This document shows positions 1 through 59,794 of a stretch of DNA of 59,794 nt, one piece after another. A model generated the notes under the pieces. The model saw nothing but the letters and a program-made list of their open reading frames with translations. It made no database searches and had not been told where the DNA came from. Numbering within the stretch: position 1 is the first letter of the stretch; each line of letters starts with the position of its first letter. The DNA lies in IMG/VR virus record IMGVR_UViG_3300013131_004046, positions 1 to 59,794 of that record, one strand, 5' to 3'. Source of the stretch: a virus. The translations under genes and the position numbers were made by a program.

Positions 1-19
1 AGCCACCGGTAAAATATTA

Positions 20-41
20 GGGACAATTAGTCCCTTTTTTT
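20..41 (+). terminator. Rho-independent terminator
   Basis: GGGAC (20-24) pairs with GTCCC (30-34) around a 5-nt loop and is followed by seven T. It should end transcription of a rightward gene lying left of the window. Confidence 0.8.
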
Positions 42-85
42 GTGCTTAAAAAAAAATCACAACTAAACACTAAATAAATTTAACG

Positions 86-118
86 CATAAAAAAATCCCA
101 CCATAATTAAATGATGGG
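86..118 (-). terminator. Terminator of the tmRNA gene
   Basis: On the minus strand CCCATCAT (118-111) pairs with ATGGTGGG (104-97), with one T-G wobble and a 6-nt loop, and is followed by a T-rich run. It begins 7 nt after the encoded CCA end of the tmRNA, so it fits as that gene's terminator. Confidence 0.75.
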
Positions 119-124
119 ATCAAT

Positions 125-543
125 TGGTGGACCTAGAGGGCTCCGACTCCCTCGTCCGGATCGTTTTGTCAAAAAGACAACTACATGTTTAGGTTAAGAT
201 TTTTCATATCTTCCAAAATATTTGGTTCCTATTTTGACATTGTTACCAAAAACTGTGTCGAGTTCACTTTTGTTACGGTAGCCCTCTGAACGAGACCGTT
301 GTTTTCTTTTAGAGTGAAAACCAACTCATCTACGACTTCTGTTACTAGGTATCTGTCTGATCGACCCTCCGTTTCCGTAAACCTATTAGGCTACAGTAAC
401 TTCAGAACCTCTTAGTAAACCAAGAGTTTCCATTTTGTTTAGCACATTGCCAATTGTTGTTCGAATCAGTTTTTAACGAGTTTAATTCAGACCCGACATG
501 CTCCTTTAATCCAACCAACGCCCGTCAAATCCAATATAGGCCC
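125..543 (-). ncRNA. ssrA: Transfer-messenger RNA (tmRNA), phage-encoded
   Basis: tmRNA rescues stalled ribosomes and adds a degradation tag to the nascent chain. The minus strand starts GGGCCTA and ends TAGGTCC-ACCA. The two ends form a full 7-bp acceptor stem with a G3-U wobble, the alanine identity element, and CCA is encoded. The 5' part carries TTGGATTTGACGGGCG, which matches the conserved tmRNA 5' domain, and the 3' part begins CCGGACGAGGG as in E. coli tmRNA. The best tag frame resumes at GGC (451-449), encodes 21 residues (GNVLNKMETL...GSEVTVA) and ends in tandem TAA-TAG (388-383). Bacteroidetes tags also begin with Gly, but the usual ALAA end is replaced by VTVA. The T-loop (AGTCGGAG, 8 nt) is not canonical. 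Length is 419 nt. No smpB is visible, so host SmpB is presumably used. Confidence 0.88.
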
Positions 544-576
544 ATATATCTTAAATGACTATTTTCAAAGAACTTA

Positions 577-593
577 ATATAAATACAAATATA
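577..593 (-). promoter_or_regulatory. Candidate tmRNA promoter elements
   Basis: Upstream of the tmRNA, the minus strand reads TATATTTG (593-586), a perfect match to the Bacteroidetes -7 consensus TAnnTTTG. It overlaps GTATTTATAT (586-577), which resembles the phage late motif. The mature 5' end lies 34 nt further on, consistent with 5' processing of a precursor. Confidence 0.4.
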
Positions 594-595
594 AA

Positions 596-606
596 AATAT
601 TTATTT
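596..606 (+). promoter_or_regulatory. Late-type promoter motif
   Basis: AATATTTATTT lies just before the ATG at 610. It is a member of the TATTTATA family found before most virion genes here, although the gap to the start codon is unusually short. Confidence 0.35.
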
Positions 607-609
607 GAT

Positions 610-1632
610 ATGCCAAGTGAAACTTTTGAATATCTTAAGGATTTTTATAAAAATGATGCACATTTTTCACTCATCAATAACCCTGATCCCAATATTGATT
701 ATATAAGAAAAAAAGGGAAAAATGTACTCCAATCTGAGGTCTATTTGGTTTTTGATAATACCGAGTTTTTAAATATTTTGGGTGTTACTGATGAAGAAGA
801 TCAATGGTATTATTCAAGATTTATGGATAATTATTCTTATTATGATATTGATTATTATAGATATGAAGAAGATTTTCGAGAAGGTTATATAATTGATGGG
901 TCAAATGATGAGAATAAAAGAATTTTTGACAAAATTAAAAAATACATCCAAACCGATCAAAATGTGTATCAATTTTTAGAAATGAAATATAGTAGGGAAG
1001 TTGATAATATTATTGAATCGTATGCAAGAGAATCCACCGAATGTATTCATAGAGAAGTTCGACGAATTATGGAATCGGAAACAAAAAATCCATTCAGAAA
1101 TTTTGGAATTATTGAGGTCTATCATGGTTATAAATTTAAAACAACTTTGGGTCACTTGTTCAGATTATATAAAACTGTTGGTGATTATGACTTTGGTATA
1201 TATGGTTTGATGGTATCTTTGGTGGAAAAATTTATGTCAAACTTTGACGTAGGTAATTGGTCAGAATTAGAATATAATGTTTGGTGTGGTGATTATAATC
1301 ATGATGGTGTAAATTCTGAAATTAAAGAAAACCTTGAAAAGATTTTGGAAGATCTAACAGAAAACGTATCACCTGAATATGATGATTTATTAAATTATGT
1401 CTTAGGTCATGGTGGGTTTGGAAGAACTATACAAACTTCAGTTCCAAACCGAAATGTTATTTTTGATAAAATGATAAATGATGAAAACCCAAGATTAGTT
1501 CTTAGAGTTCTTAAAAATAATGGACTATCAAGTGAAAGAAGAAGTGTTAAAAATTTAGAAGAATTATATTTAATTCTAAATCAACCTGAATTATTCGAGA
1601 GTATAAAAAAAACATTGAGAAAACTTTTGTAA
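610..1632 (+). CDS. Hypothetical protein, acidic, Tyr-rich
   Basis: A 340-residue protein that I do not recognise. It is rich in Tyr, Asp and Glu (a cluster around residues 75-95 has YYSRF, YSYYDIDYYRY), with no signal peptide, membrane segment or clear catalytic motif. A short Gly stretch (GHGGFGR) lies near residue 269. The basic C-terminus (KKTLRKLL) may be helical. The gene is divergent from the tmRNA and 29 nt upstream of the peptidase gene, so it may share a transcript with it. Confidence 0.75.
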   Translation: MPSETFEYLKDFYKNDAHFSLINNPDPNIDYIRKKGKNVLQSEVYLVFDNTEFLNILGVTDEEDQWYYSRFMDNYSYYDIDYYRYEEDFREGYIIDGSNDENKRIFDKIKKYIQTDQNVYQFLEMKYSREVDNIIESYARESTECIHREVRRIMESETKNPFRNFGIIEVYHGYKFKTTLGHLFRLYKTVGDYDFGIYGLMVSLVEKFMSNFDVGNWSELEYNVWCGDYNHDGVNSEIKENLEKILEDLTENVSPEYDDLLNYVLGHGGFGRTIQTSVPNRNVIFDKMINDENPRLVLRVLKNNGLSSERRSVKNLEELYLILNQPELFESIKKTLRKLL

Positions 1633-1661
1633 ATTAGTAAAAGTTTATTATCTTTGTTAAT

Positions 1662-2447
1662 ATGGAAAGAAATCTAAATTTTTTAAAAGAAGTATTATCA
1701 ATCCCTTCTAAAACTTATAAAGAAGAAATTTTAGTACAATTTATTGTTGATTGGTTAACTGAAAATAAAATTCCTTTTTTTGTTGATGACATGTATAATG
1801 TTTATGCAACAAAAAAAACTGATGAATCTGTTTCTTATTTTCCTTGTGTCATAAGTCACACAGATACAGTTCACGAAATTGATACAATAAACGTTGTGGA
1901 GGAAACTTTACCAAATGCTCAGGGTGAACTAAAATTAGCCCTTAAAGCATATAATAACGATGGTAACCCAACAGGTATTGGGGGTGACGATAAATGTGGG
2001 GTTTTTGCTTGTTTGGAATTACTCAAGGAATTACCAAATTTAAAGGCCGCATTTTTTGTATCTGAAGAAGTAGGTTGTATTGGGTCGTTTCAAGCGGACC
2101 ATAAATTTTTCTCGAATGTCGGTTATTGCATTCAATTCGATTGTCCCGAAAACAACATGATTTCAGAGTATCTGATGGGGTTGCCAATGTTCACCAGAGA
2201 TTCAGAGTTTTTCGAAGTGGGTTCTAAACTTATAACAGAAAGTTTTCCAAAAGATTTGAAGTATCAAAAACACCCGTACACAGACATTTTTCCTTTGAGA
2301 AAAAATTTCAATTTATCTTGTTATAATGTTTCTATTGGTTATTATCAATATCACACAAAAAACGAGTATGTTGTTGTTGAAGACACTTTTAACGGAATAG
2401 AATTGGGAAAAAAATTAATCAATCAGTTGGGATATAAAAAGTATTAA
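1662..2447 (+). CDS. Reduced M20/peptidase T-like metallopeptidase
   Basis: Predicted di-zinc aminopeptidase acting on short peptides in the cytosol. The ligands expected for family M20 can be placed in order: HTD at 66-68, GGDD at 107-110, SEEVG at 134-138 (general base and ligand Glu), D160 in QFDC, and H231 in YQYH. At 261 residues it is much shorter than the usual ~400. The missing part matches the lid/dimerisation domain normally found between the fourth ligand and the last His, so it may be a single-domain enzyme. It sits between the tmRNA and Clp genes and could trim peptides released by Clp proteolysis; that role is inferred. Confidence 0.75.
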   Translation: MERNLNFLKEVLSIPSKTYKEEILVQFIVDWLTENKIPFFVDDMYNVYATKKTDESVSYFPCVISHTDTVHEIDTINVVEETLPNAQGELKLALKAYNNDGNPTGIGGDDKCGVFACLELLKELPNLKAAFFVSEEVGCIGSFQADHKFFSNVGYCIQFDCPENNMISEYLMGLPMFTRDSEFFEVGSKLITESFPKDLKYQKHPYTDIFPLRKNFNLSCYNVSIGYYQYHTKNEYVVVEDTFNGIELGKKLINQLGYKKY

Positions 2448-2473
2448 AAAAGGGGTTTTAAACCCCTTTTTTT
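2445..2473. terminator. Bidirectional terminator between convergent genes
   Basis: GGGGTTT (2452-2458) pairs with AAACCCC (2460-2466). It is flanked by an A-run on the left and a T-run on the right, so it can stop both the peptidase transcript and the leftward clp transcript. The clp stop codon lies inside the stem. Confidence 0.75.
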
Positions 2474-4485
2474 CTTTTTTTTTCTTTTTTTTCTTTGATC
2501 TTGATTTGATCTTCTTCAACGTATAAATTATAACCAACATTTTCGATAACCTCATCAGTTAAAATTTTCTCAGAAATTAAATCTTCAATTTTATCTTGGA
2601 TCGCTCTTTTAATTGGTCTGGCTCCAAAAGTTTCATCAAAGCCAACTTTAGAAATCAAATTAACAACTGAGTCATCATAAGTAAAATTATAATTTTTTTG
2701 TTTAACTCTTTGAAGTAGAATGTCAATTTCTAATTTAGTAATTTTATCAATGTGTTCTTTTTGTAAACTGTTAAAAAACACAACGTCATCAATACGGTTC
2801 AAGAATTCAGGAGCAAAAAACTTATTCAGCTCTTTTTTCAAAACATCTCGTCTGTATTCCTCTTTAACGGCATCACTTGAATTACTTTTAAAACCAACGC
2901 CAGTCCCAAAATCCTGTAATTTTTTAACCCCAATATTAGAAGTCATAATTATCAAACAATTTTTAAAATTAATTTTTCTCCCCAATGAGTCAGTTATATG
3001 ACCATCATCCAACATTTGAAGTAGCGTTGAAAAGATATCTTTATTTGCCTTTTCAATCTCATCAAATAACACAACGGAATATGGTTTATTTTTTACTTGT
3101 TCTGTTAATTGACCTCCTTCGTCATGACCAACATAACCTGGAGGAGATCCGATTAATCGAGAAATTGTGTGTTTTTCTTGGTATTCACTCATATCAACTC
3201 TAATCAAACTATCCTCACTACCAAATATTTCTTTTGCCAACTGTTTTGCCAAAAAGGTTTTTCCAACACCAGTCGAACCCAAAAATATAAAAGATCCAAT
3301 TGGTTTGTTTGGGTCTTTAATTCCTATACGATTTCTTCTAATTGCTTTTGCAATTTTTAAAACCGCATTTTCTTGTCCAATTACTTTATTATTCAAGTTA
3401 TCTGATAAGTTAATTAAAGAATTTTTTTCGTCTAAGTTTATCTTTGAGACAGGTATCTTTGTCATATTTGATACCACTTCATATACTAATTCTTCAGGAA
3501 TTTCTCGTTTACTTGTTTTTAGGAATTCCTCAAACTTTTTCTTTTCATCTTCCAATTTTGACAAAACCCCACGCTCGCGGTCTCTGAGTTCTGCGGCTTG
3601 TTCATAATTTTGTCTTTTAATAACTTCCATTTTTTCTTTTTTAATTTCTTGGGCCTCAAGTTTCAAATTCTCAATTACTTCAGGTAATTTAATGTCAATT
3701 TGCATTCTTGACCCAACCTCATCTAAGATATCAAATGCTTTATCAGGAAATTCTCTGTCAGTTATATACCTGTCTGCTAACTCCACAAACAATTTTAAAG
3801 TGTTTTCATCGTAAAAAACCTTGTGATGGTTTTCATATTTTTCTTTACTTTGTTTCAATATTTCTAAAGTTTCTTCTTTTGATGAAGGATCTACAATAAT
3901 TTTTTGAAACCTCCTTTCTAAAGCCCCGTCTTTTTCAAAACTCTTTCTATATTCATCCAAGGTTGTTGCCCCAATACATTGTATCTCTCCTCTTGAAAGT
4001 GCTGGTTTGAAAATGTTTGAAGCGTCCAATGAACCTGAAGTATTTCCCGCCCCTACCATGTTATGAATTTCATCTATAAAAATAATAATGTTAGGGGATG
4101 CGGTAATCTCCTCAATTATTACTTTCATACGCTCTTCAAACTGACCTCTGTATTTAGTACCTGCAACCAAAGAATTGATATCTAAAGAAACAATCCTTTT
4201 ATCTAATAAATTTTTTGGACAATCACCATTGTTAATCATTATTGCTAAACCCTCAACAATAGCCGTTTTACCGGCACCTGGCTCACCAATTATTATAGGG
4301 TTGTTTTTTTTTCTTCTAGATAAAATTTGAGCTATCCTATAAATTTCTTTTTTTCTTCCAATTACAGAATCCAATTTACCTTGTTCTGCAAGTTTATTTA
4401 AATCTTTACTAAAATTGTCTAAGACAGGTGTTCCACTGTCAGTTTTCTTTTTATTTTTTTCGCTATCGTCTAAGGATTCTATCAT
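2458..4485 (-). CDS. ClpC-type AAA+ unfoldase lacking the N domain
   Basis: ATP-driven protein unfoldase of the Clp/Hsp100 class with two AAA+ modules. The first has Walker A GEPGAGKT (67-74) and Walker B IIIFIDE (133-139). The second has Walker A GSTGVGKT (403-410), pore loop GYVG (450-453) and Walker B VVLFDE (471-476). A UVR-like segment (about 276-311, YEQAAELRDRE) points to ClpC rather than ClpA or ClpB. A VGF tripeptide (530-532) sits where ClpC carries its ClpP-docking loop, so it may feed host ClpP. At 675 residues it is shorter than ClpC (~810-850) because the N-terminal substrate/adaptor domain is replaced by ~30 polar residues. The C-terminus is Lys-rich. No clpP was found here. 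Confidence 0.9.
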   Translation of the reverse strand: MIESLDDSEKNKKKTDSGTPVLDNFSKDLNKLAEQGKLDSVIGRKKEIYRIAQILSRRKKNNPIIIGEPGAGKTAIVEGLAIMINNGDCPKNLLDKRIVSLDINSLVAGTKYRGQFEERMKVIIEEITASPNIIIFIDEIHNMVGAGNTSGSLDASNIFKPALSRGEIQCIGATTLDEYRKSFEKDGALERRFQKIIVDPSSKEETLEILKQSKEKYENHHKVFYDENTLKLFVELADRYITDREFPDKAFDILDEVGSRMQIDIKLPEVIENLKLEAQEIKKEKMEVIKRQNYEQAAELRDRERGVLSKLEDEKKKFEEFLKTSKREIPEELVYEVVSNMTKIPVSKINLDEKNSLINLSDNLNNKVIGQENAVLKIAKAIRRNRIGIKDPNKPIGSFIFLGSTGVGKTFLAKQLAKEIFGSEDSLIRVDMSEYQEKHTISRLIGSPPGYVGHDEGGQLTEQVKNKPYSVVLFDEIEKANKDIFSTLLQMLDDGHITDSLGRKINFKNCLIIMTSNIGVKKLQDFGTGVGFKSNSSDAVKEEYRRDVLKKELNKFFAPEFLNRIDDVVFFNSLQKEHIDKITKLEIDILLQRVKQKNYNFTYDDSVVNLISKVGFDETFGARPIKRAIQDKIEDLISEKILTDEVIENVGYNLYVEEDQIKIKEKKEKKRKKGV

Positions 4486-4533
4486 TTGTTTTTTTTATTA
4501 ATGGTAAAAAAAGATTTCAAAAAAGTCCATAAT

Positions 4534-4579
4534 TGACATTATGTCAAAACTTAAAGTTTACAAACTGACAAAATGTCAG
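4534..4579. promoter_or_regulatory. Two palindromic operator-like sites, dnaK-clp region
   Basis: TGACATTATGTCA (4534-4546) and CTGACAAAATGTCAG (4565-4579) share the inverted repeat TGACA-N3-TGTCA. Their centres are 32 bp apart, about three helical turns. They lie between the divergent clp and dnaK genes. They do not match CIRCE or CtsR boxes as I know them. Confidence 0.5.
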
Positions 4580-4587
4580 TATTTTTC

Positions 4588-4616
4588 ATTTGGCATATTT
4601 TTCGGGTAATTTGGCA
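4588..4616. promoter_or_regulatory. ATTTGGCA direct repeats, dnaK-clp region
   Basis: ATTTGGCA occurs at 4588-4595 and again at 4609-4616, exactly 21 bp apart (two helical turns). Each contains TTTG, the Bacteroidetes -33 element, so these may be promoter boxes or activator sites. The rest of the 266-bp gap (4486-4751) is plain AT-rich sequence. Confidence 0.4.
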
Positions 4617-4751
4617 CAAAATAAACTTTATTAAATTAATTAAATATGTTAAATTAAATCGAATTAATAGTTTTTAATAGAATAGATAACAAAACTATGA
4701 TTCAAAATAATCAAAAATTAATAATAAACTAAACAAAAATAAAAAACAAAA

Positions 4752-6608
4752 ATGGGAAAAATAATTGGAATTGATTTAGGAACTACTAACTCGTGTGTTG
4801 CGGTAATGGAAGGTAAGGAACCTGTGGTAATTGCTAACAGTGAAGGTAAAAGAACTACACCTTCTATAGTTGGTTTTATAAAAGATGGTGAAAGAAAAAT
4901 TGGCGATCCCGCAAAAAGACAAGCGGTAACCAATCCAGATAAAACTGTATATTCGATCAAAAGATTTATGGGTAGTTCATTCGATGAAATTAAAAATGAA
5001 ACGGGAAAAGTCCCTTATAAAGTAGTCAAAGAAAAAAATTCACCAAGAGTGAAAATTGATGAAAGAACATACTCTCCACAAGAAATTTCTGCGGCAATTC
5101 TCCAAAAAATGAAACAAACGGCTGAGGACTATTTAGGTCAGTCAGTTACTGAAGCGGTGATCACAGTACCTGCTTACTTCAACGACGCCCAAAGACAGGC
5201 AACTAAAGAGGCGGGTGAAATTGCTGGTCTATCAGTTAAAAGAATTATCAATGAACCAACTGCCGCGGCATTGGCATATGGTTTAGATAAAATGTCAAAA
5301 GATATGAAAATTGTTGTGTTTGACTGTGGTGGTGGTACTCATGATGTTTCTGTCTTAGAACTTGGTGATGGTGTATTTGAAGTTTTATCTACCGATGGAG
5401 ATACTCATTTAGGGGGTGATGATTTTGACCAAGCTTTGATCGACTACTTAATATCGGAGTTCAAAAGAGAAAATGGTATGGATATATCTAAAGACCCAAT
5501 GGCACTTCAGAGATTACGTGAAGCGGCAGAAAAGGCTAAAATTGAGTTGTCATCTTCACCTCAAACAGAAATTAACTTACCTTATGTGACTGCGGATGCC
5601 ACAGGCCCTAAACACCTTGTAATGACAATTACTAAATCTAAATTTGATCAGTTGACACAATCTTTGGTTGATAGGACAATTAAACCATGTGAATCGGCAC
5701 TTAAAAATGCAGGATTAAAACCAAGTGATATCGATGAAATTATTTTAGTTGGTGGATCTACACGCATCCCCTCTATTCAAGAAGCTGTTAAAAAGTTCTT
5801 CGGTAAAGAACCATCAAAAGGTGTAAACCCTGATGAGGTTGTTGCTTTGGGTGCCGCAATACAAGGTGGTGTTTTAGCTGGTGATGTGACTGATGTTTTA
5901 TTATTAGATGTAACACCACTTTCATTGGGTATTGAAACTATGGGTGGTGTATTCACTAAACTTATAGACGCAAACACAACAATACCAACAAAAAAATCAG
6001 AAACATTTTCTACAGCGTCTGATAACCAACCATCAGTAGAGATTCATGTCTTACAGGGTGAAAGACCAATGTCAAAAGACAATAGAACTATTGGTAGATT
6101 TCATTTGGAAGGTTTACCTCCCGCTCGAAGAGGAGTTCCTCAAATTGAGGTAATTTTTGATATTGATGCAAATGGAATAATAAATGTGTCTGCGGTTGAT
6201 AAAGCTACAAATAAACAACAATCAATAAGAATTGAATCTTCTTCAGGTTTATCAAAAGAAGAAGTTGAGAGAATGAGACAAGAAGCTGAAATGAATGCAG
6301 AAACCGATAAAAAATTGAGGGAGGATGCCGACACTTTAAATTCTGCAGATTCTTTAATTTTCCAAGTCGAAAAAAGTTTGGTAGATTTAGAAGGAAAAAT
6401 AAGCGATTCTGAAAAATCAGACATTGTGTCAAAAGTAGAAAATTTAAAATCTAACTACCAAAAAAGAGACATCTCAGAAGTCAAAAAAAGTATTGATGAA
6501 GTTAATGCCAAATTCCAAGAGATCAGTCAAAAACTATACGAATCAACTATGAATCAAGAAGTGAGTGATGAAGATTTCTCAAATGTTGATTTTGAAGAAG
6601 TAAAATAA
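4752..6608 (+). CDS. dnaK: Hsp70 chaperone DnaK
   Basis: Full-length Hsp70 (618 residues): ATP-dependent chaperone that binds exposed hydrophobic segments. The N-terminal ATPase has the phosphate-1 motif GIDLGTTNS (about 6-14), the phosphate-2 motif in the form [11 protein letters not shown] (usual form DLGGGTFD), and the adenosine motif [11 protein letters not shown]. The interdomain linker [15 protein letters not shown] is intact, the substrate-binding domain follows, and the tail ends EEVK as in bacterial DnaK. No dnaJ or grpE is present, so host co-chaperones are presumably needed. It is divergent from the Clp gene and has a strong terminator behind it. Bacterial origin by transfer is likely. 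Confidence 0.97.
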
Positions 6609-6630
6609 AATACACTTAAGTTATTTTGAA

Positions 6631-6659
6631 AAATCCACCACTTGGTGGATTTTTTTTTT
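6631..6659 (+). terminator. Terminator after dnaK
   Basis: AATCCACCA (6632-6640) pairs perfectly with TGGTGGATT (6643-6651), and a run of T follows. Confidence 0.9.
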
Positions 6660-6663
6660 ACAA

Positions 6664-6672
6664 TATTTATTA
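6664..6672 (+). promoter_or_regulatory. Late-type promoter motif
   Basis: TATTTATTA directly follows the dnaK terminator, 16 nt before the ATG at 6688. It restarts transcription for the next gene. Confidence 0.5.
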
Positions 6673-6687
6673 TTAAAATAAAAAAAT

Positions 6688-6930
6688 ATGTCAATTACAA
6701 GAGAAGAAATTTTAGGTACCAAAATTCTAAATGAAATAGAATCGTCTAACTTAGTAAGAACAGAATATGATACTCTATCGAAAAAAATGATTGCGGAGTT
6801 TAAAAACGGAACAAGATACGAATATGAAAATGTTCCTCACGAAAAATATACCCAATTTAGATTATCAGAATCTCAAGGTAACTTTTTTAATAAAAACATT
6901 TCAAAAAGTTATAAATACAAGAAACTTTAA
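6688..6930 (+). CDS. KTSC-domain protein
   Basis: An 80-residue protein matching the KTSC domain pattern: SSNL near 19-22, then a Tyr-Asp pair, EFKNGTRYEYENVP in the middle, and S-x-G-x-FF-x-K-x-I ending in a Lys/Tyr-rich tail. KTSC domains are small and of unresolved function, often found alone or next to RNA/translation proteins and in phages. It is the first gene after the chaperone terminator and precedes a nucleotidyltransferase-like gene by 20 nt. Confidence 0.8.
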   Translation: MSITREEILGTKILNEIESSNLVRTEYDTLSKKMIAEFKNGTRYEYENVPHEKYTQFRLSESQGNFFNKNISKSYKYKKL

Positions 6931-6939
6931 TTATTTAAG

Positions 6940-6948
6940 TATTTATTA
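6940..6948 (+). promoter_or_regulatory. Late-type promoter motif
   Basis: TATTTATTA ends only 2 nt before the ATG at 6951. If it is active, the transcript would be leaderless or start inside the gene; it may simply be AT-rich spacer. Confidence 0.3.
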
Positions 6949-6950
6949 TT

Positions 6951-7715
6951 ATGAGTACTGAAAAAGTTTTAAAGAGTTTTGAAAGCCAAGAAGACCTCAA
7001 CCCTAAAATTTGGTTTCTACCAAAAGAAGAGTATATGGGCGATACAAATGGTCAGGAATATAAAATGAGGCCTGAAGTTAGAGAAAGATTACTCACAATT
7101 GCTGAAATGTTTTTTGATTTTTTGAATATTGATGTAATCGTTTCTGATATTATCATGATAGGATCTTTAACTAATTATAATTGGTCGGAATATTCAGACG
7201 TTGATTTACATTTAGTCGTCGATTATTCTCAGTTTGATAAAAAATCAAAAGAATTATTTATAGAATTTTTTGATCTAAAAAAAATTATTTTTAACATGAG
7301 ACACAACATAACTTTATTTGGTTTTGATGTTGAGTGTTTTGTTCAGGATGAGAAAGAAACCACATTCAGTAGCGGCATTTATTCGGTAATAAATGATGAA
7401 TGGATAAATGTCCCCAAAAAAGAAAAAAATGAAAAATTGGACATCTCTTTAATTAAAGAAAAATCAAAACAATGGATGAGAATTATAGATGGTGTTGTTG
7501 AAAACATAAAAGACGAGGATCCTGAAACTATTAAAAAAATCATTAAAAAATATAAAGAAAAATTAAAAAAGTTTAGGAACTGTGGATTACAGAAAGGTGG
7601 CGAAATGTCCACAGAAAATTTAGTTTTCAAACTACTTAGAAGAAACGGATATATAGAAAAACTATTTGAATTACCAACAGAACTCATAGACAAAAAATTG
7701 TCTATGACACAATAA
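6951..7715 (+). CDS. Nucleotidyltransferase-fold protein
   Basis: 254 residues. The polymerase-beta-type nucleotidyltransferase signature is visible: GS (71-72), then SDVDL (82-86) with two metal-binding Asp, and a third acidic strand in FDVECFVQD. Such enzymes move a nucleotide onto RNA, protein or an antibiotic; the substrate cannot be read from sequence. The Lys-rich C-terminal half contains GGEMSTENLVFKLLRRNGY. Nothing resembling a HEPN toxin partner is next to it, so a toxin-antitoxin pair is not supported. Confidence 0.7.
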   Translation: MSTEKVLKSFESQEDLNPKIWFLPKEEYMGDTNGQEYKMRPEVRERLLTIAEMFFDFLNIDVIVSDIIMIGSLTNYNWSEYSDVDLHLVVDYSQFDKKSKELFIEFFDLKKIIFNMRHNITLFGFDVECFVQDEKETTFSSGIYSVINDEWINVPKKEKNEKLDISLIKEKSKQWMRIIDGVVENIKDEDPETIKKIIKKYKEKLKKFRNCGLQKGGEMSTENLVFKLLRRNGYIEKLFELPTELIDKKLSMTQ

Positions 7716-7747
7716 ACACATATTTTAAAAATATTCTAACAAATAGA

Positions 7748-7758
7748 TATATTTATAG
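7748..7758 (+). promoter_or_regulatory. Late-type promoter motif
   Basis: TATATTTATAG, 30 nt before the ATG at 7789. A good match to the phage motif, with a longer leader than average. Confidence 0.55.
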
Positions 7759-7788
7759 AATAAAAATAATTTATTTAAAAATAAAAAA

Positions 7789-9111
7789 ATGGGAGGATTA
7801 AAACCTATAGGAAGCGAAAAACTTCACGGAAACGAAAAGTTACAACGAATTATGGAAATTGCTAACTACAAATTTGCAACTTCAGTAAAGTCAGACGATA
7901 ATACATCGACAGAATACAGATTAAAATTGGCTGATGGAAATTCTTACGAAATTGTTAGAGAAAAACAAGGATATATAATTAAAAAAAATATCACAGAAAA
8001 TGTTTCTGACTATATCGAACCAATGAAAAATCGTAGATATTTCAATTCATATTCACAGGCTTTGAAAAAAATAAATTTAATGTCAAAAGAAATGAATGAA
8101 CTTTACGGTAATTCAAACGGACTTGAGTTATTTGGTGAGGCAAAGTCATTTAAATTGAAAGTTCCTAAACCTAAAGCGGATTTAGAAACCCCTCCCGCAG
8201 CACCTACTTTACCTCCGCCATCACAAACCACACCTGCACCAGCACCATCAGAACCAATGCCATCTCCAGCACCAAGTGCTGACGCATCATCGACTCCTCC
8301 TCCGAGCCCAACAGGAGATTCACCTATGGGGGGATCTATGGGTACAGAAAATACTGGAGGATCTTCAGATTCAGAAGAACCTATGGACGACGTTCCAATG
8401 GACGATGAAGAAAATGATGATATAGAAGAACCTACAGATGATGAAGAAACAGATGGGAAGGACCCATTCAGAATGATTCAGAAATTAGTAGGTAAGTTGA
8501 CACAAAAAATACGTAAATTTCCTAAGGATGAGGAAATGACTGCAGAAAATGTTAAATATATTATTAATTCTATTCTTTCGGCATTGGATTTAACATTATT
8601 AGATGAAGATGATGTCGAGGAAATCATGACAAAATTTGAAAATGAAGAAGAAGGTGATGAAGAAGATTTACCTGATCAAGAAGGTAATATAGAAGATGAG
8701 GGACCTGTAGAAGATGAAGACATGAAAGAACCTGAAGGTGAAATGACAGAATACAGTTACAGAAATAGATTTAGAAAACGAATTGGAGGAGGTTTAGATA
8801 ATACAGAAAATGAAATGTTTGGAGAATCTTTAGTGGACGCAATAATTTCTAGTTATTTTAACCCTGAAAACGAGAAAATAATGAATGAAGAAAAAAGGTT
8901 TGAAAGAAAAAAAATAATCAGAGAAAATTACAAGGTTAATAAATTAGAAGTTGAAAGGTTGTCTGAAAGCACTTCACAAATGAGAAAAGCTTTGGAATTT
9001 ATAAAATCATATCCACAAGCAGAAGTATTGGGAACGACCAACAAAAAAAATATGGTAATAAAATTAGGTAATGACCAGTATAAAATAACACCTAACGGTA
9101 AATTTTTATAG
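7789..9111 (+). CDS. Hypothetical protein, Pro-rich linker and acidic centre
   Basis: 440 residues, not recognised. A folded N-terminal part (1-125) is followed by a Pro/Ala/Ser linker (about 130-180), a strongly acidic stretch, a short helical segment (about 225-285), a second acidic stretch and a basic C-terminal domain ending in KLGNDQYKITPNGKFL. The order resembles the acidic scaffold protein at 18237. It begins a chain of four overlapping genes running up to the terminase, so a head-assembly role is plausible but unproven. Confidence 0.75.
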   Translation: MGGLKPIGSEKLHGNEKLQRIMEIANYKFATSVKSDDNTSTEYRLKLADGNSYEIVREKQGYIIKKNITENVSDYIEPMKNRRYFNSYSQALKKINLMSKEMNELYGNSNGLELFGEAKSFKLKVPKPKADLETPPAAPTLPPPSQTTPAPAPSEPMPSPAPSADASSTPPPSPTGDSPMGGSMGTENTGGSSDSEEPMDDVPMDDEENDDIEEPTDDEETDGKDPFRMIQKLVGKLTQKIRKFPKDEEMTAENVKYIINSILSALDLTLLDEDDVEEIMTKFENEEEGDEEDLPDQEGNIEDEGPVEDEDMKEPEGEMTEYSYRNRFRKRIGGGLDNTENEMFGESLVDAIISSYFNPENEKIMNEEKRFERKKIIRENYKVNKLEVERLSESTSQMRKALEFIKSYPQAEVLGTTNKKNMVIKLGNDQYKITPNGKFL

Positions 9112-9515
9112 TGAATTATTTAATTTACATAAATGAATTAGGCCCAAATTATAGGGGGGAAAACATTTATGAATTTATATTTTCTGACGTTTTGGACGTT
9201 TGGGGGGAAAATTGGGATTCAAAACCTGCAAATGGATATCCCGAACCTCCCGAATTGGAAAATGTAAAAAAAGTTGGGGTTTTGACAACTTCAGAAATGA
9301 AATTATCCTTGATTCAAAATTCGGATATTTTCTCAGTTTTGGATTCAATGCAAGGGGTCATATGTTTGGGATGGGAAAATGATGAAGAACAAGATTTTGA
9401 TAATAAAAAACGGTTAGTTTTTTCTTTTGGTGAAAGTGAAAAATTAATCAAAGATAAACTATATGAAAGAGACATAGTTTTAGAATTTGAAAAAAAAGTA
9501 GTATATGAAAACTAA
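9111..9515 (+). CDS. Hypothetical protein, GTG start
   Basis: 134 residues, not recognised. It starts with GTG at 9111, sharing one base with the TAG stop of the previous gene (TAGTG), which implies translational coupling. The protein has a compact alpha/beta composition with several Trp (WGENWD) and a Pro-rich turn (YPEPPE). It overlaps the start of the next gene by 11 nt. Confidence 0.7.
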   Translation: MNYLIYINELGPNYRGENIYEFIFSDVLDVWGENWDSKPANGYPEPPELENVKKVGVLTTSEMKLSLIQNSDIFSVLDSMQGVICLGWENDEEQDFDNKKRLVFSFGESEKLIKDKLYERDIVLEFEKKVVYEN

Positions 9516-10554
9516 ATCAAACATTGCAAAACTTTTAGAACACGGATATCATTTTGGTACAATCTCTCAATTGAACAACCAACAAATTAATTTTTTAATT
9601 GAGAGAATGAAAAAAGAAGAGGAAAAAGAAGCATTTCAAAAATCAACAATACCTTCACAAACTGTTTTGAAAGGAACCTTAACTGATTTGGCTGCAACCG
9701 GTGTTGATGTTAAAGACGGTAATGTTAAGTATGACCAAGCAACAGGAGAAGTTACTGTAATGACCAAAGAAGGTGAAGTCACGGAGGATATGGGTATAGA
9801 TTATGCAACGGGGTATAACCCAAACGAAGATGGTGATAATGATGGTATACCAACAACAGAAGGAGAAATTACAGAAAAATTTAAATCAAAAGCTCAACAA
9901 GGGTTATTTTTTGCAAGATGTAAAAAATGCAGTAATGAAAATTGTAAATGGTGTAAAATGGCCAAAGAATTTGCCGATTCAACAACAAAAAAAGAGTATA
10001 AAAAAATGCCAAAGAAATTAAATCCCGAAAAAAAAGTTTCTAAAAATACAAATGAAAGTTATGAATTAGAAATGGAAAAAGAACTTCTTAGAATTTTAGA
10101 AAATCATATAAACCCTTCTATGACAAAAACTCAATTTGTTAATACATTAATGGAAAAAAAAGAATCCATGATGTTAAAATCGCCAATCAAAAACAATCTT
10201 TTTAGTAAAAACTCAGGCATGGAAATGAAAAAATCATTGGGTAGTGAGATGGAAGAAAATACTAAAGAAAAAGAAAGAACAAAAACAAAACCAGGTACCA
10301 AACCAAAAACAAGACCTAATGATAATCCATTTGATGACCCAAATCCTGGTGTAGAAGAAAAACCAAAAGCTAACACTAAAGAAAAAGAAAGAACAAAAAC
10401 AAAACCACGTACAAAACCAAAAACAAAACCTGGAGACAATCCATTCGATGACCCAAATCCTGATGTAGAAGAAAAACCAAAAGCTTCAGATGAAAAAACA
10501 AAAAACGAATTTTTATCCCTAATAAACAAAGCTTTAAATATGAAAAATGAATAA
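9505..10554 (+). CDS. Hypothetical protein with Cys4 motif and 38-residue tandem repeat
   Basis: 349 residues of unknown function. In the middle, FKSKAQQGLFFARCKKC leads into CKKC-x4-CKWC, a likely zinc-binding knuckle (about 139-150). The C-terminal third has two copies of a 38-residue Lys/Thr/Pro unit (TKEKERTKTKP... NPFDDPNP), and the chain ends with a short helix. The basic low-complexity tail could bind DNA. It overlaps both neighbours (11 and 8 nt), so it is part of a tightly coupled operon. Confidence 0.7.
   Translation: MKTKSNIAKLLEHGYHFGTISQLNNQQINFLIERMKKEEEKEAFQKSTIPSQTVLKGTLTDLAATGVDVKDGNVKYDQATGEVTVMTKEGEVTEDMGIDYATGYNPNEDGDNDGIPTTEGEITEKFKSKAQQGLFFARCKKCSNENCKWCKMAKEFADSTTKKEYKKMPKKLNPEKKVSKNTNESYELEMEKELLRILENHINPSMTKTQFVNTLMEKKESMMLKSPIKNNLFSKNSGMEMKKSLGSEMEENTKEKERTKTKPGTKPKTRPNDNPFDDPNPGVEEKPKANTKEKERTKTKPRTKPKTKPGDNPFDDPNPDVEEKPKASDEKTKNEFLSLINKALNMKNE
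10261..10488 (+). repeat. Tandem duplication of a 114-nt unit
   Basis: Two in-frame copies (10261-10374 and 10375-10488) encode a Lys/Thr/Pro-rich segment ending NPFDDPNP-x-VEEKPKA. The near identity at the DNA level points to a recent duplication. Confidence 0.8.
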
Positions 10555-11956
10555 TAGTTTGTTAAAAAGAATAATCAAAAAAATAATCAATGAAGACGCG
10601 GTTGACTACGGAGATTATGAAGAAAGAATGGATCCAATAGTCCAACAGAAAATAGAAGATCCCGAGGGAATTTATGCAAAAAATAGGGCTTTTAGAGGTG
10701 GATCTCGGGATGTTGAAAGATTAGCGGGATCTAGATTTAAAGAAATTGTAGATTATGTTAAAGATTATTTTGGAGAAAGAAGAAATTTGACAAATCCCAC
10801 TGTTAAAAGTGAGATACAAATGCAACAAATGATGGCGGTTAGAGAAGTTATGTCAATCGAGCCGTCTCACAGAGAAAGATTGAGGGACTTAGCGTTTGAG
10901 ATTGCCGCCAAAGAAGAAGGGTGGATGAACCCAAATATTACCCTACAAGATTTAATGGACAATGGTGTGTTAAGAAAAAGAAAAAAAACGGACGGGGGGG
11001 TAGTATATGAAATGAAATTTATTAACCTAATTACTTATCTTGGTGAAAAGAAAATTGACCCAAAAATTTTTCAAATGAAACCACCAAAATTAGACAAACT
11101 ACCTATACCACCTAATTTTTCATTTGATGTTGATGAACTCACACCCGAAGAAGAGTTTCAGTTGGAGGTTGAAAAAAGAAATGTAATTAATGCACTTATA
11201 CAGGGTACTGGAAAAAAAATGCAGTACGCATTCCAATTGTATAAAAATCGATTAGATCAGATAGACCCAAGATTGTATCCATTATATAACAAAATTATGG
11301 GGGCTAACGATCTTATGTACTTTACAGATCAACAATTAATTGAAATGTTGGGTGGTAATGCCGCTGGATCTATGGGTAAAGATGAAGACGAAGAACAAAC
11401 ATGTAATTTATGTGGTGGAGAAGGTGCTGATGAGGATGGAGATGATTGTCAAATGTGCAACGGTGAGGGTGAAGTAAAAAGACCCACATGGTTTGCAAAC
11501 GGATTAATTTTTCCAATATTACTTCATGAGTTAGGTAAAGTTTTTGACGCAATTCCAGCAAGAGGTCAGTGGACAGGTATGGACCCTGAATTGGCAAATA
11601 GAGTCATTTCACAAACAGATACTATGGCAAATGAACCTATGAATTTTAGAGTTGGTACAGAATTACTTAAAAAATTAAGATTTTTACTTCCTGATGAACT
11701 TTTATTAGACCCTGAATCAAGAGTATATTTACCATACTTTAAAAGAATTTTATATAGAGTTCCATCTCAAGAATTTTTGAGAGAAATAATATCCAATGTA
11801 ATTTCTGAAGATCCAAAAGACCAAAAGAAAGTTAGAAAAAGATTTGAAGAGATTTTGTCTCAGGCAAAAATTGATTATAAGAAATATGAGTCAAAAAAAG
11901 ACGAAAATGAAGATGATTACGACGAGGATTATGACGATGACTATTCAAATATATAA
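10547..11956 (+). CDS. Hypothetical protein with DnaJ-like zinc motif and (I/L)xE leader
   Basis: 469 residues, function unknown. The N-terminus MNNSLLKRIIKKIINE is a basic amphipathic helix ending in INE, which fits the (I/L)xE cleavage rule of T4-type prohead proteases, so it may be a capsid-targeted internal protein. Two CxxCxGxG units lie at C286/C289 and C301/C304 (CNLCGGEG...CQMCNGEG), like half of a DnaJ zinc domain, but no J domain is present. A Trp-containing C-terminal domain and an Asp/Glu tail follow. It overlaps the previous gene by 8 nt and ends at a terminator. Confidence 0.75.
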   Translation: MNNSLLKRIIKKIINEDAVDYGDYEERMDPIVQQKIEDPEGIYAKNRAFRGGSRDVERLAGSRFKEIVDYVKDYFGERRNLTNPTVKSEIQMQQMMAVREVMSIEPSHRERLRDLAFEIAAKEEGWMNPNITLQDLMDNGVLRKRKKTDGGVVYEMKFINLITYLGEKKIDPKIFQMKPPKLDKLPIPPNFSFDVDELTPEEEFQLEVEKRNVINALIQGTGKKMQYAFQLYKNRLDQIDPRLYPLYNKIMGANDLMYFTDQQLIEMLGGNAAGSMGKDEDEEQTCNLCGGEGADEDGDDCQMCNGEGEVKRPTWFANGLIFPILLHELGKVFDAIPARGQWTGMDPELANRVISQTDTMANEPMNFRVGTELLKKLRFLLPDELLLDPESRVYLPYFKRILYRVPSQEFLREIISNVISEDPKDQKKVRKRFEEILSQAKIDYKKYESKKDENEDDYDEDYDDDYSNI

Positions 11957-11980
11957 TTTATAAAATTAAAAAACAATTAA

Positions 11981-12012
11981 AACCCCCTTTTACAAAATAA
12001 TTGGGGGTTTTA
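11981..12012 (+). terminator. Terminator before the terminase gene
   Basis: AACCCCC (11981-11987) pairs with GGGGGTT (12003-12009), followed by T. The next promoter motif overlaps its 3' edge. Confidence 0.8.
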
Positions 12013-12021
12013 TATTTATAG
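12011..12021 (+). promoter_or_regulatory. Late-type promoter motif for terminase
   Basis: TATATTTATAG, immediately after a terminator. It is 3 nt from the ATG at 12025 and 9 nt from an in-frame ATG at 12031; the usual spacing favours 12031. Confidence 0.6.
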
Positions 12022-12024
12022 TAT

Positions 12025-13797
12025 ATGGGTATGACTAAAGAACAAGTGATGATCGAATATGTGAAGTGTCTTCAAGACACTCCTTATGCATTAAAAACTT
12101 ATTTACAAACATATGATAATACGGTTTCCAAATTTGTTCCTTTAGAACTTTTTCCTGATCAAGTGTCATTATTGGGTGATTATGAAAATTTCGAAGAAAA
12201 TATTGCTTTGAAATACCGACAAGCGGGTGTATCTACTGTAACTGCAGCATGGATATCAAAGAGATTGGTTTTTGCAAAAAAAACACAACCAGAAAAAATT
12301 CTTATAATTGCAAACAAACTTGACACTTCTCAAGAAATGGCAAATAAAATACGGGCATTTATAGATCAATGGCCTTCTTGGGTTGGAGCCGGATTTGCAC
12401 CTGAAAAAAATTCACAAAGACATTATAAATTAAATAATGGGTCTGAAGTAAAGGCGGTTGCAACTTCTAAAGATGCATTACGTGGATTTACACCCACAAT
12501 TCTTGTTTTTGACGAGGCGGCATTTATTGAGGCGGATAATGATTTTTGGGCTGCTTGTATGGCGTCATTGTCTACGGGTGGTAAGGTGATAGTAGTGTCT
12601 ACTCCAAACGGATATGACCCAATTTATTATGAAATTTATGATCAGTCCTTGAAAGGAATGAATAACTTTAAGATTTCTGAAATGTATTGGTATAGAGATC
12701 CGAGATATGCTAAAGATCTTTTTTTAGTACCTACTGATGATCTTATTCATTATTTACTCAACAGAGAAGAATACGACGACTCAAAAAATATTTCTTTTGC
12801 TCATGTTGATCCATACGAAAGGGATTACGTTGAGTTACAACATTTTTTTGACAAAGGATACAAACCATGCTCAACTTGGTACGAAAAAATGGTCAAAAAA
12901 CTTAAGTACGATAAACGAAAAATTAACCAAGAGTTAAATTGTGAATTTTTAGGATCTGGTGATAATGTATTTGACAATAAAATTTTGGAAGACATTAAAA
13001 CTAAATTTTTACAAGATCCGACAACAAAATTAATGGGTAATTCTTTATGGATTTGGAAGGAACCTGTAGAGGGTCATAAGTATATTATGGGGGTCGATGT
13101 CTCAAGAGGAGATAGTGAAGATTTTTCATCAATTCAAATAATTGATTTTGATTCTAGAGAACAAGTTTTAGAATATGTAGGTAAAATTCCTCCTGACACT
13201 TTAGCAGAAATTGCATACAAATGGGGAATTATGTATTCATCATTTATTGTAGTTGATATCACTGGTGGTATGGGTATTACAACAGTTAGAAAATTACAAG
13301 AACTTGGTTACAAAAATTTATATGTTGATGGAATAGATTTGATGAATATTTGGGCGGTAAACAAAAGTACAACTGAAAAAATACCGGGAATCAATTTTAA
13401 CAATAAAAGAGTTCAAATTATTGCATCGTTTGAAGAAGCTGTACGTCACAAATTTGCAATCAAAAGTGTTCGACTTTATAATGAAATGAATACATTCATT
13501 TATTTGAATGGAAGACCTGACCATCAAAAAGGTCAACATGATGATTTGATCATGGGTATTTCTATGGCTCTTTATGTTGGGGAATCTTCTTTTTCTAAAT
13601 TAGAAAAAGCTGTTGAGCAAACTAAAGTAATGATTGAATCGTGGGCAATAGTATCTAATGAAAGTGTTGGTAAACAAATTTATTTTGATCCTATGTTACC
13701 TAACACTAACGTACCAAATGAAAGATTTAATAAAAATATAGGACCTGTAAAAGATGATTATATAAAATATGGTTGGTTATTTGGTAAACCAAGATAA
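12025..13797 (+). CDS. Terminase large subunit (gp17-like)
   Basis: Packaging motor: ATPase plus headful nuclease, docking on the portal. The ATPase domain has a Walker A-like RQAGVST (about 65-71), Walker B ILVFDE (D163, E164) and motif C VVSTPNG. The RNase H-fold nuclease domain has D358 in GVDVSRGD, D in VVDITGG and the DD pair in HDDLIMG (506-507). At 590 residues it is close to T4 gp17 (610). The start may be 12031 (MTKEQV), judged by the spacing of the upstream motif. No small terminase is recognisable nearby. Confidence 0.95.
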   Translation: MGMTKEQVMIEYVKCLQDTPYALKTYLQTYDNTVSKFVPLELFPDQVSLLGDYENFEENIALKYRQAGVSTVTAAWISKRLVFAKKTQPEKILIIANKLDTSQEMANKIRAFIDQWPSWVGAGFAPEKNSQRHYKLNNGSEVKAVATSKDALRGFTPTILVFDEAAFIEADNDFWAACMASLSTGGKVIVVSTPNGYDPIYYEIYDQSLKGMNNFKISEMYWYRDPRYAKDLFLVPTDDLIHYLLNREEYDDSKNISFAHVDPYERDYVELQHFFDKGYKPCSTWYEKMVKKLKYDKRKINQELNCEFLGSGDNVFDNKILEDIKTKFLQDPTTKLMGNSLWIWKEPVEGHKYIMGVDVSRGDSEDFSSIQIIDFDSREQVLEYVGKIPPDTLAEIAYKWGIMYSSFIVVDITGGMGITTVRKLQELGYKNLYVDGIDLMNIWAVNKSTTEKIPGINFNNKRVQIIASFEEAVRHKFAIKSVRLYNEMNTFIYLNGRPDHQKGQHDDLIMGISMALYVGESSFSKLEKAVEQTKVMIESWAIVSNESVGKQIYFDPMLPNTNVPNERFNKNIGPVKDDYIKYGWLFGKPR

Positions 13798-13802
13798 ACC
13801 TT

Positions 13803-13813
13803 AATATTTATAA
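13803..13813 (+). promoter_or_regulatory. Late-type promoter motif for portal
   Basis: AATATTTATAA, 27 nt before the portal ATG at 13841. Confidence 0.55.
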
Positions 13814-13840
13814 TTCAACAATTATAGTTAAAATTATACT

Positions 13841-15664
13841 ATGGAAAATAACAAAAAACTGACAGTTTGGCAAAGGTTGTCCAAAACTTTTGGTCCTGAC
13901 TCCACGTTGGGGATGGACGCACCAACTTATTCTTTTGATAAAAAGGAATTATTAAAAACTACTAATAAGAGTGATTACGAAAATCAAAAGTTACAAGCTC
14001 AACAAACTTTATATCTAAATGATACTTGGAAAAAAATTGAAAATAATCTTTATGCTCAAGCCGTCTATTATGAACCGAATAGAATTTCGGCATTTTATGA
14101 TTATGAGTCGATGGAATACACTCCTGAAATCTCAACGGCATTGGATATTTACGCAGAAGAATCAACAACCCCAAACCAAGATGGATTTATAATTCAAGTA
14201 TATTCTGAATCAAAAAGAATCAAAAACATATTAAGTGATTTATTCAATAACAATTTAGATTTGAATACTAACTTACAAATGTGGGTAAGAAACATGTGTA
14301 AATACGGTGATAATTTCATTTATTTGAAATTGGACCCCGAGAAAGGAGTAGTGGGTTGTATGCAGTTACCGAACATTGAAATCGAAAGATTAGAAAGAGG
14401 TATGGAGACAAGAAGTGTAAATTCAACTGCAGATCCAAAAGAAAAAAGTTTAAGATTTACATGGAAAAACAAAGATTTGGAATTCCAAACTTGGGAAGTG
14501 GCTCACTTTAGATTGTTGGGTGATGACAGAAAGTTACCATATGGAACTTCTATGTTAGAAAAAGCTCGTCGTATTTGGAAACAACTTGTTTTGGCAGAAG
14601 ACGCTATGTTAATTTATAGAACATCAAGAGCACCTGAAAGAAGAGTTTTCAAGGTTTATGTTGGTAACATGGATGATAAAGATGTTGAAGCATACGTACA
14701 AAGAGTTGCAAACAAATTCAAAAGGGATCAAGTTGTTGATAGTAAAACAGGAAATGTCGATTTAAGATTTAATCAAATGGCGGTAGACCAAGATTACTTC
14801 ATTCCTGTTAGAGATACCGCTCAAACAATGCCAATTGAGACATTACAAGGTGCCGCAAACCTTTCAGAAATTGCCGATATTGAATATATCCAAAAGAAAC
14901 TTTTAACTGCATTAAGAATACCTAAAGCATATTTAGGATTTGAAGAACCTGTTGGTGATGGTAAAAATTTGTCATTACTTGATATCAGATTTGCAAGAAC
15001 AATCAATAAAATTCAAAAGTCAGTAATTGCGGAATTAAATAAAATTGCAATTATTCATTTATTTTTATTGGGGTTCGATGACGAGTTAAACAACTTTGTT
15101 TTAGGATTAACAAACCCATCCAAACAAGCAGATCTATTGATGATAGAAGTTTGGAAAGAAAGGGTTGCTCTATATAAAGAATTAGTTACCGAAATTCAAA
15201 ATAGTTTAGCGCCAACTTCAGCGACTTGGGCCAAAAAACATATATTCCAATTCTCTGATGAAGAAATAAAATTGGATATACAACAACAAAGATTAGAAAG
15301 AGCAGTTGCCGCTGAATTAACAAATACGGCCACAATTATAACTCACACAGGTTTATTTGACAAAGTAGACGAACTTTATAAAACAAAATCAGGATCAACT
15401 CAAACTGCGGGAGCCGCAGGTGCACCCAGTGGAGGGCCTAGCGGACCACCGCCACCTCCAGGAGGAGGACCTCCTCCACCTCCACCGCCGGGTGGACCTG
15501 AAGGTGGGGGACCCCCAACATTACCTGAAAATGAAAAGAAAAATAATCTAAATATTCTTTTAGAAAACGATGGTTTTTTAAATGAACAATACTTGGATTT
15601 GTCAAAGGCATCAAATTCTTTAGGAGATATTGAGGATGAACTTTTTAAAATACTCAACCATTAG
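13841..15664 (+). CDS. Portal protein (gp20-like)
   Basis: Dodecameric portal at the unique capsid vertex, through which DNA is packaged and ejected. The 607-residue sequence has the T4-type pattern: an N-terminal wing with YDYESMEYTPEISTALDIYAEE, the KYGDNFIYLKLD strand, RVFKVYVGNM, and a clip/stem region with LRIPKAYLGFEE followed by FARTINKIQKSVIAELNK. The C-terminus carries a long Gly/Pro linker (roughly residues 525-565) and a short acidic helix, an extension not typical of T4 gp20. It follows the terminase gene, as is usual. Confidence 0.93.
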   Translation: MENNKKLTVWQRLSKTFGPDSTLGMDAPTYSFDKKELLKTTNKSDYENQKLQAQQTLYLNDTWKKIENNLYAQAVYYEPNRISAFYDYESMEYTPEISTALDIYAEESTTPNQDGFIIQVYSESKRIKNILSDLFNNNLDLNTNLQMWVRNMCKYGDNFIYLKLDPEKGVVGCMQLPNIEIERLERGMETRSVNSTADPKEKSLRFTWKNKDLEFQTWEVAHFRLLGDDRKLPYGTSMLEKARRIWKQLVLAEDAMLIYRTSRAPERRVFKVYVGNMDDKDVEAYVQRVANKFKRDQVVDSKTGNVDLRFNQMAVDQDYFIPVRDTAQTMPIETLQGAANLSEIADIEYIQKKLLTALRIPKAYLGFEEPVGDGKNLSLLDIRFARTINKIQKSVIAELNKIAIIHLFLLGFDDELNNFVLGLTNPSKQADLLMIEVWKERVALYKELVTEIQNSLAPTSATWAKKHIFQFSDEEIKLDIQQQRLERAVAAELTNTATIITHTGLFDKVDELYKTKSGSTQTAGAAGAPSGGPSGPPPPPGGGPPPPPPPGGPEGGGPPTLPENEKKNNLNILLENDGFLNEQYLDLSKASNSLGDIEDELFKILNH

Positions 15665-15675
15665 TATATTTATAA
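15665..15675 (+). promoter_or_regulatory. Late-type promoter motif
   Basis: TATATTTATAA, 10 nt before the ATG at 15686. One of the best matches. Confidence 0.65.
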
Positions 15676-15685
15676 ATAAAAAACT

Positions 15686-16402
15686 ATGAAATTTGGAATT
15701 TTAAAATCTAAGATTGAACAAGTGTTGTTCGAATCATACGTCGATAAAACTTTAAAAAAAGATATTTTTGTTTTTGAGGAGTTGATTTTGAAAAATAAAA
15801 ACATGTCAAAATTGTTTTACCTATATGATGAACTTTCTTCCAATTTAGGTTTGAACGAATCTTTAGCAAATGAATTAATTGATAAATCAATTGTAATTTA
15901 TGAAAATACAATTAATAAAATTTCTCCAAATTCAATCAACGAAATAAATTTGTGGGTGGGGCATATATCAACACAAAACAATTATGAAAATTTAGACAAA
16001 CTTTTTTCAAATAATGTAACCAATTTGGTGGAAAAAATTTCAGCAAAGAAAACAATCTTAGAAAATTTGAAAATTTCTAATCAAAACTTATATGAGTCAA
16101 AAAGTGGTTCATTAAAAAGTTTGATTAAAGAAACAAATTCTGAAATAAACTCTGTTTTGAGTAATTTATCAGAATCTGAAATAAATGAAGTTAAGAAAAT
16201 AATTAATACGGATGAGTCGACTTTGAAAAATCAATTTGATATACTCAAAGAAATGTCTATTAAAAAATTAAATAAAATTCTCAAGGATGAATCTGACTCA
16301 GAAGTAAAAAAAACAATTCAAGAGACAATACAAAAAGTAGAATCTGACGAATATTCAAAAATGAATTTCGTAAAACTTAAAACACTTAATGAGAATTTAT
16401 AG
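15686..16402 (+). CDS. Hypothetical coiled-coil head-region protein
   Basis: 238 residues, helical and rich in Lys, Glu, Asn and Ser, with no recognised domain. It lies between portal and prohead protease, where T4 has the small prohead core genes 67 and 68, so a core/scaffold role is the simplest guess. The N-terminus (KIEQVLFES) could hold a protease-cleavable helix. Its 3' end overlaps the convergent bS21 gene by 17 nt. Confidence 0.75.
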   Translation: MKFGILKSKIEQVLFESYVDKTLKKDIFVFEELILKNKNMSKLFYLYDELSSNLGLNESLANELIDKSIVIYENTINKISPNSINEINLWVGHISTQNNYENLDKLFSNNVTNLVEKISAKKTILENLKISNQNLYESKSGSLKSLIKETNSEINSVLSNLSESEINEVKKIINTDESTLKNQFDILKEMSIKKLNKILKDESDSEVKKTIQETIQKVESDEYSKMNFVKLKTLNENL

Positions 16403-16577
16403 TTTTTACTTTTTGTATATAACTGGCTTTTTTTCTTTCTTGTCTTTTTTTTACAGATTTTTTTTCAAACTCTTTTCTTGACGAAAGTTCTGTCATCATT
16501 CTCGTTTTGATAACCTTATTTTTGAGTTGTTTCAAAGACCTTTCAATATTTTTATTGTTTACTTGGACAATTAACAT
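16386..16577 (-). CDS. rpsU: Ribosomal protein bS21, phage-encoded
   Basis: 63 residues beginning MLIVQVNNKNIERSLKQLK and rich in Lys/Arg, with the bS21 layout: a short beta start, a long basic helix with R-x-EFEKKSVKKRQERKKA, and a basic tail. bS21 sits on the 30S platform near the anti-Shine-Dalgarno. I place the start at 16577, not at the longer in-frame 16613. The extra 12 residues would be encoded by the promoter motif itself, and bS21 proteins start near this Met. It is the only leftward gene in the head block and overlaps the upstream gene's 3' end. Phage bS21 genes are known from large phages. Confidence 0.8.
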   Translation of the reverse strand: MLIVQVNNKNIERSLKQLKNKVIKTRMMTELSSRKEFEKKSVKKRQERKKASYIQKVKTINSH

Positions 16578-16592
16578 AATTTTTTTTTTGTT

Positions 16593-16604
16593 GATATAAA
16601 TATA
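16593..16604 (-). promoter_or_regulatory. Late-type promoter motif for bS21
   Basis: On the minus strand TATATTTATATC (16604-16593), 15 nt before the ATG at 16577. It suggests late expression of this single antisense gene. Confidence 0.6.
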
Positions 16605-16657
16605 TGGTTTCATTATATTTTACTCAACACATAAACCAAAGAATATGAAAAAAATTT

Positions 16658-17125
16658 ATGAAAAAAGGAAAATCTGTAAAGATAGGTGGTTTTAGAAACA
16701 TGAAAGTAAGTTTCGGTACTGTTGATTGTAAAAATCTAAAGTCAATTTATTTGAACTTACAAACATGGGTTGAACCCAAAAAAGACCATGAAAATTGGGT
16801 TAGAATTGTTTCAAACTTGAGGAGATCTTTTAAACACTCAATACTACAATATCTTGACAAAAGTTTATTTCAAACAATTTATATTGTTGATTTAGATCTT
16901 AGAACAAGCGGTCTACAACCCAAAAAAAAATCATTTATGAATTTAGAAATTAATATGTATTTAAATCAAGAGATAGATTTTAAATCACCAAAATTAAAAA
17001 AAACAATTAAAAATTTATCAAAAAATATTTATGACGACGTTCTTTTTAAAAATGAATATTTCAAATGTTTTTTAACCAAAAACGGAAATACGATTACAAA
17101 AAAACCAAAAACAGAAATTGTTTAA
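16658..17125 (+). CDS. Hypothetical protein, basic
   Basis: 155 residues, Lys-rich, not recognised. The core alternates strands and helices (MKVSFGTVDCKNLKSIYLNLQTWVEP; TIYIVDLDLRTSGL) and the tail is basic. The start at 16658 follows a purine-rich stretch; Met at residue 15 (MKVSFG) is an alternative. It sits immediately upstream of the prohead protease, separated by a promoter motif. Confidence 0.7.
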   Translation: MKKGKSVKIGGFRNMKVSFGTVDCKNLKSIYLNLQTWVEPKKDHENWVRIVSNLRRSFKHSILQYLDKSLFQTIYIVDLDLRTSGLQPKKKSFMNLEINMYLNQEIDFKSPKLKKTIKNLSKNIYDDVLFKNEYFKCFLTKNGNTITKKPKTEIV

Positions 17126-17134
17126 TATTTATAA
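17124..17134 (+). promoter_or_regulatory. Late-type promoter motif for prohead protease
   Basis: AATATTTATAA, 10 nt before the ATG at 17145. It overlaps the stop codon of the previous gene. Confidence 0.65.
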
Positions 17135-17144
17135 ATAAAAAAAT

Positions 17145-17882
17145 ATGAATGATTTCAAAATTTTATCTCCAAATGAAACGGGTAAAGGTATTTTAATAGA
17201 ATACGACGCGGGTTATGTTAATCCCAATGAAACTAGAAATTTCGCAGTTTTAAAAGAATCAAAAAACATGATGGACCACTCAAAACCATTTGAGTTTTAT
17301 GCGGTATTACAAAAATATAACACCCCAAACAGAAACGGAAGAATATATCCCGAAAAAATTCTTAAAAGAGAAGCGGATAATTACAAAAAAATGATAGAAA
17401 AAGGAATATCGCTTTCTGAATTAAATCACCCTGAATCTTCTTTGATTGATTTGGATAGAGTATCTCACATAATAACTGATGTTTGGTGGGACGGACCAAT
17501 TCTTATGGGTAAACTTAAGTTGTTAACAAGTCCTGGTTTTCACGAAAGAGGAGTTGTTTCGACTAAAGGAGATTTAGCGGCAAATTATTTGAGACAAGGA
17601 GTAACTTTAGGAATCTCGTCTCGAGGTGTAGGGTCCTTAAAAAAAGTTGGAGACCAAAACGAAGTTCAGGAAGATTTCGAATTAATTTGTTTTGACTTAG
17701 TTTCATCCCCGTCAACGCCAGGAGCTTATTTATTTTTAAACAAAGAAGATAAAAATAATTTTGAAGAAAATTTAGAGGAAGAAAAAAATGTTAAAAATGC
17801 AAGAACACTTAACACTACAAGTGATTCATTTTATAAAACAAAAGATTTAATGAATAAATTAAACTCTTTTCTTGAAAAGTAA
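17145..17882 (+). CDS. Prohead core protease (gp21-like)
   Basis: Serine protease of the T4 gp21/herpesvirus assemblin fold, which cleaves scaffold, capsid and internal proteins after (I/L)xE motifs during head maturation. 245 residues. The catalytic His is in SELNHPE (H95) and the catalytic Ser in GISSRG (156-161). The conserved strand FDLVSSPSTPGA follows, and the RNGRIYP motif (64-69) is typical. It keeps the T4 order 20-(67/68)-21-22-23. Its substrates probably include the proteins with (I/L)xE leaders listed in the findings. Confidence 0.93.
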   Translation: MNDFKILSPNETGKGILIEYDAGYVNPNETRNFAVLKESKNMMDHSKPFEFYAVLQKYNTPNRNGRIYPEKILKREADNYKKMIEKGISLSELNHPESSLIDLDRVSHIITDVWWDGPILMGKLKLLTSPGFHERGVVSTKGDLAANYLRQGVTLGISSRGVGSLKKVGDQNEVQEDFELICFDLVSSPSTPGAYLFLNKEDKNNFEENLEEEKNVKNARTLNTTSDSFYKTKDLMNKLNSFLEK

Positions 17883-17915
17883 TTTTTTTATTTTATATTT
17901 TACAAAAAAAGAATT

Positions 17916-18125
17916 ATGAACGAAAAATATTTTGTATCAAAAATCACCACAGATATGGTTGATAACGAAACTGGTAAAGTAAAAAAAATAAGAGAGGAAA
18001 AATTAGTTAGAGGATACTCACCTACTGATGTTGAGGCAAAAGTAACTAAGGTTTACGAGAATTACTCAATGGATTGGAGAATTACTGCAATTGTTGAAAG
18101 TAAAATTGATGAAGTAATAGAATAA
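17916..18125 (+). CDS. Small DUF4494-like protein
   Basis: 69 residues. The pattern YFVSKITTD..DNETGKVKKIREEKLVRGYSPTDVEAKVT resembles DUF4494 proteins common in Bacteroidetes (YF-x-CKV...KK-V-x-E-x-YLV-x-A-x-S-x-TEAEAR), in shortened form. Function is unknown. It lies between protease and scaffold genes and ends at a terminator. The match is from memory of the family pattern. Confidence 0.65.
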   Translation: MNEKYFVSKITTDMVDNETGKVKKIREEKLVRGYSPTDVEAKVTKVYENYSMDWRITAIVESKIDEVIE

Positions 18126-18147
18126 TTTAAATTTTTTTAATTTATTT

Positions 18148-18183
18148 AAAAGGGGATTGTTTACAAATAATTCCCTTTTTTTT
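18148..18183 (+). terminator. Terminator before the scaffold gene
   Basis: AAAGGGGATT pairs with AATTCCCTTT around a ~10-nt loop, followed by a long T-run. Confidence 0.75.
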
Positions 18184-18213
18184 ATTGATTCAAGTTTTTT
18201 TTTAAAAACCGTG

Positions 18214-18222
18214 TATTTATAT
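18214..18222 (+). promoter_or_regulatory. Late-type promoter motif for scaffold/capsid
   Basis: TATTTATAT, 14 nt before the ATG at 18237. No separate motif precedes the capsid gene, so scaffold and capsid probably share this promoter. Confidence 0.55.
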
Positions 18223-18236
18223 ATAAAAATATTTAC

Positions 18237-19769
18237 ATGAGTAAAGAAATAAATGATGCACTTATCCAAATTACTAATTTGGAAGAATCAATTAAAAAAA
18301 ATGCACAAGGAATACTTGCTTCTACTATGAAGGAAGAAATCAAATCATTAGTAAAGGAATCTCTTCTTGAACAAGATGAGGTTGAAGTAGAGGATGAAGA
18401 AGAGGTAACCACACCTGAAGGAGGACAAGATGGATCCGAGGATGACTCTGATGAAGTTGAAGTTTATTCTGATGAAGAAGAAGATGACGACGAAATGTCA
18501 GGGATTCCACCAGCAAATGACGACACAATGGATGATGTAACTATGAGTGATGACGCTGGAGATGAAGATGTAATGGACGCAAGAAATTTAGACAATGCTG
18601 CGGTTGTTGACATATTTAAAAAAATGGGACCTAATGATCAAATTGAAGTTGTTAAAGACGACGATGAGGTTTATTTCAAAGATGGTGAAAACGAATACAT
18701 CATAAAACTTAATGAAAGTTCAGACATGAATGAAGAAATGTATAAAATGGATTTTCCTGGATCTACAGAAGTTTATGAAGATATGAACTTAGATGAGGAT
18801 GATCTGAATGACGGAGTGGTGTATGAGTTAGAATTGGATGAAGAGTTAGACGAAATGGACAATTTAGAAATGGACGAAAGCTTTGGAGACAAAATTTTAG
18901 ATTTTGAATTTGAGGATGATTTTGAAAAACCCAAAAGAATTCCAAAAAGAATTTCAAGATTGGATCGAGAAATGTTTGAAATGGACCATATGTCAATGGA
19001 CGAGATGGAAAATTTCGATGATTTACCAAAAATGAAAATGGGTGGATTGAGAGAATCTAAAAATAAAATTCATAAAACTAAGGGAACAGGAAGTGCGTCT
19101 AAATTCAAATATGGTAAAAAACCAAACCAAGACAAAGGGTTCGATACAAAAATGAAACAAGGAACTCGCGGAGTTGGTATGGGCAAAGCTTCAAAATTCA
19201 AATATGAAGACACCATGGATGGAGAGTACAAACCTGTTAAAAAGAAAATGGAGACCAAAGAAGCAACTCGAAGTAATAACTATGTAAAATCTGGAAAAGT
19301 TGGAAATAGAAAAGGATCTAACATGAACAGAAATAGAACAGAAGTTAGACAAAGACCAAACAATGTAAATGAAGAAGTTTCTTTATTGAGACAAAAAAAT
19401 GAAGAATACAAAAATGCGTTGGATGTCTTTAGAACAAAAATTAACGAAGTTGCAGTTTTCAATTCCAATTTAGCTTATGCTACAAGGTTGTTTACAGAAC
19501 ATTCAACAACTAAACAGGAAAAAATAAATATACTAAGAAGATTTGACAACATCGAAAGTTTGAAGGAGTCAAAAAATCTTTATAAACAAATCAAAGAGGA
19601 ATTGGGTACTTCTGTAGTAAATGAATCAACAAACTTGAATGAATCTAGAGTTGAAAGAAAAGTTATGAACAATATCAACACTGGATCATCAACAAACTTG
19701 ATCGAATCTACAACTTACGAAAATCCTCAATTTATGAGAATGAAAGATCTCATGAACAAAATAAAATAA
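18237..19769 (+). CDS. Prohead scaffold protein (gp22-like), extended
   Basis: 510 residues. Position directly before the major capsid gene and composition support the scaffold role. There is an N-terminal helix, a very acidic region (about 40-270), a basic Gly/Lys centre with a repeated SKFKY motif (about 275-360) and a C-terminal coiled coil (VSLLRQKNEEYKNALDVFRTKINEV...). T4 gp22 is about half this length, so the acidic and basic middle parts are additions, perhaps domains of the internal core. Several (I/L)xE sites, such as NLIE near the C-terminus, could be cut by the protease. Confidence 0.75.
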   Translation: MSKEINDALIQITNLEESIKKNAQGILASTMKEEIKSLVKESLLEQDEVEVEDEEEVTTPEGGQDGSEDDSDEVEVYSDEEEDDDEMSGIPPANDDTMDDVTMSDDAGDEDVMDARNLDNAAVVDIFKKMGPNDQIEVVKDDDEVYFKDGENEYIIKLNESSDMNEEMYKMDFPGSTEVYEDMNLDEDDLNDGVVYELELDEELDEMDNLEMDESFGDKILDFEFEDDFEKPKRIPKRISRLDREMFEMDHMSMDEMENFDDLPKMKMGGLRESKNKIHKTKGTGSASKFKYGKKPNQDKGFDTKMKQGTRGVGMGKASKFKYEDTMDGEYKPVKKKMETKEATRSNNYVKSGKVGNRKGSNMNRNRTEVRQRPNNVNEEVSLLRQKNEEYKNALDVFRTKINEVAVFNSNLAYATRLFTEHSTTKQEKINILRRFDNIESLKESKNLYKQIKEELGTSVVNESTNLNESRVERKVMNNINTGSSTNLIESTTYENPQFMRMKDLMNKIK

Positions 19770-19794
19770 ATAAACTAAAAAAATAAAACTAAAA

Positions 19795-21669
19795 ATGGGA
19801 GCATTATTAGAATCAGGTCTTGTTGGTAACATCGGTCTTAAGCACCTTAAAGTTATCAAAGAAGATACAATTAACAAATGGGACAGATTAGGGTTCCTTG
19901 AAGGTCTTAGAGGCCACCTAAAAGAAAACGTAGCACAGTTGTATGAAAACCAAGCTTCTTTCTTGATCAACGAAGCAACAGGAGAAGGTTCAAACGGAGC
20001 ATTCGAAACAGTTGTTTTCCCAATCGTAAGAAGAGTTTTCTCTAAATTGTTAGCAAACGACATCGTATCAGTACAAGCAATGAACTTACCTATTGGTAAA
20101 TTGTTCTACTTTGTACCTAAAATCCAAGGATATTCAGGAGGAACTGCTGAAACTATTGCTGGTGGTAACTCAGGTGACCACTACGCACCTGTAGGTTCAC
20201 CAGGTAATTACCCTGGAGATCCTCAAGCAGGTTACAACACAATTCCTGCAGGAGCTGCTGGTGCAAATGACAAATACACTAAAAACCTTTATGATTTATT
20301 TTATGAAGGCGCTGAAGCAGGTTTAGATCCTCCAGGATTATTTGATTATTCAAAAGGAAGATGGTCTGCTGTAACTGCAAACGCGGATATTCAAAAATGG
20401 GATGGAAGTAATTTAGTTGATTACGCAATTACCGCTTCAGGTATTTACAGAAAAATTATCGTTAAACTTTGTGGATGGACAAATCTACCAGGTTACGGTA
20501 AATTAATTGGACCTGATGGTAACGAGGTTGACTCTGAAACATTCCTTTCTGATTTGAGAGTTTATGCTGACACAGCAAATATTGTTCAAGGTGATGATAG
20601 TGCTTGTAGTCCTTTTGAAAATGATAATGGAGACGCTATTCCGCTTTTGTTTAGAGTTGTTACTCAACAATATGGTAAAGGAATCGTTAAATACGGAAAC
20701 ACAACACAAACAACTTGGGCATCTGACGGTAACGGAGGTTCTTTCTATGACATTTGTGATGGAAATGGATGTATCTATTTAGAAGTTGATTTATCTTGTC
20801 CTGTATGTGCTGATTGTGACGCATCTTCATTAGATGGTTACACTGGTACTACTATCGATTCTGCAAGCTCGGGTGATTCATTTGTGTGTGTTTGGAGACG
20901 TTACGAAGAGTTAGAATTCGAAGACAAAATTGGTGAAGTTTCTTTTGACCTTGAGTCAGTAACTGTATCTGTAACAGAAAGAAAACTAAGAGCACAATGG
21001 TCTCCTGAATTAGCTCAAGACGTTGCGGCATTCCACAACATCGATGCTGAAGCTGAATTGACAGCATTATTGTCAGAACAAATTGCGGCTGAAATCGACC
21101 GTGAAATTTTACGTGACTTGAGAAAAGGAGCAGCTTGGAACTTACGTTGGGATTACAATGGATGGAGAAGAATCCAAGGACAAACTTCTTACACTCAAAA
21201 AGATTGGAACCAAACTTTGATCACAGCAATCAACCAATTGTCAGCACAAATCCACAAATCTACTTTAAGAGGTGGTGCTAACTGGATCGTTGTATCTTCT
21301 GAAGTTTCAGCTATTTTTGATGATTTAGAATACTTCCACGTATCTAACGCTTCACCTGAGCAAGATCAATACAACATGGGTATTGAAAGAGTAGGTACGT
21401 TGTCAGGACGTTACCAAGTTTACCGTGATCCTTACTTTCCGCCTAACCAAGTGTTAATCGGTCACAAAGGAACATCATTGTTAGACACAGGTTACATCTA
21501 CGCACCGTATGTACCTCTACAATTAACACCTACAATGTACAACCCATTCAACTTTACACCTATTAAAGGTATTATGACACGTTACGCTAAGAAAATGGTT
21601 AACAACCGTTTCTACGGACGTATCACAGTTGATGGAGTTAGAACATTCGACTTGAGAGAATTGAGATAA
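19795..21669 (+). CDS. Major capsid protein (gp23-like)
   Basis: HK97-fold capsid subunit of T4 type. The N-terminal LKENVAQLYENQASFLINEATGEG includes the expected maturation site: cleavage after E60 in I-N-E. It is followed by FETVVFPIVRRVFSKLLANDIVSVQAMNLPIGKLFYFVPK, typical of gp23. A large region (about 120-370) is divergent, with several Cys (CPVCADC), and probably forms a surface insertion. Conserved blocks resume at VSVTERKLRAQWSPELAQDVAAFHNIDAE and run to RITVDGVRTFDLREL. At 624 residues it is longer than T4 gp23 (521). Codon use differs from its neighbours: more C-ending codons, as in highly expressed genes. Confidence 0.95.
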   Translation: MGALLESGLVGNIGLKHLKVIKEDTINKWDRLGFLEGLRGHLKENVAQLYENQASFLINEATGEGSNGAFETVVFPIVRRVFSKLLANDIVSVQAMNLPIGKLFYFVPKIQGYSGGTAETIAGGNSGDHYAPVGSPGNYPGDPQAGYNTIPAGAAGANDKYTKNLYDLFYEGAEAGLDPPGLFDYSKGRWSAVTANADIQKWDGSNLVDYAITASGIYRKIIVKLCGWTNLPGYGKLIGPDGNEVDSETFLSDLRVYADTANIVQGDDSACSPFENDNGDAIPLLFRVVTQQYGKGIVKYGNTTQTTWASDGNGGSFYDICDGNGCIYLEVDLSCPVCADCDASSLDGYTGTTIDSASSGDSFVCVWRRYEELEFEDKIGEVSFDLESVTVSVTERKLRAQWSPELAQDVAAFHNIDAEAELTALLSEQIAAEIDREILRDLRKGAAWNLRWDYNGWRRIQGQTSYTQKDWNQTLITAINQLSAQIHKSTLRGGANWIVVSSEVSAIFDDLEYFHVSNASPEQDQYNMGIERVGTLSGRYQVYRDPYFPPNQVLIGHKGTSLLDTGYIYAPYVPLQLTPTMYNPFNFTPIKGIMTRYAKKMVNNRFYGRITVDGVRTFDLRELR

Positions 21670-21691
21670 TCAATTTGAGGTTAATATAAAA

Positions 21692-21719
21692 AAAGGTCAG
21701 AGAAATCTGACCTTTTTTT
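21692..21719. terminator. Bidirectional terminator after the capsid gene
   Basis: AAAGGTCAGA (21692-21701) pairs with TCTGACCTTT (21706-21715) across a GAAA tetraloop, flanked by an A-run and a T-run. It serves the capsid transcript and the convergent small gene. Confidence 0.9.
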
Positions 21720-21942
21720 ATTTTACAACATCTTCTTTTAATAAAACCCTTATAGATTTGGAAATCACTTCAGTTTCACCCATAGTATAACATCCTTTAC
21801 TGTACGCGAACTTTATAGATTCTATCAAATAAAACAAAGACAGATCTTTATCCATTGTTGCCAAAATTAATTCTAAATGTTCTTCAGTTTCTAAATTTAT
21901 AGAATTGAATAATGTACCATATATTTTTTTTTGATTGTCCAT
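21718..21942 (-). CDS. Hypothetical small protein
   Basis: 74 residues, helical and acidic/basic mixed, not recognised (LILATMDKDLSLFYLIESIKFAY). It is isolated on the minus strand between the capsid gene and the next rightward operon, and uses the bidirectional capsid terminator. Confidence 0.65.
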   Translation of the reverse strand: MDNQKKIYGTLFNSINLETEEHLELILATMDKDLSLFYLIESIKFAYSKGCYTMGETEVISKSIRVLLKEDVVK

Positions 21943-21955
21943 ATTTGAAAGTTTA

Positions 21956-21966
21956 GATATTTATAA
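21956..21966 (+). promoter_or_regulatory. Late-type promoter motif
   Basis: GATATTTATAA, 31 nt before the ATG at 21998. It lies between divergent genes; the reverse reading TTATAAATATC faces the small minus gene. Confidence 0.5.
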
Positions 21967-21997
21967 TAATAATAGGAATTATTATTGAAAAAGTGAA

Positions 21998-22906
21998 ATG
22001 AAAAAAATAATACAAAAAATTCTAAGAGAGGCAACGGCAGACAAATCAGGGAGTGCAGGTGGTTACGTCCCACCTTTACAACCCGGTGAAAGACAATTTA
22101 ATAAATCTCAATTAGAACCATTTAACATACCTGTTTCGAATTATAAAAGCCCATTAGTACAATATGATAGTTATGATCACAAATGGGACTTAAGTAAAGA
22201 TCAAATTAAAAAATTAGAAAAAGTCGCTAGAAAAGTTACTGATTATATAAAACATCATCCTTATGCAACTTTTTCAGATGACGATGGAAATATTGTCAAC
22301 AAAAACCCAAGTGGACGAGGAAAAAAGAAACCATTTGATTTAGAAATTGTACCAATAGAAAGAAAAACAAAAAAAATTAATGAAGCAGATACATCTATAA
22401 GTGCTGGGGCATATAACGGACCTATTGAGATTGGGTTAAAAAAATGGGAAAATCATTCTTTAAATCCTTTCAATATTGAAATTAATCACTCGCATAATGT
22501 CCATGCAAAAAAAACTAGTTTAAAAGATAATATACGAAAAGTGGTTGGTATGTGGGAAAAATCAAAAAATGGAAGTTACAAAAAAGAAGAACATCCAGTA
22601 CACACAATAAATGAAGATTTGGCCGTGTGGTTTGGTAAAAAGAAAAAACCAAAAGGATCTTCTCAACCTAAAGGACCTTGGGTTGATATATGTAGAAAAG
22701 TAGATGGAAAACATCCTCCTTGTGGAAGAAGTGATACAAGTAAAGGATCCTACCCTAAATGTAGAGCCGCAGGAGTTGCCGGTAAAATGACTGATTCTCA
22801 AAAAAGATCCGCTTGCCAACAAAAAAGAAGGGCGGAAAAAAAAGATACTCAAACAGGAAAAGGTCAAAAACCAATTATGACAAGTTATAAACCAAATAAA
22901 AAATAG
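21998..22906 (+). CDS. Putative internal head protein, DUF5872-like C-terminus
   Basis: 302 residues. It starts MKKIIQKILRE-ATADKSG, a basic amphipathic helix ending LRE, which fits a capsid-targeting leader cut by the prohead protease. Two related modules follow: SGSAGGYVPP...LEPFNIPVS (about 17-48) and SISAGAYNGP...LNPFNIEIN (about 135-165). The C-terminal ~90 residues (AVWFGKKKKP, WVDICRK, CGRSD, YPKCRAAGVAGKMTDSQKRSACQQKRRAE) resemble the DUF5872-type Cys/Lys-rich domain seen in phages and large viruses. The strong basic charge would suit DNA binding inside the head. Confidence 0.7.
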   Translation: MKKIIQKILREATADKSGSAGGYVPPLQPGERQFNKSQLEPFNIPVSNYKSPLVQYDSYDHKWDLSKDQIKKLEKVARKVTDYIKHHPYATFSDDDGNIVNKNPSGRGKKKPFDLEIVPIERKTKKINEADTSISAGAYNGPIEIGLKKWENHSLNPFNIEINHSHNVHAKKTSLKDNIRKVVGMWEKSKNGSYKKEEHPVHTINEDLAVWFGKKKKPKGSSQPKGPWVDICRKVDGKHPPCGRSDTSKGSYPKCRAAGVAGKMTDSQKRSACQQKRRAEKKDTQTGKGQKPIMTSYKPNKK

Positions 22907-22907
22907 A

Positions 22908-23399
22908 ATGGACAAATTAAGATTTAATCAATTATTAGAGTCAAGTATCGGTAATGTTAGGCCATTACTTGTAGAACAACTTACAAAGGAAAGCGAGTTA
23001 GGGGCAATAGATTGTTACAGATTTTCAGACATAAGATCGTACATTCAATCACAATTATCAGGTACCGATTCGCAGGTACCGGCAATAGAAATAGGACCAT
23101 CAAGAGTTACTGGTGTATACAAAGAAGAATCTGATACTCCTGATAGAATTGGGGGTCTATGGAGTGTCACGGTTAAAGTAAAGAATCCCTCACAAGTTTC
23201 TGATGGAGTACTAGAGGTCCAAGATACATTTGAATTGGATTTAGTCCCTGTTAGTAGATTAAATAACCCAAACCTACCCGATTCTAAAGATATAATTATT
23301 TTACATTATGGACCGGGGGGAGTTGAACATTACTGTAAGGCACAAAATGACACAGATCAAGATAATTTAGTTGCAACCAACCCTAAGAGTAAGGGGTAA
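22908..23399 (+). CDS. Hypothetical protein
   Basis: 163 residues, not recognised. A helical N-terminus (MDKLRFNQLLESSIGNVRPLLVEQL) has LLE and LVE sites, so a protease-removed leader is possible. The rest is predicted beta-rich (LWSVTVKVKNPSQVSDGVLEVQDTFEL; IIILHYGPGG). It starts 1 nt after the stop of the previous gene, indicating coupled translation. It ends against a convergent gene, with 0 nt between stop codons. Confidence 0.7.
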   Translation: MDKLRFNQLLESSIGNVRPLLVEQLTKESELGAIDCYRFSDIRSYIQSQLSGTDSQVPAIEIGPSRVTGVYKEESDTPDRIGGLWSVTVKVKNPSQVSDGVLEVQDTFELDLVPVSRLNNPNLPDSKDIIILHYGPGGVEHYCKAQNDTDQDNLVATNPKSKG

Positions 23400-23660
23400 T
23401 TATTTTAATTTTATTCCAACTTTTTCTTCCAACTCTTTGTAAGAAAAAACAAAATGTTCGTAAAAATAAGCTCTTTCTTCTTCGGTCCAAGTATCAACAA
23501 CCAATAAATCTTCATTAACAGATTGAATTATTTTTTCGCTACGAGTTAGGGTGTCGTAGGAAACTTGTTGGTTTAGAGAATAAGCATCACAAGAAGATTT
23601 AGTGGATTTACAACTTACAACGGTTAATCCTAATAAGATTGATATTACAATTTTTTTCAT
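23400..23660 (-). CDS. Small lipoprotein, possible superinfection-exclusion factor
   Basis: 86 residues with a clear lipoprotein signal: MKK, a hydrophobic core, then VVSC with lipidated C17. The mature part (~70 residues) is polar and helical, with a Trp/Tyr patch (TWTEEERAYFYEHFVF). Exported phage lipoproteins often block receptors or DNA entry of competing phages; this role is inferred only from type and size. It overlaps the upstream gene by 4 nt (ATGA) and is driven by a host-like promoter rather than a late motif. Confidence 0.75.
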   Translation of the reverse strand: MKKIVISILLGLTVVSCKSTKSSCDAYSLNQQVSYDTLTRSEKIIQSVNEDLLVVDTWTEEERAYFYEHFVFSYKELEEKVGIKLK

Positions 23661-24094
23661 TTTAAATTTTCGTTTTTAGTTCGTTCAACAATAGAGAGAT
23701 ATACTTTATCTAAAGTGTTTTTAATATTTGATTTAACCATCACTTCAGTTTTATTACGTCGTTTTTCAGTTTCCATATCATATAAATATGTTATTCTTTC
23801 ATTATCACGAGTTGATAATTTCACGTCATAATGAAATACATGATTTGTAATCTCAACACGACCCCAATCTAACAAAACAAATAGATTCAATTTTTCATTA
23901 ATGATGTATCTTTTTTGTGACATCGGTGCAATCATAAAATCCGAATCCTTATCAGATATCAACTTTACACAAATTTTGAAAGCTGTTTTTTCATGGGGCT
24001 CTAATTCTTCATATGTTTTCAATGTTGAAGATCTTCCGGCTTTACTGAAACGAACTTTCATTCGTTTATACAATCTTATAATAAATTTTTTCAT
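23657..24094 (-). CDS. Hypothetical protein, basic N-terminus
   Basis: 145 residues, not recognised. The N-terminus is highly basic (MKKFIIRLYKRMKVRFSKAGR), and the rest is an alpha/beta domain (RYIINEKLNLFVLLDWGRVEITNHVFHYDVKLS). It is translationally coupled to the lipoprotein gene by a 4-nt overlap, so the two probably act together. Confidence 0.65.
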   Translation of the reverse strand: MKKFIIRLYKRMKVRFSKAGRSSTLKTYEELEPHEKTAFKICVKLISDKDSDFMIAPMSQKRYIINEKLNLFVLLDWGRVEITNHVFHYDVKLSTRDNERITYLYDMETEKRRNKTEVMVKSNIKNTLDKVYLSIVERTKNENLK

Positions 24095-24119
24095 AGTTAG
24101 TTGTTTTGTTTCTAACTAC

Positions 24120-24127
24120 AAATATAA
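24120..24127 (-). promoter_or_regulatory. Host-type -7 element (TAnnTTTG)
   Basis: The minus strand reads TATATTTG (24127-24120), 25 nt before the ATG at 24094. It matches the Bacteroidetes primary-sigma -7 consensus; a clear TTTG -33 box is not visible. It suggests early transcription of the lipoprotein operon. Confidence 0.4.
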
Positions 24128-24164
24128 TAAATAAATTGATTAAAAAAAAAGAAAGTAAAAAAAA

Positions 24165-24614
24165 TTAACAAAATGCCCCTGAACACCTTCTTTTCCCATC
24201 AAGCCCTTTTACTTTTCCTTTACAAACTTGGACAGCGTGACCATTTGAATATGCACTGGGGTAGACGTCATATTTTGCCTTTGCAGAGGCAATGCCTCTA
24301 GCACAAAGTTTAGTTCCTGTTTTTTTTCTACCTTCCATCATGACATCATCACTCATTTCAGCATCAAACTCAGAATTGGTTTCATTCATTAAAAAATCAA
24401 AAACTTGATCAATGTTATTTTTTGCTTCGGCAATGTGATCCTGAGCCCAATCATGACCGTTTTCTAAAATTTCCTCAATCATGTCTTGATCCAAATCTAA
24501 TAATAAATCACATTGTCTTCTCATTTGTTCTAAATTAGAAAAGAACATATATCTTGAAGAGTGTTTTTCCTCTTCATTGATAAGTTTATAAATAATTCTA
24601 CTTATTCTATCCAT
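24165..24614 (-). CDS. Putative internal/virion protein with YDVYPSAY motif
   Basis: 149 residues. The N-terminus MDRISRIIYKLINE is again a short amphipathic helix ending INE, a likely prohead-protease site. The C-terminal ~45 residues carry KAKYDVYPSAYSNGHAVQVCKG, a motif found in many large-phage proteins of unknown function, with Cys residues (KLCARG, VCKG, RRCSGAFC) that may bind metal. The middle is helical and acidic. Confidence 0.7.
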   Translation of the reverse strand: MDRISRIIYKLINEEEKHSSRYMFFSNLEQMRRQCDLLLDLDQDMIEEILENGHDWAQDHIAEAKNNIDQVFDFLMNETNSEFDAEMSDDVMMEGRKKTGTKLCARGIASAKAKYDVYPSAYSNGHAVQVCKGKVKGLDGKRRCSGAFC

Positions 24615-24617
24615 GAT

Positions 24618-24785
24618 CTATGAATTAACTCCATTTTCCCCTCCTAACACAACCATGTTAAGTTGTACGACTGGATTTCCTTGATTATCTGTCCAAACAG
24701 GATGTGGGGTCTCAACTGTAAAAGTAGATCCACTACATTCAACACAAACTGTGTAATCGGTATTTGCACTATATTCTGGTAACAT
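24618..24785 (-). CDS. Small 55-residue protein
   Basis: An ORF of 55 codons starting MLPEYSANTDYTVCVECSG and ending LGGENGVNS. It has a CVEC pair and beta-type composition. Support comes from a perfect late motif 11 nt upstream, with the same spacing as the gene at 26279, and from its tight fit between neighbours (3 nt to the next start). Function is unknown; a small virion protein is likely. Confidence 0.7.
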   Translation of the reverse strand: MLPEYSANTDYTVCVECSGSTFTVETPHPVWTDNQGNPVVQLNMVVLGGENGVNS

Positions 24786-24796
24786 AATTTTTTTTA

Positions 24797-24807
24797 TTAT
24801 AAATATC
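24797..24807 (-). promoter_or_regulatory. Late-type promoter motif
   Basis: The minus strand reads GATATTTATAA (24807-24797), 11 nt before the ATG at 24785. Confidence 0.65.
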
Positions 24808-24809
24808 TG

Positions 24810-26279
24810 TTAAGAATACTTTTTATTTACTATTTGGAATTTTATTTGTTTTTTGTATGTGTTGATTTCACCTGTGGAAATAACTTTCATATCAATATAA
24901 TAATCATTTGGAATTTTATCTCTAGTGTCAAACATAAAATAATACTCATCGGGTGTTCTGTTAAGTTTTGTCCATCCTTGGACTTCTACTTCTGTCTGAC
25001 CTTCTCTAACATAAACTCTGTATGACGCGTCAACGTTAGGTAATTGAACGTTAGTAGTATATGCTTTTTTGATCATAACAGTAACTTTCCTCATGTCCGT
25101 ATTCCAAATTTTTTCATCTTGTTTAATTCCTGAATAATCGAATCCATAAATAGAAGGTTGATTTGTTGATGTACCAATCTGAATAGATTTTTGAATTGGG
25201 TATACAACAAATTCGTTTGTTACATTTGGTAGATTGAAGTTATTTAATTTTATATTTGACCATACGTCTGTAAAACTACAAGGTGTTTTATACCCGAGTA
25301 ATGGTGGTATTGTTACTTCGTACACACCTTGTGTTCGTAAACAACTCGGAATGTTTGTTAGTCCGACTATTGGTTCACCTGACACATCATTTATAGTAAC
25401 CAAAGGATTCTGATCAAGATTTATAGGATTACCATCTTCATATAGATACAGATAAAGTTTATTGGTTTTTCCTAAACTGAAATAATTTCTATCGTCTTGT
25501 ATTAAATCATCATAATTTGTTTCTAAAAATGGCTCATAAAAAGTTTGAGTATGTCTTGAAAAAAATCCAACTGAATAACTTCCCGTGGTTCCTGTTAAGT
25601 TTTCTACCTGAGGTAGAAATGCAATACCCCAACCAACAGGGTTTATTAAACTACCTGTAATTATTGAGTTTATTTCACTTGTCATATCAAATGAAATATT
25701 TTCATCCCCAAACTCAAAATGTTGTCTGTCTAAAATAGTTATGCCAGAAAAAGGAACAGGACCAAGATCTCGATTGTTATAAATACCCGGTGTTTCCCAA
25801 AAATCAATTGTGGTTGTTTGATACCAATTTGATGGTCTATCTGAAAAATTTTTATCTGTAGGTACCGTTGTTATTATATCAGCATAATCATAACCAACAC
25901 CTTCATCCCAATTTTGTGGATAGTTTGGATTATTATCATAATAAGGGATTCTAAAAAGTATTAAATCAAATGATGTCGCTCTTAATCTTCCTGATGATGT
26001 TGTTGTATTAATTAAAAAATCTTTATCAAAAAAAGAAGTGTTCGTCATTTTCAAAGTATGTGTGATCGTATTCAAACAATCCGTACTTATGATCCCATTA
26101 TCATACTTTTCTTTAAGTAAATCTAAATTCAAATTGAAAATAAATCTACTGAACCCTGTTGGGTCGGAAACATTCCCATTACCATAAAATAGTTCCACAA
26201 CAGGATTTCTACCTGTGTTTGTAAAGCTATTTGAAATTAAAGTGTTGTTTCGATTGAAGTATGAGTTATTAATTGACAT
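24810..26279 (-). CDS. Virion structural protein, probably baseplate/tail
   Basis: 489 residues, beta-rich with many Asn, Tyr, Thr and Pro. The N-terminal half resembles DNRLRE-like stalk domains: FIFNLNLDLLKEKYDNG, LFRIPYYDN, FDMTSEINSIITG. The C-terminal half looks like tandem beta-sandwiches (KLYLYLYEDGNPINLDQNPLVTI; YRVYVREGQTEVEVQGW). I place the start at 26279 (MSINNSYF), because the longer in-frame start (TTG at 26303) overlaps the promoter motif. It follows the gp5-like gene, which points to a tail location. Confidence 0.7.
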   Translation of the reverse strand: MSINNSYFNRNNTLISNSFTNTGRNPVVELFYGNGNVSDPTGFSRFIFNLNLDLLKEKYDNGIISTDCLNTITHTLKMTNTSFFDKDFLINTTTSSGRLRATSFDLILFRIPYYDNNPNYPQNWDEGVGYDYADIITTVPTDKNFSDRPSNWYQTTTIDFWETPGIYNNRDLGPVPFSGITILDRQHFEFGDENISFDMTSEINSIITGSLINPVGWGIAFLPQVENLTGTTGSYSVGFFSRHTQTFYEPFLETNYDDLIQDDRNYFSLGKTNKLYLYLYEDGNPINLDQNPLVTINDVSGEPIVGLTNIPSCLRTQGVYEVTIPPLLGYKTPCSFTDVWSNIKLNNFNLPNVTNEFVVYPIQKSIQIGTSTNQPSIYGFDYSGIKQDEKIWNTDMRKVTVMIKKAYTTNVQLPNVDASYRVYVREGQTEVEVQGWTKLNRTPDEYYFMFDTRDKIPNDYYIDMKVISTGEINTYKKQIKFQIVNKKYS

Positions 26280-26290
26280 CAAGTTTTTTA

Positions 26291-26301
26291 TTATAAATAT
26301 C
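26291..26301 (-). promoter_or_regulatory. Late-type promoter motif
   Basis: The minus strand reads GATATTTATAA (26301-26291), 11 nt before the ATG at 26279. Confidence 0.65.
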
Positions 26302-27844
26302 AATTAATTCGAATATTTTGATTGAGAATAGTGTCGGGGGCATTTAATAGTTGTTGTAATATTTCATCAGATCTTGTGCCATCCCTACCAACGGGAACTG
26401 GTGATAACCCGTGAAACGGATGTACGTGTGATAACAAATATTTTACAATTAAATTTATAAGTTTCATTAATTCATCTCCTCTAACCATAGGATCAGTGTT
26501 TGGTGTTAAATTTTCAGTAAAATTTATTTCTGGAATTCCATATAAAGTATTTGTTAGATCTACTTTATTTTTTGAGGGTATTTGTGAATTATGAGATAAC
26601 AAAAACATTTTATCAGAACCAATCGTGGTATATGTTGTTGGTGTTTGAGAAAAATTTAATGGTTTATAATTTGTGACATTTACTTTGATAGGTTTATTGG
26701 TGTTATTGTAGTCCCATACCATATTACTTCCTGCAACAGGATCAGAGGATAATAATTTTATTTTATTATAAATAAAACCAATATTTTGTATTTCTATTGG
26801 TGTAGATCCGGTTAATGCCGCCATTTTTGAATAAGTGTTTGTAGTTGGCCTGAAATAAAACGGAAATTGATTTTGTAAATTATATATAGGGTAACCAGAT
26901 ATATTAATCACACCGTCATTCACTCCCTTGATAAAACTATTAATCAGTGCAACAGTTTCTTCAGATGTTTTCCCTATAAATTGTAAATAATATTCAGGAG
27001 CTCCTGCAATACCTGAGATATTAGTAGACAATCCAAAATCTTTGGACTCTAAAGAAATAGGATTACCCGTGAAAGGAAATGGGACATAAGATGGAACGTT
27101 TGGTAAATTATACAAATATATTGTACCTGTAAAAGAGTTTTGTTGATTATCTGGATTTATAATGTCCCAATCAATTACTTTTCTGATAGGTTTAGTGTCA
27201 ATAGTAATGAATTCATCCGTAACTTCAGAACCTAATTCAGTAGATTGTCTAAAATTTGATAATTGAATAAACGCTCTTTTTTCATTTCCAATAGGGAAAA
27301 TATTTGGGTTGAATGGGCTATTTGTTTTTCCACTTCTCAATAATATTTCATCTTCCTTTAATATGATATCCGTACTACCTCTACTTAATATTGCATTATC
27401 TTTTGGTTCAGGAAAAATACCATAAGAAGGAGGATTTCTATATATATTTTCTTTATTTTTTAAAGATTGATTTTGTTGGATTTGAGTACCAACGGTTGTG
27501 AATTTTTTAGATGCTTCAAAATATTCATAGTTTGTTGCCAACGGAGATGAAAACGGACCGTTAATATAGTATTGATTTTGATTATCATAACTTTTGTCTT
27601 GATAGATAATATTGACTAATTCATTTTCTTGAGGGACATTCCAAAAATAAAAAGGGAGTAGTGGAAAAAATATTAATGGATCTTCGTCTGACCAAGCTTT
27701 GGATTCATCCCAATTTGGAATCGCATTTACAATTGCCTCATATTTTTTTATTTCAGGTCTAACCCTTAATCGACCCAAAACCATTGGGTCTTTATTGTCA
27801 ATTACAACACCAGGAAATATTATTTGATTTTCATTTGTTGCCAT
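26300..27844 (-). CDS. Baseplate hub OB-fold protein (gp5-like, no lysozyme)
   Basis: 514 residues. The N-terminus GVVIDNKDPMVLGRLRVRP is the OB-fold signature of T4 gp5-type and related spike proteins, continuing with the VPQENELVNIIYQDKS strand pair. A C-terminal HVHPFHG His motif, also seen in this family, may bind metal. No lysozyme domain and no long beta-helix needle follow, so cell-wall digestion must be done by another protein. The start overlaps the upstream coiled-coil gene by 14 nt. Confidence 0.75.
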   Translation of the reverse strand: MATNENQIIFPGVVIDNKDPMVLGRLRVRPEIKKYEAIVNAIPNWDESKAWSDEDPLIFFPLLPFYFWNVPQENELVNIIYQDKSYDNQNQYYINGPFSSPLATNYEYFEASKKFTTVGTQIQQNQSLKNKENIYRNPPSYGIFPEPKDNAILSRGSTDIILKEDEILLRSGKTNSPFNPNIFPIGNEKRAFIQLSNFRQSTELGSEVTDEFITIDTKPIRKVIDWDIINPDNQQNSFTGTIYLYNLPNVPSYVPFPFTGNPISLESKDFGLSTNISGIAGAPEYYLQFIGKTSEETVALINSFIKGVNDGVINISGYPIYNLQNQFPFYFRPTTNTYSKMAALTGSTPIEIQNIGFIYNKIKLLSSDPVAGSNMVWDYNNTNKPIKVNVTNYKPLNFSQTPTTYTTIGSDKMFLLSHNSQIPSKNKVDLTNTLYGIPEINFTENLTPNTDPMVRGDELMKLINLIVKYLLSHVHPFHGLSPVPVGRDGTRSDEILQQLLNAPDTILNQNIRIN

Positions 27845-28043
27845 TTCTTGTCGTATGTTCTTTTAAAATTGCGTTGTATGTGGACTCCAATTTGTCCAAA
27901 TGATGAGTTAATACAATTACTTTTTGTTTTGTTGATTCAAATTCATTAGAAATAAAATCCATTGCTTTTTCCAAATCTTTATTTGATTGGTTTTTATAAT
28001 CTTCAATTATTTCAGTTATTTTTTTTACTTCTTCTTGATTCAT
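27831..28043 (-). CDS. Small coiled-coil protein
   Basis: 70 residues, almost wholly helical with heptad-like spacing (IIEDYKNQSNKDLEKAMDFI...VIVLTHHLDKLESTYNAIL). Its position between two tail genes, with a 14-nt overlap to the gp5-like gene, suggests a small tail assembly or hub component. No family recognised. Confidence 0.65.
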   Translation of the reverse strand: MNQEEVKKITEIIEDYKNQSNKDLEKAMDFISNEFESTKQKVIVLTHHLDKLESTYNAILKEHTTRNGNK

Positions 28044-28044
28044 T

Positions 28045-29937
28045 TTAAAGTTTTTTTCCCGTTGATGTCATTGGTAAAACTTGACCGTTTGGTAAGTAAA
28101 CGCCAAAATCAGTCAAAGCTTCAACCTTTCCATTTTCATCATCTTCTTTTTTTGCACCTTTTAATTGACCAAAAACAGAAACTAACCCCAAGTTGGCACT
28201 TCCATCAGGCATAGCCCCAGTAGGTAATCCTAATTTTTGATATTCTTCAATTACATTAACAAATGCTCTTGACGCAGAAAATCCACCCAATAATTTTGTT
28301 GCGATTAATAGAGGTTTTGGTATTGTATTTCCAAAAAATCCACCAACTATTTTTAATAATGCTAATATTTCATCAACAACACTTTTACACTGTCTATAAT
28401 CTTTGATTAATCTTGCAACAGTTGTTAGTAACTCAATTAATCTCAAAATGACCCTAGTTCTCGTTTCATTTTTTTCATTTGTAACATCTAAAATAAGTGC
28501 TTGAATTAAAGATTGAATGTCTGCTTTAATAATTTTAAAAAGTTCCTTAACAAAGATTGCACCTATTTCAGAAATTATATTAGAAACTAAAGTAGCCATT
28601 TTAATTGCAAATGACATAAGTGAATCAATAATGTCAAAAACTGAATTACCCAATGCTTTCAGAAAGATTGCAATTGGTAAAATAACTTTGGGTGAAAACA
28701 AAGCGTAGAAAATGGCTTTTGGAATTGTTTTTAAAAGGTCTTTGTCGAAACTTATTTTGATACCAAAACCATTCTCGTTGTTTTGAGGTATAACAGCAGA
28801 TACTGCGTTATTAATAGTTTCATCAACCGTTTGGTCAGGCACAAAAACAAATTGATTTATTGCCTCAGTAACCAAACTAGGAACCACCGGTAAAGTAACG
28901 TTATCACAATCAACAAAATTAATAATCCCTTGATGTATGTTTGATATTGTTTCTTCAATTTCACTGATATCTATACTTGTAAATTGAAAGAAAGAATCAT
29001 CAAAATTATCGAGTTCAGATGTTTTTGATGCTCCCATAACATCTATTTCTTGATTTTCATCGAAACATAAACCTAACATTCTTTGAAGTATAATTTCAAA
29101 TTTTTTCATGTCCCCTATTTGTAAATCTCCAGAACCTATCTGTATTTGTAAAAATCCTGTAAGAATATCCATCAAACGGGCAACAACATTATTGAAATCA
29201 AGAATATCTAAACTAGCATAATAATCTTGTAATGCTTCTTGGATGTTATTTATACCTTGTCTTGGAATTAATTTAACTTTGAAAAAATCTCCCGCATTTC
29301 CGTTACCATCAAAGTTTGTGTACTCAATGTCAAACAAATCTTGTTTTGATGCTCCTTGATAAAATACACCGTATTCAGTAGAGAAAGGAACATTTGGTTG
29401 TTGTAATCTATTCCACAACTCTTTGTTCATTGCAAAAGGAACGGACCCAACGTTGATGCCGTACTTTTCGTATAATATTTTATTTTCGTCGGTTGAAGGA
29501 TTTAATTTCAACATATTAAAAAGATCTACCGATCTTACTTTTATGTATAATATTTGGTTAGATTGATAAGTTTGATCTTGTCCGCATCCTATGGCATTTA
29601 CCGCCTCTTTTGTTAAAATCTCAAACAGTTTTGGTTTACAATTTGAAATTGTTCTAGCAAAAACTTTTTTCAAATATTCAATAGTGTTTCTTGGCTTACT
29701 GTTTGACGCGGTAGAAATGTCAACCAATTCATCAATTTGTGTTTTTTGATTTCTTTGTGATCTATTTTTGTTTTTTTTTGCTTCCGAAAGAGATCTAGTG
29801 TTTTTTTTAGAATTTTCTTCTTCGTTATCTCCTTTTTTGTCCGATAACTTTCTGATGTCTTTTTTAATTTGGTTATAAGTTTTTGCCGCATTAATTTTGG
29901 TTTTAACTTCACTATAACTAAATTTTAAATCTGCCAT
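28045..29937 (-). CDS. Large tail/baseplate-associated protein with hydrophobic helices
   Basis: 630 residues. A Lys/Asn-rich N-terminus (1-70) precedes an alpha/beta domain (75-340) and a long helical part with several strongly hydrophobic segments (AIFYALFSPKVILPIAIFLKAL; LLKIVGGFFGNTIPKPLLIATKLL). Hydrophobic helices inside a virion protein are typical of tape-measure/hub proteins that contact the host membrane, and T4 gp29 is of similar length (590), but I see no diagnostic motif. It is cotranscribed with the gp5-like gene. Confidence 0.65.
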   Translation of the reverse strand: MADLKFSYSEVKTKINAAKTYNQIKKDIRKLSDKKGDNEEENSKKNTRSLSEAKKNKNRSQRNQKTQIDELVDISTASNSKPRNTIEYLKKVFARTISNCKPKLFEILTKEAVNAIGCGQDQTYQSNQILYIKVRSVDLFNMLKLNPSTDENKILYEKYGINVGSVPFAMNKELWNRLQQPNVPFSTEYGVFYQGASKQDLFDIEYTNFDGNGNAGDFFKVKLIPRQGINNIQEALQDYYASLDILDFNNVVARLMDILTGFLQIQIGSGDLQIGDMKKFEIILQRMLGLCFDENQEIDVMGASKTSELDNFDDSFFQFTSIDISEIEETISNIHQGIINFVDCDNVTLPVVPSLVTEAINQFVFVPDQTVDETINNAVSAVIPQNNENGFGIKISFDKDLLKTIPKAIFYALFSPKVILPIAIFLKALGNSVFDIIDSLMSFAIKMATLVSNIISEIGAIFVKELFKIIKADIQSLIQALILDVTNEKNETRTRVILRLIELLTTVARLIKDYRQCKSVVDEILALLKIVGGFFGNTIPKPLLIATKLLGGFSASRAFVNVIEEYQKLGLPTGAMPDGSANLGLVSVFGQLKGAKKEDDENGKVEALTDFGVYLPNGQVLPMTSTGKKL

Positions 29938-29938
29938 C

Positions 29939-30310
29939 TTACTTATTTATTTTGTATGTTGAGCTGTTGTGGATGTCTTTTTGTAAAAGAGTTTTGAACG
30001 CATCGTCGTCTATATCCAAATCAGAAATAGAAAAATCTTCTTCTTTTTCTGAAGTTTTCTGCCACATTTGTGATTGTAATTTTGAAAGGGTTAATTTTTT
30101 TTCAACACAATCATTTATAATTTTTTGTTGTTTTTCAATGACAGGTCCAATCAAAGTCATGTCTTCCGGTTCTTTCATCATTGTCAACATTTTGTTTTGG
30201 ATCCTAATTGCGGTATTTCTTTGCTCTACAAGTTCATTATAGATTTCTTGCATCAAAGATAACATAGATTCTTTACTTAAATTGATTTGTTTTTTCTGTG
30301 GTCTAGGCAT
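29939..30310 (-). CDS. Hypothetical coiled-coil protein
   Basis: 123 residues, mostly helical (LSLMQEIYNELVEQRNTAIRIQNKMLTMMKEPED...VIEKQQKIINDCVEKKLTLSKLQSQMWQK), with an acidic end (SDLDIDDDAFKTLL). It is one nt from the next gene's start, suggesting an assembly partner of the large tail protein. Not recognised. Confidence 0.65.
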   Translation of the reverse strand: MPRPQKKQINLSKESMLSLMQEIYNELVEQRNTAIRIQNKMLTMMKEPEDMTLIGPVIEKQQKIINDCVEKKLTLSKLQSQMWQKTSEKEEDFSISDLDIDDDAFKTLLQKDIHNSSTYKINK

Positions 30311-30324
30311 AATAAAGGTCTTTA

Positions 30325-31074
30325 TTATTTATATATTTCAGAAATTATTTCTTGGTAAAGTTTCTTATATTTTTTAAGAGAAACTCGTATTTCTTTGGTA
30401 GACAAATTAGTCATTTCTCTTATTTCAAAAAGTATAACATTTTTGTTAAATTTGTTATTACTACTTGCATCTATAAAAATGGAATTATAATTTTCAAATA
30501 TGTCTACTAAAGCTTCTCCCAATCTATATTCTTGTTCTGTCACATTAGTTTCCTCAATCATTTCACTTAGCTTACTCAAAAACTTTTTAATAACTTCTTC
30601 AGTAGACACAACATCATTATCGATGTGGTATATCATATCTGGAGTATTTAATAAATCCGAGGAAATATCTTCATAGGATATTTTCCGATTCATTTCTTTT
30701 TGATCTTTAAGAATTTGACCCATAAGATAGTTTTTACAAATGGTACCAAAGTAAGAATATGCCTTCTTTTCTTTGGCCGGTTTGAACTTGTCAATTTTGG
30801 TCATTAAAAACGAATGTGTGTCGATATGAATTTCATCAAAATTCATATCCTTTCTGTATAACTTATATCGTCGTATAATTGACGATATCATTTTATCTAA
30901 AGGGTCTTTTAGAAATTCATTATAGATCTTATTTTTTTCATCGAAAGTAGTTGCCGATAGATATAATCTTACGGCAACTTCCTCTCGTTCATCAAAATAT
31001 TTGTTTTCTTTAGCTTTTCTCCCTTTCTTTTTCTTTTCACTCGGTTGATCTTGTATGTTAGTTTCTAAAATCAT
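30325..31074 (-). CDS. Late sigma factor (gp55-like)
   Basis: 249 residues. The region PLDKMISSIIRRYKLYR...DTHSFLMTKIDKFKP..KKAYSYFGTICKNYLMGQILKDQK corresponds to sigma-70 region 2 (core binding and -10 recognition) and matches T4 gp55-type late sigma factors. The C-terminal helices (NLSTKEIRVSLKKYKKLYQEII) may act like region 4 or bind a sliding-clamp coactivator. Its expected targets are the TATTTATA-type motifs before virion genes. The start overlaps the upstream glycosyltransferase stop by 1 nt. Confidence 0.82.
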   Translation of the reverse strand: MILETNIQDQPSEKKKKGRKAKENKYFDEREEVAVRLYLSATTFDEKNKIYNEFLKDPLDKMISSIIRRYKLYRKDMNFDEIHIDTHSFLMTKIDKFKPAKEKKAYSYFGTICKNYLMGQILKDQKEMNRKISYEDISSDLLNTPDMIYHIDNDVVSTEEVIKKFLSKLSEMIEETNVTEQEYRLGEALVDIFENYNSIFIDASSNNKFNKNVILFEIREMTNLSTKEIRVSLKKYKKLYQEIISEIYK

Positions 31075-31877
31075 TAAACCTCTTGAGGTTCATAATTTAT
31101 TTCTCTAAGATTTGTGTAGAAATATTCTTTCTTTGCAGATTCAACCCAGAATTTAACTTCATCTGGAGTTAACTTATTTTCCCCATTTTTGTAATTCCAA
31201 AAAATAGATCCTTCTCTCATGTTTGTGTGTTTGTATCCAATTTTAGGTATAGTTAATACTTTATGACCGTTTGTCAACCTCAATAAGAATTCATAACCAA
31301 AAGTAAGTTTAATATTTCCTTTTAACCCACCTATATTTTCAAAAACATCTTTTTTAATTACCATTCCCGAAATTTGGAAATTTTGATAATTTAAAAGAGT
31401 TTCTGTTGATAGATACCCCATTTCTTGCGAAATGTTGGATGCAAATGTTGCCTCATTTGTGAAACCAACAAAAACACCCATGTCGTTAGTATCAACAACA
31501 ATTGGTAAGAATGCGCTTATATCATTATAAATATCTGAATACTTATGAACATTCCTAAACCAAATATTGGAATACTCATCATCAAATTCATAAAAAGAAA
31601 CAAAATCAGAAGTCGCAATTTTTACTCCTTGATTAATTTGGTTGCAGAAATTTGGTTCTTTGGTCCACAATTCTTTAACCACATTTATATTTCCAAAATC
31701 GTAAGAATTTAAAAAATTAACTAATTCGGTTTCATCTGTGTGAACTATAACTAATTCATTGTATTGATCTGTCTGTGCTGATAATGACACAATACATTTG
31801 TCAAAATACTCTTTAAATGTTGTTGGTTTACCAGACCTAATTGGTAAAATAACTGATATTGATTTTTTTTGTTCCAT
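31074..31877 (-). CDS. Family 2 (GT-A) glycosyltransferase
   Basis: 267 residues. The N-terminus SVILPIRSGKPTTFKEYFDKCIVSLSAQT is a GT-A nucleotide-sugar binding start, and FYEFDDE provides the acidic metal-binding motif. The acceptor side has GLKGNIKLTFGYEFLLRL. It shares single-base overlaps with both neighbours, so it belongs to the leftward glycosylation/nucleotide operon. The sugar and acceptor are unknown. Confidence 0.8.
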   Translation of the reverse strand: MEQKKSISVILPIRSGKPTTFKEYFDKCIVSLSAQTDQYNELVIVHTDETELVNFLNSYDFGNINVVKELWTKEPNFCNQINQGVKIATSDFVSFYEFDDEYSNIWFRNVHKYSDIYNDISAFLPIVVDTNDMGVFVGFTNEATFASNISQEMGYLSTETLLNYQNFQISGMVIKKDVFENIGGLKGNIKLTFGYEFLLRLTNGHKVLTIPKIGYKHTNMREGSIFWNYKNGENKLTPDEVKFWVESAKKEYFYTNLREINYEPQEV

Positions 31878-32941
31878 TATTCTTCTATTGTTTGAAATTT
31901 ATTTAATTGTGATTCAAAGTTTGTAGTTCTTGTTACAAAAATTTCTGTGAATAACTTTTCTACCTCTTCTACAAAATTTTCTTTTGTTTGTTGTTCTTTA
32001 ATTGTCTTTTCCATTTCAGAATATAAATCAGGACTAATGTTGTCTTCTAACCAATTCTGAATGAAATCTGCTAAAACGTCAACAATCATTAGTTGGTTAT
32101 TTACCCATATACCATTGTTTTCGTTCATCCAATCAGGAACTAAATTTGGTGTCAATCCTACAACAGGAACACCCATACTAAATGACTCAAGAGGGAATGT
32201 ACCAAAACCACTAATTTCGTCTACCCATACTGAAACAAAACTATCTTTTATTCCATCAGCAAATTCTTTTTCTGAAAGACCTCTTAGGTCTCTGAAAGTA
32301 ATCCATCGATATTGCGGGTATTTTGAATAAAAAGTTTTAACTAAATTAGTTGTATCTCTTTGATCTCTAGTGTGGATTGTTACAATTGTTTTTGGAGGCA
32401 TCGTTTGTTTTTCAAAAGTTTCAGAAATGTATGGTCTAATTACATCATAAGATAAGTTTCTTACAACTGATTGGATATACTCTTTTTGTTTTTCACTTGT
32501 TGTAATACATTTGAAGAATCCTAAAAGTGGCCAACTTTGTCCTGGGTTTAAGGTTTCAAAAATGTAATCATAGGACTGACAAAGTACTATTTTTCCACAT
32601 GGTAAATTCATTATTTGATCCATAACAAAACCATAAATTTCAGGCACAATAATTAAATCATCAGGAGATACTTCTAAGTTAGTACCCTCAATAGCTGAAT
32701 GAGGTAATTCGTCCATGTAACTTTGACCTAACCAATTTGAAACCCCGAAATAATCAGGTTTTTCGTGTAACATTGTAGGATTATATCCTTTGTCTTTTAA
32801 CGCCATAGCCATTTGATAAATGTAACGTAAGGATGCTTTTGCATTTCCTTTTGTGTCTTGCACAATGAAATAAATTCTTGATTGTTTATTTTTCATTCTC
32901 AAGATTGAATCTTCTAATTTTTTGATTTGATTGTTATCCAT
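31877..32941 (-). CDS. GT-B glycosyltransferase (GT4-like)
   Basis: 354 residues in a two-Rossmann layout. The N-terminal domain RIYFIVQDTKGNAKASLRYIYQMAMAL gives the acceptor side. In the C-terminal domain IVTIHTRDQRDTT starts the donor half, and SGFGTFPLESFSMGVPVVG carries the Glu of the E-x7-E-type nucleotide-sugar site. Probably cytosolic. It is fifth or later in a leftward operon, directly before a GT2 gene. Confidence 0.8.
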   Translation of the reverse strand: MDNNQIKKLEDSILRMKNKQSRIYFIVQDTKGNAKASLRYIYQMAMALKDKGYNPTMLHEKPDYFGVSNWLGQSYMDELPHSAIEGTNLEVSPDDLIIVPEIYGFVMDQIMNLPCGKIVLCQSYDYIFETLNPGQSWPLLGFFKCITTSEKQKEYIQSVVRNLSYDVIRPYISETFEKQTMPPKTIVTIHTRDQRDTTNLVKTFYSKYPQYRWITFRDLRGLSEKEFADGIKDSFVSVWVDEISGFGTFPLESFSMGVPVVGLTPNLVPDWMNENNGIWVNNQLMIVDVLADFIQNWLEDNISPDLYSEMEKTIKEQQTKENFVEEVEKLFTEIFVTRTTNFESQLNKFQTIEE

Positions 32942-32946
32942 AAAAT

Positions 32947-33201
32947 TTAATATTTATTTATTATTTTTTTATTTAGTAATGTATTAAACGCAAGTTTAAA
33001 AGACGGTGTTAATGCGGATGATTTTAAACCTAGAGTGTCATCTATGTTTTCCGCTTCAGTTAAAATTGTTTCTAACATAAATTTAACTGTTTCATATTTA
33101 ATTAAATGAATTTGAGTTTCCCCTGTTGTTTCCTTTAATTCGCATTCATCAACTATTTTATCTAAGTCGATGTAGTAGTTTTCATTAAAAATTGTAAACA
33201 T
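32947..33201 (-). CDS. Hypothetical small protein
   Basis: 84 residues starting MFTIFNENYYIDLDKIVDEC, helical afterwards (YETVKFMLETILTEAENID). I prefer ATG 33201 over TTG 33216; either way it overlaps the end of the HAD-like gene, so translation is coupled. Not recognised. Confidence 0.6.
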   Translation of the reverse strand: MFTIFNENYYIDLDKIVDECELKETTGETQIHLIKYETVKFMLETILTEAENIDDTLGLKSSALTPSFKLAFNTLLNKKIINKY

Positions 33202-33847
33202 TAGTAATTTCTTCAATTGTTTTTTCTAAATCTGATAAACTTTCAATCTCAAATTCAGAACTCACATGTTTATTGTAATCAGTTTTGAATTTTATCAAAA
33301 CTTTTCCGTTTGGTTTGTTTAATAATAAATCAGGATTAGCCGTAAGTAAAATGTCAATTTTGTCCCACATCAATTTTTTTGTTACTTGACTATAAAAAAA
33401 TACTTCCTCAACAAGACAACCAAACTTGGAAAGAAAAAATAAAGAAGATGGTTTAGATTTACCGATCTCATCTGATACTATTTTAATTTCAAAATTATCT
33501 CTATGTTTATAATAAAATTCATTTAAAATCAAAAAAGTGTTCATTTCCGTAGATTGGGCATGCCCAAATAATTCCATGGTATATTCCTCATACATAAAAG
33601 AGTACAAATCCTCTTTAGTTGGAAAAGTAAAATGATCGAGTAAATCTAAAGAAGTTACTTCACTTTTTATTTCATATTTGAAATTTGTTGTTAATATCGC
33701 TTCATTTAAATTACCATCATCATCAATGTTGTAAATTTGATTTTGTGAGTCAACATCTTGGGACTCAATCAAATTTTTTTCATAGAGTTGTTTAAACTTT
33801 GAAATAGTATCCCTCAAAACCCCATTAATTTCTATACCAAGTTTCAT
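33185..33847 (-). CDS. HAD-like protein with altered nucleophile
   Basis: 220 residues resembling HAD phosphatases/5'-nucleotidases. MKLGIEINGVLRDT corresponds to motif I (usually DxDGVLxDT), IVSDEIGKSKPSSLFFL to motifs II-III (Ser and Lys), and KIDILLTANPDLL to the region of motif IV. The catalytic nucleophile Asp is Glu here (E6), so ordinary phosphoryl-enzyme chemistry is doubtful. It may be a binding or scaffold version, or the motif I match may be a chance likeness. It lies between PhoH and glycosyltransferase genes. Confidence 0.55.
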   Translation of the reverse strand: MKLGIEINGVLRDTISKFKQLYEKNLIESQDVDSQNQIYNIDDDGNLNEAILTTNFKYEIKSEVTSLDLLDHFTFPTKEDLYSFMYEEYTMELFGHAQSTEMNTFLILNEFYYKHRDNFEIKIVSDEIGKSKPSSLFFLSKFGCLVEEVFFYSQVTKKLMWDKIDILLTANPDLLLNKPNGKVLIKFKTDYNKHVSSEFEIESLSDLEKTIEEITNVYNF

Positions 33848-33850
33848 ATC

Positions 33851-34570
33851 TTACTCGTCGTATTTTTTCAGAATTTTAGTTATCAAAGGATTTCTAACCA
33901 CATCATTTTGATTAAATTCAAAAGTTGAAATGTCATTCATAAAATTAAATCTTGTTATTGCATCGTATAAACCAGATTGTTTTATATCTTTATATCTGTC
34001 AGTTTGTTCTAAATCTCCTGAGATAAAGAACTTACTGTTGAACCCAATTCTTGTTAGTAATAACTTCATTTGATTCGGAGTTGAGTTTTGAGCTTCCTCA
34101 AAAATTAAAATTGAATTATCAATATTCATACCTCTCATATACGCCAATGCAAACACCTCAACCACTTCAATATCTTTTAATTTTTCTCTTGCTTCCTTAC
34201 CAATAATTTTGTTTAGAAGATAATATGAAGGGAAGATATACGGGTCTAATTTTTCTTCCAAGTTTCCTGGTAATGCTCCTAATTTTTCTTCCGCCTCTAC
34301 GGCTGGTCTAACAATAATTATTTTTTCATAACCATTTGATGTATCTGTCAATAAATCAACAGCGGCTTTCATTGCAATATAACTTTTACCAACACCAGCA
34401 GGACCTGAACATATAGTAATTTGATTACTAATTAATTTTTGATAGTACTCTCTTTGATTGTCCGTAAGAAATTTATTTTTTTGTTTCTTTTTGATTATGG
34501 AATTTATGAGGTCTTTTTTTGTTTGATGACTAATTTGATTTTCCTCATGGGCAACTTTTTTTCTATTCAT
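33851..34570 (-). CDS. phoH: PhoH-like ATPase
   Basis: 239 residues. Walker A SGPAGVGKS, then the characteristic RPAVEAEEKLGALPGNLEEKLDPY segment, Walker B ILIFEEAQN with Glu in the usual Asp position, and SGDLEQTDR. PhoH is an auxiliary-metabolism marker very common in phages and is proposed to be an RNA-active ATPase/helicase-like protein induced by phosphate stress. The N-terminus (1-30) is basic. A 68-nt AT-rich gap, with no clear promoter motif, precedes it. Confidence 0.92.
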   Translation of the reverse strand: MNRKKVAHEENQISHQTKKDLINSIIKKKQKNKFLTDNQREYYQKLISNQITICSGPAGVGKSYIAMKAAVDLLTDTSNGYEKIIIVRPAVEAEEKLGALPGNLEEKLDPYIFPSYYLLNKIIGKEAREKLKDIEVVEVFALAYMRGMNIDNSILIFEEAQNSTPNQMKLLLTRIGFNSKFFISGDLEQTDRYKDIKQSGLYDAITRFNFMNDISTFEFNQNDVVRNPLITKILKKYDE

Positions 34571-34638
34571 TTAATAAATGTTAAGTTTTATTTTTTATAA
34601 CTTAAAATAAAAATTTAAAAAGAAAATCTTTTTGTCCT

Positions 34639-35265
34639 TTATACATTACCTCCACCGGATTGTGGGACGTAAATTAAAATTTCATTTATGTATTTTTTTT
34701 TGGGTATTGTATCCCATAATTTTTTTACCACTCGAAAATCCGAGCATTTCCATGAGTCCCAATTAGCAAAACTTTTGTACTTATTGTGAAATGTAAAACA
34801 AGGAGATCCTATAAAATTTTTTACAGGACCATTTCTTATGTCGTTTTTCTTTGGTACTACAAATCCATTGGAAAATTTCATAGCCCAAATTATTAAAGTG
34901 TCTTCATCTGAATTTTGTATTTCATTAGAAATTATTTGAAGGGAATTTTCAGAAATAAATTTGTCGTCATCGTCAAGATACATTATCCATCCGTCATTAA
35001 CTTTTTCTTGTAGAAAATTCATATATAAATTATATGGTGCAAAAGGACCGGTTTTTGGATCTTTACTAATTGGTTCAGCTAATAATTTTTCTTTATCGAT
35101 TAGATAAGAATTTTTTATTTTTAGTTCCTCGACATATTTGAGCGTCTCATTGTTATCAGAGCAAACCAAGTGGTTAAAATCTGAACATGATTGTGATTTT
35201 AAATTTTGAATTAACTCTGTAAAAGATTTTTCTCTATTTGAGGTTCTTGTCAAAATATTTATCAT
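34639..35265 (-). CDS. Family 2 glycosyltransferase, compact
   Basis: 208 residues. GT-A pattern: INILTRTSNREKSFTELIQNLKSQS at the start and the metal site WIMYLDDDDKF in the middle. The ATG at 35265 overlaps the TGA of the upstream gene (ATGA). The C-terminal part has two Trp-rich segments (FANWDSWKCSDFRVVKKLW) likely to shape the acceptor site. Confidence 0.8.
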   Translation of the reverse strand: MINILTRTSNREKSFTELIQNLKSQSCSDFNHLVCSDNNETLKYVEELKIKNSYLIDKEKLLAEPISKDPKTGPFAPYNLYMNFLQEKVNDGWIMYLDDDDKFISENSLQIISNEIQNSDEDTLIIWAMKFSNGFVVPKKNDIRNGPVKNFIGSPCFTFHNKYKSFANWDSWKCSDFRVVKKLWDTIPKKKYINEILIYVPQSGGGNV

Positions 35266-36779
35266 CAAGCTAACGGAATTAATCTATCTTTTATTTTTTC
35301 AAAATTTTTAATGGCAAAAGGTACTAAATTGTTTACGTAATCAAAATGTAATTTTTTTAATTTTGTATCTTCTAAATCTCTTGTTTTAGATTCATAATGA
35401 TATGCAACACAATTACTACACGTAAAATTTTTAAAACCATTCATCAAAACAGTTGCATTCAATTCAACATCCTCAAAACAAGAGGTATAATTTTGATTGA
35501 ACATTCCTAAATTTATAAAAACATTTTTTCGAATCATAAGTAATGCTGCGGTGTTTCCAAAACTTTCTTTTGTTGACAAACTGTAATTATAATAAGACCT
35601 AATACTATGATGACCCACACCTAACTGGTTAGTGTTTTTATGAACTCCCATAAAGATTCCATCATGTTGAACAGTGTTGTCTTCAAAATGTAAACGAGCA
35701 CCAACAGTTCCGGCTTTCACATTATTTTCAAATACAGATAACATTCCTGTGATAACATCATTCAAAACTACGACATCATTATTACAAAAAAGTAAAAATG
35801 TGTAATCATCATTAACGTGTCTTTTAACCACATGATTGTTTATTTTTGAAAAATTATAATAATCGTACTCAATGAACTTTACGTTTATTTTGTTTGTCAA
35901 ATAATCTCTTATTTCTTTTTTTTCTTTTTCTGTTGATCCAGTATCGGCAACAAAAATATCAAAAACAGCACTGTCACAATTTTTGTAAAAAGAATCAATA
36001 CAATTTTTTAAAAGATCTACGTTACCTTTAGTTGGTATAATAATAGCAACTTTACCAAATTTTTTAAACTTTTTAGTTTTTATTTCAGGTACATATATGG
36101 TTTCAGGTTTTAAATCCAATGGTAAAAATTTACCAAACTTATTCAGAAACTCTTCTTTAGTTTCATAAAATTCTTTGTTGGGCTCGCCTATAGAGTTATG
36201 TGTAATCTCAAATGAAAAAGTAACACCAATTTTAACACCTTCCAAATAATTTGACAAAGAAAAACAATGGTCGTAAAAATGGAATCTACCTATTGTTTCA
36301 TCAAATAAATGTTTTATTTTATTTTTATTAAATGATATAAATAACCCATCCACGGTAACAACAGGAACAACAAAAGGGAATTTTGCCGAATATTTATTTA
36401 ACCATTTTTTATTTTTTTCAGGATTGTGATAAACATGACCAACCATTGTCTCTGACATTTTTTCCCAATAGATCCCTGAAGATGATAAATAAGAAGACCC
36501 CGCTTTTCCAATTACACCAAATTCGGGGTAATTAGAAAAATCATTCAAAAGTTTTTTACCCCAGTTTTTTTCTAACTTTATATCGTTGTGACAACAAACA
36601 ACTATTTCGTATTTAGATTCTGTTATCCCACTATTATAAACCTCTGCAAGCGAAAATTCATTGTTATTGAGATACTCCAAAATCTGTACATCTTTTATTC
36701 CTACGGTAGACAAAAGATGTGACCTAAAATTTTTATTGTATTCTTGATCTCTATGTGTTGAGTAAATTATTGTAATCAT
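35265..36779 (-). CDS. Two-domain family 2 glycosyltransferase
   Basis: 504 residues. The N-terminal domain (about 1-220) has a GT-A-like layout (ITIIYSTHRDQEYNKNF; VVCCHNDIKLEKNWGKKLL), and the C-terminal domain (about 235-504) is a clear GT2 (KVAIIIPTKGNVDLLKNCIDSF, FVADTGST, FLLFCNNDVVV, CFEDVEL). It could add two sugars in sequence. Linked by 4-nt overlaps to genes on both sides. Confidence 0.85.
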   Translation of the reverse strand: MITIIYSTHRDQEYNKNFRSHLLSTVGIKDVQILEYLNNNEFSLAEVYNSGITESKYEIVVCCHNDIKLEKNWGKKLLNDFSNYPEFGVIGKAGSSYLSSSGIYWEKMSETMVGHVYHNPEKNKKWLNKYSAKFPFVVPVVTVDGLFISFNKNKIKHLFDETIGRFHFYDHCFSLSNYLEGVKIGVTFSFEITHNSIGEPNKEFYETKEEFLNKFGKFLPLDLKPETIYVPEIKTKKFKKFGKVAIIIPTKGNVDLLKNCIDSFYKNCDSAVFDIFVADTGSTEKEKKEIRDYLTNKINVKFIEYDYYNFSKINNHVVKRHVNDDYTFLLFCNNDVVVLNDVITGMLSVFENNVKAGTVGARLHFEDNTVQHDGIFMGVHKNTNQLGVGHHSIRSYYNYSLSTKESFGNTAALLMIRKNVFINLGMFNQNYTSCFEDVELNATVLMNGFKNFTCSNCVAYHYESKTRDLEDTKLKKLHFDYVNNLVPFAIKNFEKIKDRLIPLA

Positions 36780-37471
36780 TTTAATTTATCTAAAAACCCT
36801 TCATTGTTATCGTATAATCTATTGATTTCTTGTTCGTCAGTATAGTAATGCCAACTTAATTTCATTTTTATATTTTCTTCAGATAATCTTTCTGCAAATT
36901 TTTTATACCTATCAATTGTATATCTTTTTCCCAAAAATTTATAGTGAAACATATCATAATTTTTGCAAAATTTTAAGACACCAACTGGATTAGATTTGTG
37001 ACAACCATAATTGTAGTTTATTTCTTCAATTTTTTTTCTATTAAAAAGTAAAATTTTATCATAGTTTTCATCATGCCATCCATAAGATATATTTTCTAAA
37101 TCATCATCATTAAAATTCATTAAATTATATCCATTGAATTTAAAAATAGTACATTCATTTTTTTCTTCTTTTTTCAATTGTTCTTCGTTAATTTGAATTA
37201 ACTCATCACAATCACATACAACTACCCATTCAGTTTCAGAATCTTTCCAACAACTATTTTTTATCTCAATCAGTTTTATATCTGAAAATTTATTATTAGT
37301 ATCATAAAATATAACTGTACACCCAAATGATTTTGCAATCTCTACAGTTTTATCTGTTGAATAATTATCAAATATTACAATTTTACAGTTTGGGAAATTT
37401 TTTCTATAATGATTTATAAAAAATTCAATGAATAATTCTTCGTTATATGTAATTGTATAAACTGTAACCAT
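36776..37471 (-). CDS. GT2/GT92-like glycosyltransferase
   Basis: 231 residues. VYTITYNEELFIEFFINHYRKNFPNCKIVIFDNYSTDKT is the donor-binding start, and VVCDCDELIQI holds a DxD metal site. HKSNPVGVLKF and HYKFLGKRY resemble the His-rich C-terminal part of GT2/GT92 enzymes. Overlaps the two-domain glycosyltransferase by 4 nt. Confidence 0.8.
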   Translation of the reverse strand: MVTVYTITYNEELFIEFFINHYRKNFPNCKIVIFDNYSTDKTVEIAKSFGCTVIFYDTNNKFSDIKLIEIKNSCWKDSETEWVVVCDCDELIQINEEQLKKEEKNECTIFKFNGYNLMNFNDDDLENISYGWHDENYDKILLFNRKKIEEINYNYGCHKSNPVGVLKFCKNYDMFHYKFLGKRYTIDRYKKFAERLSEENIKMKLSWHYYTDEQEINRLYDNNEGFLDKLK

Positions 37472-37477
37472 TTGATT

Positions 37478-38056
37478 TTAAATTAAACCTGTACTACCAA
37501 ATCCATTTTCGTTTCTGTCTTTATTCTGTATAGCACCAACCTCAACCAAATTTATCCATTTACCACAAACAACAGGACAAAGTATTGCTTGGGCAATTTT
37601 TTGACCCTTTTTTATTGTGATTGGTAACTCTGAAGTATTAAACAATATTACACGTAGTTCGCCTGTGTATCCTTGATCAACCGTACCAGGTGAGTTCAAA
37701 ACCATTATACCATCTTTAAGGGCTAAACCACTTTTGGACCTTATTTGAATTTCGTAATGCTCTGGTATATTAAGTTTAATTCCTGTTGAAAATATATCTC
37801 TACCAAAAGGTTTTAATTTTTTTTCTTCCACACTATATAAATCAAATCCTGAATCAGTGTCGTATGCGTAATTTAAACTCTTCACCTCATCTTCCATTTT
37901 GACATATGAAACTTCTAATTTTTGGACTTCGCCGTTCAAAACCTCATTTAACATACTCATATCTAATCCAAAATTTTCCATGATAAGATCGTAGTCAATC
38001 TCATCTTCTTCGTTAAAAATTTCATTTAACATTTTTTCATTTTCGTTTTGCTCCAT
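37478..38056 (-). CDS. dut: dUTPase with N-terminal extension
   Basis: Trimeric dUTP pyrophosphatase: dUTP to dUMP, keeping uracil out of DNA. Motif 1 DSGFDLYS, motif 2 RSKSGLALKDG, motif 3 GTVDQGYTGE (catalytic Asp/Tyr), motif 4 KKGQKIAQAI and motif 5 GFGSTG are all present. The 192-residue protein has about 50 extra acidic N-terminal residues (MLNEIFNEEDEIDYDLIMENF) not found in standard ~150-residue enzymes; they may serve in regulation or complex formation. Confidence 0.95.
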   Translation of the reverse strand: MEQNENEKMLNEIFNEEDEIDYDLIMENFGLDMSMLNEVLNGEVQKLEVSYVKMEDEVKSLNYAYDTDSGFDLYSVEEKKLKPFGRDIFSTGIKLNIPEHYEIQIRSKSGLALKDGIMVLNSPGTVDQGYTGELRVILFNTSELPITIKKGQKIAQAILCPVVCGKWINLVEVGAIQNKDRNENGFGSTGLI

Positions 38057-38062
38057 AATTTT

Positions 38063-38788
38063 TTATTTTAAACTTTTTAATTTCATTATTGCCTCAATTA
38101 AAACCTCAACATCTTTTTCACAATATTCTGAAATTTCTTTTAATTTATTATGAGACCAATATGAATCATGGACCATACTACCATTAACCTCACCGTCTTT
38201 TGGTGTGGGTATGTCTAAACAAGCACACATCAAATCCAAAGAACCGATTGCGGTATATGCACCATATTGCCATATTTCTTTTGTATCAATTGCCTTAACC
38301 TCCCATGGTTTAGTATCATAAGACGGAAGTATTTTTGAGGGCATGATTCCATTAATGATCATTCGTTTTGCTAACATTGGAATGTCAAAATTTTTTAGGT
38401 TGTGTCCACACAAATAAAAATCTAACTTCTGACAACGATTTAATAAATCTCTAACTTCAGTAAGAAGTTTATACTCATCGTCACTTGAAAAAGTTTGTTT
38501 TTTTGTTTCGCCATTCTCCAAAACAAATGCCATAGAAACACAAACAATTTTTGCAAATTCAGGAACAAGTGCCGCTCGTTTTTTGAAAACAAGATCCATA
38601 TGTTCTTCAGTTGTTTTATCAATCCCCAACTCTTTGTCCTCGGGAAATCTTTTTAAAAACCAATCAAAATATTTGTCAAATTGTTCGGCAACTCGTGGGT
38701 TTGAATTTATACAAGTTTGATAGTCGGCACAACCACCAACCGTTTCAATGTCAATAAATAAAATTTTTTGTAGTGGGATATTAATCAT
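38063..38788 (-). CDS. 3'-5' exonuclease, DnaQ/PolB-like
   Basis: 241 residues. DEDD exonuclease signatures: Exo I FIDIETVGG (D, E), Exo II GHNLKNFDIPML (D) and Exo III YCEKDVEVL (D with preceding Tyr, so DEDDy type). Similar stand-alone PolB-type exonucleases are found in bacteria. Probably a proofreading, repair or nucleotide-recycling activity. Overlaps the cytidylyltransferase gene by 8 nt. Confidence 0.88.
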   Translation of the reverse strand: MINIPLQKILFIDIETVGGCADYQTCINSNPRVAEQFDKYFDWFLKRFPEDKELGIDKTTEEHMDLVFKKRAALVPEFAKIVCVSMAFVLENGETKKQTFSSDDEYKLLTEVRDLLNRCQKLDFYLCGHNLKNFDIPMLAKRMIINGIMPSKILPSYDTKPWEVKAIDTKEIWQYGAYTAIGSLDLMCACLDIPTPKDGEVNGSMVHDSYWSHNKLKEISEYCEKDVEVLIEAIMKLKSLK

Positions 38789-39236
38789 TTTTTATATTTT
38801 TTAATATATCAGGGTTTTGTTTTACTGTTTGTATTGTGATTAGATCTTTAATTTTTGTTGTTGACCAATTATGAGATCTTGTTGTGTAAACAACATCAAT
38901 TGGTAAATGATCTCCAGTAAAACGTTTACCGATATAATCATCACCTAATATTCTAACATCAGGTCTATAAAATTCTATCAATCTTAATAAATCTGTTTCG
39001 TCATCATAACAAACAACTTCATCAATATATTTTATTGACATTAATGTTTTGTATCTTTCATAAAGAGGAACAACTGGTTTATACTTTGTGTTTCTTGTTT
39101 CAGAAGGATCTCTTTGTAAAAAAACCATAAAGTAATCACAATTTTCTTTTGCGGCTTCAAAGGTATAAATGTAACCCGGATGTAATAAGTCAAAGTTACC
39201 CGCAGTAAATCCTATTTTTCCTTTTTTTAAGTCCAT
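38781..39236 (-). CDS. Cytidylyltransferase-like protein (TagD/RfaE family)
   Basis: 151 residues. GFTAGNFDLLHPGYIYTFEAA carries the HxGH-type nucleotide-binding motif (here HPGY, with the last position altered). SETRNTKYKPVVPLYERYKTL follows the family pattern, and RSHNWSTTKIKDLI stands in for the RTxGISTT motif. Such enzymes activate glycerol phosphate, heptose phosphate or related groups as CDP/ADP derivatives, which suits a donor supplier for the neighbouring glycosyltransferases. The motif changes leave activity uncertain. Confidence 0.75.
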   Translation of the reverse strand: MDLKKGKIGFTAGNFDLLHPGYIYTFEAAKENCDYFMVFLQRDPSETRNTKYKPVVPLYERYKTLMSIKYIDEVVCYDDETDLLRLIEFYRPDVRILGDDYIGKRFTGDHLPIDVVYTTRSHNWSTTKIKDLITIQTVKQNPDILKNIKND

Positions 39237-39238
39237 AT

Positions 39239-40453
39239 TTAATTTATTAATGATTTATAAAACTCAGATCTGAGTTTTGATACGTTATTTAAATTGTATT
39301 TATCTTTTACGGTTTCGTATAGTTTTTGACCCAAATCATAAACTAATGATCTATTTTCATTTAATTTCTTTACAAATTTGGACCAATCACTGTGATTTCT
39401 TGCTTCATCAACTAACAATGCATTACCATCAACAAATTTACCATTTTCTAATGAATGTTTTAAATCAATGGTATATGGACCAATTTTTGATGCAATTAAT
39501 GCTTTTTTATAGAAGCCCGCCTCAATAACTTTAAGTTGTGATTTCATCCTATTAAAAATATGATTTTTTATAGGTGCTAAAGAAACGTCAAATTTGGAAT
39601 AGTTTCTTGCATATTCATTGACAGGTCTTGTCCAAACCCTAACGTAGTTTTCTTTTTCTAAATCTAAAAAATTACCATCCTCAAACTTACCAAGAAACTT
39701 TTTGTAATCGTCTGAAACAATTTTATAATTGTCAGTGAAAATTTTTTCGTAATTGACCCAAACCGTTTCTTCAGGTTTTATTGGTCTTTGTTTTTTTTCA
39801 CCTGTATTTGGATTAATTTCAGTAACAACTCCTCTTGTGTCAAAGCCACAAATATAATATTGTAGGTCCTTTTGAATTGGTAACAATTTTGGAACCATAG
39901 AATCTAACAACTTCAAATCATGTAAGTGTGACGATCCACCAAGCCAACCGACTCTTAATTTTTCGGACTGAGTTGTTGGTTCGTTGAATTGAGGGTCGTT
40001 CGGATCTATTGCATTTGGAAGAACCAAAACATTTTTGTTTAGTTTTCTGATTTCTGTTGCAAATATTTCAGTAGTTGTAGTAACGTAACTTGCCTCCCTA
40101 AGATTATTTTTTATTCCTTCATGTACTTTTCCTTGGACTATCAAATTATGTATAGGATGTTCTTTAGTTGGTAGCCAATAATCATCAATATCAAAAATAA
40201 CTATCAAACCCATGTTTTTGAGTTTTTTAGTAATTTCAACAGATTTTTGGTAATCTTGACCAATAGTCCTGTGTACATGAACTATTTGATATTTTTTCCA
40301 ATAGTTATCATCATCCAATCTTGGTTGATAATCAATATCTACATGAAAGTCGTTTGGATAATTTATTTGTAAATTTACGTGAGGATCTACTGATCTAAAT
40401 TTACCTACACCAGATTGGTCGGATGGTAATACTAATACATTTATTTTTGACAT
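39239..40453 (-). CDS. GT-B glycosyltransferase
   Basis: 404 residues. INVLVLPSDQSGVGKFRSVDPHV opens the N-terminal domain (the SGVGKFR loop is typical of glycan-binding starts), and VGWLGGSSHLHDLKLLDSMVPKLL opens the donor domain. YSKFDVSLAPIKNHIFNRMKSQLKVIEAGFYKKALIASKIGPY matches the conserved C-terminal nucleotide-sugar segment. It is the first gene of the 31-40.5 kb leftward enzyme block. Confidence 0.82.
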   Translation of the reverse strand: MSKINVLVLPSDQSGVGKFRSVDPHVNLQINYPNDFHVDIDYQPRLDDDNYWKKYQIVHVHRTIGQDYQKSVEITKKLKNMGLIVIFDIDDYWLPTKEHPIHNLIVQGKVHEGIKNNLREASYVTTTTEIFATEIRKLNKNVLVLPNAIDPNDPQFNEPTTQSEKLRVGWLGGSSHLHDLKLLDSMVPKLLPIQKDLQYYICGFDTRGVVTEINPNTGEKKQRPIKPEETVWVNYEKIFTDNYKIVSDDYKKFLGKFEDGNFLDLEKENYVRVWTRPVNEYARNYSKFDVSLAPIKNHIFNRMKSQLKVIEAGFYKKALIASKIGPYTIDLKHSLENGKFVDGNALLVDEARNHSDWSKFVKKLNENRSLVYDLGQKLYETVKDKYNLNNVSKLRSEFYKSLIN

Positions 40454-40456
40454 ATA

Positions 40457-40476
40457 TTTCTGTGTAATTACAGAAA
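40457..40476. other. Perfect short inverted repeat
   Basis: TTTCTGT (40457-40463) pairs with ACAGAAA (40470-40476) just before the start of the glycosyltransferase gene at 40453. There is no U-run after it on the minus strand, so it is not a normal terminator; an operator or processing site is possible. The rest of the 51-nt gap shows nothing clear. Confidence 0.35.
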
Positions 40477-40504
40477 TGATAAACTTATATTCTTAATAAG
40501 TCAA

Positions 40505-41098
40505 TTAACTTATTTTTTTAATTTTTGTAAGTTTACCTTCAAAAATGTGTTGACCCACTCTGAATTTAAAAACCTCATTTGATTTTTTTTCGGACTCAGT
40601 AAGTAATCCATTTTCAGACAAAACTTCTGTAACAACTTCCTTTAACATTTTTCTCAATTGGGTTGAGTTGGTTGAATTTACATTTGTAGTTGATTCATTA
40701 ACAATAGGTCTTTTTATGTTAGTACTTGTACTTTTTCCGCTAGCGTCAACATTCATCAGTCGAGAAGCTTTTTCTATCAAATCTTCAGACAAAACTGAAG
40801 ACCCATTCATACTATTGGGTTGTTGTATAGGGTATTCCAACATTAATCTTTTTATTTCTTCAGGTAATTTTGAATTAATAATTCTATCTTCAGTTGGTGC
40901 TTCAGATACAATTGGCCTTTGAACAGGGGATTCTGACATAAAATCATCAGGAAGATTATATTTTGCATTCACGGGTTGAAAGTCCTCAACTAATGGTGCT
41001 CCCGACATTTGGTTTGTATTTCTTGACATACCATTATGTTTGTCCATGATTTTTTTTGAAATCATTAATTTTTGCATTAAATCATTTTCTACTGACAT
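40505..41098 (-). CDS. Hypothetical protein, disordered middle
   Basis: 197 residues. Long Ser/Asn/Thr-rich parts with repeated PIV-S/N-E motifs (RPIVSEAPT, RPIVNESTT), a helix (STQLRKMLKEVVTEVLSENGLL) and a small C-terminal beta unit (FKFRVGQHIFEGKLTKIKK). Not recognised; the composition suggests a virion-associated or regulatory protein. Confidence 0.6.
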   Translation of the reverse strand: MSVENDLMQKLMISKKIMDKHNGMSRNTNQMSGAPLVEDFQPVNAKYNLPDDFMSESPVQRPIVSEAPTEDRIINSKLPEEIKRLMLEYPIQQPNSMNGSSVLSEDLIEKASRLMNVDASGKSTSTNIKRPIVNESTTNVNSTNSTQLRKMLKEVVTEVLSENGLLTESEKKSNEVFKFRVGQHIFEGKLTKIKKIS

Positions 41099-41108
41099 AA
41101 TATTTAAT

Positions 41109-41492
41109 TTAATCGTATTTTGCGTTTATAATAACTCTTGTCATACTTTTATCACCCAAAGGATTGTAGTTTGGTCTGGGGGTGTCAAATGTCTCAAGTG
41201 TTGATTTGAAAGATAATATTTTATCAATTCTAAACAACCGCCAACTAGGAAGAGGTTTTTTACCCAAATAACCTCTATGTGATGACCCTTCATAATCCCA
41301 CGCCCTCAAAACAGGATTTCCTTTTTTACTGTACCCAAAACACACAGGTTCAATCATTCTCAATCCTTTACCACCTGGCTCATCACCATCGTAATAAATG
41401 ATGACTTTTTTTCTTTTCTTTATAGCATCCACCACTGTTGAGATAGCAGCTACCTCAACAATAAGATTCTTAAAAGAATTGTAAAGTTTCAT
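41109..41492 (-). CDS. WYL-like small protein with (I/L)xE leader
   Basis: 127 residues. After a leader MKLYNSFKNLIVE (ending IVE), the body VVDAIKKRKKVIIYYDGD...RMIEPVCFGYSKKGNPVLRAWDYEG...WRLFRIDKILSF follows the pattern of WYL-type domains (Sm-like ligand-binding fold), although the literal WYL triad is absent. WYL domains usually sense nucleic acid or nucleotides. The leader suggests packaging in the head. 1-nt overlap with the upstream gene. Confidence 0.6.
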   Translation of the reverse strand: MKLYNSFKNLIVEVAAISTVVDAIKKRKKVIIYYDGDEPGGKGLRMIEPVCFGYSKKGNPVLRAWDYEGSSHRGYLGKKPLPSWRLFRIDKILSFKSTLETFDTPRPNYNPLGDKSMTRVIINAKYD

Positions 41493-41776
41493 TAAACAGG
41501 TGTAGTATATGGGTTTTGAGGTTGATATTTGTTAATTTTTACTTCTGACACTCTTTCGGCAATATCTGTTGAGGATCCCCCTTTTGAGCTATCTAAAAAT
41601 ATTCCCGTACCTTTACCATAAACATCCCCATCACTTATTGCGTCAGGGTTAACAGACGAATATCTATTTGTTTCTTTATAGTCATTTTTAGGGATTAATT
41701 TTTTTCTCTCTATGTCCGCATACAGAGACATTCTGTTTTCTGGTTGCGAAAAATCTAATGGTTCTAAACTTGGCAT
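41492..41776 (-). CDS. Hypothetical small protein
   Basis: 94 residues, polar and probably extended (MPSLEPLDFSQPENRMSLYADIERKKLIPKNDY), with a Gly/Ser segment. Starts 1 nt from the preceding stop and overlaps the next gene by 1 nt. Not recognised; may be a structural linker or head-completion piece. Confidence 0.6.
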   Translation of the reverse strand: MPSLEPLDFSQPENRMSLYADIERKKLIPKNDYKETNRYSSVNPDAISDGDVYGKGTGIFLDSSKGGSSTDIAERVSEVKINKYQPQNPYTTPV

Positions 41777-41777
41777 T

Positions 41778-42260
41778 TTAATTTAATTTTTTAATTAATT
41801 TGTTTATTCTTACGACTGATTCTGTGATTTTTAATTGATCAATAGACCCATAATGGTTTTGAGATGGGATATCAAAATCAACTAACCAACCAAGATCCTT
41901 CAAAGTGTTTGCATTTACATTATCATCATACAATGGTTCTTTATATTCATGATCTATTTTTTTTTGTGAACTATCCCCGTTTCTCATAGAGTTCAAGGTT
42001 TGATCTACCCAAGTTCTCATGTAATCACCACCATTTAATATAAATGGGTTGTCTTTTTTATCCCCCCCATAGTTGTCAAAAAAATTTTTTATTCTACCTA
42101 ATTGTTGATAGGTGACATATCCATTTTTTCTTAACTCTTCATTCCTTCTATGACCCTCAGTGTTTTGATCTGAGTTTGGAACATTTTGGAAGCAAACGGT
42201 TAGATTATCTAATATTTCTTTGGGTAAATAAATTACTTCACCATATAAATCTTTATTCAC
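41778..42260 (-). CDS. Hypothetical protein, GTG start
   Basis: 160 residues. The start codon is GTG at 42260, overlapping the upstream gene by 8 nt. Readable segments: QQLGRIKNFFDNYGG and GGDYMRTWVDQTLNSMR, then a C-terminal helix (QLKITESVVRINKLIKKL). No family recognised. Confidence 0.6.
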   Translation of the reverse strand: MNKDLYGEVIYLPKEILDNLTVCFQNVPNSDQNTEGHRRNEELRKNGYVTYQQLGRIKNFFDNYGGDKKDNPFILNGGDYMRTWVDQTLNSMRNGDSSQKKIDHEYKEPLYDDNVNANTLKDLGWLVDFDIPSQNHYGSIDQLKITESVVRINKLIKKLN

Positions 42261-43131
42261 TTTTTTTTAATATGTTAATTAATTTATTTTTATCAATACC
42301 TTCTTTATCTGCAATTTTTGAAATGCTTTTTAAATTTTTTTCTAATATTTTAAAAATTGTTGATGAGTCGTCATCGTTTGTTTTTTTTGAAACCTCTTTG
42401 GTTTGTGTTTTTTTTGATAACAATATTTCATCAATCATCTTTTCCATTTTTCCACTACCAAACTCTGTTAATCTTTTTTTAACAAAACAATTTTTACATT
42501 TACCTCGTCGTTTTAAATTTTTTAAACTATTATCTAAATTTCTATCAAATCCTAATTGATTCAATCGTCCTTTTCTTTCGTCAGGTTCTTTAACACCTAA
42601 TTTTTTTAAAATTTTATTTGCTTGACTATAGTTTTTTGCGTTTTTAGTTTCTTGTCCGCCGAACCAATCTGTTTGATCTATTTCATCAATGACATTTTCT
42701 TTTTCTTCTTCTGATTCTCCATAATAAACACGGATAAAAGGAAATTGACTTGCTCTTGCCATTTTTACTGTTTGATCTTGAGTTTTTCTCGGATGCAAAT
42801 CTAATTTCAAAATTGGAATATTGGACCCTAAAAGATTTCCAGTATCGTCAACTAACTCATCAAGTTCACCATCTACTTTTTCTTTTTTTACAGGTCCTTT
42901 TATATTTGACTTAAATTCATCAAAAAAATCAAATCTTAAATTTTTACCAGGTATTACCTTTGTCAACATTTTAGGAATAGAAGAAACCATATCTTTTGAT
43001 AAACCTTTTAAAAATGTTATTTCTTCTTTGGACAAATCAATTTCTTTATCTTTCAAGTATTGTTTTGAAGATTTCATAATTAATTTTACCAATTTGTTTT
43101 TGGTTATCATAGAATTATTGTCTTTTACCAT
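42253..43131 (-). CDS. Hypothetical protein, basic
   Basis: 292 residues, Lys-rich. N-terminal helices (MITKNKLVKLIMKSSKQYLKDKEIDLSKEEITFLKGLSK), a middle domain with LKLDLHPRKTQDQTVKMARASQFPFIRVYYGESEEE, a CKNC pair (RRGKCKNCFVKKRL), and a helical tail. The RVYYGESEE segment is the only distinctive strand. It begins the leftward operon and is served by a late motif. Confidence 0.6.
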   Translation of the reverse strand: MVKDNNSMITKNKLVKLIMKSSKQYLKDKEIDLSKEEITFLKGLSKDMVSSIPKMLTKVIPGKNLRFDFFDEFKSNIKGPVKKEKVDGELDELVDDTGNLLGSNIPILKLDLHPRKTQDQTVKMARASQFPFIRVYYGESEEEKENVIDEIDQTDWFGGQETKNAKNYSQANKILKKLGVKEPDERKGRLNQLGFDRNLDNSLKNLKRRGKCKNCFVKKRLTEFGSGKMEKMIDEILLSKKTQTKEVSKKTNDDDSSTIFKILEKNLKSISKIADKEGIDKNKLINILKKSE

Positions 43132-43144
43132 CGGTGCATTTTTT

Positions 43145-43154
43145 CTATAAATAC
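43145..43154 (-). promoter_or_regulatory. Late-type promoter motif (leftward)
   Basis: The minus strand reads GTATTTATAG (43154-43145), 13 nt before the ATG at 43131. It forms a divergent pair with the motif at 43166. Confidence 0.6.
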
Positions 43155-43165
43155 TTCGGTATGCC

Positions 43166-43177
43166 GTATTTATTATT
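43166..43177 (+). promoter_or_regulatory. Late-type promoter motif (rightward)
   Basis: GTATTTATTATT, 8 nt before the ATG at 43186; GGA immediately precedes that ATG. Divergent partner of the motif at 43145. Confidence 0.6.
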
Positions 43178-43185
43178 AAAAAGGA

Positions 43186-45363
43186 ATGTCATATCAAAAT
43201 ATAAATCAATACGTTTATCAAAAATATAGATTAAATCTCATCTATGATGGACAAGATATGTCGTTAGCATCAGATGAAAAAGATTTTAATGAAGAAGTGG
43301 TTTTTTCCCCTTATTTGATTGCACAAACTTATGGAAAAAAATTACCAATAAGTTTTGACACCAATAATGACAATTCTGCACAAAATATACCTTTATATTA
43401 TAAAGAGTATAACTATAACAATATTGTTGTGTCAGAAAATTTTTATGAAATTGACAAACCATGCTTTAGTGCTGATTCTGTTTGTGACATTGGGTTAACA
43501 TCGATTGATAATGGATTGGTCAATCAAATGACAGGAGAAACTATTTTTTTTACAAACGGTTTATTTGCTGATTCGGTAAAATTTAATAGGTTGTATTATG
43601 ATAGAAGATTAAAATTATTTCAAGTTACTGGGTACACTTTACAAAATCATGTTTTTTCAGGAAGACCAAACAATACTTTATATGAAATGGTCTCAAAGGA
43701 AAATCCTTTGTTTGGCCGATACGTTGAGCTTTATGGTGGTTTTTATCAAGGATTTTACAAGTTGTTTGGGTATGACTACGAAATATTACCTGAGAGGATG
43801 AATAAAGGTTGGTCGGTAGAAATGATAATCAAACCAAGATTGGTGAATGAATTTTTACCAAACTCTGAAGAAACTACTTTGAACTCTATTTACCCAAACA
43901 ACAAAAATACCTTTTTCTATTTTGGTTCGAGAGCTGAAAATAAATTTTATCACCATGCTGACGGATCTCCAAAATGTTTAACAGGATACACAAGAGTTAC
44001 AACTCCTTTAGCAAATTGCGTCCAAACATGTGCTTGTTGTGATTACAACATAACAAATAGTAGATGTGTTTATGTTTACCCACCGAGATCGAAAAATAAT
44101 CAACATGACTCACATGTTGATTATGGTTGTAATATTTGTAACGGTAGTAAAGATATAAATTTAACTTGTGGATGTAGTTGTGGTCAAGAACCTTGCAAAA
44201 CTTGTGGTTGGGAATGCCAATATCATACTTGTGCATCAATTATATACCCAACTCCAACTCCAACACCCACACCGACCCCAACTCCAAATTGCGAACATCC
44301 AAAACCAACATGTACTCCTTCTTGTACAAAATGTAACGAATGTAATGATTGTTATCCTGCATGTACTCCAACAGGATTCACATCAATAGAGGATACCTGT
44401 GAGAAAGACCCTAAGATGGACATTTTATCTAATAACATTTCGTTTAGATTATGCGGAGACCCAAAAAATCCAAGTATTGGTGTAAGAGTTTTAAAAATTA
44501 CCGGGTCTTGTGAAACAACTGGTACTTGTCCAACTGGATTGACTTTTGTGACAGGTTATACAATACAGGACATTTGTACCGATCCAATATACCCAAGATG
44601 TGAAATAGAATGTCCTGAGTGGTTAGATTTGGAGCATTGGATACAATTAGATTTTGTATGGGAACGATATACTTATTTTGACTTATGTGATTTATTTTAT
44701 TTTGGAGGTTTGGGGGATATAACAAAAGTAGAGTATTTAGATTCCTTGGCAAATAGTGCTGTAAATTTAATAGAACCCCCAATTACAACTGGAAAAGAAA
44801 TTGCAAAAACTGTTGAGATAGTTAAATTAAACGATAGGTGGTTAGAAGATGAAAAATATAGAAGAGGTAGATTAAAAATTTATGTTAATGGAAAAATATT
44901 TTATGTAATAAATGATTTTGAAGAGGTAATACCAAGAGCTTTAAATACCGATAAAGAAAAACAAATTGGGGTCCCTTTCAATATTTCGTGGGGTGGAGGA
45001 ACACAGGGACTACATGAAAATTTAACATTTTCGTCTTGTACAGGATTAACTTCCAATTACATACAAGATCCAGAATGTTTCCCAAATAATATATTAAGCG
45101 GGACCTCATTTTCTGCATTAACAACAAACATACTTTTAGAAAAATATTTTGCAGGAACTTTTGAAGGTGGAATAAGTCAATTCAGAATGTATGTTGAGCC
45201 ATTGTCTTCTGACGAAGTGAAACATAATTTTAAAATTTTAAAAAATAAATTTAGATTATTCGATCCAGATTGTCCAAATTGCGATCCAAAAGAATGTCTA
45301 CCAAATGATCTTACATATGTCATTAACAATTCGGTCACAACAACAACAACAATTTTATTATGA
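43186..45363 (+). CDS. Large virion protein with Cys-rich insert and lectin-like part
   Basis: 725 residues, likely fibre or surface adhesin. The N-terminal ~240 residues and the part after ~400 look like a split jelly-roll/LamG-type domain ([47 protein letters not shown]). Between them (about 270-410) is an insert very rich in Cys ([40 protein letters not shown]) with a Pro-Thr repeat (about 358-368). The Cys pairs suggest disulfide or metal cross-linking. The C-terminus has more Cys and a TTTTT stretch. Overlaps the next gene by 4 nt. Confidence 0.75.
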
Positions 45364-45794
45364 GTTTAAGTGTTACAATAGAAAGTTTAAATTATGATGG
45401 AGAAGAAGCCCAAGTTCTTTTTAAACCAGATAATAGTAATGATGTTATTAATTTGGGAAATGTAATTTTACCTTTTATTTTTTATCCGAGTTTATTGATA
45501 CCACCAAGAGAAATTTATGGTTCATATACTGTTGTAGTAGATTCCACAAATTGCAGACCAAACTGCGTTAATATGTTAAATATACCAAGACCCACCCCAA
45601 CACCAACTCCGAATGTTACTCCAACAAAAACCACAACACCAACTCTGACCCCAACAATCACACCAACACCATCTATCGATCCTTGTAAAATACCCAGTCC
45701 TACCCCAACATCGACATTAACTCCGACACCTACACCAACCAAAACCACAACTCCAACACCAACACCAAGTTGGAATCCGTGTATTACACTATAA
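45360..45794 (+). CDS. Short virion protein with mucin-like Pro-Thr tail
   Basis: 144 residues. A beta domain (1-75, [16 protein letters not shown]...) is followed by about 70 residues of [13 protein letters not shown] repeats with a few Cys (DPCK, NPCITL). Such Thr-Pro stretches are typical O-glycosylation acceptors and stiff linkers. The gene is coupled to the Cys-rich protein (ATGA) and precedes the glycosyltransferase fusion by 112 nt of AT-rich spacer in which I see nothing else. Confidence 0.75.
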
Positions 45795-45906
45795 TTTTTT
45801 GAGTTAGAGATTGAGTTTAAATTCAGATAGTTCGAAATCCATAATAATTAGATGATTTTTTCTAAATATTTTTTATTATTCTATAAAAAAACAAAACTAT
45901 CTATTG

Positions 45907-48768
45907 ATGAAAATTAATATATTATACGTTGTTCCTCACTTATCAACAGGAGGGATGCCTCAATTTGTTTTAAAAAGAATTCAATCTTTACCAAATAACT
46001 TTAACGTAAAACTTGTTGAGTATTCGTTTTTTGGAGATCAGTATGTTGTTCAAAGAAATAAAATAATAGATCTGATAGGTAAAAATAATTTTCATTCATT
46101 GGGAACATCAGACCAAATTGAAAAAAAATATAAGTTAATTGATATTATAAAAGAAAATCAAATTGATGTCGTTCATATTGAAGAAATTTCTGAAGGATTT
46201 GAAAGTTTTAATCAAATTCCAATTAGTATTCTAAATGAGTTATATGATAACAAAAGAACTTGGAAGATTGTTGAGACGTGTCATAACATTTGGTTTGATT
46301 CAAAAAACAGAAAATTTCATCCTGACTCATATTTGTTTGTAACTCCATATCATATCAAAACCTTTGAATTGGAAAAAGTTTATAAAGAAGTTCTTCAATA
46401 CCCAATTGAAAATAAAAAACCATCAATACTTAAAAAAATCCAAACCAAAGAAAAATTAAACTTTGACTTAAAAAAAATTCATGTTTTGAATGTTGGTTTA
46501 TGGACACAAGGAAAAAATCAAAAAGAAGGAATTGAAGTTGCAAGGTTTTTAGAAAAAACTCACCTTTATTTACATTTTCATTTTGTTGGAAATCAAGCGA
46601 AAAATTTCAAATCATATTGGGAACCAACTATGAATGATTTACCAACTAACGTTACAATATGGAAAGAAAGAAATGATGTTGAATTGTTTATGATCGCGTC
46701 AGACTTTTTTATGTTTAACTCAACTTGGGAATGTAATCCGTTGGTATTAAAAGAGTCTATATCGTATGGTTTAAAAATATTAGCAAGAGACCTACCACAA
46801 TATTGTGATATGTATAAAAATTACATTAAACTAATCGAGTCTGATAAAATTTCAGATATATCAAACAATCTACTTGATCTAATAAATTCTAATTTTAATT
46901 ACGATGTTTGTTACGATTATGAATTTTCAAATCAATTATCTGATTTCTATTTTAAAGTTATGGGATTGGATTTTACCAAAAACAATAAAGTAATTAAAGA
47001 CATAAAAATAAATAGACATTTTGTTTTGAATCCATTTATAGAAATACTCTCTAAAGATAGTAGTTTATATGAAGTGAATTTTTATGATCAGAATGATAAT
47101 CTTACATATTTTAACAAAATAAAAAACAATTCTTGGGTTAAATTATATCGACAATATTACACAAAGTGGAAAACAGAAATAAAAGAAAACGGTCAGGTTA
47201 TTTTTTTTGATGATTTAAATTTAGAAAACAAACGAGTTTATATTTCTTTTGAATCAAAATCTTTGGGTGATACATTGGCTTGGATTCCATACTGTGAAGA
47301 GTTTAGAAAAAAACATAATTGCAAACTTATTGTTTCGACTTTTTTAAATGATTTATTTGTCGATCACTATTCTGAAATAGAATTTGTTAAACCAGGGAGT
47401 TCTGTATCTGACGTTTTTTGTCGATATCAATTAGGTTGGTTCTATAATCAAAATAATGAATTTGATTTAAATAAACACCCACACGATTTTAAACTACAAC
47501 CATTACAAAAAACCGCAACAGATATATTAGGTTTAGAGTATGAAGAAATAAAACCAAGACTTAATTTACCGATTATACCAAAAAAGAAAAAAGTAGGTAT
47601 TGGATTTCATTCAACGGCTCAAGCTAAATATTGGAACAATCCAAATGGTTGGCAAGGTGTTGTTGATTATTTAACATCACAAGGATATGAATGTATGATT
47701 TACTCTAAAGAAGGTAATGGATACATGGGAAATAATTATCCAAAAGGAGTTACACTATTTAGTGGTGGTAACTTAGAACAAGTAATAAATGATTTATTAA
47801 GTTGTGAATTTTTTATAGGTTTAGGTTCAGGACTTTCATGGTTAGCTTGGGCTTGTAAGTTACCGGTAGTTCTCATTTCGGGATTTAGTGAAAAATTCGT
47901 TGAAACAAAATTAGATACGTATCGAGTTATTAACGAAAATGTATGTCATGGATGTTTTAATAAAGAAAGATTAAATGCTGGTGATTGGAATTGGTGCCCA
48001 TTACATAAAGGAACTGAAAAAATGTTCGAATGTTCCAAACAAATAACATCAGAAATGGTAATAAAAGAAATAAATAAAATTATGAACAAAGAAAAAAATA
48101 CATTTCGAGTGGATGAGGTTTTGTTTGATTGGGGTAAAAAAAGCGAATGGTATGTTAGTCAAGCGACTAAAGAAATATTCGAATATAACATATATGAAAG
48201 ATTATTTGAAGTAGAAGAAGGGGATATTGTGGTTGATTTAGGAGCATCATTAGGACCATTTACATATTCAATACTTTCTAAAAATCCAAAAGAATGTTTC
48301 GTTGTGGAACCTTTAACCTACCATGTTGATATTTTGAAAAAAAATCTAAATCGAAATAATGTAAAAATTATACAAGGGGCCATTTCGGATAAGAAAAAAT
48401 TAGAAATTACCTGGGATGGAATTACAGAAATTTCACCAACATTTACTTTTGAAGAATTTGTCTTTGAAAATAATATTAAAAAAATAGATTTTTTGAAATG
48501 TGATTGTGAAGGAGGTGAGTATGATGTTTTCTCAAAAGGAAATATTGAGTTTCTGAAAACGATCCCAAAAATTGTTGTTGAATTTCATTTAAGAGATAAC
48601 GAAGATTACCACCAATGTAAGTTCAGATGGTTTAGAGATAATATATTAAATAATTTTGAAAATTTTGAGGTTTATTCTTTGGATGGTGTTGATATAAAAT
48701 GGAATTTATGGAATGAACACTTCATTGAATATTATAACGAAGTAATAATTTACATAGATAATAAATAG
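45907..48768 (+). CDS. Trifunctional fusion: GT-B + BAHT-like heptosyltransferase + FkbM methyltransferase
   Basis: 953 residues. Domain 1 (about 1-350) is GT4-like: INILYVVPHLSTGGMPQFVLKR, LNVGLWTQGKNQKEGIEVARFL, and the donor segment NSTWECNPLVLKESISYGLKIL. Domain 2 (about 440-735) is GT9-like: SLGDTLAWIPYCEEFRKKH, GIGFHSTAQAKYWN, GLGSGLSWLAWACKLPVVLISG. It has four Cys (C680, C683, C697, C709: CHGC...WCP...FEC) like the iron finger of autotransporter heptosyltransferases (TibC/Aah type). Domain 3 (about 740-953) is an FkbM-type SAM methyltransferase: VVDLGASLGPFT, FVVEPLTYH, FLKCDCEGGEYDVF. I start at ATG 45907 rather than the TTG before it. The stop abuts the convergent gene with no spacer. 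Confidence 0.85.
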   Translation: MKINILYVVPHLSTGGMPQFVLKRIQSLPNNFNVKLVEYSFFGDQYVVQRNKIIDLIGKNNFHSLGTSDQIEKKYKLIDIIKENQIDVVHIEEISEGFESFNQIPISILNELYDNKRTWKIVETCHNIWFDSKNRKFHPDSYLFVTPYHIKTFELEKVYKEVLQYPIENKKPSILKKIQTKEKLNFDLKKIHVLNVGLWTQGKNQKEGIEVARFLEKTHLYLHFHFVGNQAKNFKSYWEPTMNDLPTNVTIWKERNDVELFMIASDFFMFNSTWECNPLVLKESISYGLKILARDLPQYCDMYKNYIKLIESDKISDISNNLLDLINSNFNYDVCYDYEFSNQLSDFYFKVMGLDFTKNNKVIKDIKINRHFVLNPFIEILSKDSSLYEVNFYDQNDNLTYFNKIKNNSWVKLYRQYYTKWKTEIKENGQVIFFDDLNLENKRVYISFESKSLGDTLAWIPYCEEFRKKHNCKLIVSTFLNDLFVDHYSEIEFVKPGSSVSDVFCRYQLGWFYNQNNEFDLNKHPHDFKLQPLQKTATDILGLEYEEIKPRLNLPIIPKKKKVGIGFHSTAQAKYWNNPNGWQGVVDYLTSQGYECMIYSKEGNGYMGNNYPKGVTLFSGGNLEQVINDLLSCEFFIGLGSGLSWLAWACKLPVVLISGFSEKFVETKLDTYRVINENVCHGCFNKERLNAGDWNWCPLHKGTEKMFECSKQITSEMVIKEINKIMNKEKNTFRVDEVLFDWGKKSEWYVSQATKEIFEYNIYERLFEVEEGDIVVDLGASLGPFTYSILSKNPKECFVVEPLTYHVDILKKNLNRNNVKIIQGAISDKKKLEITWDGITEISPTFTFEEFVFENNIKKIDFLKCDCEGGEYDVFSKGNIEFLKTIPKIVVEFHLRDNEDYHQCKFRWFRDNILNNFENFEVYSLDGVDIKWNLWNEHFIEYYNEVIIYIDNK

Positions 48769-49335
48769 TTAACCACAAGGACCAATAGTTTCCCAAACTA
48801 AATCTCTACCAACGGTATGCCACCAATATATCGACACACCATCAGAATAAAAACCTTCAGGTGCATAATCACCACCACAACCACCGAATGTGTAAAGAAG
48901 ACTGTTTGTAGAGTCAAAACTATAAAATGAAGCACCGGCAGAACATGCAATGCCAGGAGCTTCACCAAATGAAAAAGACATATCGTCACAAGTAGGTGTT
49001 GGGCAATTACCTGCTGGGGTTAAAACTCCATTAGATACTAAATGAATTCGTCTACCATCAGAATAAAATCCATTAGGTGCCACATTCAAACCATCACCGC
49101 AAAAACCATTCAGATATAATATTCCATTACTACCCACCAAATACTGTATTAGTGATGCACTACAAGCTGCGGTAATTGGAGTTGTTGTACCATCACTAAA
49201 ACCATATTCGACAGTCTTGCAAACTACAGATGGCGGTACAACAACACCTCCGATTTTAGTTATAGATGCTTTAGGTATCCCTCCGATTTTTACAATGTTT
49301 TCCCAAGGAACCCCAATTACTTTAGTTATCGACAT
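48769..49335 (-). CDS. Virion protein with duplicated GFYSDG module
   Basis: 188 residues, start MSITKVIGVPWENI at 49335, 1 nt after the stop of the fibre gene. A signal-less N-terminal part with KIGGIPKASITKIGG precedes two related Cys-containing modules: ILYLNGFCGDGLNVAPNGFYSDG and LLYTFGGCGGDYAPEGFYSDG, each ending in a beta strand. The repeat suggests a small receptor-binding or decorating tip made by duplication. It is last in a leftward fibre operon. Confidence 0.7.
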   Translation of the reverse strand: MSITKVIGVPWENIVKIGGIPKASITKIGGVVVPPSVVCKTVEYGFSDGTTTPITAACSASLIQYLVGSNGILYLNGFCGDGLNVAPNGFYSDGRRIHLVSNGVLTPAGNCPTPTCDDMSFSFGEAPGIACSAGASFYSFDSTNSLLYTFGGCGGDYAPEGFYSDGVSIYWWHTVGRDLVWETIGPCG

Positions 49336-49336
49336 A

Positions 49337-52123
49337 TTAGAGTTGTACCCAGAAATTATCAGGGTCAAATCTTATTACAACCACATCTGTATTATTATAA
49401 AGGTTATGTCCAATAAGTCTAACATATTGTCCTGAAGCTGTCGGTGCAGTTTCAGTAACATTACCCGTTGTTGGTGAAATGTATAGTGGTAATCCAGGAA
49501 TTGATGTTCCTAATTGGTCATGTTTTATTGTCGATATTTGACCTTCTAAAAGAACCGGTAATACTGTTTGCTCTGCTCCCGTATTATTTAAACATATACC
49601 AAGTAGATTTGTCGAATTAGCGGCAAAGTCAGCGTCCGCTTGTTCCCAAGCCCCATTTCTCATGACTAATAATTCACCAGCATTGACGTTATTACCCCCA
49701 ACTTGTTGATTTGTAAGTATCGTACCATTGTAATATCCTGTCGTCCAATTAGTATCCAATTGAATTCCATTATTTACTGAAGTTACTCCTTCATCATTTA
49801 CATGTCCCCACCCTGATAAACTTCCATCTCCTCCACCATAAAAAGTATTACCCCCTCTCCATGAAAGTTGTGCAGAATTTCCGTTAATCGAAGTAGCTCC
49901 AACTAATGTCAAACCAAAACCATTAAAAGTTAAATTAGTTTCGGATGTAATTCCCCCCGAACCATCAGAAGTCAAAACCTCATTGTCCAACCCACCAACT
50001 GTTGGTGAAACACCGCTAGTCCCATCAGTACCTGATGTTCCTGCCTGTGACATTAACGCCCAATTACTACTAAAAGGAGGTGTTGGTATTCCAGTATTTC
50101 CATTTATCAATGAAACATAAGAACTACCATTAAATTCAACAACATCATTTATGTTGTAAGTTGACATTAGATTCCAAGAACCACTCCAATTGAACGAAAT
50201 ACCACTACTACCTGATGTACCATCCGTTCCACTAGTCCCTGAAGAACCATCTGTACCACTTGTGCCTGAACTACCACTTGTGCCTGACGTTCCGCTAGTT
50301 CCTGAAGTTCCATCTGTTCCACTTGTTCCTGAAGTCCCCGAACTACCACTTGTACCATTTGTTCCTGAGGTTCCGCTTGTTCCCGATGAGCCACTAGTTC
50401 CTGAAGTACCACTGAACCCTGAAGATCCACTTGATCCTGATGTTCCATCGGTACCGCTAGTACCTGAAGTTCCGCTTGAACCTGAACTTCCCGATGTACC
50501 ACTTGATCCTGATGTTCCGTCTGTACCTGAAGTACCACTTGTCCCGTCAGTACCCGATGTTCCCGAAGATCCTGAAGTACCGCTCGACCCTGAACTACCA
50601 CTAGTTCCATCTGTTCCGCTAGTTCCTGAAGATCCACTAGTACCATCTGTACCGCTAGTCCCTGAAGAACCACTAGTACCATCTGTTCCTGATGTACCAC
50701 TTGTACCTGATGTACCATCGGTACCTGAAGTACCGCTAGATCCTGATGTTCCACTTGATCCTGAAGAACCACTAGTACCATCTGTTCCGCTTGTTCCTGA
50801 ACTTCCACTTGATCCTGATGTTCCACTTGTTCCTGAAGTTCCATCTGTTCCGCTAGTTCCTGAACTACCACTTGTGCCTGACGTTCCGCTAGTTCCTGAT
50901 GTTCCTGAACTTCCGCTTGTACCGCTTGATCCTGAAGTTCCATCTGTACCTGAAGTACCGCTTGATCCTGATGAACCGCTCGATCCCGAAGTCCCGTCTG
51001 TTCCGCTAGTTCCTGAACTACCACTTGTGCCTGACGTTCCACTTGTTCCTGATGTTCCTGAACTTCCGCTTGTACCGCTTGATCCTGATGAACCGCTCGA
51101 TCCCGAAGTCCCGTCTGTTCCGCTAGTTCCTGAACTACCACTTGTGCCTGACGTTCCGCTAGTTCCTGATGTTCCTGAACTTCCGCTTGTACCTGAACTT
51201 CCACTTGAGCCAGATGTTCCTGAAGTACCCGAACTTCCACTAGTTCCATCAGTACCTGATGTTCCGCTAGTCCCTGAAGAACCTGAAGTTCCACTCGACC
51301 CTGATGTCCCGTCAGTACCACTTGTCCCTGAGCTACCGCTAGTACCACTTGTGCCTGACGTTCCACTTGTTCCTGATGTTCCTGAACTTCCGCTTGTACC
51401 GCTTGATCCTGAAGAACCTGAAGTTCCATCTGTTCCGCTAGTTCCTGAACTACCACTTGTGCCTGACGTTCCGCTAGTTCCTGAAGTTCCATCTGTACCT
51501 GAAGTACCGCTTGATCCTGATGAACCGCTTGTTCCACTAGTCCCGCTCGATCCCGAAGTCCCGTCTGTTCCACTTGTTCCTGATGAACCACTAGTCCCAT
51601 CCGTTCCACTAGTACCTGAAGAACCTGATGTTCCATCAGTCCCCGAAGTACCATCTATACCACTTGTTCCGTCTGTTCCTGAACTACCATTTGTACCACT
51701 AGTCCCATTGGTACCTGAAGATCCACTCGACCCACTAGTACCCGAAGTTCCGCTTGTTCCCGATGTTCCATTCGTTCCGTTAGTTCCTGATGTTCCATCC
51801 GTCCCGTCTGTTCCTGAAGTCCCACTTGTTCCCGATGTTCCTGTAGAACCGCTCGATCCACTAAAACTTATTTGAGTCCAATCAGTTATTGTGAGTGTCC
51901 ATGGAGGAGCATTTAATTTATAGTAGTCAGTCCCACCACTCACACCAACTAACATTCCTGATCGTCTTCGTAAAGTGGGGATCGAATCCAAATCTGTAAG
52001 AGTATCAACGTTTCTTAACCCATCGATTCCATAGAGAGGGTCAATTACTGGATATTGATCTGTAATTTCCGTTGGTGATATAAAACCAATAACCTCAACT
52101 CCACCTGATAAACTAAAACTCAT
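49337..52123 (-). CDS. Collagen-like fibre protein with Gly-Thr/Ser repeats
   Basis: 928 residues. An N-terminal domain (1-90) is followed by a long run of Gly-x-y triplets (GTSGSSGTDG-type, about 90-640). A short WSGSWNLMSTYNINDVVEF module, like a carbohydrate-binding CBM5/12 repeat, comes next (about 645-690). The C-terminal domain (about 710-928) contains a Gly-rich piece (GGNTFYGGGDGS) and a strand-rich end. The triplets may form a triple helix or an extended glycosylated shaft. Long tail fibre or head fibre. Confidence 0.8.
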   Translation of the reverse strand: MSFSLSGGVEVIGFISPTEITDQYPVIDPLYGIDGLRNVDTLTDLDSIPTLRRRSGMLVGVSGGTDYYKLNAPPWTLTITDWTQISFSGSSGSTGTSGTSGTSGTDGTDGTSGTNGTNGTSGTSGTSGTSGSSGSSGTNGTSGTNGSSGTDGTSGIDGTSGTDGTSGSSGTSGTDGTSGSSGTSGTDGTSGSSGTSGTSGSSGSSGTSGTDGTSGTSGTSGTSGSSGTSGTDGTSGSSGSSGTSGSSGTSGTSGTSGTSGTSGSSGTSGTDGTSGSSGTSGSSGTSGTSGTDGTSGSSGTSGTSGSSGSSGTSGSSGTSGTSGTSGTSGSSGTSGTDGTSGSSGSSGSSGTSGSSGTSGTSGTSGTSGSSGTSGTDGTSGSSGSSGSSGTSGTDGTSGSSGTSGSSGTSGTSGTSGTSGSSGTSGTDGTSGTSGTSGSSGSSGTSGTDGTSGSSGSSGTSGSSGTSGTDGTSGTSGTSGTDGTSGSSGTSGTDGTSGSSGTSGTDGTSGSSGSSGTSGSSGTSGTDGTSGTSGTDGTSGSSGTSGSSGSSGTSGTSGTDGTSGSSGSSGFSGTSGTSGSSGTSGTSGTNGTSGSSGTSGTSGTDGTSGTSGTSGTSGSSGTSGTDGSSGTSGTDGTSGSSGISFNWSGSWNLMSTYNINDVVEFNGSSYVSLINGNTGIPTPPFSSNWALMSQAGTSGTDGTSGVSPTVGGLDNEVLTSDGSGGITSETNLTFNGFGLTLVGATSINGNSAQLSWRGGNTFYGGGDGSLSGWGHVNDEGVTSVNNGIQLDTNWTTGYYNGTILTNQQVGGNNVNAGELLVMRNGAWEQADADFAANSTNLLGICLNNTGAEQTVLPVLLEGQISTIKHDQLGTSIPGLPLYISPTTGNVTETAPTASGQYVRLIGHNLYNNTDVVVIRFDPDNFWVQL
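50205..51855 (-). repeat. Gly-Thr/Ser triplet repeat region
   Basis: About 1.65 kb of 9-nt units (roughly 180 Gly-x-y triplets), x and y almost always Thr, Ser or Asp. DNA copies are imperfect but include long near-identical blocks, so slippage or recombination can change its length. Confidence 0.85.
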
Positions 52124-52132
52124 ATTTTATTT

Positions 52133-52987
52133 TTAATTACATAACCAACAGTCAACACTACCTCCAAAACTAAAGAATGTTCGATAAATGTTGTATGTTA
52201 TTGGAAATCCGTTTATATCTATAATTATTAAAGTCCCAATATTATTTGTTGGTATATTTGGACCAGAACAACTCGAATTGCTTTCTTGAAACCCTGTAGG
52301 TTGAGATAAAGATACCGGTATCAAAATATAACCATATCCATTTCCTAAAGGATATGTTACAAAACTATTTGTTGGGTTATTAGTTAATAAAAAGGTCAAA
52401 TTAGAAATTACTTCGCCACTTGTAATTGTTGTTCCTGAAAACTTACTATAATAAATCCCCGAAGGCGCTGGAACGGGTGATGGTGTCGGTGTAATTGTAG
52501 GCGTAACGGTTGGTGTTGGCGTAATTGTAGGTGTGACAGTTGGTGTAACACTTGGTGTGTTTGTATTTGTTGGTGTAACACTTGGTGTGTTTGTATTTGT
52601 TGGTGTAACAGTTGGTGTGTTTGTATTTGTTTGTGTAACAGTTGGTGTGTTTGTATTTGTTTGTGTTGGTGTTATAGAAGGTGTTGGAGTCATCGTAGGG
52701 GTAAGACCTGGAGTTACTGTCATCGTTGGTGTTGGTGTTGGTGTTGGTGTCTGAGTTGGTGTTGGAGAACAAAAAAAAGTAATTAGTTTACTACATCTTA
52801 AATTATCGACCACTTTAATTACAATATCATTTGTATTATCTAAAGGCGGCGGAATAGACAACGTTAATGTTGGAGGAACAGAAATAAAATTGGTAATCAA
52901 ATAACAATAGGTAACCGTTATGTCACAAGCATAAACCTCAAAAGGAGAATTTCCTGATACATAGTTTACAATTATTTGTTTTGACAT
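52133..52987 (-). CDS. Virion protein with long Thr/Asn/Pro linker
   Basis: 284 residues. An N-terminal beta domain with several Cys (1-75) is followed by a ~100-residue linker of [15 protein letters not shown] and TITPTPT units (about 75-175), then a C-terminal globular domain ([16 protein letters not shown]... to SVDCWLCN). Same architecture as the proteins at 45360 and 57507. It precedes the collagen-like fibre gene by 9 nt. Confidence 0.75.
52461..52768 (-). repeat. Thr-Pro-Asn coding repeat
   Basis: Tandem in-frame units, including about four copies of a 30-nt unit encoding [10 protein letters not shown]-like peptides. It is a protein-coding low-complexity repeat, not a CRISPR array. 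Confidence 0.85.
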
Positions 52988-52995
52988 GTCTTTTT

Positions 52996-53005
52996 TTATA
53001 AATAC
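52996..53005 (-). promoter_or_regulatory. Late-type promoter motif
   Basis: The minus strand reads GTATTTATAA (53005-52996), 8 nt before the ATG at 52987. It drives the leftward fibre operon. Confidence 0.6.
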
Positions 53006-53046
53006 TTTATTTTACATAACGTTATGATATTTTTTTTTAAAAAATT

Positions 53047-54294
53047 ATGAAAATATTTGTACAAATCGCTTCGTACAGGGACCCCCAACTAATACCCACA
53101 ATTGAAAACATGTTGGAAAATGCGAAAAAACCAAAAAATCTTAGATTTGGTATTGCAAGACAATTCCATCCTGAAGATGGTTTCGATGATTTATCAAAAT
53201 ACTCTAAAGACAAAAGATTCAAAATATTAGATATACTATACTCTGAATCCAAAGGAGTTTGTTGGGCAAGAAATCTTACACAACAACTTTATAACGGGGA
53301 AGAGTATACATTACAAATAGATTCTCACATGAGATTTGAAAAAAATTGGGATGAAGAGATGATTAAAATGATTAAACAACTCCAAAAGAAAGGACATAAA
53401 AAACCATTACTTACTGGATATGTATCATCATTTGATCCTGATAACGATCCCCCCGCTCGTATCAGGGAGCCGTGGAGAATGGTATTCGATAGATTTACAC
53501 CTGAGGGATGTGTATTTTTTTTACCTGAGTCAATACCTGATTGGCAAGAATTAACTGAACCAGTTCCTGCAAGATTTTATTCGGCACATTTTTGTTTTAC
53601 TACTGGAGATTTTTCAAAAGAAGTACAACACGATCCTGAATATTATTTTCATGGAGAAGAGATTTCTATTACCGTAAGGGCATATACTCATGGATATGAT
53701 TTATTTCATCCCCACAAAGTTTTAGTTTGGCATGAATACACTAGAAAAGGAAGAACTAAACAATGGGATGATGATAAAAAATGGTTTATAAAAAATAATA
53801 ACTCACATTCTAAAAACAGAAAACTTTTGGGTATTGATGGCGAATCTTTTGAAATTGAATTAGATAAGTATGGATTTGGGTCTGAAAGAACAAAAAGGGA
53901 TTATGAAAAATATGCGGGAATTTTATTTTCAAATAGATCGGTTCAAAAACATACTTTAGACAAAAACTACCCTCCAAACCCGTATAACTTTAAAAATGAA
54001 GAAGAATGGGAAAATAGTTTTTCAAGAATATTCAAACACTGTATTGATGTTTCTTTCAATGATGTTCCTGAGACAGATTATGATTTTTGGGTTGTGGCAT
54101 TTCATGATGAAAAAGATGAAACAATTTACAGACAAGATGCGGACGTTCATGAAATTTTAAGAATGAAAAATGATCCTGATGGTTATTGTAAAGTATGGAG
54201 GGAGTTCAACATAACAACAAAACCAAAATATTGGGTTGTTTGGCCACATAGTATCTCTAAAGGATGGGGAGATAGATTAACAGGAAACTTATAA
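53047..54294 (+). CDS. GlcNAc-transferase (Skp1 GnT-like)
   Basis: 415 residues. FVQIASYRDPQLIPTIENML at the start, VCWARNLTQQLYNGEEYTLQIDSHMRFEKNWDE with a D-x-H/D-type metal motif, and HGEEISITVRAYTHGYDLFHP match the GlcNAc-transferase family typified by Skp1 GnT1, which adds GlcNAc to hydroxyproline in Dictyostelium. The C-terminal ~130 residues are an added domain. First gene of a rightward four-gene glycosyltransferase run; no late motif precedes it. Confidence 0.85.
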   Translation: MKIFVQIASYRDPQLIPTIENMLENAKKPKNLRFGIARQFHPEDGFDDLSKYSKDKRFKILDILYSESKGVCWARNLTQQLYNGEEYTLQIDSHMRFEKNWDEEMIKMIKQLQKKGHKKPLLTGYVSSFDPDNDPPARIREPWRMVFDRFTPEGCVFFLPESIPDWQELTEPVPARFYSAHFCFTTGDFSKEVQHDPEYYFHGEEISITVRAYTHGYDLFHPHKVLVWHEYTRKGRTKQWDDDKKWFIKNNNSHSKNRKLLGIDGESFEIELDKYGFGSERTKRDYEKYAGILFSNRSVQKHTLDKNYPPNPYNFKNEEEWENSFSRIFKHCIDVSFNDVPETDYDFWVVAFHDEKDETIYRQDADVHEILRMKNDPDGYCKVWREFNITTKPKYWVVWPHSISKGWGDRLTGNL

Positions 54295-54299
54295 CTAAA

Positions 54300-55136
54300 A
54301 TGAAAATTGTAACTTCTATTTATGAACTGAAGTATGTGAATGAAAGATCAGGACAAACATACAAATCACTTCCACTTCTTACTAAAACAATTAATAATAT
54401 TATTTTTGATGAGTTTGAGTATGTCATTTACACCGATGAAAAAACCTATTCAAAGTATAATCTAGGTGAAATATACAATAGACCAAATATCAAAATAAAA
54501 AAAGAAGAATTAAATTCTGAGTTTTACACGAAAAGTATAGACCCAATTAGAAAAAACATGTTACTCAATAATGAACTTTATGATAGGATATACACTGTTC
54601 ACAATTACATGGAAGTAATTTTCAACAAATTGAAATTTTTGATTAACGAATCGGAACCTAATAAAAATGTCGTGTGGATTGATTCGGGATTGTTTGGTAC
54701 AAGTTGTCATGATAATTGGAGGGACTATATGTGTAATATTTGCCATACACCTGTTTTTTTAGAAAAAATAAATGAAAAAATTAACTCGAACGGATTTATA
54801 TGTTTAAAGGGAAATGAAATTCAAATAAATTACATGTTGAAAGAAAGGATTAAAATTTTGTTTGGTAAAGAAATCAAAATTGTACCTGGTGGCATCTTTG
54901 GTGGTAACTACGAAATGATAAATAAAATTTTGAAGGATTATAAAAATGTATTAGATTTATTTACACAAAACTATAATGACATCATCAGCGAACAAGAAGT
55001 TTTATCAATTTTAACATCAAATCATTCTGTTAAATTCTTTGAATTCGATGATTGGTTGGATTTACAAAAGGGAATTTTAGAAATTATGGATTTAATAAAC
55101 ATAAACTACAGAACAGATATATGTTATGGAAAATAA
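54300..55136 (+). CDS. WlaTC/HtrL-like glycosyltransferase
   Basis: 278 residues. The order IVTSIYEL, FEYVIYTDEK, VVWIDSGLFG (metal site), PGGIFGGNYE and SEQEVLSIL matches WlaTC/HtrL-type proteins from LPS/LOS loci. Overlaps the next gene by 11 nt. Confidence 0.75.
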   Translation: MKIVTSIYELKYVNERSGQTYKSLPLLTKTINNIIFDEFEYVIYTDEKTYSKYNLGEIYNRPNIKIKKEELNSEFYTKSIDPIRKNMLLNNELYDRIYTVHNYMEVIFNKLKFLINESEPNKNVVWIDSGLFGTSCHDNWRDYMCNICHTPVFLEKINEKINSNGFICLKGNEIQINYMLKERIKILFGKEIKIVPGGIFGGNYEMINKILKDYKNVLDLFTQNYNDIISEQEVLSILTSNHSVKFFEFDDWLDLQKGILEIMDLININYRTDICYGK

Positions 55137-55839
55137 TTTTGCGTTTGCAACATTCTGTTTTGGTGATCGATATACATCTCAAACTAACCGTTTAATAGAT
55201 AGCTTATCCTTTGTTGACAATAAACATTTATTATTTGTTATTACTGATGACGTTAATAAAATAAAAAAATTACCTTGGGTCAAAGTTAAAAATATAAAAG
55301 AATTTAACGAAAAATATTCTTCGTATGAAAAAAATTATTATGATTTTGATTTTTCAGTAAAAAGATATTCTTTGAGGTTTGCATTAGAAAATGGTTACAC
55401 AAAAGTTGTTCTAATGGACACTGATGTAGTTGCTGGTACAAGGTTCACCGATAAAAATGTTGAGGATTCTTTTTTAAACAATACAATTGTTGGTCCTGTA
55501 ATTTATAATTTTGAAAATGAATTAAGTTTTGGATCAGAGTTAGGAAAACGTTTTTTATATTACGAGAAAAAATTTAATGTATCTTTTGAAAAAAGTGGTC
55601 TTTGGATGCCTGAAGATTGCATCCAATACATCAATATTGATAAAAAAACTTTTGAAAATTTTTTAAATGTGTGGGACAAGTGTATAGAAATAAAATATGA
55701 AGATGGTTTGTTAAACGTTCCTGCAGGAAACATTGATGAAATGTCATTTTCAGCCCTTTTAAATGGAGTATCTCTGAGTAACAATTTTGATAAAAGTTTA
55801 AATGTTTTTACACCTCAACACGAAATTTGGTACAGATGA
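55126..55839 (+). CDS. GT-A (GT8-like) glycosyltransferase
   Basis: 237 residues. FAFATFCFGDRYTSQTNRLIDSL is the donor-binding start, VVLMDTDVVAGTRF the DxD metal site, and GNIDEMSFSALL the late acidic motif. LWMPEDCIQYINI resembles GT8-type acceptor loops. Overlaps both neighbours (11 and 4 nt). Confidence 0.75.
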   Translation: MENNFAFATFCFGDRYTSQTNRLIDSLSFVDNKHLLFVITDDVNKIKKLPWVKVKNIKEFNEKYSSYEKNYYDFDFSVKRYSLRFALENGYTKVVLMDTDVVAGTRFTDKNVEDSFLNNTIVGPVIYNFENELSFGSELGKRFLYYEKKFNVSFEKSGLWMPEDCIQYINIDKKTFENFLNVWDKCIEIKYEDGLLNVPAGNIDEMSFSALLNGVSLSNNFDKSLNVFTPQHEIWYR

Positions 55840-57479
55840 GTTTAACTTTAGTTACTGGTTTATGGGACATTGGTCGAGAAAATTTAAAAGAAGGTTGGTC
55901 AAGATCATTCAATCATTACTTAGAAAAATTTGACCAATTACTTCAAGTTGATTGTAACATGATAATTTTTGGTGATGAAAACTTAAGTAAGTATGTTTTT
56001 GAGAGACGTAACGAATCAAACACCCAATTTATTTTAAGGGATTTAACTTGGTTCAAAGAAAACGAATTTTATGATAAAATACAACAAATAAGAAAAGATC
56101 CTAAATGGTATAACCTTTCTGGTTGGTTGAAGGATTCCACTCAAGCAACCTTGGAGATGTATAATCCTTTAGTGATGTCAAAAATGTTTCTACTTCATGA
56201 CGCTAAAATATTAGACAAATTTAATTCAGAAAAAATTTTTTGGATAGATGCTGGAATCACTAACACTGTACATCCTGGATATTTTACTCATGACAAAATA
56301 TTAGATAAAATAAATTCTTTCTACAATAAATTTTTATTTGTGTGTTTTCCTTATGATGCTGAAACTGAAATACATGGATTCGATTACCCAAAACTTAATG
56401 GTTATGCAAAAACTATTGTTAAAATGGTCGCTAGAGGTGGTTTTTTTGGTGGGGCCAAAGAAACAATATCAACGGTAAATTCTTTATATTATGATTTAAT
56501 GTCAAATACATTAAAAAATGGTTTGATGGGAACCGAAGAAAGTTTGTTTTCAATATTATTGTATAAACACCCGTCTCTATTTGATATTGAGATGATAGAA
56601 CAAAACGGTTTAATGTATAAATTTTTTGAAGATTTAAAAAATAAAAAAAAGAAAGAGGTAAATCATTCAGAAGGAGTTGGTTTATATGTAATAACATATA
56701 ATAGCCCAAACCAATTTGAGACCTTGATTAAAAGTATATTAGAGTATGATAGTAGTTTGATCACCTCAACAAGAAAATATTTATTAAACAATTCCACAGA
56801 TCACACAACTACTCAAAAATATTTAGAATTGTGTGACAAATATGGGTTCGAACACATCAAAAAAGATAATATAGGAATTATGGGGGGTCGAATATTTGTT
56901 GCAGAACATTTTGATCAAACTGATTTAGGTTACTATTACTTTTTTGAGGACGATATGTTTTTTGTAGGTAAAAAAGACGAAGATATTTGTAGAAGCGGGT
57001 TTAAAAGGACCGTTCAAAATTTGAACAACAAATTACAATCTTTAATAAAAAAAGAAAAATTTGATTTTATTAAATTAAACTTCACTGAATTTTATGGTAC
57101 ACACGAGAAACAATGGGCTTGGTATAACGTTCCTCAAAGTTTTAGAGAATCTCATTGGCCAAACAATAAAAATTTACCACATGATGGCATTGACCCGAAC
57201 TCCCCAAATTTGAAATTTGAAAATATAAAAATCCACATGGGACTTCCGTATGCATCGGGAGAGATATACCTTTCAAATTGGCCAATATTGATGTCTAAAG
57301 AGGGTAATTACAAATGTTACTTAAAAACAAAATTTGCCCACCCTTTTGAGCAAACATTAATGAGTCAATGTTATCAAGAAACGATAAAGGGACACATAAG
57401 ACCTGCAGTATTATTAATTTCACCAACCGAACACAACAGATTTGATTTTTATCCTGATCAAGATAGAAAAGAATGTTAA
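55836..57479 (+). CDS. Bifunctional WlaTC/HtrL-like + GT2 glycosyltransferase
   Basis: 547 residues. The N-terminal half (about 1-280) parallels the gene at 54300: TLVTGLWDIGRENL, IFWIDAGITN, RGGFFGGAKETI, TEESLFSILL. The C-terminal half (about 285-547) is a GT2 unit: GLYVITYNSPNQFETLIKSIL, NNSTDHTTT, YYFFEDDMFF. Start at ATG 55836, overlapping the previous TGA (ATGA); a TTG 9 nt upstream is less likely. The last enzyme of the run, it precedes a Pro-Thr virion protein. Confidence 0.8.
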   Translation: MSLTLVTGLWDIGRENLKEGWSRSFNHYLEKFDQLLQVDCNMIIFGDENLSKYVFERRNESNTQFILRDLTWFKENEFYDKIQQIRKDPKWYNLSGWLKDSTQATLEMYNPLVMSKMFLLHDAKILDKFNSEKIFWIDAGITNTVHPGYFTHDKILDKINSFYNKFLFVCFPYDAETEIHGFDYPKLNGYAKTIVKMVARGGFFGGAKETISTVNSLYYDLMSNTLKNGLMGTEESLFSILLYKHPSLFDIEMIEQNGLMYKFFEDLKNKKKKEVNHSEGVGLYVITYNSPNQFETLIKSILEYDSSLITSTRKYLLNNSTDHTTTQKYLELCDKYGFEHIKKDNIGIMGGRIFVAEHFDQTDLGYYYFFEDDMFFVGKKDEDICRSGFKRTVQNLNNKLQSLIKKEKFDFIKLNFTEFYGTHEKQWAWYNVPQSFRESHWPNNKNLPHDGIDPNSPNLKFENIKIHMGLPYASGEIYLSNWPILMSKEGNYKCYLKTKFAHPFEQTLMSQCYQETIKGHIRPAVLLISPTEHNRFDFYPDQDRKEC

Positions 57480-57483
57480 TTGT

Positions 57484-57495
57484 AATATTTATTTT
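57484..57495 (+). promoter_or_regulatory. Late-type promoter motif
   Basis: AATATTTATTTT, 11 nt before the ATG at 57507. Confidence 0.55.
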
Positions 57496-57506
57496 AAAAA
57501 CAGTTA

Positions 57507-58823
57507 ATGGAATTTTTTATTAAGAAGAATGCCACTTTGCCTCTTTTAAAAATGCAAGTTGTAAAAGACGGAAGAAGTGACTACAACAACATGATGGAAT
57601 TCATCGAAGAATCTGCGGTGTTCTTTTCGATGGTGAATGTAGATAATGGCATTCCAAAAATAACCACAAGACCAGCGGGGTTTGTAGAAAAAATTCAATT
57701 GGACCCAAATGCCAGCCCTGAATATTATGTTTACTATCAATTTAAACCACAAGACACAAATAAAGTAGGTAAGTATGAAGGACAATTTCTTTTTAGAAAT
57801 GAACAAGGTACTTTAGTTTTACCAATAAGAGATAAATTATTTATAAACGTACAGGAAAGTTTTATTGCGGATGACTTACCATATGAAAGTTGTTATGTAA
57901 TTGATTTTCCATGTTGTGTTGCTCCTCCACCGATACCGCCACCAGTTACTACAACCACAACCTTATCACCGCCATTACCTGTTGTTGATTTAAGTTTATT
58001 GGTCGATATTAATCTTGGATCTATAATAGTTAATTATTTTCTTTTTGCGTCTGAACCATTATTTGAGGACTATGATGTTTCTTTTGATACAACAATGTTC
58101 ACTTATACAGGTAGTCCAATATTTTTTAGTACGGGTATAACAATAAATGCGGGTACTATTAGTGGTGTTACAGAAGTAAATATTGACTCTGATTTTAATA
58201 ACCTAACAAGAGAATTTGAATTTTCTAATTTTACAGTAACAACAACTGGAATTACTTTTGACTTTAACATAACAACAGAAGTAATAATACCAACACCAAC
58301 ACCTACCCCTTCAGTCACGCCAACAATGACTCCTACTGTGACTCCTACTGTGACACCTACTGTGACACCTACAAATACTCAAACACCAACACCAACGGTA
58401 ACACCTACAAATACTCAAACACCAACACCATCTATTTCTCAAACACCAACACCGACCCCAACTCATACACCAACCCCAACTCCTACACCAGCGTCAGAAA
58501 TTACCCTAAGCGTTGATGCAAATGTAAAACCAGGGTCTGCAATATGTGATTTTAACATTACTTCAAATTATTCTGTTGGGTATAACTACAGTTTACCTGT
58601 AATGGTAATTGCAAACCTTATATCGGGAGGAACAACTTCTTTCGATGGTAATTTGACAATCTTGGCAGGGGAACTTACAGGATTTACACAAATAGTCAAA
58701 GAAGATATAAATTACAATGATCTTTCTTTAGAAGGTGAATTGTTTGTTGGAATGGTTGAACCTCCAATTGGGGAGTATGTAGTTTTGGGTAATGTTTCTT
58801 TTGACCCCTACCCATCACCATAA
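57507..58823 (+). CDS. Virion protein with duplicated beta domains and mucin-like linker
   Basis: 438 residues. An N-terminal domain (1-130) is followed by a Pro/Thr hinge, beta domain A (about 160-255, [19 protein letters not shown]...), a long [12 protein letters not shown] linker (about 262-330), and beta domain B (about 333-438, [20 protein letters not shown]...) which looks like a copy of domain A. Arrangement and composition fit an O-glycosylated fibre or capsid decoration. In-frame sequence continues for 27 codons after the TAA (see finding). Confidence 0.78.
58289..58495 (+). repeat. Thr-Pro coding repeat
   Basis: Tandem in-frame ACACCN-type units encoding [15 protein letters not shown] and TNTQTPTPT. 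Similar repeats code for linkers at 45590-45775 and 52461-52768. Confidence 0.85.
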
Positions 58824-58907
58824 TTAACAAATCCTTTAATTGTTGGTATTGACACTTATTTGAACATAGGTGATGACGAATACTTACAATATAATGACCC
58901 AATATAA
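58824..58907 (+). other. In-frame coding-like extension after a TAA stop
   Basis: Directly after the stop at 58821-58823 the same frame stays open for 27 codons (LTNPLIVGIDTYLNIGDD...DPI) and then ends in TAA. The composition is protein-like. It may be a readthrough extension, an eroded C-terminus or chance. Nothing else is seen in 58824-58915. Confidence 0.3.
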
Positions 58908-58915
58908 ATTAATAA

Positions 58916-58926
58916 GATATTTATAA
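58916..58926 (+). promoter_or_regulatory. Late-type promoter motif
   Basis: GATATTTATAA, 10 nt before the ATG at 58937, at the standard spacing. It supports a real gene there. Confidence 0.6.
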
Positions 58927-58936
58927 AACAAAAAAT

Positions 58937-59108
58937 ATGGCACTTACAGGAAAAACAATTGGTCTCAATTTTCTCGACTGATTTTAGTAGTGCTACACAT
59001 GTTTATGGGGATTATAATTGCACTTTATTTAAAAACTCAATACCTTCATCAAGATTGTCTTACTATGATGGAACTGACACTTTAACGATTGTTAATATTA
59101 CTTCTTAA
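58937..59108 (+). pseudogene. Frameshifted small ORF
   Basis: Frame 1 reads MALTGKTIGLNFLD and stops at TGA (58979-58981). Ignoring one base of the TTTT run near 58969-58972 gives one continuous 56-residue protein, MALTGKTIGLNFSTDFSSATH...YYDGTDTLTIVNITS. Promoter motif and spacing are intact. Explanations: an indel (true or sequencing error) in a homopolymer, or programmed slippage. The protein would be a small beta-type virion component. Confidence 0.6.
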
Positions 59109-59134
59109 AAAAAATTAACTTACTTAGTTGATAA

Positions 59135-59182
59135 GAGTAATTTTTACTCCTATATTTATTTACGAAGGTAAATGCCGACCTT
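59135..59182 (+). promoter_or_regulatory. Leader of DNA polymerase: two hairpins and a promoter-like motif
   Basis: GAGTAA (59135-59140) pairs with TTACTC (59144-59149). TATATTTATTTA (59151-59162) resembles the late motif. AAGGT (59165-59169) pairs with ACCTT (59178-59182) around an 8-nt loop AAATGCCG. A 5-bp stem with an 8-nt loop recalls the translational operator of T4 gene 43, but here it ends 33 nt before the ATG. Confidence 0.35.
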
Positions 59183-59215
59183 ATTCGGTAGCTAATACAC
59201 CAAAAGTAAATAACT

Positions 59216-59794
59216 ATGATATCACAAGAAGAAATCGAACAATTTCTTCAGGGAAATGATCCTGAAGAATTCATCGTAGCAGTAGAATACGATTACTTAA
59301 CAGATAAAATTTTCAAAATAAAAGAAGTTCCTAGTAAAGGAAAACAGATCCAACGAGATACTTTAATATCTTTTGCTTGGGTGGGAGATTTACGAAATCT
59401 CAACTTCTATTCAAAATCCAAAGAATTACAAAAAGAAGCCATGACCAAACATGGTATTATTATTGAAAAACTAAGAACTGATGGGAACAAGCGATTAGAG
59501 AATGGATTAACCTTTATAGTTAAATCCATGAAAGGATACAGAAATCTTATTCAGTTTTTTAGAGAAGGTGGAGTTGACCCTTGGGGTGAAAATGTAAGAG
59601 ATCTTATCATGGTTCTTCCACCAGTTGAGCAATACCTCATCTCAAAAGAAAAAAGATTATTCAAAGGGTTTGAAGAATACAATGACATTACAAGGATGGT
59701 ATTTGACCTTGAGACCACATCTTTAGAACCTAAAGATGGGAGGATCTTCATGATTGGAATTAAAACAAACAAAGGATTCAAAAAAGTTATTGAG
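59216..59794 (+). CDS. DNA polymerase, family B (gp43-like), N-terminal fragment
   Basis: The first 193 codons of a gene cut by the window edge, starting MISQEEIEQFLQGNDPEEF. The N-terminal domain ends in RDLIMVLPPVEQYLI, followed by MVFDLETTSLEPKDGRIFMIGI, the Exo I motif (D-x-E) of a proofreading 3'-5' exonuclease. Phage replicative polymerase of T4 type is the best reading; the polymerase domain lies outside the window. Confidence 0.82.
   Translation, partial: MISQEEIEQFLQGNDPEEFIVAVEYDYLTDKIFKIKEVPSKGKQIQRDTLISFAWVGDLRNLNFYSKSKELQKEAMTKHGIIIEKLRTDGNKRLENGLTFIVKSMKGYRNLIQFFREGGVDPWGENVRDLIMVLPPVEQYLISKEKRLFKGFEEYNDITRMVFDLETTSLEPKDGRIFMIGIKTNKGFKKVIE

Follow-up and report, generated by a model that had tools for sequence, protein, structure and literature searches.

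A phage gene joining GT4, TibC/Aah-type and FkbM domains is a candidate O-glycosylation enzyme for a collagen-like tail fibre protein

As shown in Table 1, it was found that three enzyme domains are joined in a single open frame of 953 residues, read from an ATG at 45907-48768 of a phage DNA of 59,794 nucleotides (IMG/VR record IMGVR_UViG_3300013131_004046; this whole stretch is called the window). The gene is a fusion of a GT4 glycosyltransferase, a TibC/Aah-type (BAHT) glycosyltransferase and an FkbM methyltransferase, and the catalytic motifs of all three are intact. Judging from sequence and neighbourhood, the product probably (at a probability of roughly 0.64) serves as an O-glycosylation enzyme for the collagen-like tail fibre protein encoded at 49337-52123, with a glycan that would be extended by the GT4 domain and capped by the FkbM domain. 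A mechanical ORF call places the start at a TTG at 45904, making the frame one codon longer. In a promoter and terminator scan, no signal rose above shuffled sequences.

Table 1. Features of the window discussed in the text
Feature	Position	Strand	Remarks
GT4 (GT-B) glycosyltransferase domain	45907..47022	+	Residues 1-372; EX7E 275-283, GGMP loop 15-18
TibC/Aah-type (BAHT) domain, N-terminal beta-barrel and GT-B core	47023..48090	+	Residues 373-728
FkbM-family SAM methyltransferase domain	48091..48765	+	Residues 729-953; DLGASLG, CEGGE
Asp455, equivalent of TibC catalytic base Asp110	47269..47271	+	Same residue in all 80 aligned BAHT sequences
Four-cysteine iron-finger segment (Cys680, Cys683, Cys697, Cys709)	47944..48033	+	From alignment with TibC
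Collagen-like tail fibre protein, 928 aa, proposed acceptor	49337..52123	-	G-[TS]-[SD] array at roughly 50120-51860
ORF of 199 aa between enzyme and array protein	48769..49368	-	No Pfam or PHROG match
Thr-Pro repeat protein preceding the fusion gene, alternative acceptor not favoured	45360..45794	+	phrog_15511
Nucleotidyltransferase related to HldE C-domain / TagD, possible donor supply	38781..39236	-	TIGR02199, TIGR01518
Separate phage glycosyltransferase beside the nucleotidyltransferase	39239..40453	-	phrog_7162, E 6e-45

An earlier note on this DNA had read GT4-like motifs, a GT9-like domain resembling TibC and Aah, and a SAM-binding FkbM domain from one 953-residue chain, and each of these assignments was borne out by domain and motif matches lying far above chance. 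The first domain matches PF00534 (residues 179-329, 41.1 bits against a Pfam cut-off of 26.4) and has the EX7E motif as E275...E283. The middle domain matches TIGR04414 hepto_Aah_TibC (residues 387-725, E 7e-84, 281.9 bits against an NCBIfam cut-off of 200), and TibC (4rap) is its closest solved protein (phmmer E 3e-60). The last domain matches PF05050 FkbM (residues 836-900, 39.4 bits against a Pfam cut-off of 22.7) and TIGR01444 fkbM_fam (residues 775-894, 55.6 bits against an NCBIfam cut-off of 37.7), and a motif search placed the SAM motif DLGASLG at residue 777 and CEGGE at 867. The whole chain was modelled by AlphaFold2 with a mean pLDDT of 82.7 and a pTM of 0.47, the relative placement of the domains being unsure and the iron-finger segment having low pLDDT. 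Modelled residues 364-730 superpose on 4rap_A with Z 35.8 and rmsd 2.6 over 354 aligned residues, and modelled residues 1-355 match the GT4 enzymes HepE, MshA and BshA with Z 25-29.

In TibC, four cysteines hold an iron, an arrangement required for the dodecamer and for activity, and Asp110, Arg286, Trp305 and Lys230 are likewise required for activity (PMC4358343). Arg286 contacts adenine N1, its Ala mutant loses or nearly loses activity, and it accounts for the rejection of guanine (PMC4358343). In the alignment, C680, C683, C697 and C709 of the window protein, exactly the residues that the earlier note had named, correspond to TibC C339, C342, C358 and C370, and the four cysteines are present in 79 of the 80 aligned BAHT sequences. 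A BAHT relative from a Pacearchaeota MAG (L096) has no such cysteines at the aligned positions, which may be due to misalignment or to an iron-free form. The window domain thus resembles TibC/Aah (PDB 4rap/4rb4) in fold, in the iron finger, in the catalytic Asp and in the contacts Thr226, Lys230 and Trp305; the equivalents of these last four residues are invariant among the viral sequences aligned. In contrast to TibC/Aah, it is phage-borne, fused to GT4 and FkbM domains and linked to G-[TS]-S repeat proteins, and it has Gly for Pro300 and Val for Arg286. The latter position is mostly hydrophobic throughout the phage clade (Val, Ile or Leu in the phage and methanotroph clade). In the tree, the TibC side is split from all the phage and array-linked genes with a support of 100/100, at a point where long branches meet. 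Since the Arg286 equivalent is Val, the window domain is filed as a putative non-autotransporter variant of the BAHT family rather than as an ADP-heptose-specific BAHT. Among the window neighbours tested with Pfam, the window itself being a fragment, no autotransporter was found. The array-linked BAHTs of L098-L101 and L103, which lie beside lipoprotein-like G-[TS]-S proteins, retain Arg286; the change at this residue is therefore not tied to the acceptor.

Is this fusion peculiar to the window? IMG/VR was scanned with five BAHT domains, which gave at least 557 relatives, and the best 80 were taken. The three domains were found in one frame in at least 28 loci and at least 16 distinct proteins (21 complete; the window counted). 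The same domain order in so many distinct proteins rules out an assembly error as the source of the fusion, and neither this nor a second domain falling outside the BAHT profiles, the two outcomes that the earlier note had thought fatal to its reading, was encountered. The same note knew of no described phage protein with this order. This holds for annotated phages, whereas the architecture is common in uncultivated viruses. BAHT relatives are found in just 4 of 50,697 annotated phage records, one of them from an isolate, Microcystis phage Mel-JY01.

Several other arrangements were found. L001-L003, which are 80% identical, have a GT4-BAHT fusion, while L064 and L088 have a BAHT alone with a GT4 gene 2-3 bp upstream. 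These loci resemble the window in that GT4 and BAHT occur together in a tail-gene region, but they have no FkbM domain, and the operon of L064 and L088 differs further in having HldE-like kinase and nucleotidyltransferase genes. In L045, a BAHT-FkbM gene is overlapped by a separate GT4 gene, and L058 combines GT4, a class I methyltransferase and BAHT. Microcystis phage Mel-JY01 has a protein of 1226 aa (WWT39291.1), annotated as 'methyltransferase FkbM', which also has all three kinds of domain in one chain and lies near a G-[TS]-S collagen-like protein. In contrast to the window protein, its order is GT4-methyltransferase-BAHT, it has an extra middle region, and its methyltransferase has no detectable likeness to the window FkbM domain. 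That the same activities have repeatedly been joined in different orders argues for a shared pathway.

The proposed acceptor lies about 570 bp from the fusion gene. It matches Pfam Collagen (E 1e-77) and PHROG models of tail fiber protein and collagen-like minor tail, and in its array the X position is T 132 times and S 54 times, while the Y position is S 155 times. A 561-aa ORF at 50190-51875 (+), antisense to the array (PEVPLVPDVP...), is a by-product of the repeats and probably not a gene. Long Gly-Thr/Ser-Ser triplet arrays adjoin most BAHT genes, as the repeat ORFs listed beside these genes revealed. I counted the arrays after dereplication, in loci no shorter than 10 kb, using terminase and dUTPase loci of similar phages as controls. 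A G[ST]x array was found in 32 of 47 phage BAHT loci, usually within a collagen-like tail protein, while the 47 terminase loci have none and the 22 dUTPase loci have one (1/69 controls together; Fisher p 5e-16), the terminase comparison partly measuring gene order, as that gene belongs to another module. With random genes of the same loci as the control, an array gene is adjacent to BAHT 12 times, where 4.2 would be expected (p 0.0005). About a third of the phage BAHT loci have no long array within reach; some of these are truncated contigs, and several loci scored as array-less carry short arrays, such as six SSG units in L062. Against the acceptor reading, one ORF separates enzyme from array in the window, and the nearest upstream gene encodes Thr-Pro repeats.

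Bacterial genomes offered an independent view of the linkage. In GTDB, 17 genomes have a BAHT relative. A DNA pattern of four G-[ST]-[ST] triplets matched 15 of these 17 genomes, three of whose relatives (L089, L090 and L104) may be on phage contigs, and in 14 of the 17 the matches include the BAHT contig, at distances of about 50 bp to 10 kb. One of the three, L104, has a BAHT relative and a G-[TS]-S repeat protein on a contig binned as the archaeon Nitrosotalea, which could be a phage contig. In methanotrophs and in L098-L103, the BAHT neighbours are small proteins with long repeats and, as judged by eye, with signal peptides or lipoprotein-like starts, and no phage genes were seen around BAHT in the loci inspected. 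The repeat protein paired with the methanotroph enzyme of L091 has 279 aa. BAHT is present in 15 of 251 genomes of the order to which the Methylobacter genome belongs. In that order, an exported G-T/S-S array protein is the neighbour of 8 of 9 window-clade BAHT genes, while for the ninth, in G215, the neighbour is a homologous protein, likewise exported, that carries a poly-Ser stretch in place of the array. By contrast, none of the six TibC-type genes (in five genomes) has an array neighbour (8/9 versus 0/6, Fisher p 0.0014; a partial match in G202 was left out of this comparison). At the genome level, the pattern is present in 8/9 versus 19/242 (p 5e-8). Some of these genomes had also been part of the discovery set, and four of the five new ones show the array neighbour. 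When 369 genomes of the G012 class were searched, only the two genomes already known turned up, so this gave no fresh test.

Which sugar may be transferred? In L063-L066, L077-L079, L082, L087 and L088, a small nucleotidyltransferase gene follows BAHT, mostly by 3 bp, and in most of those loci there is also a kinase gene starting about 380 bp after BAHT. Among the genes tested, the best models are the two halves of HldE (rfaE_dom_II, 90-100 bits; rfaE_dom_I, 91-126 bits with L042 and L043 included), with scores below the equivalog cut-offs. Because about ten phage loci have such HldE-like genes after BAHT, heptose is plausible as the transferred sugar. The nucleotidyltransferase of the window lies at much the same distance from HldE-C as from TagD: it scores 70.2 bits with TIGR02199, under the equivalog cut-off of 181.5, and 62.6 bits with the TagD model TIGR01518, and its best PDB match is TagD (1coz, E 5e-14). 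No complete sugar pathway was found in the 59.8-kb window, itself a fragment. Since the residue that contacts adenine is replaced by Val, ADP-heptose, though plausible, may not be the donor, and it was not taken for granted.

The replacement of Arg286 gives some room to a reading which differs from the preferred one in the donor only, namely that the BAHT domain glycosylates the triplet repeats but uses a donor with another sugar or another nucleotide, such as a GDP-, UDP- or CDP-linked one. The change to Val, Ile or Leu extends over the phage and methanotroph clade, and the Arg residue explains why TibC rejects guanine (PMC4358343). However, HldE-C-like and HldE-N-like genes lie directly after BAHT in phages that also have Val at this position, and another donor is regarded as a tentative possibility. 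It might also be supposed that the BAHT part is catalytically dead and serves as a ring-forming scaffold for GT4 and FkbM, since the TibC dodecamer depends on the iron finger (PMC4358343) and the fusion partners vary. This is very improbable; the invariance of Asp110, Thr226, Lys230 and Trp305 in the aligned viral sequences is what selection for catalysis would give.

Other readings concern the acceptor. Phage glycosyltransferases are often interpreted as modifying host surface glycans (PMC7029224), and the window has many other glycosyltransferases; the fusion could act on LPS or capsule against superinfection, its place near tail genes then reflecting no more than the clustering of accessory genes in that region. 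This is unlikely, as BAHT enzymes modify Ser residues of proteins (PMC4358343), the arrays are all but absent from the control loci of similar phages, and the same G-[TS]-S linkage occurs in bacterial chromosomes, where phage genes were not seen next to BAHT in the loci inspected. The window also encodes Thr-Pro repeat proteins at 43186-45794, 52133-52987 and 57507-58823, three of which match phrog_15511. Thr-Pro is a mucin-like context for O-glycosylation, one such ORF lies about 110 bp upstream of the fusion gene, and PT ORFs were found in 11 of 49 viral loci. Nevertheless, a PT ORF is adjacent to BAHT once against 2.5 times expected for random genes of the same loci, and the bacterial BAHT neighbours have G-[TS]-S rather than PT repeats. 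PT repeats were rejected as the main acceptor on account of this lack of enrichment, and it is unlikely that they are the acceptors at all. The earlier note had imagined a glycan built and O-methylated on the adjacent Thr-Pro or Gly-Ser repeats; the Gly-Ser/Thr part is strongly favoured by both the phage and the bacterial linkage, while the Thr-Pro part did not hold up, so that its interpretation as a whole is partly supported.

For the preferred reading, glycosylation of the collagen-like tail fibre protein, I infer the acceptor, the order of steps, the heptose, the glycan methylation, the ring assembly and the benefit as follows. The BAHT domain would transfer a sugar, most likely heptose from a nucleotide donor, to Ser/Thr of the Gly-Thr/Ser-Ser array in the 49337-52123 product. 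The GT4 domain would then attach a further sugar, and the FkbM domain would O-methylate and thereby cap the glycan, with all three steps kept together on a single scaffold by the fusion. Should the BAHT domain assemble into a ring as TibC does, it would be surrounded by many displayed copies of GT4 and FkbM. The phage may benefit from shielded or stiffened tail fibres or from altered host recognition.

In the mimivirus L230 system and in Bacillus BclA, Gly-X-Y repeats are glycosylated by enzymes whose genes accompany them; these enzymes belong to other families, and no BAHT is known to be involved. Other modification genes were also noticed. The window has a gene of the GlcNAc-transferase family PF11397 (53047-54294, E 8e-75), a family known mainly from eukaryotes, and 12 of 49 phage loci have a relative close to BAHT. 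At 55827-57479, an N-terminal HtrL/YibB domain (E 3e-17) is fused to a further region. In Synechococcus phage DSL-LC02 (L008), a comparable site close to a collagen-like protein is occupied by another set of modification domains, an FkbM and radical-SAM fusion (7389-9542).

The enzyme family itself was already known and is named by an annotation model, while the open-access literature searched yielded nothing on the array link, on the occurrence in phages or on the fusion of three enzymes. No relevant paper was found there on phage together with BAHT or on collagen-like together with heptosyltransferase (bioRxiv and most subscription journals lay outside the search), nor was a modification of Gly-Ser/Thr triplet arrays, which the tail proteins of these uncultivated phages often contain. 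There is a good likelihood that a whole branch of BAHT enzymes, so far undescribed, widespread in aquatic phages and scattered in bacteria, is dedicated to the O-glycosylation of collagen-like Gly-Thr/Ser-Ser arrays, and that phages have made shuffled multi-enzyme fusions which give tail fibres a coat of capped glycans, with heptose-donor genes of their own in some cases. If this is true, many 'collagen-like' phage fibres would be glycoproteins, with consequences for their stiffness and shielding and for host recognition, and BAHT enzymes would gain a second class of substrate outside autotransporters. The methanotroph enzyme and its exported repeat protein would then provide a simple two-gene bacterial model, and the fusion would amount to a natural assembly line in which a protein glycan is initiated, extended and methyl-capped.
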